Shown here piece after piece: positions 1-38,924 of a stretch of 38,924 nt of DNA. The stretch is taken from positions 1-38,924 of the forward strand of contig JADBKA010000011.1 in assembly GCA_014896635.1 (NCBI GenBank). The letters run 5' to 3'. The DNA comes from Ktedonobacteraceae bacterium. GTDB taxonomy: Bacteria; Chloroflexota; Ktedonobacteria; Ktedonobacterales; Ktedonobacteraceae. How positions within the stretch are numbered: the stretch's first letter is position 1; the number at the start of each line of letters is the position of its first letter. The notes below the pieces were generated by a model. The model made no database searches. It saw only the letters and a list, made by a program, of their open reading frames with translations, and was not told where the DNA came from. Made by a program: the position numbers and the translations under genes.

Positions 1-13
1 GACTGAACGGAAA

Positions 14-90
14 AAGGGGAGGTCCAGGAGGGCGTCAGCCCTCCTGGCGGGGGGACGGGGGTGTCCCCCGACCTCCGCCATTTATGGCGG
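14..90. repeat. Dispersed GC-rich multi-hairpin repeat, copy 1
   Basis: Three consecutive hairpins are visible. The first has a perfect 10-bp stem (CCAGGAGGGC at 24-33 with GCCCTCCTGG at 38-47, loop GTCA). The second has a 7-bp stem (GGGGGAC at 50-56 with GTCCCCC at 63-69). The third has a 6-bp stem (CCGCCA at 75-80 with TGGCGG at 85-90). The same modules recur at 4435-4499, 7313-7438, 8331-8521, 15504-15527, 18342-18371, 26851-26967 and 32135-32168. The copy ends about 35 bases before the copper-protein gene. It may act as a transcription stop or a mobile palindrome; the function is unknown. Confidence 0.75.
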
Positions 91-124
91 GACTACCATT
101 TTCTCTTCATTGAGCAAGAAAAGC

Positions 125-2071
125 ATGATATTTTTGCGGCTGGCGAGCCTGGCTCGCCGAACAGTGCTGCTGGCACTACCACTGGCACTGGCCCTGCTAC
201 TGCTCTTTCCGGCGGCGAGCGAGGCGCAGGCCATCTTAATAAAATCTGATCCGGCCCAGAACGCGGTCCTGGCGACGTCACCGGCACAGGTTCATCTCTG
301 GTTTAGCGAGGATCTCAATCCTGCGACCAGCAGAGCTTACGTCACCAACTCAGCGGGCCAGCGTGTGGACGTGAACGGTTCGCTGATCATCCCCGGCACC
401 ACGCGCGAATTGGACATCGCCCTGAAGCCCGACCTGCCGCCCGATGTCTATATCGTTTCCTGGCGCACGCAGTCGGCAGCCGATGGACATGTGTTGAGCA
501 ATTCGTTCGTTTTCTATCTTGCCGCACCGGACGGTTCTGTCCCTCAGTTGAAAGGCCCGCTACCGACCCAGAACGCCCTCGGCAACAGTTCGGCAGCGGC
601 CAATGGTCAGTTTGACATACCGACACTCTTCAGCTTCATCATGATTGCGCTTGTCGATCTCGGCACAATCTTCTGGGTTGGCGCGCAACTCTGGCGCACT
701 TTCGTGTTGGAGACCTCCGAGGAAGAGCGGGCGGAGCAGCAAGCCGTCGAACGCGATGTGATACAACGCTTCGATCACCGTTTTGCGCAGCCGATACTAC
801 GTGTGCTCTTCTTCGCCAACCTCGGTGTACTGCTGGGACAGTCGCTCGCCATCACCGGCGGCAGGTGGGATCAGGTCTTTTCTTCGGTTCTGTTCTTTCA
901 CCTGATCGCAAACGGTCGCTTCGGTCTCTTCTGGGTCATACGTGAGGTTATCATCGTCCTGGCGATGATTCTTGCAGTGTACAGCGTGCTCTCTAACAAG
1001 CGTTCGCGCATCATCAACAGCCTCATATCCTGGACAAACCTCATCCTGGCCCTGGCCCTGCTGATCGCCGTCACCTTCTCCGGTAGCGCAGCAGGTGTAA
1101 CAGGCCGCCTCGGCATCTTCGCAGTGCTGGCTGACTGGCTACACCTGCTCGCCGCCTCGCTCTGGATTGGCGGCATACTCTATGTTGCCCTGGTCTGCCT
1201 GCCTGTCCTGAAAGATCTACCGGCAGTCGAGCAGGCACATTCACTGCTCACCATGCTTGCGCGCTTCTTCCCGCTAGCCCTTGTGGGCGTGATCATCATG
1301 GCGACCACCGGCCCGTTTAGCGCCGCCATTCAGATGTTCAACTGGCAGCAATTGTTCCTGACCGCCTATGGTCGTGCACTTATCGTGAAGATCTTGCTTG
1401 TCCTGGGCCTGCTGATCATCGAGGCCGTTCATCTCGGCTATTTGCGCCCGCGCCTGCTGAAAAACTATATGAAATACCAGGGAAAAGGCGATGGACCACC
1501 AGCGTCCAGCCTGCCCGACGCGCATAGCATATCAGATACAGAGAAAGAGGTAGATCTGATCGCGCCGGTACGTAAAGTGTTTGAGAGGCGCATCACCAGG
1601 CAAACGAGCAGACTGGCGAGCGTACTGCGCCTGGAATCGCTGCTTGGAGTCAGCATTGTCATCTGTACTGGCCTGATGACCGTCTTCTCCGGCACGCTCG
1701 CGCCGATTCCGCCTGCTGCGCCAGCACAAAGCGTACAGGTCAAACCTTTTATCACTAGCGTTAAAACGCTGGATGGCAAGTTCACCGTCAAACTCACCAT
1801 CTCGCCCAACCGCTTCGGTCCGAACATATTTACTGTCAACGTCCAGGACGATAAAGGGCAGCCGGTCAGCAACGCCAGCGTCTCAGCCTTCACGACCCAT
1901 CTTGACATGGATATGGGGACCGATAAGCTCGATCTGCAACCAGACGGTAAGGGTAATTTCACCGGCAACGGCATGCTGAGTATGCCCGGTCATTGGCAGA
2001 TACGCATTCTCATTCGTACGGCGGATAACACTCCGCACGAAGCAAGGGTAGAATGGTTCACCGCGCAATAA
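125..2071 (+). CDS. CopC-CopD-YtkA fusion, copper-related membrane protein
   Basis: The 648-residue product has an N-terminal signal peptide (about 1-36), a CopC-like beta domain (about 37-135), a CopD-type membrane region with about eight hydrophobic segments, and a C-terminal YtkA-like domain (about 535-648). The CopC domain keeps the SDPA motif after the signal peptide and a DGH motif near residue 120. Canonical CopC starts its mature chain with His and uses it to bind Cu(II); here the matching positions read Gln-Ala-Ile, so the N-terminal copper ligands are absent. By family, the protein would handle copper outside the membrane or move it inward. The start is uncertain: ATG at 125 is preferred, but an in-frame TTG lies at 110, and neither has a strong ribosome binding site. 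The next gene begins 17 bases after the stop, so the three genes to 4436 are probably co-transcribed. Confidence 0.85.
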   Translation: MIFLRLASLARRTVLLALPLALALLLLFPAASEAQAILIKSDPAQNAVLATSPAQVHLWFSEDLNPATSRAYVTNSAGQRVDVNGSLIIPGTTRELDIALKPDLPPDVYIVSWRTQSAADGHVLSNSFVFYLAAPDGSVPQLKGPLPTQNALGNSSAAANGQFDIPTLFSFIMIALVDLGTIFWVGAQLWRTFVLETSEEERAEQQAVERDVIQRFDHRFAQPILRVLFFANLGVLLGQSLAITGGRWDQVFSSVLFFHLIANGRFGLFWVIREVIIVLAMILAVYSVLSNKRSRIINSLISWTNLILALALLIAVTFSGSAAGVTGRLGIFAVLADWLHLLAASLWIGGILYVALVCLPVLKDLPAVEQAHSLLTMLARFFPLALVGVIIMATTGPFSAAIQMFNWQQLFLTAYGRALIVKILLVLGLLIIEAVHLGYLRPRLLKNYMKYQGKGDGPPASSLPDAHSISDTEKEVDLIAPVRKVFERRITRQTSRLASVLRLESLLGVSIVICTGLMTVFSGTLAPIPPAAPAQSVQVKPFITSVKTLDGKFTVKLTISPNRFGPNIFTVNVQDDKGQPVSNASVSAFTTHLDMDMGTDKLDLQPDGKGNFTGNGMLSMPGHWQIRILIRTADNTPHEARVEWFTAQ

Positions 2072-2088
2072 TAGATCAGGGAACCTTT

Positions 2089-3237
2089 ATGGAAACACAG
2101 GATCAAGGTCGATCAACGCACAATAACAGGCATATGGCACACTTAAAAAGAACGCAAACCGGGCGTTCCGCGCTCATGGCATTGCTGAGCATCGTTTTGC
2201 TTTTGCTCGCGGCCTGCGACAGCTCTGGCGCTCCCACACCCGGTAGTAACGCAAATCCCACGCCGCCAGGACAGCGCGTGAACGGATTTGGCACAACCGC
2301 CAATCACCCGCACGATATGCTGATCTTTCCCAACAAAACGATGATCCTGGCGACGCACTACGGTCTCTTCCGCTCAGCCGATAACGGCGCCACCTGGAGC
2401 ATGGTGGCAGCCGGGCCAGGGCAGCTCATGGACGGTCTGATGACTGACTCGCTTAGTAGCAGCCCGCTCAATCCACAGCGCCTCTACGTTCTGACGTATC
2501 CGGCGCTCCCCGGCGCCAGAGGCACGCTCGGACTCTACAGGAGCGATGATCAGGGACAGACATGGAAAATGGCTATCGCGGCCTCGCAACTGACCGCCGA
2601 TCAGAATATCTTCCTTGAGACCGCAGGAAATGGCTCGCCCGACGAAGTGTATGTCTACGTTTCAAGCCTCGGCGCACAGGGCCTGCTGGTCAGTAAAGAC
2701 GGCGGCGAGCACTTCAGTAAAACCAGCCCGCTGCCGTTCGGTCGCCTGACCAGCCTGCTCGTCCTGCCCGGCAAGCCGCATCATCTGCTGGCCGGCAGCA
2801 CCGATGGCATGGCTCGCAGCACTGACGGGGGCCAGCACTGGGAAAAAGTGCAGGGTGTGACGGGAGCCGTTTTCGGACATATCGTCACCGCCGGGCCTGG
2901 TAAGCCGCTCTACGTCGCCGGCGACGCTGGCATCTATGCCTCAACCGACGAGGGAAAATCGTTTACCGTCGTCAATACGCAGGCCGCCTACGGCTCCCTC
3001 ACCGTTTCACCCAAAGATCCACAGACGATTTATGGGCGCACCGCGCAGGGCGTTTTTCGCAGTACCGATGGGGGAAAAACATGGAGTACACTTCCCAAAA
3101 TCAAGGGGAATCTGTACAATCTGGTAGCTGATCCTGAGAATGCTCCCCAGGTCTACCTGACGATGCAATATCCTACGGAACTCTACCGTTTTGATAGCGC
3201 GAGCAATACCTGGCTCTCTCTTACACCAAAACTATAG
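2089..3237 (+). CDS. Asp-box beta-propeller lipoprotein
   Basis: The product is a 382-residue exported lipoprotein. A hydrophobic segment (about 29-41) ends in a lipobox LAAC, giving a lipidated Cys near residue 43. The mature part carries at least six Asp-box (BNR-type) motifs of the form S-x-D-x-G-x-x-W/F, such as SADNGATW, SDDQGQTW, STDGGQHW and STDGGKTW. Such repeats form sialidase/VPS10-like beta-propellers; they mark the fold, not an enzyme activity, and no catalytic set was recognised. ATG 2089 is chosen because AGGGA lies six bases upstream; alternative starts are 2053 (overlapping the previous gene) and 2134. Its position between a copper protein and a second propeller suggests an extracytoplasmic sensing or scaffold role, which is inference. 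Confidence 0.8.
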   Translation: METQDQGRSTHNNRHMAHLKRTQTGRSALMALLSIVLLLLAACDSSGAPTPGSNANPTPPGQRVNGFGTTANHPHDMLIFPNKTMILATHYGLFRSADNGATWSMVAAGPGQLMDGLMTDSLSSSPLNPQRLYVLTYPALPGARGTLGLYRSDDQGQTWKMAIAASQLTADQNIFLETAGNGSPDEVYVYVSSLGAQGLLVSKDGGEHFSKTSPLPFGRLTSLLVLPGKPHHLLAGSTDGMARSTDGGQHWEKVQGVTGAVFGHIVTAGPGKPLYVAGDAGIYASTDEGKSFTVVNTQAAYGSLTVSPKDPQTIYGRTAQGVFRSTDGGKTWSTLPKIKGNLYNLVADPENAPQVYLTMQYPTELYRFDSASNTWLSLTPKL

Positions 3238-3257
3238 GATCAGGAAGGGATAGGGGT

Positions 3258-4436
3258 GTGATTCAAAACATTTCACGTATATACCGCTGGCTTGTCGCGC
3301 CGGCGCTTGCTTGCGCTATGCTGCTGTTCGCCGCCGTACCCGCTGCCTATGCTGACGGCGGCGCGCCCAATCTGGCTTATGTCGCGGGTACGGCGAAAAG
3401 CATCAGCATTATTGATGTCGGGCAGCAGAAAGAGACGGGCAGGATAGCCATACCGGGCGATCCACATATGATTCAACTCAGCAATGACGGGCGTTTTCTG
3501 TATGTAACACAGCCACAGCTTAATAAAGTCGCAATCATCGCTGCCAAAACGGGCGAAACGATTTGCAGTGCCGATGTTCCCGGCCATCCCACGCTGCTCT
3601 CCAACATTGTGACAAACACAAACACGATCTTTGCCGCCGGCAGTGGAGCAAACAGCGTCACCGCTCTGGATACCAGCGACTGCACAATCAAGCGTACCTT
3701 TCAAACCAGCGGACCCGTACACGGCATTTTTGTCGCTGTCATTGGCTCGGCGCTGACCAATACGATCGGCAACCAGCTCTGGGTTGCCGCCGGCAACGCA
3801 GTCGAAGTGTTCGACGATAGCAACGGCCAGAAACTCGCCAGCATCACCATCGCCGGCACGCCCGAATACATCATTATTCCACCCGGAGCCACTGCCTATG
3901 TCACCACACAGCAGGGCAGTATCTTTGCTATCGGCCTGAACAAGCACGAGACGCTTCAGCTTGTTTCAGGTGGCAAATACAGCCTGATGGACTATGATGC
4001 CATCACCGGTGAGATCTACGTCCCTGACCAGCAGAACAAGCAGATCATTGTGCTCACGCCTGTCAACCCTGGCTACGAGCCACCACGCGAGCCGAATCGT
4101 GTCATCAAAGTTGATGCCGTACCGGTATCCATTGCTATTACCAGCGATGGACAACTTGGCTTTGCAGCACTGCAAGGGGGCGGTGTCGCTATGCTTGATA
4201 TTCCAGGCCGGCAGACCATCAACACATTCAACGTGGGGGGGAGTCCGCACTTCATTATCACGGGCCTCTACCCGCCAGCCATCGGCACCACGCCACAGCA
4301 GGCCAGTACGTTCGGCACCATTGCCAACATTGCCGCATATGTGCTTGTTGCTGCCATCCTGATTGTACCGGTCCTGTTGCTCGTGCGTTCCTCTAAAAGG
4401 CGTCCTCGCCCGGCATCCATCGAGAAGCCAGAATAA
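3258..4436 (+). CDS. YVTN-type beta-propeller protein with C-terminal membrane anchor
   Basis: The 392-residue product begins with a signal peptide (about 1-32, ending AYA). It continues as repeated blades of the YVTN/NHL kind, each with a pattern such as LAYVAGTAKSISIIDV or FLYVTQPQLNKVAII. It ends with one membrane segment (about 352-375) and a basic tail. This predicts a propeller displayed outside and held by a C-terminal anchor. The start is GTG at 3258, with AGGAAGGGA about eight bases upstream. It lies 20 bases after the Asp-box lipoprotein gene, so the two propellers are probably one transcript. No catalytic residues were recognised. The hairpin at 4471-4498 follows the stop and would end the transcript. 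Confidence 0.78.
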   Translation: MIQNISRIYRWLVAPALACAMLLFAAVPAAYADGGAPNLAYVAGTAKSISIIDVGQQKETGRIAIPGDPHMIQLSNDGRFLYVTQPQLNKVAIIAAKTGETICSADVPGHPTLLSNIVTNTNTIFAAGSGANSVTALDTSDCTIKRTFQTSGPVHGIFVAVIGSALTNTIGNQLWVAAGNAVEVFDDSNGQKLASITIAGTPEYIIIPPGATAYVTTQQGSIFAIGLNKHETLQLVSGGKYSLMDYDAITGEIYVPDQQNKQIIVLTPVNPGYEPPREPNRVIKVDAVPVSIAITSDGQLGFAALQGGGVAMLDIPGRQTINTFNVGGSPHFIITGLYPPAIGTTPQQASTFGTIANIAAYVLVAAILIVPVLLLVRSSKRRPRPASIEKPE

Positions 4437-4499
4437 AAAGGGAGGTCCAGGAGGAGCCCCCCGAAAACCTTTTTCTTCATCTTGAAAGATGAAGAAAAG
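4435..4499. terminator. Bidirectional terminator built on a truncated repeat copy
   Basis: The convergent gap between the YVTN gene and the ABC permease gene holds the 5' part of the dispersed repeat (AAAAAGGGAGGTCCAGGAGG), a jump to the CCCCCCGAAAACC module, then an 11-bp hairpin. Its arms are TTTTCTTCATC (4471-4481) and GATGAAGAAAA (4488-4498) around TTGAAA. The stem is flanked by T-rich sequence on either strand, as expected of a two-way intrinsic terminator. Confidence 0.7.
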
Positions 4500-4506
4500 T
4501 ATGACT

Positions 4507-6210
4507 CTATTCTCTGGCTACGACTTCCAGAATCTCAGGAATGTGGTTGATCATGCGCGTGGCCACCAGCGCCGTCACTACATAATAGAAGATGAGGCCG
4601 TAGAGCAGCGAGGCCGGGATCGAGATGGTCCAGATCCACTGGGCATGGAACAGCACAGGCAACACAAACGCCGCCGCTACCGGCAGCAGAATAACCAGCA
4701 TCACCAGGAAGGCCAGCATTGACAGGAGCGCACGCATACAGCCAGCTTCCGGCGTTCCTTGCGTGGTCTGAAAGCCGCGCTGCATCTGCTTCATCCTTTG
4801 TGGTAAGAAAACCGACGTAAAGTTGCCACAGCCGAGCACGACGCCCAGACCCGCCAGGCCAACGGCCAGCGCCGGCAGCAGGTAATCCCATCCCTGCGAC
4901 ATAAAGGCCGTCACACCAACAATCAGCACAATCTCTACAATGCCCAGGACAGCCACGATCAGATTCTTGCCCCACAGCACACGCTTCGGCTCGATAGGGA
5001 AAAGGAAGAGCGTCGTCAGGCTCTGCCGCTCAAAGCCCAGCACATTATAGGAGAGCGTATAGAGCGCAAAGAAGACGTAGCCAGGGGCTGCCATGACGAT
5101 CCAGGGTCCGGGCGTGAACATACTGCCGCTTCTCCCGGCGGTATTGAGCAGCGTAATCACCAGCAGGAAGACCAGCGAGAGTAGCGATTGCAGCAGCATG
5201 GCCTTGAGTTGTGGATCGCGCCAGTAGTATTTCAGATCCTTGTCAGCAATAGCAAACACCTGGGAAGAGCGCAGCCGCGCTAGCAGACCCGCTGGAGCCA
5301 CAGGAGCGGCCGGCATGCTGACCGCTGCCGTACCTGCCGGTTCTGCGCGACGGCGACGGCGTGGCGCCTCCCCGCCGCTTTCAGGCGCGGTCAGCGCGCG
5401 TTCCATCGCAGTTTGCCAGAGGTAGAGCACCAGCAGGCTCAGGAGCAGCAGCCCGCCGAGCCAGACAAAGCTCATACCCCAGTTACCGACCGAAGCCTGC
5501 TGGATAGCCCGCGCCGCCATGCCCGGCGGGAGCCATTGCAGGATGCTGGAGAACGCTCCACTCTGCAACATCTGGAACAGACCGGCACCGGTCTCGCCGC
5601 GAAAAGCAAATTGCCAGAAGTAGCCAGAGGCCGAGAGGAGCACGATCAGAATGACGCTCAGGTCGCGCAGACGACGACTGTGCAGGACGCGCGAGAGCAG
5701 CGCGATCACGAGCTGGCTTATGCCGATCACCTGCACATAAAAGATCAGTGCTGCCAGCAGCGCAATCAGGGCCATCGGCACAGACGTCGCCCAGCCGGCC
5801 ACCACAGCTGCCAGCAGGCAGACGATAAAGATGGTCCAGCTATCCAGTAGCGTCGAGAGCAGCAGGCTCGCCATCAGCTCACCGCGCGTCAGAGGGAACA
5901 GCATAAGCTTCGAGACATCCAGCCCCTCGTTGGTTGCAACCTGTAGCAACGGCGAAAAGATCCAGAACAGGTAGATGCCGGTCAGTACGAGAAAGAGGAT
6001 CTCTGCATTGATCGGCGGCGGAGCAAAACGATAGCCGAAAAACGACGCGACACCCAGGCCCACACCAAACACGACGACGAAGAACAACAGAATAATGGTG
6101 CCGATGAGATTACTCGCCCGCCCGGCATTGTTGCGGCTGAAGCCCCGCAGCACCATCTTCCAGCGCAGCCAGACCAGCCAGCGCAGCTTATCGGCGTGAA
6201 TCTCCATCAT
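4507..6210 (-). CDS. ABC-2 type transporter permease
   Basis: The 567-residue product is a polytopic membrane protein with about a dozen hydrophobic segments in two halves. The halves are joined by a basic, Pro/Ala-rich cytoplasmic linker (RRRRR region near residue 290). This resembles large ABC-2 exporter subunits that work with a separate ATPase. The gene starts 16 bases after the stop of the ATPase gene. AAGGAG, eight bases before ATG 6210, lies in that gap. The substrate cannot be read from the sequence; drug, lipid or peptide export are all possible. The gene ends at the convergent terminator at 4435-4499. Confidence 0.82.
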   Translation of the reverse strand: MMEIHADKLRWLVWLRWKMVLRGFSRNNAGRASNLIGTIILLFFVVVFGVGLGVASFFGYRFAPPPINAEILFLVLTGIYLFWIFSPLLQVATNEGLDVSKLMLFPLTRGELMASLLLSTLLDSWTIFIVCLLAAVVAGWATSVPMALIALLAALIFYVQVIGISQLVIALLSRVLHSRRLRDLSVILIVLLSASGYFWQFAFRGETGAGLFQMLQSGAFSSILQWLPPGMAARAIQQASVGNWGMSFVWLGGLLLLSLLVLYLWQTAMERALTAPESGGEAPRRRRRAEPAGTAAVSMPAAPVAPAGLLARLRSSQVFAIADKDLKYYWRDPQLKAMLLQSLLSLVFLLVITLLNTAGRSGSMFTPGPWIVMAAPGYVFFALYTLSYNVLGFERQSLTTLFLFPIEPKRVLWGKNLIVAVLGIVEIVLIVGVTAFMSQGWDYLLPALAVGLAGLGVVLGCGNFTSVFLPQRMKQMQRGFQTTQGTPEAGCMRALLSMLAFLVMLVILLPVAAAFVLPVLFHAQWIWTISIPASLLYGLIFYYVVTALVATRMINHIPEILEVVARE

Positions 6211-6226
6211 GGGATGTGCTCCTTCT

Positions 6227-7105
6227 TTACTGTTCCAGCCAGCTCAGATTATGTTCTTCGTTACGCGCACCAACCACATTGAGGAAAATGTCTTCGAGCG
6301 TGGCATCCTTTTTCTCACCACTCGCGCGCTCGCGCAACTCTTGCAGCGAGCCTTCGGCTACCAGCATGCCCTGGTTGATAATGCCCACGCGCGTGCAGAG
6401 GCGCTCGACCACTTCCATGATATGTGAGGAGAAAAAAATGGTGGTACCACGCCGCGTCAGATCATGCAGGATATCGCGGATAACGCGCGAACTGATAGGG
6501 TCAATGCCTTCAAACGGCTCATCAAGGAAGAGCACCTGAGGACGATGGATGAGCGCTGCCGCCAGGGCCACTTTCTTGCGCATGCCAACGGAATAATCGA
6601 CGACGAGCTTATCAGCGTCGCCAGCCAGGTCCAGCACGTTCAGCATCTCGTCTGCACGGCGGCTGATATCCGCCTCCGGCACTCCGTACATATGGCCGGC
6701 AAACGTAATAAACTCCCTGCCGCTCAGTCGCTCATAGAGGTTGAGGTACTCCGGCAGCACACCGATCAGCGCGCGCGTGCGCACCGGTTCCTTCCAGACA
6801 TCGACGCCACTAATCCAGACATGGCCGCTTGTGGGCCGTAGCAGCCCGACCATCATTTTAATCGTCGTAGACTTGCCAGCGCCGTTCGGCCCCAGGAAGC
6901 CGAAGAACTCTCCACGCCGCACCGCCAGATTGAGATGGCTCACGGCCACCTTCTGACCGAATACGCGCGTCAGATCCTGCGCCACGACGGCATACTGCGC
7001 CTGCACCCCACTCTGTACACCACTACTCGCCATCATCTGCGCGTCCTGCGCATAGCGGGCAACCGAAGCAGCACCGGGCATTGTATTCTGCTCAGGAGAC
7101 ATCAT
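6227..7105 (-). CDS. ABC transporter ATP-binding protein
   Basis: The 292-residue product is the ATPase partner of the downstream permease. It shows Walker A GPNGAGKST (about 72-80), a signature motif in the variant form YSVGM, Walker B VLFLDEP followed by FEGIDP, and the switch histidine in SSHIMEVVE. The Gln- and Met-rich first 40 residues precede the conserved domain. Start ATG 7105 is chosen because AAAAGGAA lies about nine bases upstream; a second ATG follows at 7102. The transcript should begin near 7149 from the promoter at 7156-7184. The family couples ATP hydrolysis to export by the paired permease. Confidence 0.88.
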   Translation of the reverse strand: MMSPEQNTMPGAASVARYAQDAQMMASSGVQSGVQAQYAVVAQDLTRVFGQKVAVSHLNLAVRRGEFFGFLGPNGAGKSTTIKMMVGLLRPTSGHVWISGVDVWKEPVRTRALIGVLPEYLNLYERLSGREFITFAGHMYGVPEADISRRADEMLNVLDLAGDADKLVVDYSVGMRKKVALAAALIHRPQVLFLDEPFEGIDPISSRVIRDILHDLTRRGTTIFFSSHIMEVVERLCTRVGIINQGMLVAEGSLQELRERASGEKKDATLEDIFLNVVGARNEEHNLSWLEQ

Positions 7106-7155
7106 GTTGCGAACTTCCTTTTCGTTGTATTTCGCTATAACCAATTGTTATTTTT

Positions 7156-7184
7156 AATATAGCTTATAGCTATTATTCTGTCAA
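7156..7184 (-). promoter_or_regulatory. Sigma-70-type promoter of the ABC exporter operon with embedded palindrome
   Basis: On the minus strand, TTGACA (7184-7179) and TATATT (7161-7156) are separated by exactly 17 bases. The inverted repeat ATAGCT-TAT-AGCTAT (7159-7173) overlaps the -10 box and the spacer, the usual place for a repressor operator. No regulator gene lies next to it. Confidence 0.75.
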
Positions 7185-7461
7185 GGATGGCACTCTGTAG
7201 AATAGACGAAAGGGGGGAGGATTTCTCCAACGGGGAAGGCGGGAAGTTTTTACGTGCTCCTGAGCGGCAACAAAGGAAGGGTGTCCTGATCCCACCTGCA
7301 ACCCTAACGCAAGGCTTTTCAGTTTTCCTTTTCTCCCTCCCTCCCGAAGGAGAAAAACAAAAAAGCTGTAGTCCCACCATTTATGGCGGAGACACCGGTG
7401 CGCCCCTGGGCTCCCGCTTTTTTAAAAACTGAAAAGCCCTGCCCCAACGACAGGTTCAGAA
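7185..7461. other. Gene-free stretch with repeat debris
   Basis: No credible gene was seen here. Bases 7205-7300 are G-rich sequence resembling worn repeat modules. Bases 7313-7438 form the inverted-repeat element listed separately. Confidence 0.5.
7313..7438. mobile_element. MITE-like element, 126 bp with 14-bp perfect terminal inverted repeats
   Basis: GGCTTTTCAGTTTT (7313-7326) is matched perfectly by its reverse complement at 7425-7438. The interior holds CCACCATTTATGGCGG, the same module as hairpin 3 of the copy at 14-90, and the A/T palindrome CTTTTTTAAAAA. A related element with nearly the same ends lies at 8331-8521. No clear target-site duplication was found, so mobility is inferred. 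Confidence 0.55.
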
Positions 7462-7623
7462 CTATTCGCCGATCAGGCGCAGGTTGTAGGTTGCTTTGAG
7501 GTCGGCAATCCAGTCGTCGAAGACCTGTTCATTGATCTTTTGCTCAGTGAGTACAGGAAAGAGGGTCCGTTCTACAAAGGTCTTCCTGTTGATCGACAGG
7601 TCCTGACTGGAGTGTCTCCTCTG
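7462..7623 (-). pseudogene. C-terminal remnant resembling a PpiC/SurA-type peptidyl-prolyl isomerase
   Basis: The minus-strand frame ending with TAG at 7462-7464 reads 53 codons back to an in-frame stop at 7624-7626. It ends in EQVFDDWIADLKATYNLRL. The pattern F-x-x-W-I-x-x-L-K near the end is typical of the last helix of PrsA/SurA-like foldases. There is no start codon or room for the rest of the enzyme. The remnant overlaps the 3' end of the flavodoxin gene in another frame, which suggests an old deletion joined the two genes. The family assignment is tentative. Confidence 0.35.
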
Positions 7624-8224
7624 CTAACAACGCCCGGCCACGCACCCACTGCCGTGTCACCAGAGCGACACGACGGCCAAGAGCCTCTGCTGTTTCGAGA
7701 TCACTTCTAGGGGGAGCAACGTCGGGTCCGGCATCCGCATTGGATTGCGCCATCGCGCCAAGCCAGCTCCCTAACCGGTTGAGATCCTCAATACTGCCGG
7801 TGCTGTGATCCCAGCCGGCATAGAGGCCGAGATTGACCCAATGCATCCCATGTTGAGCGGCCAGGATCGCCAGATCAATAAGCGAATTGAGCTTATCGCC
7901 GTTAATCGTCTGCGAATTGGTGAACCCGGCAGCAATTTTGTCCTTCCAGCGCATGTTATCGGCGAAAATTCTGGACGTTCTTTCAGCAAAGGTTTTGAAG
8001 ACAGCGGACGGCGATCCCATATAGGTAGGCGCCCCGAAAATGATGGCATCGGCCTGGTCCAGAGCAGTCCACAGCGCATCGGTGAGTTCAGCGACATTGT
8101 GCAATCCAACCTGAACTCCTGGCACAGAGGCCGCCCCACGAGCTACTGCCTCGGCCTGCCTGGCTGTATGCCCGGAACCACTGTAATAGGCAATGGCCAC
8201 ACGGATCGTTTCTGTAGAAGACAT
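7544..8224 (-). CDS. Flavodoxin / WrbA-like NAD(P)H-dependent oxidoreductase
   Basis: The 226-residue product has the flavodoxin fold signature of the WrbA group. The FMN phosphate loop reads YYSGSGHTARQAE (about 13-25). A second flavin loop is GAPTYMGSPSAVFKTF, and AAGFTNS follows. The family reduces quinones or related electrophiles with NAD(P)H as a soluble FMN enzyme. ATG 8224 has AGGGAG about six bases upstream. The last 25 or so residues look unlike the family and run into the remnant at 7462-7623, so the natural C-terminus was probably replaced by a deletion junction. It is divergent from the GIY-YIG/XRE/MarR gene across a strong palindromic operator, the classic layout for a MarR regulator and its target. 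Confidence 0.83.
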   Translation of the reverse strand: MSSTETIRVAIAYYSGSGHTARQAEAVARGAASVPGVQVGLHNVAELTDALWTALDQADAIIFGAPTYMGSPSAVFKTFAERTSRIFADNMRWKDKIAAGFTNSQTINGDKLNSLIDLAILAAQHGMHWVNLGLYAGWDHSTGSIEDLNRLGSWLGAMAQSNADAGPDVAPPRSDLETAEALGRRVALVTRQWVRGRALLAEETLQSGPVDQQEDLCRTDPLSCTH

Positions 8225-8252
8225 TGTATACTCCCTGGAATTGTGATATAGT
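8224..8252 (+). promoter_or_regulatory. Possible promoter toward the GIY-YIG/XRE/MarR gene
   Basis: TTGTAT (8224-8229) and TATAGT (8247-8252) are separated by 17 bases on the plus strand. The -10 box is part of the left operator arm, mirroring the opposite promoter. A transcript from here would carry more than 300 untranslated bases, including a repeat element, before ATG 8584. Confidence 0.35.
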
Positions 8253-8306
8253 CAGATTGTTGCAGTCACAACAAGATTGTTGTATATGCAACAATCTAAC
8301 TATATC
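8245..8306. promoter_or_regulatory. Nested palindromic operator between flavodoxin and MarR-fusion genes
   Basis: GATATAGTCAGATTGTTGCA (8245-8264) is repeated in inverted form at 8287-8306 with one mismatch in 20. Inside lie a second palindrome, ACAACA-AGAT-TGTTGT (8268-8283), and a third half-site AGATTGTTG (8274-8282) that pairs with CAACAATCT (8289-8297). The unit AGATTGTTG(C/T) thus occurs three times. Both ends contain TATAGT -10 boxes. A winged-helix dimer of the MarR type is the likely ligand. Confidence 0.75.
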
Positions 8307-8328
8307 GCCAGTGGCTGGTAATTGTCAA
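8299..8328 (-). promoter_or_regulatory. Promoter of the flavodoxin gene
   Basis: On the minus strand, TTGACA (8328-8323) and TATAGT (8304-8299) are separated by 18 bases. The -10 box overlaps the outer arm of the operator, so a bound repressor would block it. The transcript would start near 8292, about 68 bases before ATG 8224. Confidence 0.72.
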
Positions 8329-8330
8329 GT

Positions 8331-8521
8331 GCCTTTCAGTTTTTAAAAAAGTGGGAATCCAGGGGGTGTTCCCAGAGGGGAATAGGGATTCCTTAAGTAG
8401 GTGGACAGAACGAATGAGAAGCGGGGTCCAGGGGCGGCCGCCCCTGGCGGGGCAGGGGGTGTCCCCCCGAAAACCTCTTTTCCCTCTTGAGAGGGAGGGG
8501 AGAAAGGAAAACAGAAAAGCC
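8331..8521. mobile_element. MITE-like element carrying the GC-rich repeat core
   Basis: Near-terminal inverted repeats are GCCTTTCAGTTTTT (8331-8344) and AAAACAGAAAAGCC (8508-8521), close to those of the element at 7313-7438. The interior has a hairpin with arms GGAATCC (8353-8359) and GGATTCC (8386-8392), and a perfect 20-bp palindrome CCAGGGGCGGCCGCCCCTGG (8428-8447). These are followed by GGGGGTGTCCCCCC and a pyrimidine/purine hairpin around TTGA (8488-8491). It separates the operator from the gene at 8584 and fills most of this gap. Confidence 0.6.
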
Positions 8522-8583
8522 CTGACGAAGCAAACATCAAAAACTAAACAGCTCTCTGCGCAACAATGGAGAGGAGTCCAACC

Positions 8584-9582
8584 ATGTATACAATCTACGC
8601 CCTTATTGATGTGAGAGATAACAGTATACGCTATGTCGGCCTGGCAACTAACATATTTACTCGTTTAAGCCAGCATTTACTCGATACAGGCAAAAATACT
8701 CCTGAAGGATTATGGCTCGCAGAAATGCAGCAAGCAGGGTTATCTCCAAGATTAGAGGCACTAGAGACATTAGATTCATCTAAAAATACTTATCAGCAGG
8801 CCTATGAGCGCAAAAAATACTGGATACAAAAGCTTACACGGGATGGCGCATCATTAATAAATGTGAATGACTCTGGTAGTAAGGTTAAATCATCATCGCG
8901 CCAGTCACAGCATGTCATCTTATCACCCACACAGCTACGTAAATATAGAAAATGGCTAAAGTGGTCACGGGAAGAATTGTCACGCCGGGCGAATATTCAT
9001 CTCGATACCATCTACGCGGCTGAGAATGGCGAACCAGTTTTAACTCAAGTAGCAAACACTCTTGCTGAGGCATTAAGCAGCGGATCTGATAAACGGATCA
9101 CACCGGCTGATATTGTAGATACTCGGTTGGAGCAAACACAACTGAGAGCCTGGCGCACCTTCATAACTGCTTATGCAACGGTAATCGATCTGATCGAACA
9201 CGAACTGGCTGAAGCCGGGCAGTTGCCGCTCTCATCCTACGATGTATTGCTTGCGCTTGTAGAAGCCCCGAACCGCCGTCTGCGCATGCATGAGCTGGCT
9301 CAAGCAGTGGTACTTAGCCGGAGTGGTCTCACACGCCTTGTAGATCGCCTGGAACGAGAAGGATTGCTCAGGCGTGAGCGCAACGGATCAGATCGGCGAG
9401 CAACCTATGCAGTTCTCACACTTAAAGGGTTTCGCGCCTTTCGGCAGGCCTGGCCGGTTTATGTTGAGGGGATTATCAAATATTTCGTGCAATATCTTGG
9501 AGAAGAGGAGTTGGATGCACTTACGCAGATGCTTGAGCGGGTTCTGAGAGCGGCACATAGTGAGTCTCCACCTCGCCGGTGA
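8584..9582 (+). CDS. GIY-YIG nuclease domain - XRE HTH - MarR winged-helix fusion regulator
   Basis: The 332-residue product joins three domains. Residues 1-97 are GIY-YIG-like: TIYAL and RYVGL stand for the two name motifs, followed by R27 and H31 in TRLSQH, E75, and WI with LIN at 91-93. Residues about 113-178 form an XRE-type helix-turn-helix (WSREELSRRANIHLDTIYAAENG). Residues about 184-330 are a full MarR domain with HELAQAVVLSRSGLTRLVDR as recognition region and the NGSDRRATYAVLT wing. Start ATG 8584 follows GAGGAG by eight bases. The first part is visibly richer in A+T: 8641-8700 has 22 of 60 G+C, 9301-9360 has 33 of 60, which suggests an acquired N-terminal module. It probably represses the divergent flavodoxin gene. 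Whether the nuclease domain cuts DNA is unknown. Confidence 0.85.
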   Translation: MYTIYALIDVRDNSIRYVGLATNIFTRLSQHLLDTGKNTPEGLWLAEMQQAGLSPRLEALETLDSSKNTYQQAYERKKYWIQKLTRDGASLINVNDSGSKVKSSSRQSQHVILSPTQLRKYRKWLKWSREELSRRANIHLDTIYAAENGEPVLTQVANTLAEALSSGSDKRITPADIVDTRLEQTQLRAWRTFITAYATVIDLIEHELAEAGQLPLSSYDVLLALVEAPNRRLRMHELAQAVVLSRSGLTRLVDRLEREGLLRRERNGSDRRATYAVLTLKGFRAFRQAWPVYVEGIIKYFVQYLGEEELDALTQMLERVLRAAHSESPPRR

Positions 9583-9662
9583 GGCGCCGATACAGGCAAG
9601 GACTTTCTTGTAACACAAGAAAATTGTATGAGTATCTCTTTAATACTTATTGCATTTCCATA

Positions 9663-9691
9663 TTGACACAAAACATAGTGTACTTTACAAT
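9663..9691 (+). promoter_or_regulatory. Promoter of the first XRE-TPR gene with short palindrome
   Basis: TTGACA (9663-9668) and TACAAT (9686-9691) are separated by 17 bases. The palindrome TGTA-CTT-TACA (9679-9689) overlaps the -10 box. A close relative, TGTGTTCTACA, lies at 14992-15002 upstream of the paralogous gene, so it may be an autoregulatory operator. Confidence 0.65.
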
Positions 9692-9759
9692 GCAGTTAAC
9701 CATTATTCTGTGTATTTATTGACTCTTTCTTAACGTCCCGGTATGGTGAGGAGGAGGCT

Positions 9760-11127
9760 ATGTGTCCTGAACAATCGTCAGGAAAGATCGGGAAGTCCGT
9801 AGGAGAGAGGTTGCGAGCGGCCCGCATGGCCCGGCACTTCACTCAGAGCCAGCTTGCCGCCCCCGACTTCTCAGTCAGTTACATCTCCGCCATAGAGCGT
9901 GGCCAGATCCACCCATCATTACGTGCTCTGGAGATCCTTGCCAACAGGCTTGGCCTCCCACCGGCACAACTGCTGCCGGTGCGCTCTCAGCAAGAGGAAC
10001 AACACTCTTCCGGGTCATCAAGTATTAGTGAAGTAGATAATGATGAAATAGAATTAGTTCTTCTGGAAGCAGAAGTACAGATTAGACAAAATGTTGCAGC
10101 ACAGACTCTAGCTGAACTGGAGAATCTCGCTGCCGGACAACTCACGCCAGCCCAGCAATTACGGCGACACTATTTACTTGGTCGGGCTTATTATAAAGTC
10201 GGGCGGTTCCAGGAGTGCGATTATGTGCTGGCAGAGGCGATACAGGGCGCCAAAGATACTCATGATGCACTGATTGCTTATTTTTTTGTGCGCACACTCC
10301 ATCTCCAGGCGCTGGCTCAGGCTGCTATGCGCAACTATGCGCAGGCGCTGTCGATTGAGCAGCGTTGCCTCTCGCTGCTTGAATCCCTCAGGCCATCCGA
10401 CCCCTTCTTCACTGCTCAGGTCTACATGCACACCGGACAGCATTACACCTGCCTTGAAAATCCAGCACAGGCCATCACTATGTTCGGCAAAGCTCTTGCC
10501 CTGATAGAGAGCCTGGCTGCTCCTGAGAAGATGCAGGACGCTTACTGGCAGCTCTGCCAGCAGCACGCTAGAGCTGGAGTATATGAACTGGCGCTTCTTT
10601 ATGCGATGAAATGCACACAGCTTTACCACCAGCGTATGCAGAGGCAACTTGCCAGCGAACTGTACTATTACCTGGGCAAAGCCGTCATCGAGGCAGGAGA
10701 AGAGCAGACCGGAATCTTCTTTGCAAAAATTTCAGGCCAGAACAGCATGGTGATGACACAGGACTCCCTGGTACAGGCCAGCATCCAGGCGCGCCGCGCC
10801 GAGTGGGAGTTGCGGCAGCAGCGGTTTGAAACGGCTCATCAGTATATTCGGCGGGCCTGCGAACTGGCTGATCCAGTCGGCGACACACTCATCGGAGCCG
10901 ATGCTCACGTTCTCTACGGCCATATCGCTTACGCGCGGCAGCAGTATGAGGAAGGAGACCGCCATTTTGCTACCGGTCTGGATATGCTGGAACGCCTGCA
11001 CTGTCATGAAGAACTGGCAAACGAGTCAGCACGCTATGCAGAACTACTAGAGCAGACAGGAAAGGTTCATGAAGCATTTAGTTATTTTCGACGCGCGTTC
11101 CAGAGCCGGCAGGAACTGGGAAAATAA
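9760..11127 (+). CDS. XRE-family HTH regulator with TPR repeats (paralogue 1)
   Basis: The 455-residue product has an N-terminal XRE helix-turn-helix (about 12-70) with TQSQLAAPDFSVSYISAIERG, a short Ser/Glu-rich linker, and then helical TPR-like repeats to the end (for example LLGRAYYKVGRFQECDYVLAEA). The architecture is that of cytoplasmic regulators whose TPR part senses a peptide or protein partner. ATG 9760 is preceded by GAGGAGGAGG. A matching gene with the same architecture reads in the opposite direction at 13406-14788; the two flank the sigma/anti-sigma pair. It converges on the anti-sigma gene with only 16 bases between the stops. Its target is unknown; the palindrome in its own promoter suggests autoregulation. 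Confidence 0.85.
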   Translation: MCPEQSSGKIGKSVGERLRAARMARHFTQSQLAAPDFSVSYISAIERGQIHPSLRALEILANRLGLPPAQLLPVRSQQEEQHSSGSSSISEVDNDEIELVLLEAEVQIRQNVAAQTLAELENLAAGQLTPAQQLRRHYLLGRAYYKVGRFQECDYVLAEAIQGAKDTHDALIAYFFVRTLHLQALAQAAMRNYAQALSIEQRCLSLLESLRPSDPFFTAQVYMHTGQHYTCLENPAQAITMFGKALALIESLAAPEKMQDAYWQLCQQHARAGVYELALLYAMKCTQLYHQRMQRQLASELYYYLGKAVIEAGEEQTGIFFAKISGQNSMVMTQDSLVQASIQARRAEWELRQQRFETAHQYIRRACELADPVGDTLIGADAHVLYGHIAYARQQYEEGDRHFATGLDMLERLHCHEELANESARYAELLEQTGKVHEAFSYFRRAFQSRQELGK

Positions 11128-11143
11128 AAACGCTTTTCCACTT

Positions 11144-12211
11144 CTATTTTTCCTGTAAAACTCGTATTTCGAGTAGCATAAACATGGCTTCCAGCAGATT
11201 GTATTCCTCGACATTGCTGAGATCCAGTTCCGTCTCTCCTAGCGGAGTGATCAGCGTACCTGCTGCATCGACGGGTACGGTGCTATGGATTGCGTGCGGA
11301 TTGCCGCCGCGCCAGCGCACCGGTTCCAGCAACGAGCCGAGCAGAACGGAGATGACGACGTGGTGTCCGCGCAGTGTCTCGTCTAGATCTTGCAGGTGCA
11401 GTTCCAGCACCTGACCGCGCTGGATGATACGCCCGTTGAGGTGATGTGACTGGAGATAGATGGCGGGCGATTCCTGATTTGTCTGGCGTGGGAGCATACC
11501 GGCCTGGCGCACCGTTCTACTGCGGCGCACACTGCGCATACCGGCGCTTGTCGGAGATACAGGAGTATAGGCATGAAGAGCAGGGCGCTCCTCTTCTGGC
11601 AGCGAGAGTTCCTCGCACAGGGTTGCCACACTGACGAGATCTTGCAACGCCTGACGGCGGACCGCGCTTTGCGCGATATGCGCGCTGATGCGGATTGCCA
11701 GTTGCAGGAGCGAACGTGCCGCGCTCTCTGCGCGGGTATGTTTCCGGTCACGGCGCCCCTGGCGCAGCTCTGCCTCCGCCTGACTGATCAGGGTCTGGCA
11801 AAGGTGGCTCAGCATACGATGAGGAATGGCGGCCAGGGTGCGGGTCCCCTGACCCCAGATAGGGCGCGGGCTATTTGGATCGAGCGCGGCAGACAGCGCC
11901 CGGTACATTTCGAGATATGCCTCGTGACAGGTGCGGCAAGCTGCCAGGTGATAGAGTAACGTAGCATAGCGTAGAGTGGCCTGCGCATCGCCACTGAGTT
12001 GAGCCATAACAAAGTCGGGGATCTGCTGGTAGAAAAGGAGATGATAGTTGCTCCCCGGTAAAAGTTCCGGCTGAGGGGCAGCCACCTCCTGGACAGACGT
12101 TTCGCTCGCGCTCTGGCGAGCCTCCAGTAATATCTGCTCCAGCCAGCGGGCCAGATTGTTCTGCCCGTCACGAGAAGGGGAGCCGTCCTCAAATTGCTTC
12201 TCGCTATCCAT
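11144..12211 (-). CDS. Zinc-finger anti-sigma factor-like protein, apparently soluble
   Basis: The 355-residue product carries HLAACRTC (H88, C92, C95), the H-x3-C-x2-C signature of zinc-type anti-sigma (ZAS) domains. No convincing membrane segment is present. The C-terminal third (about 245-350) looks beta-rich and is not recognised. Its start is 23 bases after the stop of the sigma-like gene, with GGAGGAA five bases before ATG 12211. The pairing strongly suggests that it holds that sigma-like protein inactive. ZAS proteins often respond to thiol oxidation or to a partner; which applies here cannot be seen. Confidence 0.65.
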   Translation of the reverse strand: MDSEKQFEDGSPSRDGQNNLARWLEQILLEARQSASETSVQEVAAPQPELLPGSNYHLLFYQQIPDFVMAQLSGDAQATLRYATLLYHLAACRTCHEAYLEMYRALSAALDPNSPRPIWGQGTRTLAAIPHRMLSHLCQTLISQAEAELRQGRRDRKHTRAESAARSLLQLAIRISAHIAQSAVRRQALQDLVSVATLCEELSLPEEERPALHAYTPVSPTSAGMRSVRRSRTVRQAGMLPRQTNQESPAIYLQSHHLNGRIIQRGQVLELHLQDLDETLRGHHVVISVLLGSLLEPVRWRGGNPHAIHSTVPVDAAGTLITPLGETELDLSNVEEYNLLEAMFMLLEIRVLQEK

Positions 12212-12234
12212 GTTCTTCCTCCAGGAATTGCCGC

Positions 12235-13131
12235 CTATTCTTCTCTATAGAAGCGGCTAAGACGCTTCATCTGTGCCGGGGTGAGGTTGATAGTCTCCTC
12301 GCCGTGCCAGTCGAGCAAGCCTTCTGCGACCAGTTGTTGTAGACCCTCGCGCACACTGGCGTCTGAGAGATCTTCCCGCGTCAGAGTAGAAATATCTACA
12401 GAGAAAGCGCCGGTGCGGGCGTCGAACTGTTTACACTCTATCAAACGTAAAGCTACCATCACTGTCAAATTCGTGCTCTGTTGCTGAAGACAGGAGCGCA
12501 ACTTCTTGTGTGCATGGTCCTTATGCTGGCTGGCATGGGGACCCGCCGAAGCCGGGAGCGAGGTAGAGATATCCTCAAGAACGGCGCGTAACAAATCATC
12601 GGCCCCGTACTCCTGGAGTTCCTGAACGACAGCCTGCAACTGATGAGGAGCTGCCCGCAGCAGGAGAATGCAATGTTTTAGCAGATTGCGCAGTTGTTGC
12701 TGCGATGCCAGGTGCAGGACAATCTCTTCAGGCGTAGAGAAAGGAGCACTGCCCCATACCGGCTCGGTAACGTTGTCCAGAGGATTCTCCTCGTCTTCCT
12801 CTTCCGGTCCTATCAGTTCAGAAGCCGCACTCACCTGCAAACGGCGCTTGCGCAGGCGATCTATCGCCTTATTCTTTACACTGTGATTGAGAAAGGCATA
12901 AAATTGCGCATCGGTCAGGCGATCAAGGGCCGTCGGAGGCGTCTGATCGCCTCCGCCGAGCAAGCCGAGGCGCACCAGTTGTTCGACAACATGACCGATG
13001 ACGATATCGACCTCGAAAGCGTCGAATCTAAACGTACCCAGGTAGCGCTGCGCATGGCGGTGGAGGTAGGCGTAGAGCAAAGGATAACTTTGTTCAGGGT
13101 GATATCTCAAATCGCGTGCTGTCAATGGCAT
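12235..13131 (-). CDS. Sigma-70 region 2-like protein (divergent ECF-type)
   Basis: The 298-residue product shows a region 2-like block at about 76-98 (AQFYAFLNHSVKNKAIDRLRKRR), typical of the core-binding and -10 recognising helices of ECF sigma factors. An acidic linker follows. Where sigma region 4 would be expected, the last 80 residues instead resemble a winged-helix segment (LTREDLSDASVREGLQQLVA). It may therefore be an unusual sigma factor or a sigma-derived regulator. GGAGGGAG lies seven bases before ATG 13131. It is co-directional with the zinc anti-sigma gene 23 bases downstream, the standard sigma/anti-sigma arrangement. A promoter is seen at 13222-13250. Confidence 0.6.
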   Translation of the reverse strand: MPLTARDLRYHPEQSYPLLYAYLHRHAQRYLGTFRFDAFEVDIVIGHVVEQLVRLGLLGGGDQTPPTALDRLTDAQFYAFLNHSVKNKAIDRLRKRRLQVSAASELIGPEEEDEENPLDNVTEPVWGSAPFSTPEEIVLHLASQQQLRNLLKHCILLLRAAPHQLQAVVQELQEYGADDLLRAVLEDISTSLPASAGPHASQHKDHAHKKLRSCLQQQSTNLTVMVALRLIECKQFDARTGAFSVDISTLTREDLSDASVREGLQQLVAEGLLDWHGEETINLTPAQMKRLSRFYREE

Positions 13132-13221
13132 GCGGGAACTCCCTCCAGAATGCCCGTAGATGTGCAGAATCCCCGCACACGCACATCAAAGGGTAAGCAG
13201 GGTTGAAACAGATCCATCTAT

Positions 13222-13250
13222 TGTATACTACAAATCAACTGTATAGGCAA
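13222..13250 (-). promoter_or_regulatory. Promoter of the sigma/anti-sigma pair
   Basis: On the minus strand, TTGCCT (13250-13245) and TATACA (13227-13222) are separated by 17 bases, about 90 bases before ATG 13131. Confidence 0.45.
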
Positions 13251-13281
13251 GAGAGAACCAGCGTAATAGGTGACACAAAAT

Positions 13282-13327
13282 GCCGGTACCATACACTGGA
13301 GTCATTGCATTTCCCGGTGGTACCGGC
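13282..13327. repeat. Perfect 10-bp inverted repeat between the sigma and second XRE-TPR genes
   Basis: GCCGGTACCA (13282-13291) and TGGTACCGGC (13318-13327) enclose a 26-base loop. It lies about 80 bases beyond the stop of the XRE-TPR gene and upstream of the promoter at 13222-13250. It could be a terminator of the former or a distal operator of the latter. No T-run follows. Confidence 0.45.
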
Positions 13328-13405
13328 AAGATATCATTGTATCATTTGTCTATCGGCTCAGCGGAACAGAGGTGTCTGCTGCTGGCCCGACCAGTTCTGG
13401 TTGCT

Positions 13406-14788
13406 CTATTCAAAATCGACTCGCTTACCGAGGCGCTGGTGCTCGTAAGCTTTTTTGATAGCATTGAGGCTACGCTGCATTTCGCCACGCTCCTCCAGCA
13501 GGTTAGCGAAGCGGAAGTAGGCGCCGGCAGCGATTTCATGAGCCTGCGAGGCATCCAGCAATTCCAGGGCTTCGTTAAAGAGCTGATCGGCGGAGGCGAA
13601 ATCGCCGCTCTGGTGACGAATCTGCGCCAGAGTGATAAGTGCCTGCCCCTGTGTCTGGGCGTCTTTGCTGGCCTGCGCAAACTTGAGAGCTTCGCGGGCT
13701 TCCTGTTCTGCCACTTCTGCCCGTCCTCGTCTGAGCAGGAGTTCCGCCAGAGCGGTATGGCAGGTAGAGGCCGCGATTTCATCGTTCAGTTCGCGCTCGA
13801 TGGCGATAGCTTTGCGATACTCCTGTTCGGCTTCATCCAGCTTGCCCCGCTTCTCCAGCGCCTTTCCCAGACGCTGGTGGGTCAGACCGATCAGGCGCTG
13901 CTCGTCGCGCATCTCATAGAGAGCCAGACTGCGCATGGCATATTCACGGGCCATGACCAGTTTCCCGGCCTCCTTGTAGTGCTGGCTGATCTCTATATAT
14001 CTTTGCGCGAAACCTTTGCTATCGTGCTCCATCTGCTCCAGGGTTGCCAGCGCGCGGTGAGAAAAGTCAATAGACTTTTCCAGTTCGCCGGAACGGAAGT
14101 AGTCGTTTGCCAGGTTGCTGAACACTTCGAGGGAAAAAACAGGATCGCTGATCTGCCCGCTCTCGATAGCCTGGCAACATTTGAGGTGATTCTCCAGCGC
14201 CAGGGTATAGTTATAGAGCAGGTAGTAGGCTTTACCGAGCTGGTTGCGAGCGCGCTCGGTATATTCTCTGTCGTCGAGTGCTTCGCCTTGAGAGACGGCA
14301 GTACGCAGATCGACAACGGCCTCCTGGTACTCACCGCTGCCCAGGTGTACCAGCCCTTGTAGTAAATAGAACTGGTATGCCTGGTCGGTGGTGATGCGTT
14401 CCGGCTGGATGGGGGCTAGCAACTTTTCGGCCTGGGCGTAAGCGCCCTGCTGTACAAGCACACTGGCCTGGAGCAGATCGAGATCCACTTTCTGATCAGG
14501 ACCGGTATCTGCCGGTGAATAGCCAACTGCCCGCGCTTCGGCAGCGCCCGCCGGTGAGCCTTCCAGCAGGAAGGTGAGGGGGACATCCAGGCGGCGAGCC
14601 AGCACGGAAAGCGCCTTCAGCGAAGGTCGGATCTTCCCGCGTTCAATGGCAGAAATGTAGGAGATGGAAAATTCGGGGGCAGCCAACTGAGCTTGAGTCA
14701 TGCCTAGTCTGGTGCGTACTTCGCGTATATTTGTACCGACTCTTGCTGCCACTGCCCTGCCCACATTTGCAGTTTCCAGGGATGGCAT
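13406..14788 (-). CDS. XRE-family HTH regulator with TPR repeats (paralogue 2)
   Basis: From ATG 14788 the product has 460 residues. The XRE helix-turn-helix (about 15-75) reads TQAQLAAPEFSISYISAIERG, almost identical to paralogue 1. At least six TPR-like repeats follow (for example LGKALEKRGKLDEAEQEYRKA). The start is chosen because AAAGGA lies about nine bases before it; longer in-frame versions exist upstream but add residues unlike the family. It lies upstream of the sigma/anti-sigma pair in the same direction, but with its own upstream region. The product is probably a cytoplasmic regulator with protein- or peptide-sensing repeats; the ligand is unknown. Confidence 0.82.
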   Translation of the reverse strand: MPSLETANVGRAVAARVGTNIREVRTRLGMTQAQLAAPEFSISYISAIERGKIRPSLKALSVLARRLDVPLTFLLEGSPAGAAEARAVGYSPADTGPDQKVDLDLLQASVLVQQGAYAQAEKLLAPIQPERITTDQAYQFYLLQGLVHLGSGEYQEAVVDLRTAVSQGEALDDREYTERARNQLGKAYYLLYNYTLALENHLKCCQAIESGQISDPVFSLEVFSNLANDYFRSGELEKSIDFSHRALATLEQMEHDSKGFAQRYIEISQHYKEAGKLVMAREYAMRSLALYEMRDEQRLIGLTHQRLGKALEKRGKLDEAEQEYRKAIAIERELNDEIAASTCHTALAELLLRRGRAEVAEQEAREALKFAQASKDAQTQGQALITLAQIRHQSGDFASADQLFNEALELLDASQAHEIAAGAYFRFANLLEERGEMQRSLNAIKKAYEHQRLGKRVDFE

Positions 14789-15460
14789 AGAACGTTTTCC
14801 TTTCAACGCATAGTGCTGCATAAAAAAATCTGCACTCTCGTAAAAAATGATTCCATCAAGGTCCAGGATCGCGCCTGTCAGGCGGGGCAAGCGGGTTCCC
14901 TCTCAGAGGACATCCCCTCCCGCTTTTCCCATACCTGGCTTGCCGGACCATTTAGAGTATAAGCTACGCTTGTAACTCTCTTGCAATACAGTGTGTTCTA
15001 CAGTGACACAGAAGCTACAAGAAGAGGAACCGCTAGATAATACGTTATATTCCGAAGTGTAGCATAAGAGATGTGGTCAGTCAATCCTTATTGTACTTTT
15101 TTCACAGTCAGATTATATAATTCTTCATATCGCTCCACCCTGGAAACATGAAATATTTTTGAAGTAGAAAACGCTGAGGTTTTCAATTCCGCTTGTTTCC
15201 GCTGCCGTCTACGTAGAAATAGAGTGGCTCGGCAGTAGAGTTGGTGGATAACAGGCTGCCGCTGGCTGCTCTTCTCGCACACAGGCCGGGAGAAAAAAGG
15301 TCATCAGTGCCAGTTTCAGAATACCTCAAATCTGGCAAGTCTCTGATTATTTTACTGACAGACTGGTACAGATTACCTATCCCCGGAGTATACAGCCATT
15401 GTACAGCTATGGATACCTATGGTCAATGAGGAAGGACTAAACTATAATGTAAGCTCACTA
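14789..15460. other. Gene-free stretch upstream of rsmI and the XRE-TPR gene
   Basis: No credible coding frame, tRNA or repeat core was seen over about 670 bases, which are richer in A+T than the surroundings. It contains TGTGTTCTACA (14992-15002), related to the palindrome in the promoter of paralogue 1, within a short direct repeat of ACAGTG. Bases 14890-14930 resemble worn repeat debris. Confidence 0.5.
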
Positions 15461-15489
15461 TTGTTATTTTTCATTCAACTTTGTATCAT
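15461..15489 (+). promoter_or_regulatory. Promoter of rsmI
   Basis: TTGTTA (15461-15466) and TATCAT (15484-15489) are separated by 17 bases. The transcript would start near 15496, at the edge of the repeat fragment that carries the ribosome binding site. Confidence 0.5.
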
Positions 15490-15503
15490 CCAATATATAG
15501 TTT

Positions 15504-15527
15504 AACGGAAAAGGGGGGCCAGGAGGG
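15504..15527 (+). repeat. Repeat fragment that supplies the rsmI ribosome binding site
   Basis: AACGGAAAAGGGGGGCCAGG and the following AGGGC match the left part of the copy at 14-33 with two substitutions and one fewer A. The contained AGGAGG (15521-15526) lies eight bases before ATG 15535 and is the only good ribosome binding site. The right half of the hairpin is missing, leaving the site unpaired. Confidence 0.6.
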
Positions 15528-15534
15528 CAAATCT

Positions 15535-16254
15535 ATGCTCTATCTTGTCGCCACACCTATTGGCAATCTCAACGATATCACATTACGCGCATTAGAAACG
15601 TTACGCCAGGTTGATCTCATCGCCAGCGAAGACACGCGCAAGACAGGCCTGTTGCTCAAACATTTCGCTATTCACAAACCGCAGATAGCCTTTCATGAGT
15701 ACAACGAGCAGCGCGCCGGCGAACGCATCGAAGAGCTATTGAGGCAGGGCAAAGCTGTTGCCCTTGTCACCAATGCCGGCACGCCTGGTATCTCTGACCC
15801 TGGCTTTACGCTGGTACGGCGAGCAATTCGCGCCCACATTGACGTGACGATGATCCCCGGTCCGGCGGCTTTCGTGATGGCACTCGTGCTCTCAGGCTTA
15901 CCCGTCCACAGCTTCACGTTTCGCGGTTTCCCGCCGCGCAAATCTTCGGCGAGACGCAGATTCCTGGCCGTAGACCGCGATGCGCCGCATACGCTGATTT
16001 ACTATGAAAGTCCTTACCGCCTGCCCGATTTTCTACGCGATGCCCTGGCCGTCTTTGGAGATCGTCCGGCGGCGCTCGCAAACGACCTCACCAAGCTGTT
16101 TGAAAAAGTCGAACGTGGCACCCTCTCAACCCTGCTGGCAGCAGTAGAAGCGGAGAAGCCCAGAGGCGAATACGTCGTAGTAATCGGCGGGGCTGACCGC
16201 GCAAACGCAGGAGAGCCGGTAGAATCGGATGAGGAGAACGAGCAGGAATGCTGA
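15535..16254 (+). CDS. rsmI: 16S rRNA (cytidine(1402)-2'-O)-methyltransferase
   Basis: The 239-residue product matches RsmI along its length. It has [13 protein letters not shown] at the start, [12 protein letters not shown], the SAM-binding loop [10 protein letters not shown], the PGPAAF motif, FRGFPPRKS and YESPYR. The enzyme methylates the 2'-hydroxyl of C1402 in the decoding centre of 16S rRNA with S-adenosylmethionine. The usual Asp just before AGTPG is Asn here (TNAGTPG), a small deviation. ATG 15535 is used because AGGAGG lies eight bases upstream; an earlier TTG at 15481 gives no family similarity. It converges on the FHA/TIR-like gene, with 36 bases between the stops. Confidence 0.93.
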
Positions 16255-16290
16255 AAACTGCTTATGCATGTACCTGGAACAACATCATTG

Positions 16291-17727
16291 TTATGGAACA
16301 CTGCCTGCGAGAGACATAAAAGTGTAGGCCGGCAGGTAGACAAAGTGCAACGCTGAGAGAGGGAGGGGCGGGCGTGGTCGTGGTACATCCCAGTAGACGG
16401 GATAGAGGAAGTCCGCTCCTTTATCCAGGTGCAGCGCATATTCCCACTCGCGGGTGACGTAGCTCGCCTGTTGAGCACGAGCGGACCAGCAGAGCTGGAA
16501 AACATCGGCGCCTTCGATAGCGCTGCGTACTTCTTCGCACAGTTTGCGGCTGGATCGTAGCGTTTCGATGTTCAGCATCGTTGTATTCCCCAATGCCCGG
16601 TAGACGTGCAGACAGGCGTTCCTGGCCGCCGTATCTTCAAAACTGTATGCGGCAAAAACGCGCCTGTAGAGTTGTGTCGTGCGACTGCTGTCACGATCAG
16701 GTATCTGCGCATCGGGAGCCATGATCACTATTTCCAGTTTCAGGCGCGCTATAAGCAAAGGACCGGCAAAGAAGGAAATGACTCCGCTGGCTGTTTTCCC
16801 CGCGAGATCTCGCTTGCCGGATATGCGAAGCACCAGTTGATGCCAGTCGTTCTGCCAGTGGAAGGTCAGTCGCCTGGGATTGAAGATTACGCCCGGACAT
16901 TCAGGTATCACGGTGATCGGCAGTCCCTGTAGGGACTGCGGGCCGGGCTGCTCCCCGCCGGGTCTGTGCAAGTGAATGGCGGAATCAGCCTCTTCTTCCC
17001 TGTACAGGGATGCATCTTTGTAAATAGCCGTGGCTGCCTGCTCAACGTGCGCATAGAGGAGCAGCACATACCAGTTAGAAGCGGTGATTTGCTGCGGCAA
17101 GAAAGCAGTAAAACGCAGCGGAGCGCCGGGCCACTCTGGTGGAAGGCTCGAAGGGACCAGAGGGGTGGAAGGGGCTGGCGGAGTCTGTAGCACTGCCGGT
17201 CGCGGCGCGACCGCTGGCGAGAGAACAGGTGACGGGGCAACTTGCGCAACCGGCAGAGGAAGATCGACGTCAGCACGCTCACCCGGTTGTTTCTGCTCAC
17301 CGCTATGCAGGTTCTGTACGCCAGCATGGCGGTGCTGCGCCTCTGCCACCGCTTTTTCTACTTCGGAAAGCAGCGGGTTCTGGATTGTGGGAAGGTCCGA
17401 CATATCTTCTGAAGCCTGGAAGACAAACATCAATCTGCCGAGGTTGATTCTATCGCCATGATTGAGAACATATGGCTTCATGACCTCAACCGGTTCACCA
17501 TTGAGTAGCGTGCCGTTAACGCTCCCTTCGTCGCGCAGGATATAATCGTCATTTTCGCGGACAATGACGGCATGGCGACGTGAGATGAGCTTATCTTGCG
17601 AGAGTCTGATATCACGTGCAGAGCCACGCCCTATGGTTGTTTCTGTCTTCTCCAGCGTGTACTCCCGCATGACCTCACCTGCCTGAGAGCAGAGGAGCAA
17701 GCGGGCAGGTGGTTTGATCAGGCTCAT
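16291..17727 (-). CDS. FHA domain - unnamed beta domain - TIR-like domain fusion
   Basis: The 478-residue product starts with an FHA phosphothreonine-binding domain (about 20-105) with GRGSARDIRLS, SRRHAVI and DEGSVNGTLLNG. A Pro-rich linker follows (about 120-200). A beta-rich domain of unknown family (about 200-350) has WYVLLLYAHV and FNPRRLTFHWQNDWHQLVLR. The last part (about 355-470) looks like a TIR fold: VFAAYSFEDTAARNA, then a GADVFQLCWSARA strand and SYVTREWEYAL. The Glu of the last motif lies where TIR NAD-cleaving enzymes carry the catalytic residue, but activity is not shown. ATG 17727 is taken because the family similarity begins there; the ribosome binding site GAGG is modest. 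The product suggests kinase-dependent signalling or stress/defence. Confidence 0.72.
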   Translation of the reverse strand: MSLIKPPARLLLCSQAGEVMREYTLEKTETTIGRGSARDIRLSQDKLISRRHAVIVRENDDYILRDEGSVNGTLLNGEPVEVMKPYVLNHGDRINLGRLMFVFQASEDMSDLPTIQNPLLSEVEKAVAEAQHRHAGVQNLHSGEQKQPGERADVDLPLPVAQVAPSPVLSPAVAPRPAVLQTPPAPSTPLVPSSLPPEWPGAPLRFTAFLPQQITASNWYVLLLYAHVEQAATAIYKDASLYREEEADSAIHLHRPGGEQPGPQSLQGLPITVIPECPGVIFNPRRLTFHWQNDWHQLVLRISGKRDLAGKTASGVISFFAGPLLIARLKLEIVIMAPDAQIPDRDSSRTTQLYRRVFAAYSFEDTAARNACLHVYRALGNTTMLNIETLRSSRKLCEEVRSAIEGADVFQLCWSARAQQASYVTREWEYALHLDKGADFLYPVYWDVPRPRPPLPLSALHFVYLPAYTFMSLAGSVP

Positions 17728-17847
17728 GACTGCCCTCTGCCCGGAGCCTGCCGGGCGCTTCTGGCAATATAGTTCTACTCTGTAAGGCAAGCATAACAGA
17801 AAAAATGACACAAGGCAAGTAGTCGAGTGCTCGTATGATAGCCGCTC

Positions 17848-18312
17848 TCAGTGTTTCCTGGCGCTATTGACCAGCGCAAAGGGCCAGCGCCAGACCAGCA
17901 GCAGGATGGCATTGGTGACCAGCGTAACCAGGAAGAAGGTGTACTCTGGAATGTGCCAGAGCCACAGCATACGCAGCACGTGGCCAACCGGCCAGGCACA
18001 GACCCAGGCCAGCAGCGTGCGCCTGACCATGCTGGCAGGCGACGTTTCAAGGCCACGCCTGTACGCTCCAAGCCAGGGCGCCACCAGGAACCAGCCGATG
18101 AGAAAAGGCGCGGCAGTTACAACAATCTGCCAGAGCGCGTCGAAGCCGGCTGCCTCACCATGACTGCGACGCCCAAGCATGGCAAAAATGAGAAAGACCA
18201 GAATATCGCCGACGGCAAGTGTCAGGATACGGCGCACATCCGACATGCCCTTGCCTGCGGCAGATCCTTCCGCTGTCGTGCCGGTATTATTCACAGTATC
18301 TTTGATTTCCAT
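17848..18312 (-). CDS. DUF3054 family membrane protein
   Basis: The 154-residue product has four hydrophobic segments and the family pattern GDILVFLIFAMLGRRSHGE followed by TAAPFLIGWFLVAPWLGAY. DUF3054 proteins are small integral membrane proteins of unknown function. It is the last gene of the ccm operon on this strand, 39 bases after the ccmD stop. A hairpin at 18342-18363 lies between the two, so its expression may be lower than that of the ccm genes. ATG 18312 is used; an internal ATG after 22 residues is possible. Confidence 0.75.
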   Translation of the reverse strand: MEIKDTVNNTGTTAEGSAAGKGMSDVRRILTLAVGDILVFLIFAMLGRRSHGEAAGFDALWQIVVTAAPFLIGWFLVAPWLGAYRRGLETSPASMVRRTLLAWVCAWPVGHVLRMLWLWHIPEYTFFLVTLVTNAILLLVWRWPFALVNSARKH

Positions 18313-18341
18313 GTAAGGTATTGCTCCATTTGTGTTAACTT

Positions 18342-18371
18342 CAGGAGAGTTTCAGCTCTCCTGGACCTCTC
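18342..18371. repeat. Repeat-core hairpin at the end of ccmD
   Basis: On the minus strand GAGGTCCAGGAGAG-CTGAAA-CTCTCCTG repeats the core of the dispersed element. The 8-bp stem pairs 18342-18349 with 18356-18363. It provides the last codons and stop of ccmD. Confidence 0.5.
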
Positions 18372-18525
18372 CCTTCTCTTTCGCTGTAGATTCGCGCACC
18401 AGTTCCTCAACGGCGGCAAGCTCCATGCGCACGCTGTTCAGGCGCATCACAATGAACGCGAGGTAGGCGAACAGTGCGATCCACGCGATAATATAAGCTG
18501 CGATAAGATATGTTGCTCCTTGCAT
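18352..18525 (-). CDS. ccmD: Heme exporter subunit CcmD
   Basis: This 57-residue gene sits where CcmD is expected, directly after ccmC. The product has one membrane segment (about 6-27, TYLIAAYIIAWIALFAYLAF) followed by a basic and then coiled, charged tail (RMELAAVEELVRE). CcmD holds CcmC and CcmE together during release of heme-loaded CcmE. AGGAGA lies eight bases before ATG 18525, overlapping the end of ccmC. The last codons (GEVQES) come from a copy of the dispersed repeat core, so the tail has been extended or replaced by the repeat. The identification rests on position, size and topology. Confidence 0.75.
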   Translation of the reverse strand: MQGATYLIAAYIIAWIALFAYLAFIVMRLNSVRMELAAVEELVRESTAKEKGEVQES

Positions 18526-18538
18526 GAGCGATTCTCCT

Positions 18539-19279
18539 CTATTCGAGACCGGCGCGCAGGCGCTGCGCCAGCGTTTGCATCCTTTGTAAACGGTACACCA
18601 GGATCATCAGCAGGCTGTAGAGCAGGGTGAAAGCGACGAGTGCGACCAGGAGCGTCAGCACGACTGCCGGAGGCAGTGCGCCGGGGACGCCGACTTCTTT
18701 CGCCGGGTGCAGCGTGCGCCACCAGTTAGCAGCTTCGTAGATGATCGGCACGTCGATCACGCCGACAATGGCAAGCACGGCGGCAGCACGCGCGCTGGCA
18801 TGGGTGCGTCCCATATAGTTACGCAGCATGAGGTAGCCGATAAACATGAACCAGAGTATCAGCGTGGCAGTCAACTGCGGCTCCCAGGTCCACCAGGTTC
18901 CCCAGATGGGCTTGCCCCACAGTGAGCCGGTGGTGAGCGCGATAGTGAGAAAGACGGCTCCGATCTCAGCCGAAGCGCGTGCCAGCAAATCCCAGCGCTC
19001 ATCGGCTTTAATCAGATAAACGATGCCGCCAAGCGCGACTATCACGAACGCCAGCATGCCAATCCAGGCCGAAGGCACGTGGATGTAGAAGATGCGCTGC
19101 GCATCTCCCTGAATGGCATCGGTCGGCGCGTAGAAGAAAATCAGCCAGATGGCGGCGATGATAGCAATGAACGAAGGCACACCCAGGAGCAGAGGCGCAA
19201 TAAACGCCCCGCGTGGTCGCTGCACAGTCGCTTCATCCCGCCGGCGCTCAACGCTCGTTTCGCGCTTCGCCAGTACCAT
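18539..19279 (-). CDS. ccmC: Heme exporter permease CcmC
   Basis: The 246-residue product has six hydrophobic segments and the tryptophan-rich heme-handling motif WGTWWTWEPQLTAT. Histidines occur in the expected loops (YIHVPSAW; WWRTLHPAKE). CcmC binds heme at the outer face of the membrane and transfers it to CcmE. ATG 19279 is four bases after the ccmB stop, so the two are translationally close. The motif has Glu-Pro-Gln where many proteobacterial CcmC proteins have Asp-Ala-Arg. Confidence 0.92.
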   Translation of the reverse strand: MVLAKRETSVERRRDEATVQRPRGAFIAPLLLGVPSFIAIIAAIWLIFFYAPTDAIQGDAQRIFYIHVPSAWIGMLAFVIVALGGIVYLIKADERWDLLARASAEIGAVFLTIALTTGSLWGKPIWGTWWTWEPQLTATLILWFMFIGYLMLRNYMGRTHASARAAAVLAIVGVIDVPIIYEAANWWRTLHPAKEVGVPGALPPAVVLTLLVALVAFTLLYSLLMILVYRLQRMQTLAQRLRAGLE

Positions 19280-19283
19280 AGGT

Positions 19284-19961
19284 TTACTCCTCTATCACAT
19301 ACTGAAACGTGAGCATCGAGACACTCAGAAAAATTATATCAAATGCGATGATCAGGCCAAACCAGGGCGGTTCGTTCACTACCGGCGCGATCAACGCGCC
19401 AGTCAGGCGCACGGCACCGATTACTACCGGCACCAGCAGCGGAAAGACGAGCACGGGGAGCAGCAACTCGCGCGCTCGCGTTGCCGCCGTCATGGCCGAG
19501 AAGAGCGTGCCGATGCTGGCAATGCCGGTCGTTCCCACCAGGACGACGAGCAGTAGCTCGCCGATAGAAAGGCGCACGTCGAAGAGCACGATGAAAACAG
19601 GGATGGCAACAACTTCGACGATGCCGATAAAGAGCAGGTTGCCGAGCAGCTTGGCGAGGTAGATGGCTCTGCGATCTACCGGGCAGAGCAGGAGACGGTC
19701 CAGTGCGCTCTGTTCGCGTTCGGTGGCCATCGTGCGTCCGAGACCGAGCAGGCTGGCAAAAAGAAACGCTATCCACAGGACACCAGGTGCAACGGCAGCT
19801 TTATCACCAATGCGTAGATCAAAGGCAAAGTTGAAGACCACCAGCACGAGCAGCGCAAAAAGAGCCATACCGACCCAGGTCTGCCGGCTGCGCAGTTCGC
19901 AGCGAATATCCTTCCACAGAATAGTCCCTACCTGTATGCAAAAGTCCTGTACGCTCCTCAT
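19284..19961 (-). CDS. ccmB: Heme exporter permease CcmB
   Basis: The 225-residue product has six hydrophobic segments and the family pattern KDIRCELRSRQTW near the start, then FLFASLLGLGRTMATERE and LLLCPVDRRAIYLAKLLGN. CcmB is the membrane partner of the ATPase CcmA in the CcmABCD complex. Its start overlaps the ccmA stop by four bases, as expected of subunits made in equal amounts. Confidence 0.92.
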   Translation of the reverse strand: MRSVQDFCIQVGTILWKDIRCELRSRQTWVGMALFALLVLVVFNFAFDLRIGDKAAVAPGVLWIAFLFASLLGLGRTMATEREQSALDRLLLCPVDRRAIYLAKLLGNLLFIGIVEVVAIPVFIVLFDVRLSIGELLLVVLVGTTGIASIGTLFSAMTAATRARELLLPVLVFPLLVPVVIGAVRLTGALIAPVVNEPPWFGLIIAFDIIFLSVSMLTFQYVIEE

Positions 19962-20770
19962 CGCCCCATCTCCTGATATATGCGCTGTAATTCGGTGAGT
20001 TCGAGCTGCGCGGCTGCCTGCCGGTAGGCGATACGCCCGCCGCCAAGCACAACGACCTGATCGCTCAGAGAGAGGGCGCGATCAAGCAGGTGTGTGGTGA
20101 AGAGAACACCACCACCACGCGCTGTGTGCTCGCTCAGCAAGACGTTAATCAGCGCGTGGCCAGCCTGATCGAGTCCGGTATCAGGCTCGTCAAGCAGCAG
20201 CAGCAGCGGGTTGTGCAGCAAGGCACGCGCCCAGGCGAGACGCTGGAGCTGCCCGCGTGAGAGTGTGCCGGCGCGCTCGTTCTGCTGCCGTTGTAAGCCA
20301 ACGCGCCGCAACAATTCTTGCGCCCGCTCCACCGCGTGCTCTACCGCGTACATACGGCCAAAGAATAGCAGATTCTCCAGCACGGTCAGATCTTCGTAGA
20401 GATAGGGCTGATGGGCTACGAGGCCAACAAGACGGCGCACGCGCTGCGCATCACGCGCACAGTCGAGGCCCGCAACGGTGACAGAGCCGGCGCTCGCTTT
20501 CGCCAGGCAAGCAAGGATACGCAGGAGTGTGGTTTTGCCGGCTCCGTTCGCGCCGAGCAGCGCCATGCATTCGCCGCGCTGAAGCGTGAGATCAATGCCG
20601 CGCAGCACCGGTTTCAGGGTATAGCTTTTCTTGAGACCGCATACCTCTACCAGCGCCGGTTCAGTCGCCTCTCTCTCTAAAAACCGCTCACCTGGCTTCT
20701 TCTGTGCTTTACCTTCTATCATATGCTCCACCCCGGCAGACGCGCGGTAGCCGGTCTCCACGCTGCTCAT
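19958..20770 (-). CDS. ccmA: Heme exporter ATP-binding protein CcmA
   Basis: The 270-residue product is an ABC ATPase with Walker A GANGAGKTT, signature LSRGQLQRLAWARALL, Walker B LLLLLDEPDTGLD and switch His in TTHLLD. CcmA uses ATP to drive release of holo-CcmE from the CcmC-CcmD-CcmE complex. It carries about 40 extra residues before the conserved domain. The start overlaps the stop of the preceding gene by four bases (ATGA). An internal start (ATG after 16 codons) is possible. Confidence 0.92.
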   Translation of the reverse strand: MSSVETGYRASAGVEHMIEGKAQKKPGERFLEREATEPALVEVCGLKKSYTLKPVLRGIDLTLQRGECMALLGANGAGKTTLLRILACLAKASAGSVTVAGLDCARDAQRVRRLVGLVAHQPYLYEDLTVLENLLFFGRMYAVEHAVERAQELLRRVGLQRQQNERAGTLSRGQLQRLAWARALLHNPLLLLLDEPDTGLDQAGHALINVLLSEHTARGGGVLFTTHLLDRALSLSDQVVVLGGGRIAYRQAAAQLELTELQRIYQEMGR

Positions 20771-22158
20771 CTGCGGCTCGCCTCTCGTCTGCTCTTCTCC
20801 TCATTTATCAGCCTGCGTAGCTGCGCTTTAAGTTTTGCACGCTTCTCCTGATAAACTGTCTTTTTGATTTTACCGTCCTCGTAGGTTTTATCCAGTTCGA
20901 GTATTTTGTGCAGAAGTGCCTGCTGACGCTCTTTTGGATCTCTGCCATCGCTCTCTTCTTCTTCGTCTTCATTCTTGCTCTTTTGCCTGGATGAATCGTA
21001 TTTCGTCTCTTTCTCCTCGCTCTTTGTTCGCTCACGCTCAGAGGACGTCTCTCTCGCCCGGCTGCTGCGCGTTGAACGCTTTTTCGCGGGAAAGAACCGT
21101 CCCTGAAGACGCACGAGAAAGGCAGTGACAAAGAGAATCGCTATCATGATCACTATGCCCACAACCAGCCAGACGATGTTCATATTGATCGGCGAGGGCG
21201 CGCTGGCGCTGGCCGGCAGCGGTAGACCTTCCATATTCAGATGGACTTCCTGCCCCGGTAGCAACTGCGAGGTCTGCAAGCGGCGGTAAGCATGCTGGTC
21301 GGCATTGACGACACCCTGCGCGGTCAGCGAGCCAGAACTGGTGCGAATATCAGGCGGTACCAGCACCGACAGCAGCAGCGTAGGATATCGTGCAGTATAG
21401 GCGAGATCATAGCTGGATGAAGTGTAGGGGACTTCAAAGGCGAAGGAGAATTCGGACGCGCCGGGCGGAATTGCCGCATCGGTGGCAAAGCCGCCATCAA
21501 CCTGGATGGCCTTATAGCCGCCAAATCCTTTGCTTAGATTAACGTTGCGCGCACCGCGCGGCAGCGAGAACAGCAGCGCGTTGGGCCTGCCCTTGCTGGC
21601 ATCAAGCGAGCCGACATAGGTGCGCAGGTCCAGATTCCTGAAGCCGTAGATCTCCGATATGGTAATAGTGCCTTTCTTCGTATCAGGCTCGCGTATGAGG
21701 AGAGTGGTTTGAACAATAGCGAGCTTGCTGGTATCGGTGGTGGCCTGGTAGACCGTCAGGTTGACCTGCTGCTCTGCTTTCTGGGCCAGCGAAACCACGT
21801 CGGAGATATACTGCGCGCCCTGGTAGCGTATGTAGACAACGTAACTGATGGTTTTGTCGGTTGCCAGGTTAGAGAAAGTGTAGGTGCCGTGCGCATCGGT
21901 CGTGGTGCTGGTCAGATCGCGGGTGCTGCTGCCCTGCGCCATCTGGAGCGTCACGCTTTGTCCGGCAAGTGGTGCATTTTTATGCGTGCCATCCAGCAAT
22001 TGGCCGGTAATGCGACCATTGCCAGCATCTCGCACAGCCGCCTGGACATTGTGGGCAGACGCGAAATCGCCGGCAACCAGGCTCGCAGCGATGAGCACGA
22101 CCACAGCCAGCACACTCAATAGACATATATATGTAAGTCTATGTATCATCTTTCTCAT
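20767..22158 (-). CDS. Unknown membrane protein with CnaB/carboxypeptidase-regulatory-like domain, in the ccm operon
   Basis: From ATG 22158 the product has 463 residues. It has a signal peptide or anchor (about 5-30), a carboxypeptidase-regulatory/CnaB-like beta-sandwich (about 48-125, GRITGQLLDG and TDAHGTYTFSNL), a second beta-rich region, one membrane segment (about 325-350), and a long charged cytoplasmic tail. The tail is rich in Arg, Ser, Glu and Lys. Its end, HKILELDKTYEDGKIKKTVY, forms a helical hairpin resembling that of the neighbouring CcmI-like protein. The gene overlaps the ccmI-like stop upstream and ccmA downstream, so it is part of the maturation operon. No canonical Ccm protein fits; a scaffold for apocytochrome or heme handling is inference. 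GTG 22170 is an alternative start. Confidence 0.6.
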   Translation of the reverse strand: MRKMIHRLTYICLLSVLAVVVLIAASLVAGDFASAHNVQAAVRDAGNGRITGQLLDGTHKNAPLAGQSVTLQMAQGSSTRDLTSTTTDAHGTYTFSNLATDKTISYVVYIRYQGAQYISDVVSLAQKAEQQVNLTVYQATTDTSKLAIVQTTLLIREPDTKKGTITISEIYGFRNLDLRTYVGSLDASKGRPNALLFSLPRGARNVNLSKGFGGYKAIQVDGGFATDAAIPPGASEFSFAFEVPYTSSSYDLAYTARYPTLLLSVLVPPDIRTSSGSLTAQGVVNADQHAYRRLQTSQLLPGQEVHLNMEGLPLPASASAPSPINMNIVWLVVGIVIMIAILFVTAFLVRLQGRFFPAKKRSTRSSRARETSSERERTKSEEKETKYDSSRQKSKNEDEEEESDGRDPKERQQALLHKILELDKTYEDGKIKKTVYQEKRAKLKAQLRRLINEEKSRREASRR

Positions 22159-22537
22159 GATGTCCTTCACGTTCCCTTAGCCTGCGCAACTGCTCTTCAA
22201 TCTCATCATCAATTTCCTGGTCACTTCTATAGCGCGATTTGAGCGCCACCAGCGCCCGGTTCATATACTGCTCGCGTAAAGCGCGATAATCAGCCTCAGC
22301 AATATTACCAAGCTGGTAGTCGAATTCCACCTCTTGCAAGGCGCCACGTACCGCCCGTTCCTGCTCTTCAACCGGCTCAGCAGCATCACCGGCATCACCG
22401 GTACCGGCAGCACTTTCGCTGTCCGGTGCCGCCTTTACAGGATACGCGGTCACAACGGGTGCATGCCGCTGATACAGCGGAAAGAGCACAAACGCAAGTG
22501 CCAGCATACCGAGAGCAATAGCTACGATGATTCCCAT
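22139..22537 (-). CDS. CcmI-like cytochrome c maturation protein (short form)
   Basis: The 132-residue product has an N-terminal membrane segment (about 1-20), an acidic linker, and a helical hairpin ALQEVEFDYQLGNIAEADYR that matches the CcmI N-terminal region. The TPR domain that proteobacterial CcmI uses to hold apocytochromes is missing. It overlaps ccmH upstream (16 bases) and the unknown gene downstream. The shared hairpin in the next protein hints that the two divide the CcmI role. Confidence 0.68.
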   Translation of the reverse strand: MGIIVAIALGMLALAFVLFPLYQRHAPVVTAYPVKAAPDSESAAGTGDAGDAAEPVEEQERAVRGALQEVEFDYQLGNIAEADYRALREQYMNRALVALKSRYRSDQEIDDEIEEQLRRLREREGHHEKDDT

Positions 22538-23121
22538 GAGCGTTCCCTCATCCTGTAATGCTCAAATAGTGCATCGTCTTCGGCCAGTTCCTCAACGAGT
22601 AGAGAGCGCAGGTAAGCCGTTTCTTCGGTATTTGCACCATTTATGACCGTTTTCTCTTTTCGTTGTTCCTGCTCCTTTCCCAGATGCGGAACAGCCGCCG
22701 CCGCGTCAGAGGCTGCTCGCCAGTCGCGCAGGGTTAGCAGCAGAAAGAGCGCGCCCAGTCCTATCGACGTGATAGGCACCAGCCAGGTCAGCAGCGTGAT
22801 GCCCTGCCAGGGCGGCGACCAGACGACGCTGCTGCCGTAGCGGCTCGCAAAATACTGGATAATCTCCTGCTCGGACCTGCCCTGCTGCAACTGCTGGCGG
22901 ATCGCGTCACGCATCTGCTGCGCCAGCGCCGATTGAGAATCCGCCACTGACTGGCCCTGACAGAGTTGGCAGGTGAGTTGCTCAGCCACCGCCTGCACAC
23001 GCTGGTCGAGCGTGCGCCTGGTCAGCGCAATCAGCCAGAGCGACGACCAGACGGCAACGATCAGCGCCACCGCAGCCAGTAGCAGGAAAAGCCTGCGCCT
23101 CTGCTTTCTGTTTTCTCTCAT
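22522..23121 (-). CDS. ccmH: Cytochrome c maturation protein CcmH (CycL-type)
   Basis: The 199-residue product has a signal anchor (about 10-33), the redox motif LTCQLCQGQSVADS with C51 and C54, and a C-terminal membrane segment (about 105-125). CcmH reduces the CxxCH cysteines of apocytochromes outside the membrane so that CcmF can attach heme. The cytoplasmic tail of about 70 residues is longer than in classical CcmH. The start overlaps the ccmF stop by four bases. Confidence 0.88.
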   Translation of the reverse strand: MRENRKQRRRLFLLLAAVALIVAVWSSLWLIALTRRTLDQRVQAVAEQLTCQLCQGQSVADSQSALAQQMRDAIRQQLQQGRSEQEIIQYFASRYGSSVVWSPPWQGITLLTWLVPITSIGLGALFLLLTLRDWRAASDAAAAVPHLGKEQEQRKEKTVINGANTEETAYLRSLLVEELAEDDALFEHYRMRERSWESS

Positions 23122-25160
23122 GAGACCGCCACTCCCTTCTCCTGGCTCTCACCCGGCGCCGTCTCTCCAGCATTCTCGGACGGCGTTGCACGCGGCACAC
23201 GAGCAGTGATCAGGCGTTGTGGGCGGCCAGGCCACCAGCATATGCTGCCGCCAAGCAGCATCAACACGCCACCGAGCCAGATGAACGGCACCAGCGGATT
23301 GATGAAGATGAGCAGGTTCGTTTCGCCTGCTCCCTTCCAATCGTTCAGCACAACATAGAGATCGGTCGCGCCGAAGGTCGTAATCTCGATCTGACTGGCA
23401 GGCTGGTCATTGAAGTTATGATAGATGGTACGCCCTGGATAAATATAGCGTTTGAGTTGTCCCTCGCGCCAGATCTGCACCTGCGAATAAATCATCTCGC
23501 GGTCCGGCAAGCCGGTATAGTCAATGTTGCCCAGGAAAACCAGGCGATAACCGGCGACGCTGGCTTCCTGACCGGCTTTGAGATTGACGCTCTGCTGGAT
23601 CTGGAAAAAGTGCGAACCGATGATGCCGGCAGTGACCAGCACCAGCCCCAGATGCACGAGATAGCCACCGTACCGCTGGCGGTAGCGATTGAACAGCATG
23701 TACACGGCCAGTATGTAAGGTTCGCCATGCCTGTGACGGACGCGCGCGCCGCGCCAGAGTTCGTAGAAGATAGCGCCGGCAGTAAATGTGCAGACGGAGA
23801 AGCCGACATTAGCGGCGGGATCGGTGATGCCGGTCAGCGGCAGGATAAGCGCGCAGATGGCCGCGCCAACCGCCGGGATGCTCAGATTGCGCCACAGAGC
23901 CGCCGTCGAAGTGCGACGCCAGGCCAGCAACGGGCCAATGCCCATCGCCAGCACCAGCACGATCAGCAGCGGGCCAATGACGCTGTTGTAAAACGGCGGT
24001 CCCACGCTGATCGTCTGGCGACTGAGGAAGGACGAGACGAGTGGGAAGATCGTTCCCCAGAAGACGGCGAAGGCGATGCCGACCAGCAGCAGGTTGTTGA
24101 GCAGGAAAACGCCTTCGCGTGAGATAATCGAGTCAAATTCCTGTTCCGCACGCATGGCAGGCAGGCGGAACACAAACAGCCCGACCGAAAAGACGATCAC
24201 AATGACCAGGAACACGAAAAAGTAGATTCCAATGTCAGAGTACGCGAAGGAGTGGACTGAGCTAATAATACCACTACGCACCTCGAAGGTGCCAAAAATC
24301 GAGAGCGCAAACGACGCGATGACCAGGCTGAGATTCCAGACCTTGAGCATACTGCGCCGCTCCTGTACCAGTGCCGAGTGCAGGTAGGCCGTTGCCGTCA
24401 GCCAGGGCAACAGCGCCGCGTTTTCAACCGGGTCCCAGCCCCAGTAGCCTCCCCAGCCCAGAACGTGATAGGCCCACCAGGCTCCCAGCAGCAAGCCGCC
24501 CGTCTGAATCCCCCAGGCGGCAAGCATCCAGCGGCGAATGGCGTGCAGCCACTCATTGCTGAGCCGTCCTGTGATCATAGCCGCAACAGCGAAAGCAAAA
24601 GGCAGCGAGAAGCTCATAAAGCCAAGCAGCAGCAAAGGCGGATGGACCAGCATACCGGGGTCCAGCAGCAGCGGATTGAGGCCCCTGCCGTCTTCCGGCG
24701 GGGGGCTGATACGTACAAAAGGATTAGAGGCAGCGGTGAGCACAATCAGGAAGAAGGCTTCAATGCTCATCAGCACAGCGATGATATACGGCACCAGGGC
24801 CGCTGGCGTTCGCCGGGCCGTGAAGACGAAAATGGCGGAGAAAATCGCCAGCACCAGCGCCCAGTAGAGCAAGGAGCCTTCCTGCCCACCGTAAAACGCG
24901 GCGGTCGTGTAGAACCAGGACATGGCGCGGCTGGAGTGCTCGGCGACGTAACGCACGCCGAAATCGCGGGTCAGGAATGAGACCACCAGCGCAGCCGCCG
25001 CCAGCAGCGTAAAGCCGGTCACAATCAGCACGCCGCGCCTGGCACTCTCAACCAGCGGCGCGATATGGCGTACCGCTCCCAGTACGGCAGCGACAACTGA
25101 GTAGCAAGCAAAGCCCAGAGCCAGGATGAGAGCAATGATGCCAAGATCCGAAAAATACAC
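23118..25160 (-). CDS. ccmF: Cytochrome c heme lyase subunit CcmF
   Basis: The 680-residue product is a large polytopic membrane protein of the CcmF size. The tryptophan-rich motif WGGYWGWDPVENAALLPWL lies near residues 215-235. Flanking histidine-bearing loops and a long extracytoplasmic domain (about 500-630) are present. CcmF receives heme from CcmE and ligates it to reduced apocytochrome with CcmH. Fifteen bases separate its start from the ccmE stop. No truncation was seen. Confidence 0.95.
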   Translation of the reverse strand: MYFSDLGIIALILALGFACYSVVAAVLGAVRHIAPLVESARRGVLIVTGFTLLAAAALVVSFLTRDFGVRYVAEHSSRAMSWFYTTAAFYGGQEGSLLYWALVLAIFSAIFVFTARRTPAALVPYIIAVLMSIEAFFLIVLTAASNPFVRISPPPEDGRGLNPLLLDPGMLVHPPLLLLGFMSFSLPFAFAVAAMITGRLSNEWLHAIRRWMLAAWGIQTGGLLLGAWWAYHVLGWGGYWGWDPVENAALLPWLTATAYLHSALVQERRSMLKVWNLSLVIASFALSIFGTFEVRSGIISSVHSFAYSDIGIYFFVFLVIVIVFSVGLFVFRLPAMRAEQEFDSIISREGVFLLNNLLLVGIAFAVFWGTIFPLVSSFLSRQTISVGPPFYNSVIGPLLIVLVLAMGIGPLLAWRRTSTAALWRNLSIPAVGAAICALILPLTGITDPAANVGFSVCTFTAGAIFYELWRGARVRHRHGEPYILAVYMLFNRYRQRYGGYLVHLGLVLVTAGIIGSHFFQIQQSVNLKAGQEASVAGYRLVFLGNIDYTGLPDREMIYSQVQIWREGQLKRYIYPGRTIYHNFNDQPASQIEITTFGATDLYVVLNDWKGAGETNLLIFINPLVPFIWLGGVLMLLGGSICWWPGRPQRLITARVPRATPSENAGETAPGESQEKGVAVS

Positions 25161-25175
25161 AGCGTCTTCCTTCCT

Positions 25176-25628
25176 CTATTGAGCGGGCGGAGTGGCTGAT
25201 TGGAATTTCGATGGACACTTCGCCAGCAGAGTCTGCGCCTGGAATGGCCCGTGTCCGGCATATTTGCCCTCGACGACCACCTGGATGCCGGGGCGGAAAA
25301 TATCAGGCACAACTCCGCTGTAGTTGACCGTGAGCGTCTGACCGCCATCGACAACTACAAACGTAATGCGCTGGCTCTGGTTATCACGCTGGATTGAGCC
25401 GTCCTGCACAATGCCGGCCACGCGCACCGCGCGATCCATGCAGGTGGTGCAGTGTTTCAGTTCGGCTACTGTCATGTAGTAGGTGGCACTCGCCTGCGTG
25501 TTGGCGTAGATCAGGTAGATCACAGCGCCCAGGATGGCAATACCCGCGATCAGGAAGCTGAGCGGGAAGCGTTTACGCGAGCGAGCAGGGTTCATTTCAC
25601 CCGCCGCTGTGGTCAGAGCAGGTTGCAC
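25176..25628 (-). CDS. ccmE: Heme chaperone CcmE, Cys-type variant with extra CxxC
   Basis: The 150-residue product has an N-terminal anchor (about 24-43) and the OB-like CcmE domain (TVAEL, RVAGIVQDGSI, DIFRPGIQVVVEGKYAG). The canonical heme-binding His of the HxxxY motif is replaced by Cys: the sequence reads AKCPSKF, C138 and F142. Cys variants (CxxxY) are known in archaea and some bacteria; here the Tyr is also Phe. A further CTTC pair (C60, C63) lies in ELKHCTTCMD, absent from usual CcmE. The start is GTG 25628, with GGAGG seven bases upstream; a longer frame from 25667 overlaps the previous gene. CcmE carries heme covalently from CcmC to CcmF at the outer membrane face. Confidence 0.88.
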   Translation of the reverse strand: MQPALTTAAGEMNPARSRKRFPLSFLIAGIAILGAVIYLIYANTQASATYYMTVAELKHCTTCMDRAVRVAGIVQDGSIQRDNQSQRITFVVVDGGQTLTVNYSGVVPDIFRPGIQVVVEGKYAGHGPFQAQTLLAKCPSKFQSATPPAQ

Positions 25629-25641
25629 GATACGACCTCCA

Positions 25642-26100
25642 TCAATGGGGCGCGAGAGTCGCCTCAAACAGGCTGTTGAGGAGAGCGCCCAGGATAAATA
25701 CCAGGATGCCCAGTACCAGCGTCAACTGTGGCACAATCCTGGAGAAGCGTGTAGTTTGTTTGGCGAGCTGCCGGATACGACTCTGCGCCAGGTAGATAGC
25801 CAGAAGAAACATGATCAACGCGGCAGCGATCTTCAGTACCAATACTATCACGTACGGCAAGGCCAGCGTCGTCTGTGTCAGACGATCAAACATGAGGTAG
25901 GCGCCGCTCAGCAGCAGCACGGCAATGCACACGTTCACCATGCGCTTGAAAAGCGCCGCGATGCGGGCTGCCAGGGCGGGGACCGCTTCAGTGCTGCGCA
26001 GTGCCGGTTGCACCACCAGCAAATACATTACGCTCCCCCCTACCCATATAGCCCCGGCCAGAATATGGACAGCGCGTACCAGCCAGTCAAGATTGAGCAT
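25642..26100 (-). CDS. CopD-like small integral membrane protein
   Basis: The 152-residue product has four hydrophobic segments with a His in the first (RAVHILAGAIWVGGSVMYLL), a pattern shared with CopD and related heme- or copper-linked membrane proteins. It lies between the TlpA-like gene and ccmE, 13 bases before the latter. Copper or heme handling linked to cytochrome assembly is plausible. The exact family is not certain. Confidence 0.65.
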   Translation of the reverse strand: MLNLDWLVRAVHILAGAIWVGGSVMYLLVVQPALRSTEAVPALAARIAALFKRMVNVCIAVLLLSGAYLMFDRLTQTTLALPYVIVLVLKIAAALIMFLLAIYLAQSRIRQLAKQTTRFSRIVPQLTLVLGILVFILGALLNSLFEATLAPH

Positions 26101-26119
26101 GCCCGTCCATCACTCTCCG

Positions 26120-26806
26120 CTAGCGCAGGATCTTCGCTACTTCGTATTGTAAAGCCTGCTCACTTAGAGGCGCAATCCACTTCGCCACCACCACACCGTT
26201 ACGATTGATAAACACCGTTTCCGGCAAACCCGTCACACCATAATCAACAGCAGTTGTTCCCCTGGCTGTATCCTGCACATTAGGATAGGTGATGCCATAT
26301 TTTTGCAAGAATTGCATGCCCTTGCTGGCAGGCTCCTGTCCATCAATGCCAATGAGCACAACATCCTGCTTCTGGAGATCGAGCCACGCTTTCTGAAGCA
26401 AGGGCGCCTCCTCTTTGCATGGATCGCACCAGGAAGCCCAGAAGTTAAGAATCACCGGCTTGCCCTTGAAGTCGGCCAGGCGTAAATTCTGCCCACTGTT
26501 ATTCAATTGTGGCAGCGTGAAATCGGGAGCAGGCTTGCCGATCAACGGGCTATTGATCTCACCCGCCGTCAACGTCGCATTGCCGCCAGCACCGCCAGCG
26601 CCTGTTGAACTCTGCGTTGCTGGATTCGCGGCAGGCGTGAGCAACTGCGAGCCGATCACGACGAGCAGCGCAATGTTCAGTGTGACCACGACAGCAAAAA
26701 CGACAATATTGCGTTTGCGAGATCGCCCGGCCTTTGTTACTGGCTCTACCTGTGTATCTGCTCCCTCTTTTTTATCTTCTGACGAATCGGATTCTATGAG
26801 ATTCAT
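26120..26806 (-). CDS. TlpA/ResA/CcmG-type thiol-disulfide oxidoreductase
   Basis: The 228-residue product has a cytoplasmic N-tail, a signal anchor (about 30-52), a low-complexity linker and a thioredoxin-like domain with the active site WASWCDPCKEEAP. The family reduces the CxxCH cysteines of apocytochromes or CcmH outside the membrane. It is the first gene of the ccm operon, consistent with the CcmG role. ATG 26806 is a compromise: its ribosome binding site is weak, and in-frame TTG and GTG codons lie upstream. No CcdA/DsbD electron donor is present in the window. Confidence 0.85.
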   Translation of the reverse strand: MNLIESDSSEDKKEGADTQVEPVTKAGRSRKRNIVVFAVVVTLNIALLVVIGSQLLTPAANPATQSSTGAGGAGGNATLTAGEINSPLIGKPAPDFTLPQLNNSGQNLRLADFKGKPVILNFWASWCDPCKEEAPLLQKAWLDLQKQDVVLIGIDGQEPASKGMQFLQKYGITYPNVQDTARGTTAVDYGVTGLPETVFINRNGVVVAKWIAPLSEQALQYEVAKILR

Positions 26807-26850
26807 TCTGGACGTTTCAACCCTCACCCGGCCCAGAGCCGGATGGTGTG

Positions 26851-26967
26851 ATATCAAATCCGGTTAAATAGTGATCATTAGCGTGGGGGTCCAGGGGGCC
26901 GTGCCGGCCCCCTGGCGGGGTCTGGGGTGTCCCCCCACATCAATCACTTTTTAAAAAGATTTGATAT
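26851..26967. repeat. Dispersed multi-hairpin repeat with locus-specific inverted arms
   Basis: The outer arms ATATCAAATC (26851-26860) and GATTTGATAT (26958-26967) form a perfect 10-bp inverted repeat. Inside are the core hairpin CCAGGGGGCC / GGCCCCCTGG (26891-26900 / 26906-26915), GGGGTGTCCCCCC, and CTTTTTAAAAAG (26947-26958). The element lies in the leader region of the ccm operon and almost fills the 26807-27129 gap, together with the motif at 27044-27065 and the hairpin at 27090-27120. Confidence 0.65.
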
Positions 26968-26978
26968 GAGACCTGCAA
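26950..26978 (-). promoter_or_regulatory. Weak candidate promoter of the ccm operon
   Basis: On the minus strand, TTGCAG (26978-26973) and TTTAAA (26955-26950) are separated by 17 bases. The -10 box is part of the repeat's A/T palindrome. A transcript from here would contain the strong repeat hairpin in its leader. Confidence 0.3.
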
Positions 26979-27043
26979 GGTAGAAATTAACATTTTGATT
27001 ATGGTGCCAGAGCCTGATAGGTAACTTGCAGGAATGAGGGTTT

Positions 27044-27065
27044 ACCTTACAATGACCTGAACGTT
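27044..27065 (-). promoter_or_regulatory. Conserved 22-base motif, copy 1 (upstream of the ccm operon)
   Basis: The minus strand reads AACGTTCAGG-TCAT-TGTAAGGT. The same 18 bases with a different 4-base centre occur at 28527-28548. GTTCAGG and TGTAAGG repeat at an 11-base period, as in direct-repeat boxes of PhoB/OmpR-type regulators. Confidence 0.5.
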
Positions 27066-27089
27066 AGAGAGGAGAAGCGAGAGGCATTT

Positions 27090-27120
27090 CATAGTTCGGG
27101 GTCTGTTACCCCGAACTATG
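27090..27120 (-). terminator. Strong hairpin after the PfpI-like gene
   Basis: A perfect 13-bp stem pairs CATAGTTCGGGGT (27090-27102) with ACCCCGAACTATG (27108-27120), loop of five. It starts ten bases after the stop of the minus-strand gene. A long T-run is lacking, so termination efficiency is uncertain. Confidence 0.55.
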
Positions 27121-27129
27121 CAGTAGCAT

Positions 27130-27717
27130 CTAAGCGGTGATCGTGCCGGCGCGCCCCTGCGCTTTTTGCGCCTTGTATTCGGCAAAGAGCGCAATCATGG
27201 CAGGATTGAAGACCGGCAGATCTTTCGGGCTGCGACTGCTCACCCAGTTCTTATCCCGCACCATTTCTTTATCAACCCAGTTACCTCCCGCATTGCGAAT
27301 ATCATCCTGGATGGTGTGGTAACTGGTGAGCGTGCGACCCTTGACGCAACCGGCAGATACGAGCAGCCAGGGCGCATGACAAATGACAGCTATCGGCCTC
27401 CCGCTGCGATCTATCTGCCTGACGAACTCCTGTGCTCTGGGCTGCACACGCAAGAAATCAGCATTGAGAGCGCCGCCTGGCAGCATGACGGCATCGAAAT
27501 CGCTGGCGCTGGCCTGATCGAGGGTCATATCGACTTTGAAAGTCCCGGCCTTCTCGTCATGGTTCATAGCCGTGACCTGGCCCGCTTTAGGAGATACGAC
27601 CACCGTGGTCGCGCCAGCCTGCTCAAGAGCCTTTTTTGGCTCGGTGAATTCGGCCTGCTCAAAGTCATCGGCGACCAGAATGGCAACTTTCATCCCATTG
27701 AGTTTGTTCTGTGTCAT
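27130..27717 (-). CDS. DJ-1/PfpI family protein (type 1 glutamine amidotransferase-like)
   Basis: The 195-residue product is a full-length PfpI/YhbO-like protein: KVAILVADDFEQAEF at the start, DAVMLPGG, and the nucleophile elbow AVICHAPWLL with C113 followed by H114. Members act on glycated or damaged molecules or as stress proteins; the activity here is not certain. ATG 27717 has AGGAGG five bases upstream, which decides against an earlier in-frame ATG at 27741. Confidence 0.88.
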   Translation of the reverse strand: MTQNKLNGMKVAILVADDFEQAEFTEPKKALEQAGATTVVVSPKAGQVTAMNHDEKAGTFKVDMTLDQASASDFDAVMLPGGALNADFLRVQPRAQEFVRQIDRSGRPIAVICHAPWLLVSAGCVKGRTLTSYHTIQDDIRNAGGNWVDKEMVRDKNWVSSRSPKDLPVFNPAMIALFAEYKAQKAQGRAGTITA

Positions 27718-27831
27718 GGTTTCCTCCTGGAATTCAGGCACACTGGTAAAACTTTCGGTGTCCTGTTGAACACCTCACAGAACACGAATCAGTGCGCCGG
27801 AAAGAAACTCAACCGGAATGAGCGCGCCGTA

Positions 27832-28419
27832 TCATGGAAGCAGCAAGAAAACACCAGCAAAATGGAGCATCAGGCCAATAACGGCTACAAACAGGCCAGC
27901 GGCAGTGGCAAAAGGCCAGGCACTGCGTGGCGGGGTGAACACAGCGTCTGCCGGCAGAGCCACTTCCGCTTCGGCAGATTGAGTAATCCTGGTTTTTGCC
28001 CGGACGTGAGTATGCAAAAGCTGGTGAATAGTATGATAGAGCACACGGGCATCAAATGGCTTTAGCAGGCTAACGGTAGGCATAAGAGTTGTAGTGACAC
28101 TCTGGGTAGCCTGTCCACTCAGAGACGCATTTTCCGGCAGAACGGATGGCAGGCTTTCCCAGGAGAGCACAACAACGGGCAGCCGCGAGAGCCAGGGATG
28201 CGAGCGGACGTACTCTAACATCGTACTATCACTTTTCGTCCTGCGGTCCAGGTCGAGCAGTAGCAAGTTAAAAGAGTGGGCATCAACAGATGGAATGGTA
28301 TCAAGAGATTCGGCAGCAATTACACGTATGCCCTGCTGTTGCAGGCCCAGGACGATGAGCCGGCGCAGAGACGCATCAGCTTCTATCAACAGAATGGTAG
28401 ATCTGCCCGCCTGCGACAT
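27832..28419 (-). CDS. Membrane-tethered response-regulator receiver protein
   Basis: The 195-residue product starts with a receiver domain (about 7-135): E13 and D15 in the acidic pocket, phospho-acceptor candidate D56 in LLLLDLD, and K120 in LLKPFD. There is no DNA-binding output. Instead it ends in a membrane segment (about 167-194, WPFATAAGLFVAVIGLML). Such a protein could hold phosphoryl groups at the membrane or act as a sink for the adjacent hybrid kinase, whose gene lies 130 bases upstream in the same direction. GAGGGA precedes ATG 28419 by nine bases. The region between the two genes contains the motif at 28527-28548. Confidence 0.7.
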   Translation of the reverse strand: MSQAGRSTILLIEADASLRRLIVLGLQQQGIRVIAAESLDTIPSVDAHSFNLLLLDLDRRTKSDSTMLEYVRSHPWLSRLPVVVLSWESLPSVLPENASLSGQATQSVTTTLMPTVSLLKPFDARVLYHTIHQLLHTHVRAKTRITQSAEAEVALPADAVFTPPRSAWPFATAAGLFVAVIGLMLHFAGVFLLLP

Positions 28420-28526
28420 ATGTTCTGTTCCCTCTGTTTACTCTAACAGGTAAGTCCTGGAGTAGCTCTCTCTTTTTTTAAGCATAATCGAGGAACATTA
28501 CAATTTCCTGATGCCTTAGTGTCTAC

Positions 28527-28548
28527 ACCTTACAGCGGCCTGAACGTT
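28527..28548 (-). promoter_or_regulatory. Conserved 22-base motif, copy 2 (between hybrid kinase and receiver genes)
   Basis: The minus strand reads AACGTTCAGG-CCGC-TGTAAGGT, directly after the hybrid kinase stop and about 108 bases before the receiver start. It agrees with copy 1 at all 18 positions outside the central four. Confidence 0.5.
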
Positions 28549-30537
28549 TCACAATTTTGCCAGTTTGTAGCCAACGTCGGGGACAGTCAGGATATAGCGG
28601 GGGCGGCGTGAATCAGTTTCGATTTTACGACGCAGGCGGCTAATGTAGACCCAGATGAAGTCGATATCGCGGTTGTATTCTGGTCCCCACACTTTTTCAA
28701 GCAGGAGTTCATGGGTAACAACAATACCTGCATTCTGGGCCAGCAGGCTGAGCAGCTTGTACTCGGTCCGGCTGAGCTGGATCTGGCGGCCCTGCACGGT
28801 AACGATATGCTGAGCATAGTCGATAGTCAGCTCGCCGGTGGTGAAGACGCTCTGGCTGGCGGCCTGCTCAGGAGCAGCAGTACGGCGCCGCAACAACGCA
28901 CGCACACGCGCCAGCAGCTCTTTCATGCTAAAAGGCTTGATCACCAGGTCATCACTGCCCAGATCGAGAAGCTGAGCACGCTCGTCCTCATCGCAATCAT
29001 CGCAAAGCATGATTACAGGCGTTTGCGAGAATTCGCGCACGCGCTGTAAAAGTTCAATCCCGCTCATATCGGCAAGGCGCGTGGAAAGAATGAGGATCTC
29101 TGGCTCCTCCAGATCAAGCTGGCGCAGGCACTGGAGACCCTGACTGACGGCATGTACGCGATATTGCTGCTCTTCAAGATTAGCGCGCAGATAACGTATG
29201 AGACGTGAATCACTTTCAGCCAGCAAGACATGGGCGCTGCGGTTGGTTCTGCGCAAAGCAAGCGGTGTCGTACTCCGCTGCTGCGGGAGCGTCGCGTCGG
29301 ATTCGGCGAGAGCGGCAGTGACGCACGATTGCATGACCGAGGTAGTGCGTGGCGTGAAAGGCAACGTAAAATAGAATGTTGCGCCGTGGCCGGGACCGGC
29401 AGAATCGGCCCAGATTTTGCCGCCATGCGCTTCAACGGTTGCGCGGGCTGCTGCCAGGCCGAGACCACTGCCTTTCTGTGGCTCATCGTCGGACGAGATC
29501 CGGTAGAACCGGTCAAAGATATGCTCCAGATGTTGAGGGGCAATGCCAACGCCTTCGTCTGTAATGCTGACACGCACCTCAACATCATTAGCTTCGAGGC
29601 GAATTTTCACCGGGCTGCCTGCCGGTGAATAGGCGATGGCGTTGCCTATCAGGTGGTTCATAACCAGCTCGATGCGCCCTGCATCACACATCACGGGTGC
29701 AATATCGGGCGGAATATCCAGGACAAAGCGATGAGCCTGGATATCGTTCTGCCAGTATTTGACCTGCTGGAGCAACAAATCAGCGAGTTGCACCTGGGCC
29801 AGGTGCAGCGTACATGCGCCAGTTTCAAAGCGCCAGACATCGAGCAGCGTATTGAGCACATCATGGAGACGATCTGCCTGCGTGTCGATCATTTGCAGCA
29901 TTTCGCGCTGAATCGCCGCGTCCCAGCGAGCCGAGTTGCCGAGCAGCGTGGTAGCACAGCCTTTGATGACCGCGAGTGGAGTTTTCAGCTCGTGCGCAGC
30001 GCGAGCCAGAGCCTCGCTATGCGCTTCGGCGGCGGAACGTTCCAGGGTAATATCTTCAAGAAGAAAGCCGCGTCCACTCAAATGGCTATCGTGGCTGCGC
30101 ACCGGAAAGGTGCGCAAACGCAGCCAGCGTGTAGTGCTCCCCTGATCCTCTCCGCTCGTCAGGGCAAGCTCGATAGTATATTCCTGTTCAGTCGCGCGCC
30201 AGAGGCGTTCCAGATCGCTGCGAGCGCGCAGCGGATCGGCGGCGAGAGCGAGCAGTTGCTTGCGCAGATCGAGTTTCTCCGTGCTGCTTGCAGTGGACTT
30301 TGTGAGACGCAGCAAGCGGAGCGCGCTCTGATTACAATAGATAATACGCTCCTGCTCGTTGAGCAGAAGAAAGCCACTGCTCAGGTTGCCACAGACATCA
30401 GCAAGAGCGGCAAACTCGCGCGTGAAGCCAACCGGCAGGGATGGTACAGCTTGAACAGGCTGATCTGCTACAGGCTGTTGTGCAGTAGTCATGATGTTAC
30501 TTTCTGCAAACCAGACGTCCTCGCTCTGGATGTACAT
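28549..30537 (-). CDS. Hybrid sensor kinase - receiver - winged-helix DNA-binding protein
   Basis: From ATG 30537 the product has 662 residues in one soluble chain. A PAS-like domain (about 40-165) is followed by HisKA with the phospho-acceptor in AAHELKTPL (H near 182), and an HATPase domain with MNHLIGNAIAY, DEGVGIAP and GSGLGLAAA. A receiver (about 430-545) ends in VIKPFS. An OmpR/PhoB-type winged helix (about 560-660) has LSRTEYKLLSLLA and a VGYKLAKL end. The receiver lacks the phospho-acceptor Asp: the site reads LILSTRLADMSG, with Ser where Asp belongs. No membrane segment is seen, so the signal is probably cytoplasmic. The start is uncertain; GTG 30594 and ATG 30492 are alternatives. 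Confidence 0.85.
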   Translation of the reverse strand: MYIQSEDVWFAESNIMTTAQQPVADQPVQAVPSLPVGFTREFAALADVCGNLSSGFLLLNEQERIIYCNQSALRLLRLTKSTASSTEKLDLRKQLLALAADPLRARSDLERLWRATEQEYTIELALTSGEDQGSTTRWLRLRTFPVRSHDSHLSGRGFLLEDITLERSAAEAHSEALARAAHELKTPLAVIKGCATTLLGNSARWDAAIQREMLQMIDTQADRLHDVLNTLLDVWRFETGACTLHLAQVQLADLLLQQVKYWQNDIQAHRFVLDIPPDIAPVMCDAGRIELVMNHLIGNAIAYSPAGSPVKIRLEANDVEVRVSITDEGVGIAPQHLEHIFDRFYRISSDDEPQKGSGLGLAAARATVEAHGGKIWADSAGPGHGATFYFTLPFTPRTTSVMQSCVTAALAESDATLPQQRSTTPLALRRTNRSAHVLLAESDSRLIRYLRANLEEQQYRVHAVSQGLQCLRQLDLEEPEILILSTRLADMSGIELLQRVREFSQTPVIMLCDDCDEDERAQLLDLGSDDLVIKPFSMKELLARVRALLRRRTAAPEQAASQSVFTTGELTIDYAQHIVTVQGRQIQLSRTEYKLLSLLAQNAGIVVTHELLLEKVWGPEYNRDIDFIWVYISRLRRKIETDSRRPRYILTVPDVGYKLAKL

Positions 30538-30599
30538 GTCTTCTTCAGGGGAATTGCTCCGCAAACCGTACCCCTTTCCCTCGAATTCGCGCACTTCTG

Positions 30600-30627
30600 A
30601 TCATTCTTATTTTAAGGGTGACGTCAA
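30600..30627 (-). promoter_or_regulatory. Promoter of the hybrid kinase gene
   Basis: On the minus strand, TTGACG (30627-30622) and AATGAT (30605-30600) are separated by 16 bases. The start of transcription would lie near 30593, which favours the ATG at 30537 over GTG 30594. Confidence 0.45.
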
Positions 30628-30759
30628 CCTTAGGGGAAAAGCCTGATGAGGACACTCCCAGACCCTGGCAAAACTCTTTTTCCCCTTCGTTCTTCATCAG
30701 GAAAATGGAAAAACGCGGGAGTCACAAGCAAAAGGAGAGAAAAAGACGGCCAATATTTT

Positions 30760-31179
30760 TTACATCATGGCAATCATCACAACAATCACAAGATGTAAAA
30801 TCATAGCAATGATGCAGCCAACAGCAACGAAGACGACCCAGCGCCGGTCGTAGAGGTAGGATTTCTTGCGGGTGAGATACGCCTGCGACCAGCGATCAGC
30901 CGCAACAATCCCCATAGCGATGCGTAAGCGTAGAGGAGAGCGCACGGGAGAATGGGCGAGTTCGTACTGCAAAGCGGCATGACAGCTTTTGCATAGTACC
31001 CAGGAGAAGCGTGGTTCCGCCACTTCATGTGGCTCTGTGAGATGTACAGGTGAAAACCAGATGCGGCGTGTACAGATCGAGCAGCGCGTGGCCGGGTGTT
31101 TCCTGGATTGATGTTCGCCGGGTGGACGATCAACGACGACGGTTCCCCACCCTGGCTGTCCTGGTACTGGCTCTTTCAT
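30760..31179 (-). CDS. Zinc-ribbon protein with C-terminal membrane anchor, unknown function
   Basis: The 139-residue product has two CxxC pairs, CSIC (C33, C36) and CKSC (C63, C66), spaced as in a zinc ribbon, then a basic middle region and one hydrophobic segment at the C-terminus (about 112-137). AAAGGAG lies nine bases before ATG 31179, which supports a real gene. No family was recognised. A metal-binding cytoplasmic domain held at the membrane is the plain reading. Downstream, 30601-30759 contains worn repeat sequence and a long imperfect hairpin (about 30644-30701). Confidence 0.6.
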   Translation of the reverse strand: MKEPVPGQPGWGTVVVDRPPGEHQSRKHPATRCSICTRRIWFSPVHLTEPHEVAEPRFSWVLCKSCHAALQYELAHSPVRSPLRLRIAMGIVAADRWSQAYLTRKKSYLYDRRWVVFVAVGCIIAMILHLVIVVMIAMM

Positions 31180-31343
31180 GTGAAACCGCTCCTTTCTGCT
31201 CTGCTCTCTGGCCGAAATAAGGGCTACCTGTCCTCGCCTGTGATCTATTTGTGATACGTCACCACGCTCTCAATTGTAACACACAGAAAATGTTTGAGAA
31301 AAGATTTGGCATTGTCTGTCCCGTCTCTATTCCATAGATAGCA
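31180..31343. other. Divergent promoter region without a gene
   Basis: The A+T-rich gap between the zinc-ribbon gene and the structured leader holds no coding frame. TTACAAT on the minus strand (near 31275) is a possible -10 box for the zinc-ribbon gene, without a convincing -35 box. Confidence 0.35.
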
Positions 31344-31491
31344 TATAATAGAAATAATCAACTGGTCTGCTGGCAGCGAGTATCATTCATCACACTCTCT
31401 TGTCCATCTGAACGTCTATCAAGACGTGAGGCAATGTTGCTTTTTTGAAAACAACATCGTCTCAGGGTAAGAGCGATATTCGCTGCCAGCA
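31344..31491 (+). ncRNA. Candidate structured leader RNA upstream of the nitroreductase gene
   Basis: A perfect TATAAT (31344-31349) would start a transcript near 31357. The RNA can close a 17-bp stem between 31368-31384 and 31475-31491, all Watson-Crick except one G-U pair that works only in plus-strand RNA. Inside are a helix CUCUU/AAGAG (31397-31401 / 31469-31473), a hairpin ACGUCU-AUCA-AGACGU (31412-31427), and a hairpin AUGUUG / CAACAU (31434-31439 / 31452-31457) extended by UUUU/AAAA. This is a branched multi-stem fold ending 40 bases before the gene. No known riboswitch consensus was recognised. A DNA palindrome or MITE remnant is the alternative. Confidence 0.5.
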
Positions 31492-31531
31492 AGTATTATC
31501 ACAATCTCAGAATGAGTGATTAAAGTGTAGT

Positions 31532-32131
31532 ATGAGTGAATCAACTGTATTTAAAACAATTAAGCGGCGATACAGCATCGGCAAGCTGACCGGGCAAAGT
31601 CCGACGCGAGAGCAGATCGGGCGCATGCTGGAAGCCGCGACCCACGCGCCGAATCATTATCGAGTGGAACCCTGGCGCTTCTTCGTCGTGGCCGGTAAGG
31701 CGCGCAACGAGCTGGGGGCGATCATGGAGCGGGCGCTGGCGAAGCGCACGGAAGAACAGGCAGGCAACATGGCCAGTGGCAAAGTACAGGCGCTGCTAGA
31801 AAAGGAGCGCAACAAGCCATTGCGGGCGCCGGTGGTCATCGTGGTGGCGGCTGAGCATCCCCGGCGACCGGGCATCCTGGATATTGAGAATGTTGCCGCG
31901 ACGGCGGCGGCTGTCGAGAACATGCTACTGGCAGCGGAAGAGATGGGCCTGGCCTGTATGTGGCGTACAGGGGACGCGGCGTATGACCCGCTGGTCAAGC
32001 AATGGCTCGGCCTGGAGCCAGAGGATCACATCGTCGCATTTGTCTATACAGGCTATCCGGCTATTCCACCGATAGAGCGTCATCCCACGCCGGTCGAGGA
32101 AAAAACCACCTGGCTCGGCTGGCCGGAGTAA
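31532..32131 (+). CDS. Nitroreductase family protein (YdjA-like)
   Basis: The 199-residue product is a compact FMN-dependent nitroreductase fold: FKTIKRRYSIGKL near the start binds the FMN phosphate. AATHAPNHYRVEPWRFFVV is the diagnostic segment of the YdjA/small-subunit group. AAAVENMLLAAEEMGLACMWRTG and LGLEPEDHIVAFVYTGYP follow. Such enzymes reduce nitro compounds, quinones or enones with NAD(P)H. ATG 31532 has no good ribosome binding site, which fits control by the structured leader upstream. It converges on apt across a repeat-derived hairpin. Confidence 0.88.
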   Translation: MSESTVFKTIKRRYSIGKLTGQSPTREQIGRMLEAATHAPNHYRVEPWRFFVVAGKARNELGAIMERALAKRTEEQAGNMASGKVQALLEKERNKPLRAPVVIVVAAEHPRRPGILDIENVAATAAAVENMLLAAEEMGLACMWRTGDAAYDPLVKQWLGLEPEDHIVAFVYTGYPAIPPIERHPTPVEEKTTWLGWPE

Positions 32132-32134
32132 AGA

Positions 32135-32168
32135 GGGGGCCAGGAGGGCATACGTCCTCCTGGCCCTC
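32135..32168. terminator. Repeat-derived bidirectional terminator hairpin
   Basis: GGGGGCCAGGAGGG (32135-32148) pairs with 32155-32168, including the repeat core CCAGGAGG/CCTCCTGG. It sits in the 42-base gap between the convergent nitroreductase and apt genes. Confidence 0.6.
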
Positions 32169-32173
32169 CCCAC

Positions 32174-32707
32174 TCAATATTTTATTAAGGCGAAGACGTC
32201 GTGTCCTTTGAGGTGTCTGCGACCCTTGAGGTAGGTCAGCTCGACCAGGAAAGCGATACCGGCAATATGCCCGCCCAGTTTTTCCACCAGTTCCATTGCC
32301 GCGGCGACGGTCCCGCCGGTTGCCAGCAGGTCGTCCACGATCAGCACGCGCTCGCCCGCTTTAATGCCGTCGGTGTGCATCTCCACCACATTCGTGCCGT
32401 ACTCTAGCGCGTACTCGACGCTCACCGTTCGGGAAGGCAGCTTGCCAAACTTGCGCACCGGCACAAAGCCACAGTTGAGCAGGTACGCCAGGGGAGCGCC
32501 GAAAATAAATCCCCGCGATTCAACACCTACAACGGCCTGAATGCCGGCACCGGCATAATGAGCGGCAATGCGCTCGATGGCAGAGCGGAATGCAGCAGCA
32601 TCCTGTAACAAAGGAGTGATATCCTTAAACATAACGCCCGGCTGCGGGAAGTCCGGGATATCACGAATCCGGTCTTCCAGCCGTAGAGGCTCAGATGTTG
32701 ATGACAT
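32174..32707 (-). CDS. apt: Adenine phosphoribosyltransferase
   Basis: The 177-residue product matches Apt over its whole length: IRDIPDFPQPGVMFKDITPLL at the start, VVGVESRGFIFGAPLA, and the PRPP-binding loop VLIVDDLLATGGT. It salvages adenine by joining it to PRPP, giving AMP and pyrophosphate in the cytoplasm. AAGGAGAAGG lies shortly upstream of ATG 32707. All catalytic motifs are present. Confidence 0.95.
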   Translation of the reverse strand: MSSTSEPLRLEDRIRDIPDFPQPGVMFKDITPLLQDAAAFRSAIERIAAHYAGAGIQAVVGVESRGFIFGAPLAYLLNCGFVPVRKFGKLPSRTVSVEYALEYGTNVVEMHTDGIKAGERVLIVDDLLATGGTVAAAMELVEKLGGHIAGIAFLVELTYLKGRRHLKGHDVFALIKY

Positions 32708-32757
32708 AAGCAGCCTTCTCCTTCGTTTGCAGTTCTCAGGTTTCTCTTACCTTTGCA

Positions 32758-33279
32758 TTATATCCCGGAAGGCGCTTGCTCTGCTGGAGCCTCAGCAGGT
32801 GGCAGTTGCGACGTGCAGTACATGCAGCGCGTGGCTTTGAGGGGCATACTGCTCAGGCAGAAAGGGCATTCACGGGTTGTCGGGGCTTCTGCCGCCTTTG
32901 GCAAGAAGCGGTCCTGCAATTTAGTAATAGGAAGGACAACAAAAAAATAGATCACTGCGGCCATAATCAGAAAACTGACCACCGCATTGAGAAATGCTCC
33001 AAGAGCAAAAACGCTCTTGTTGACGGTAAACGACCAGGCAGGGAAATTGAAGCCGCCAAAGAGGCCGATCAATGGCGTAATCAGATCTTTGACCAGCTCG
33101 TTCACCACACTGCTGAATGCTGCGCCGATCACGATACCAACGGCCAGATCTACCACGTTGCCGCGCAGGATAAATTTTCTGAACCCGCCGAGTGTCTCTG
33201 TGCCAACCTGCCAGCCGCGCGCTCCCAGGCCGCGCAAAGTATTCACTGTTTGCTCTCGATCAAAACGTCCCCGTTCCAT
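32758..33279 (-). CDS. mscL: Large-conductance mechanosensitive channel MscL with C-terminal zinc ribbon
   Basis: From ATG 33279 the product has 173 residues. The MscL core begins at GGFRKFILRGNVVDLAVGIV (about 31), with the pore helix GIVIGAAFSSVVNELV, the periplasmic loop, and the second membrane helix FLIMAAVIYFFVVLPI. The usual short cytoplasmic helix is followed by four cysteines, C138, C141, C152 and C155 (CPFC and CMYC), a zinc ribbon. About 30 extra residues precede the core. MscL opens under membrane tension to release solutes. AGGA lies five bases before the ATG; an in-frame GTG at 33306 is the alternative. Confidence 0.9.
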   Translation of the reverse strand: MERGRFDREQTVNTLRGLGARGWQVGTETLGGFRKFILRGNVVDLAVGIVIGAAFSSVVNELVKDLITPLIGLFGGFNFPAWSFTVNKSVFALGAFLNAVVSFLIMAAVIYFFVVLPITKLQDRFLPKAAEAPTTRECPFCLSSMPLKATRCMYCTSQLPPAEAPAEQAPSGI

Positions 33280-33320
33280 GAGTCCTGACTGATACTCCTT
33301 TATCACTAAATTTTGCCGCC

Positions 33321-33355
33321 ATGAAAGAAGGGAAGGTCACAGCAAAATGTGACCT
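33321..33355 (-). terminator. Intrinsic terminator of mutS2
   Basis: AGGTCACA (33334-33341) pairs with TGTGACCT (33348-33355) around GCAAAA. On the minus strand the stem is followed by TTCCCTTCTTTC, a T-rich tail. Confidence 0.6.
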
Positions 33356-33410
33356 CCTCTCCTGCATGTGTTACGAATCTGATGTACAGGTTCGCTCCAG
33401 AATCTGACTG

Positions 33411-35849
33411 TTACGCGCTGAGCGTGACAACCGTCACACCGTCACCGCCTTCGCGCGGTGGCGCGGGTGCGAACGATTTCGCCAGCGGATGATGCGAGAG
33501 TTGCTCTCGAATGGCGCTTCTCAGCGCGCCGGTTCCCTTCCCATGCACAATGCGGACGGTAGCCAGGCCGGCCAGGGCCGCGTTGTTCAGGTAGGCGTCC
33601 AGCTCTTCCAGCGCATCTTCGACACGCCAGCCGCGTATGTCCAGTTGCATAGCGACAGGCGCGCGCTCCTCCAGGCGCGGGATCGTGACGGTTCGTTCCC
33701 TGCCATCAGCGGCTGCTTTGCGCTTGCTTATGCGCTCGATATTATCAGCGTTCACACGCAGACGCAACGCTCCCATCTGCACTTCGGCTTCGCTGCGATC
33801 AGCAGAGAGGCCGACCAGTTCCGCCGTCTGGTTGAAGTTGAGCACGCGCACCGTATCGCCAATCTGCAATGGCCCTTCCAGCCGCTCGACTTCCGCCGCC
33901 TGCTGCGCCGGGCGACGCGGCTCAGGAACCGTTGTGATTTTTTCGTCAAGCTGGCGTGCGCGCTGGCGCATAGCACTCAACTGCTCATGCGTCAGGCCGG
34001 AGCGGCTGGCCTGGATCTTGATTTTTGCCAGTTGCGCCTGTACAGACTCCAGTTCGCGCCGCGCCTGAGCGCGCGCCTCATTGAGGATGCGCACACGCTC
34101 CTCTTCCAGTCGATAGCGTTCTTCTTCCAGTTGCTTGCGCTGATACTCAGCCTCAGCTCGTTCCATGCTCAGGTGGAAACGTTCGTCGGCTACCGCTTTG
34201 CGTTCGGATTGCAGCCCCTCAAGCAGACTCTCCATGCGCACACCGGCGCTCCCCAGGAACTCGCGCGCCCGCTCGATGATGCTTTCGTCCAGCCCAAGAC
34301 GGCTGGCAATCGCCAGAGCATTGCTGCGGCCCGGCAGGCCGATGCTCAGCTTATACGTGGGCGAGAGCGTCTCGATATCAAACTCGACCGAGGCGTTGAC
34401 GGCGCCCAGCTGCTCATAAGCGAACGCCTTGAGTTCGGAATAGTGCGTCGTCGCAACGGTTGATATGCGCCATTTGAGCAGGTAGGCCAGAATAGCGCGC
34501 GCCAGTGCCGAGCCTTCGCTTGGATCGGTGCCGGCTCCCAGTTCATCGAGCAGCACCAGGAAGCGCGCCTCTTTCCCGGCTCTGTCCAGCAGTTCCGCTG
34601 ACCTGACGCCGTGAATATCGGGCGTGCGCTGGCGCTGGATTTCGGCAATACGGCGCAGGATATCAATGATGCGGCTCAGATGCGACGAGAACGTGCTCAG
34701 ACTCTGCTCGATACTCTGCTCATCGCCAATATCGGCAAACACATCTTCAAAGACGGCGATTTCCGAATCATCGTCGGCAGGAATGAACAGGCCGGCCTGA
34801 GCCATCAGCGTCAGCAGGCCGACGGTCTTCAGCGCAACGGTCTTGCCGCCCGTATTGGGACCAGTGATGACCACCATGAAAAAGTCCTGGCCCATATGGA
34901 AGCTGATCGGCACGACTTTTCCCGTCAGCAGCGGATGACGCGCGTTGTGCAGTACGATACGACCCTGCTCATTCAGGCGTGGCGCGCTGGAGCGGGTCAG
35001 GCGGGCATAGCGCGCTTTGGCAAGATGAAAGTCGAACTCGGCCAGCAGCTCAACCGCCGCTTTGAGCGCCTCGGCCTCTCGTCCAATTTCGGATGAGAGC
35101 ACACGCAAAATGCGCTCAATCTCCTGCCGCTCCTCAATTTGCAACTCGCGCAATTTATTATTCAGTTCGACAATCACCAGCGGTTCAACAAACACAGTTG
35201 CACCACTACCCGACTGGTCATGGACGATGCCACGTACCTGGTTGCGCAGTTCGGCTTTGACAGGAATCACATACCGCTCATTGCGCATGGTGACGATCTG
35301 CTCTTGCAGCGCCGGGCCAAACTCGTTGACCAGCGTGCGCAGGCGGTCCTGGAGCCGCTGGTTAGCGCCGCGAATGTCGAAGCGCAGCTTGCGTAACGTC
35401 GGGCTGGCGGTATCCAGAATCTCGCCTTCCTCGCTGATCGTCTCTTCAATGCGGCGCACAAGATGGGGTCGCTGCGGGATAGCGGCGCCCAGGGCGCGCA
35501 GAAGCGGGAATTGCTCTGGATCGAGCTTTTCGAGCGCGCGCGTGACCACCAGCGTGCTGCGCAGCGTATCGAGCACCTCTACCAGATCTCGCGGACTCAG
35601 CACTCCCTCGCGGGCAGCGCGCACCAGTAAGGGGCGAATATCATGCGCGCCGCGTACACCCGTATCGGGGTGCTGATCCAGTAGCCGCATAGCCTCACTC
35701 GTGCAGGCCAGGCGGTGACGCGCTTCTTCGATATCGGGCGTCGGCTCCAGCGCCAGGACCAGCTCTTTGCTGGCAGAGAACGCAGCTTCCCCGGCTACTT
35801 TCGCCAAAATTTTTGGATATTCAATTGTATGTAAACTTTTTTCGTGCAT
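33411..35849 (-). CDS. mutS2: Endonuclease MutS2
   Basis: From ATG 35849 the product has 812 residues. It shows the MutS2 order: N-terminal core domains (LHTIEYPKILAKVAGEAAFS at the start), a clamp, the ATPase with Walker A GPNTGGKTVALKT (about 327-335) and Walker B LVLLDELGAGTDPSEG (about 428), a long coiled coil (about 500-620), and a C-terminal Smr domain with LDIRGW (about 736) and HGKGTG (about 769). MutS2 suppresses recombination and, in several bacteria, rescues collided ribosomes through the Smr part. The start is picked by similarity; no good ribosome binding site is seen, and in-frame ATGs lie upstream at 35882 and beyond. Confidence 0.93.
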   Translation of the reverse strand: MHEKSLHTIEYPKILAKVAGEAAFSASKELVLALEPTPDIEEARHRLACTSEAMRLLDQHPDTGVRGAHDIRPLLVRAAREGVLSPRDLVEVLDTLRSTLVVTRALEKLDPEQFPLLRALGAAIPQRPHLVRRIEETISEEGEILDTASPTLRKLRFDIRGANQRLQDRLRTLVNEFGPALQEQIVTMRNERYVIPVKAELRNQVRGIVHDQSGSGATVFVEPLVIVELNNKLRELQIEERQEIERILRVLSSEIGREAEALKAAVELLAEFDFHLAKARYARLTRSSAPRLNEQGRIVLHNARHPLLTGKVVPISFHMGQDFFMVVITGPNTGGKTVALKTVGLLTLMAQAGLFIPADDDSEIAVFEDVFADIGDEQSIEQSLSTFSSHLSRIIDILRRIAEIQRQRTPDIHGVRSAELLDRAGKEARFLVLLDELGAGTDPSEGSALARAILAYLLKWRISTVATTHYSELKAFAYEQLGAVNASVEFDIETLSPTYKLSIGLPGRSNALAIASRLGLDESIIERAREFLGSAGVRMESLLEGLQSERKAVADERFHLSMERAEAEYQRKQLEEERYRLEEERVRILNEARAQARRELESVQAQLAKIKIQASRSGLTHEQLSAMRQRARQLDEKITTVPEPRRPAQQAAEVERLEGPLQIGDTVRVLNFNQTAELVGLSADRSEAEVQMGALRLRVNADNIERISKRKAAADGRERTVTIPRLEERAPVAMQLDIRGWRVEDALEELDAYLNNAALAGLATVRIVHGKGTGALRSAIREQLSHHPLAKSFAPAPPREGGDGVTVVTLSA

Positions 35850-35882
35850 TATTTTGCAAAGATGAGTGCTCTGACATAACAT

Positions 35883-35956
35883 ATGCGCCTCGTCGAGGCG
35901 CATCTTGAGCAAGAAGCAACGCCGGGAAAAGGAGATTCGGGATACCCGGTAATCTC
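35883..35956 (-). promoter_or_regulatory. Two hairpins upstream of mutS2
   Basis: A 9-bp palindromic stem ATGCGCCTC-GTC-GAGGCGCAT (35883-35903) and a second hairpin with arms GAGATT (35932-35937) and AATCTC (35951-35956), containing CGGG/CCCG, lie 34-107 bases before the chosen start. They may be leader structures. No clear promoter was recognised. Confidence 0.35.
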
Positions 35957-36136
35957 TCTCTCCGAAAGTGCTTGCTAAAAAAAGTAGTAAAAAAACAAAG
36001 TAGAACGCTTGTAAGATATCACATTTTAAGACGTCTGGCAATAGCAGAGAAAAATTCGTCCAGGGGCAGCAGTCCCTTACAGATAGAGGTTTTTTGGAGC
36101 CAGAACATCGTGAGGCTCGCTACGACGCCTGATCTG

Positions 36137-37005
36137 TCAGCCTTCCAGCTTCTGCTTGCGCGGGAAGAGCCGCACGACGCCCGGTACAAAAAGCAGACCA
36201 AGCGTCAGCAGGCAGAGCACGCCCGCCGCCGTAAAAGGCGTTCCTGTATTGAAGGTGTAGAGCACCCAGATCGACGCGATCACCCCTTGCGTCGTTTGCA
36301 GGATAAGCTGAAGCCCGTAGGCCAGCATGAGCGGCGGCGTGAACAGTCCTTTGAAAGGCCCGGCGCTTTTACCGGCGAGGCGCCGCGCTCATCGCGCTCA
36401 CTGTGTTCGCTGTACTCCGCCGATCTCGCACGGCCCGGCAGCAGCAGCGTGGCGGCGATAGCCAGCACCAGCGAACCGCTGGCGACGAGAAACGAGGGCG
36501 TGTAACCGACCTGGCTTGCCAGCAGCGAACCGGCCACTGGACCCAGTAGAATGCTCGCCGCCTGGGCCGCGCTCAGCACGCCTAATGCTTCGCCCTGCCG
36601 CGATCTGGGCGCGATCACGTTCGCCAGCGCACGCGCCGGCGGTAGCACGCTCGCCGAAGCGATACCTTCCAGTCCGCGCAGCCCGATCAGCAGCAGCGGA
36701 TGCTGCACCGGGATGTAAGCCAGCATCAACAGCGCGTGTACCAGCAGTCCAACCCACAGAATCCTGCGATAGCCGAAGCGATCAGCTAGCCAGCCCATCG
36801 GCGGCGAAGCCACAAAGCCGGCCAGCAGAAATACCGACGTCATCAGCGCAATCTCCACGCTTGACGCGCCCAGTTCGCGTCCGTATAACGCGCGCAGCGG
36901 CATGATAAAGCCCAGTCCCATAAAGGATATGCCCACGACGAGAATGAGCATCAACATCGCCGGTGTGTAGAGTGCTTCGCGTCCCCCTCACGTTACAGAT
37001 CGCAT
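36137..37005 (-). pseudogene. Decayed MFS transporter gene
   Basis: The reading frame from ATG 37005, which follows GAGGAAG, hits TGA after five codons (36988-36990). It then continues in frame into a clear MFS N-half with six membrane segments and the motif GWLADRFGYRR. Near 36350 the frame shifts: APG-LSKDCSRRR should read on as PFKGLFTPPLMLAYG, which is found in another frame to the stop at 36137. Only about two further membrane segments follow, so roughly four of the usual twelve are missing. A stop, a frameshift and a deletion together make an inactive gene likely. Without repair, a 225-residue half transporter (36280-36957) could be made. Confidence 0.7.
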
Positions 37006-37164
37006 AAATAGACTCGCTTCCTCTCTTCGCTCTGTTCTGATGTACGCAATTGCTTAGCATTGTACCACCACCGGACGAGTTTATTGAAATGCGAACCGAT
37101 CTGCGGTTCGCACCCACAACCATTGTGGCAGAAACCTGTCTCTAAATAAAACGGCGAAAGTGCT

Positions 37165-37221
37165 GCGGAAAATGGGGGCCAGGGCGACAAGGAGACCGGG
37201 CGAGGGTCGCCCCTCCTATCA
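37165..37221. repeat. Diverged copy of the dispersed repeat
   Basis: GGGGGCCAGGGCGAC followed by a spacer and GGTCGCCCCTCC keeps the start of the core and a GGGCGAC/GTCGCCC stem, but the loop is longer and changed. Confidence 0.4.
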
Positions 37222-37256
37222 CGGGTTTCCCGCAAGTATTTTGCCGGATCATCTAG

Positions 37257-37382
37257 CTTCGCAAAAATCCTTATAGCTATGGCTCTTTAGATATCGTCTG
37301 GGTGCTGCTCGGATTGCTGGCAACGTTCCTGGCCTTCCTCGTCATCGGCGTTCAGACGTTCCGCAGGCGCGTCGTGAGTTAG
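37257..37382 (+). pseudogene. C-terminal remnant of an ABC-2 type permease
   Basis: Forty-one codons ending in TAG begin KNPYSYGSLDIV and continue as one hydrophobic segment (VWVLLGLLATFLAFLVIGV) and a basic end FRRRVVS. NP-x-SYG followed by a last membrane helix and FRRR is the usual end of ABC-2 permeases. No start codon is possible, since a stop lies just upstream. It is a fragment left by deletion, next to the MFS pseudogene. Confidence 0.5.
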
Positions 37383-37410
37383 AGAGCTGCCCGTCATTGA
37401 CGGGAACGAT

Positions 37411-37438
37411 TTGAATATCAGGGAAGCGGCATTATAAA
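37411..37438 (+). promoter_or_regulatory. Promoter of the TcmP-like gene
   Basis: TTGAAT (37411-37416) and TATAAA (37433-37438) are separated by 16 bases. Transcription would start near 37445, about 25 bases before ATG 37470. Confidence 0.5.
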
Positions 37439-37469
37439 CTCGGCTCTCCTATGTTAAAATACCTTCAGG

Positions 37470-38849
37470 ATGAGCGACTTATGGACCAGCTTAAATAATC
37501 CTGATGATCAGCAGCAAACAACTACAACGCCGCCAGCACGAGCAGCGCGCACACGCTCCGCCGCAGCGAGCGAACGCGCTATCATCTCGTCGCTGCGCGA
37601 GTGGCTCTTGCAGGACTACGCCGCCGCATACTGCCGCTCTCTTGCGGCCATGCGCATCTTTCGCCGCTGCTACTGGATCGACGCCCTGGGTATAGGCACC
37701 ACAAGATCTGTCCCCACCGCCACGCCCCCCGGCGCAATTGCGGAACTGAACAATCATGCCGCATCTGATGAGGCCGGCACAGGCGCAACAGAAGAGCCGG
37801 GAAACAAACGTGGACGCAAGAAAAACGGCGAGCAGGCAATCCCGCCGGCCCTCCAACCCATCGTGAACCTCTCTCAGCAGTTGCAGCAGGAGAGCCGACC
37901 GATCACCCTCTACGGCCTCATCTTCGAGGCCGGCAGCAGCAGGCGCAGGAAGAAGCGCACAACAGCGCAACGGGTGACGCTTCCCAGAGAGAGCGCGTTG
38001 CTGCCTACAAGCTGGCTGGAAGCCGGGTCCGCCCTGTTACAGGAACTGGAGCACGCGCCAGCCATCTTTCTGCTGAATCCCTTCGGCGCCGCCACGTTCA
38101 CCTGCGACGATCTCGCGCCACTCTATCAGCGCACCGTACCAACCGAACTCTGCCTCTTTGTCGCACACAAACAGGTCGAGACGCTCCTACGCTCAGCCAG
38201 GCGCAACGCGCAGAACGCAGCAATCCTGACAGGACTGGCGCGTAGTGACCGCTGGAAAAGCCTGCCGCTCACAGAGGAAGACATGAGGCCGGCAGTCGAT
38301 GGCTGGCTCGATCTCTTCATTTCCGCGATGCAGCGCCACTTTCTGCTGCCCGTGCAGCGCATCGAACTGGCGCTCCAGGCCGGTCGCGCACGCATCGAGA
38401 ACGTCCCCTACACACTGATCTTCGCCACTCGCCGACAGGACAGCTTCGCCAGCATGAACGACGCGGTGTATCGCTATCGCCAGCGTCTGCAAGAGCAGAG
38501 CAGGTACGGCGTGCTGGCCGAAGACTGGTTCACAGCACAGGAACAGGAGCGGCACAGAGAGGCGCTCCAGCAGTTGCAGCAGCATATTCTCCAGCAGGGG
38601 AGAGCACAGCGCATCCGGCGCTGGCCTGATCTGCGCCAGATAGCACTCGCTGCCAGCTTCGGACAATTTCTGCTGCAAGATTATGACCTGCTCATTCGAC
38701 GATTGCTGCTGGCTGGAGAGGTGCGCTGCGAATGGCGACAATCCCCGCCTGCCGCTGAAGAGGAGCGTATCCCCGGCAACGACGACACCCTGATCTGGAG
38801 TACCGGTAGCCGCCAGAGGTACACGCATCCTCTGAGGCGGGGTCGCTAA
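37470..38849 (+). CDS. Divergent three-Cys-motif partner (TcmP)-like protein
   Basis: The 459-residue product is not closely recognised but follows the TcmP plan. An N-terminal helix and strand with FRRCYWIDALGIG recalls YIDxFAGxG. A central IFLLNPFGAATFTCDDLAPLY is followed by TELCLFVAH, with RWKSL about 40 residues later, and YTLIFATRRQDSFASMNDAVY comes after that. The C-terminal tail LLIRRLLLAGEV resembles a winged helix. A long Arg/Lys/Glu-rich insertion (about 95-130) is unusual. The glycine motif is degenerate, so methyltransferase-like binding is doubtful. TcmP proteins occur beside a three-Cys protein in mobile or defence loci; no such partner is in the window. ATG 37470 is the only possible start, with AGG touching it. 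Confidence 0.5.
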   Translation: MSDLWTSLNNPDDQQQTTTTPPARAARTRSAAASERAIISSLREWLLQDYAAAYCRSLAAMRIFRRCYWIDALGIGTTRSVPTATPPGAIAELNNHAASDEAGTGATEEPGNKRGRKKNGEQAIPPALQPIVNLSQQLQQESRPITLYGLIFEAGSSRRRKKRTTAQRVTLPRESALLPTSWLEAGSALLQELEHAPAIFLLNPFGAATFTCDDLAPLYQRTVPTELCLFVAHKQVETLLRSARRNAQNAAILTGLARSDRWKSLPLTEEDMRPAVDGWLDLFISAMQRHFLLPVQRIELALQAGRARIENVPYTLIFATRRQDSFASMNDAVYRYRQRLQEQSRYGVLAEDWFTAQEQERHREALQQLQQHILQQGRAQRIRRWPDLRQIALAASFGQFLLQDYDLLIRRLLLAGEVRCEWRQSPPAAEEERIPGNDDTLIWSTGSRQRYTHPLRRGR

Positions 38850-38855
38850 ACAAAA

Positions 38856-38924
38856 AAGGGGTATTGCCAGGGGGAACACCGGGCATGGGGACACCCGGCG
38901 CTTTAGCAACACCCCTCATTATAG
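38856..38924. terminator. Palindromic region after the TcmP-like gene
   Basis: GGGGT (38859-38863) and ACACCCC near 38913 can pair across an interior with CCGGG-CATGGGGACAC-CCGG. It resembles a diverged repeat copy and would act as terminator. The window ends here. Confidence 0.4.

What the first reader, a model, noticed from the sequence alone, without database searches (positions are those of the whole stretch)
8584..9582. GIY-YIG nuclease domain fused to XRE and MarR DNA-binding domains
One continuous 332-residue frame holds a GIY-YIG-like domain with R27, H31, E75 and LIN in place, a separate XRE helix-turn-helix, and a complete MarR domain. I know of no described regulator with this order. 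The N-terminal third is visibly A+T-richer than the MarR part (22/60 against 33/60 G+C in two sampled lines), which suggests capture of a homing-type module by a regulator. It could be a repressor that nicks its operator, or a nuclease domain turned into a binding module.
Basis: partly seen in the sequence, partly recalled or inferred. Interest (0 to 1): 0.75.

Follow-up and report, generated by a model that had tools for sequence, protein, structure and literature searches.

The report
MarR repressor fused to dead nuclease
A bacterial gene-control protein carries at its front end a captured DNA-cutting module whose cutting site is predicted to be broken in this copy but intact in some relatives, which would show a selfish DNA cutter being absorbed into a gene switch.

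Summary
The frame 8584-9582 is real: one 332-residue protein with an I-TevI-like GIY-YIG domain (1-94), an XRE helix-turn-helix (112-185) and a complete MarR domain (186-332). A 76%-identical homologue has the same three domains, so it is no assembly error. Four more homologues have GIY-YIG+MarR without XRE, and three of those junctions still hold an end of XRE, so XRE was lost. A standalone 176-residue GIY-YIG-XRE protein ends where MarR begins, so two complete proteins were joined.

E75 is not the catalytic glutamate; that residue aligns to position 77, which is lysine here (Glu in 43 of 46 aligned rows). The same site is Ala in a second fusion, and a third has lost R27: 3 of 6 MarR fusions against 0 of 39 other scorable rows.

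Best reading: a MarR repressor acting at a dyad (8257-8294) over the promoter of a divergent flavodoxin/WrbA-like gene, carrying a homing-type module that is nuclease-dead here and at most an extra DNA-binding part. Three sister fusions keep R27 and the Glu; one keeps all six motif residues. Whether the module once homed into marR is open.

The parts
8584..9582 (+). Whole fusion gene, 332 aa plus stop; Shine-Dalgarno-like AGAGGAG at 8570-8576
   Evidence: same three-domain layout in P0003
8584..8865 (+). GIY-YIG domain, residues 1-94
8812..8814 (+). Codon AAA, Lys77, in the catalytic-Glu column
8917..9138 (+). XRE (Cro/C1-type) helix-turn-helix, residues 112-185
9139..9579 (+). MarR domain, residues 186-332
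   Evidence: PF12802 49.7 bits against 27; 3zpl E 5e-19 by sequence and first by fold
8257..8274 (.). Operator-like site 2, TTGTTGCAGTCACAACAA
   Evidence: 4 mismatches to TTGTTGCATATGCAACAA; weak alone, since shuffled windows average 0.9 sites at up to 5 mismatches
8277..8294 (.). Operator-like site 1, TTGTTGTATATGCAACAA
   Evidence: 1 mismatch to the motif seen before MarR-only relatives
8247..8304 (.). Larger dyad enclosing both sites, arms of 19 bases with 2 mismatches
8299..8328 (-). Promoter-like TTGACA-18-TATAGT reading toward the flavodoxin/WrbA-like gene
   Evidence: 11 of 12 matches; 2 promoter-like sites found in 8150-8620, shuffles mean 0.4
7544..8224 (-). Divergent flavodoxin/WrbA-like oxidoreductase, 226 aa, likely target gene
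   Evidence: FMN_red 44 bits against 24; NF002999 NAD(P)H:quinone oxidoreductase 69.8 bits, below its cut-off of 141

Best explanation
This is a MarR-family transcriptional repressor to whose N-terminus a complete homing-endonuclease-like GIY-YIG-XRE protein became fused (shown by homologues that are one or the other part). The MarR half most likely binds the dyad sites at 8257-8294 as a dimer, blocks the divergent flavodoxin/WrbA-like gene and probably its own transcription, and lets go on binding a small aromatic or quinone-like ligand (inferred; the protein has no cysteine for thiol sensing). The nuclease is predicted dead in this copy because its metal-binding Glu is Lys77. The GIY-YIG and XRE domains then serve as additional DNA contacts that steer or strengthen binding (inferred). 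The sister fusions look like steps of taming: P0003 keeps all six motif residues, three (window, P0004, P0005) have lost the Glu or R27, two (P0006, P0007) lack the C-terminal Asn, and four (P0004-P0007) have dropped XRE.
For: Domain calls and folds. Independent three-domain homologue P0003, two-domain P0004-P0007 and MarR-only P0008-P0014. Standalone GIY-YIG-XRE P0124 ending at the MarR join. XRE ends left at the junctions of P0004, P0006, P0007. Catalytic Glu column: K here, A in P0004; R27 is C in P0005; 3 of 6 fusions against 0 of 39 others. The fold is kept nonetheless: mean pair identity among the 6 fusions 0.81 for GIY-YIG, 0.78 for MarR. Operator motif shared with MarR-only relatives (7 of 8 loci scanned) and overlapping the start region of the divergent gene. 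Catalytic mutants of I-BmoI still bind and distort DNA (PMC3161791, passages); I-TevI itself doubles as autorepressor (PMC2988022, passages).
Against: No binding or repression data. K77 rests on one contig. The motif used for the operator scan was chosen after seeing the window and L001, so it is partly circular, and L016 has no site. No clear promoter for the fused gene was found on the + strand other than one overlapping its start codon. A binding role for GIY-YIG/XRE is not distinguished from passive retention, and 4 of 6 fusions do without XRE.
Confidence: 0.55

Rival explanations
1. The N-terminal 185 residues are a passive relic: an inactivated homing module that stays only because most deletions would break the frame of the regulator. 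The protein works by its MarR half alone.
For: Active-site losses in 3 of 6 fusions, XRE lost in 4 of 6, MarR-only relatives work without the module.
Against: GIY-YIG is as conserved among the fusions as MarR (0.81 against 0.78) and more than the MarR C-terminal segment (0.54); a relic without function should drift faster.
Confidence: 0.3
2. Active nuclease-repressor: the protein nicks or cuts at or near its operator, or homes.
For: Y5, Y17, R27, H31 and N93 are kept here; P0003 keeps all six motif residues and P0006, P0007 keep R27 and the Glu.
Against: The metal-binding Glu is Lys in this copy; its change to Ala kills I-TevI and R.Eco29kI (PMC1952068, passages).
Confidence: 0.07
3. A defence or counter-element nuclease that uses the MarR and XRE domains to find invading DNA.
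Against: Predicted inactive here; sits beside an oxidoreductase gene with the operator type of its MarR kin. Of the 20 neighbouring frames scanned, none is a recognised restriction gene; one FHA-TIR protein (16291-17811) is of unknown role. The padloc library was not searched.
Confidence: 0.04

Closest known systems
MarR repressors of the Sco3205/AbsC type (PDB 3zpl, 3zmd)
   Same: Sequence (E 5e-19) and fold of residues 186-332; a repressor with a palindromic operator
   Different: No GIY-YIG or XRE part
I-TevI, phage T4 GIY-YIG homing endonuclease
   Different: Active, intron-encoded, with its own C-terminal DNA-binding domain; the catalytic Glu is present
Standalone GIY-YIG-XRE proteins (P0124)
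   Same: Same two domains in the same order, 42% identity over 94% of residues 1-185
   Different: Ends before MarR; catalytic Glu kept; function unknown
Symbiobacterium thermophilum GIY-YIG protein with LuxR-type wHTH/COG3860 module (PMC1564403, passage)
   Same: A homing-type GIY-YIG domain fused to a regulator-type winged helix
   Different: Regulator module is N-terminal and of another family; sequence not examined here
ICP1 chimeric nuclease Odn (PMC8263062, abstract)
   Same: A nuclease that gained a DNA-binding domain from another system and so a target
   Different: Active; binds a replication origin, is not a repressor

Membership tests
MarR transcriptional regulators | MarR winged-helix domain over the family cut-off | tested here: met
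   PF12802 49.7 against 27, PF01047 41.7 against 24.6
MarR transcriptional regulators | Dimeric binding of a palindromic operator | not testable with these tools
   Palindromes present at 8257-8294; binding not measured
GIY-YIG superfamily | GIY-YIG domain match and fold | tested here: met
   PF01541 24.0 against 22.6; I-TevI fold
Catalytically competent GIY-YIG nucleases | Conserved metal-binding Glu | tested here: not met
   Lys77 in that column
Catalytically competent GIY-YIG nucleases | Conserved Tyr, Tyr, Arg, His, Asn | tested here: met
   Y5, Y17, R27, H31, N93
Homing endonucleases | NUMOD-type DNA-binding domain | tested here: not met
   No NUMOD match (E up to 1); some of its relatives have one
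Homing endonucleases | Cutting of, and insertion into, alleles that lack the gene | tested here: inconclusive
   Fused and unfused marR are mixed in one clade, p-AU for a single fused clade 0.045-0.204; 29 of 105 topologies fit both parts; no raised identity at the join
XRE (Cro/C1-type) regulators | HTH_3 match and helix-turn-helix fold | tested here: met
   PF01381 30.4 against 23; C.AhdI, SinR

The most novel reading that the evidence does not exclude
Operator-guided homing: in the fusions with an intact active site (P0003-like), the MarR half aims the nuclease at marR genes that lack it. In unfused genes such as L001-L003 the operator motif overlaps or abuts the -35 element of a leaderless promoter directly before the marR start codon, and the window's fusion has its module between operator and marR. 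Insertion moves the operator far from the marR start and so would protect the occupied allele. A selfish gene would thus have taken the host repressor's own DNA-binding domain as its aiming part, and the window protein is a descendant that lost the cut and kept the repressor.
Probability: 0.12. Interest if true: 0.85.

Novelty: new variant of a known kind. Interest (0 to 1): 0.5.

Why it matters
Homing-type nucleases are known to double as repressors (I-TevI). Here such a module is fused in frame to a host transcription factor, and relatives are seen unfused, fused with the motif intact, fused with the active site lost, and fused with the second domain trimmed away. If the reading holds, the taming of a selfish nuclease into a regulator could be tested step by step. 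The case also warns against reading activity from motif letters: E75 matches I-TevI by number but not by alignment.

Tried and rejected
Assembly error or chance read-through: rejected, since P0003 repeats the whole architecture on another contig and four more share the GIY-YIG-MarR order.

GIY-YIG captured alone: rejected in favour of GIY-YIG-XRE, since P0124 exists and XRE ends remain at the junctions of P0004, P0006 and P0007.

Lateral movement of the module among marR genes: GIY-YIG and MarR pair identities correlate poorly (r 0.16, 15 pairs of 6 rows) and the best MarR tree is rejected by the GIY-YIG part (p-AU 0.003), but the best GIY-YIG tree is not rejected by MarR (p-AU 0.082), 29 of 105 topologies are accepted by both, and identity next to the join is not raised (0.76 among fusions and among 6 MarR-only rows). 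Left open.

Searches with no relative: the fusion in genome contigs and in viral contigs (both depend on short patterns); P0124 in viral contigs and in 8 genomes (an empty answer shows nothing). In phages and plasmids no place covered 80% of the query. In 5 genomes with a MarR-only relative, PF01541 gave 7 long frames of 622-707 aa, taken for UvrC by size alone, and one 73-aa piece; the profile search later found a further GIY-YIG frame in one of them (G002, L063), so one search was not exhaustive. In 47 genomes of the class 4 had a GIY-YIG match; in the frames listed for all four I saw no MarR fusion. In 400 genomes of the phylum 6 had a match at E 1e-6 (at most 12 candidates scored per genome).

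Limits: one search scored only the 7998 candidates sharing most words and listed 120 of 235 hits, so further fusions may exist. The GIY-YIG tree is poorly resolved and does not show the 6 fusions as a clade (one clade not rejected, p-AU 0.419). Among the 46 rows, P0126 looks like a shortened P0125, so rows are not independent. Foldseek gave no match under E 0.001 for GIY-YIG+XRE. Alignment A9 misplaced MarR against XRE and was not used. Not done: padloc and phrogs libraries, Rfam.

Full report

It is a fusion of two complete proteins. A search of 5.8 billion proteins gave, besides the window's own entry, one homologue with all three domains (P0003, 331 aa, 76%), four with GIY-YIG+MarR (P0004-P0007, 253-258 aa) and many MarR-only proteins, the nearest (P0008-P0014) at 73-79% (120 of 235 hits listed). 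A profile search with GIY-YIG+XRE found 45 proteins. P0124, 176 aa, is GIY-YIG+XRE alone, 42% identical over 94% of that part, and ends at the tail of XRE where MarR begins in the fusion. Others carry HTH_17 (P0127), NUMOD1 or NUMOD3 (P0138, P0142, P0158, P0160 checked) or HNH_3 (P0147). So the N-terminal domain belongs to a homing-endonuclease-like group that exchanges its DNA-binding part. In Ktedonobacter sp. SOSP1-85 (L053, named through P0123) two broken GIY-YIG copies lie among small XRE-like genes, with XRE-like stretches behind the GIY-YIG parts (read by eye). In Dictyobacter arantiisoli (L054, named through P0122) an intact GIY-YIG protein has a C-terminal part that Pfam does not name, next to a gene with HTH_17-type matches below their cut-offs.

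XRE was present first and then lost. P0004 keeps 'QQITLSPAQL', the start of XRE, joined to the MarR 'KTWRTF'; P0006 and P0007 keep 'LSDIADSG' and 'LSDIIDSG', which in P0003 ('LSDIVDSG') is the end of XRE. At least two deletions are needed. P0005 keeps neither end clearly.

The active site. The alignment to I-TevI puts it (the position changed in PDB entry 1mk0, titled E75A mutant) in the column after the conserved Arg. I aligned 46 rows: 6 fusions and the 40 other GIY-YIG hits P0122-P0161 (P0162, XRE only, left out). That column is E in 43, K in the window protein, A in P0004 and a gap in one short row; R27 is R in 45 and C in P0005 only; Y5, Y17, G19 and H31 are invariant; N93 is N in 39 and S in P0006 and P0007. 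Loss of Glu or Arg is thus seen only in MarR fusions: 3 of 6 against 0 of 39 (gapped row dropped), Fisher p 0.0014, with the caveat that rows are related. E75A in I-TevI and E142A in R.Eco29kI eliminate cutting, while changes at R27 and R104 leave a residue (PMC1952068, passages). Catalytic mutants of I-BmoI still bind and distort DNA (PMC3161791, passages), so a dead GIY-YIG can remain a DNA-contacting part.

Target. Sites resembling TTGTTGCATATGCAACAA lie at 8257-8274 (4 mismatches) and 8277-8294 (1 mismatch), inside a larger dyad 8247-8304. They are the only two in the window at up to 5 mismatches; shuffled windows average 0.9, so the count alone is not remarkable, the one-mismatch site is what stands out. 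Of 8 loci with a MarR relative that I scanned, 7 hold at least one such site and L016 none. The motif was chosen after seeing the window and L001, so this is not an independent test. In L001, L002 and L003 the DNA before marR reads TTGNNN-17-TANACT-6-ATG with the motif over or beside the -35, that is, a leaderless self-regulated promoter (my reading). In the window a promoter-like TTGACA-18-TATAGT on the minus strand (8328-8299) would drive the flavodoxin/WrbA-like gene 7544-8224, with site 1 over its expected start. The fused gene begins 289 bases from site 1, and the only + strand promoter-like site in 8150-8620 overlaps its start codon. Neighbours of the MarR-only genes differ (a dehydrogenase-like gene in L002, a divergent DinB-like gene in L003; names by eye). 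The protein has no cysteine, which argues against thiol sensing.

Descent. MarR-only and fused proteins are mixed within one clade of 16 rows (support 100/99), but a single fused clade is not clearly rejected: p-AU 0.077 and 0.045, 0.204, 0.054 under LG+G4, JTT+F+G4, WAG+G4+I. GIY-YIG identities do not track MarR identities (P0003-P0005 0.93 against 0.76; P0001-P0005 0.72 against 0.76; r 0.16). That would fit movement of the module among marR genes, but faster change of GIY-YIG in the window lineage would also do, the topology tests do not demand movement, and the join shows no co-conversion signal.

Literature. Full-text searches for GIY-YIG with MarR and fusion (34 papers, 15 listed), with XRE (5, 4 listed), with Ktedonobacter (1), with regulator and winged-helix terms (5) and for homing endonuclease with regulator, gene fusion and domesticated (3) showed no described GIY-YIG-XRE-MarR protein in their listings (open-licence library only). 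The nearest precedent seen is a GIY-YIG protein with an N-terminal LuxR-type module (PMC1564403, passage). For papers I saw: section 6 (part 1) and passages of PMC1564403; passages of PMC2988022, PMC10688885, PMC9519451, PMC3161791 and PMC1952068; the abstract and outline of PMC8263062.

Verdict. The protein is real, shared by a small set of relatives, and more than chance. It is a new combination of known kinds, not a working nuclease-repressor in this copy. Fusion of two complete proteins: very likely. Nuclease dead here: likely (single contig). MarR repression at 8257-8294: moderate. Accessory binding role of the module: open. A homing past: open.

Noticed in passing
window 28549-30594 (-): One 681-aa frame holds HisKA, HATPase_c, Response_reg and an OmpR-type Trans_reg_C domain: a hybrid kinase with its own DNA-binding output.
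   Followed up: no
window 16291-17811 (-): 506-aa frame with an FHA domain and a TIR_2 domain, both over cut-off.
   Followed up: no
window 7403-7440 and 8328-8365: 38-nt inverted repeat, 87% complementary, flanking the flavodoxin/WrbA-like gene and its operator.
   Followed up: partly
window 41-68, 8441-8468, 26909-26936: G+C-rich intergenic repeat (CCCCTGGCGGGG...GTGTCCCC) in three copies, one between the operator and the fused gene.
   Followed up: partly
window 19284-25160 (-): Cytochrome c biogenesis cluster: CcmB, an ABC ATPase, a CarboxypepD_reg protein, CcmH and CcmF.
   Followed up: no
window 110-2071 (+): 653-aa frame with CopC, CopD and YtkA/FixH-type domains in one chain.
   Followed up: no
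window 9760-11127 (+) and 13406-14890 (-): Two XRE-TPR regulator genes near the fusion gene.
   Followed up: no
L062 1360-2496 (-), L063 1342-2433 (-): Frames of 378 and 363 aa in genomes G038 and G002 (G002 is Ktedonosporobacter rubrisoli) with Cys-rich N-terminal stretches (by eye) and a GIY-YIG match in the C-terminal half.
   Followed up: no
L053 1035-2835, L064: Tandem broken GIY-YIG copies among small XRE-like genes in Ktedonobacter sp. SOSP1-85; a frame at L064 2441-3802 looks like a transposon TnpB by eye.
   Followed up: partly
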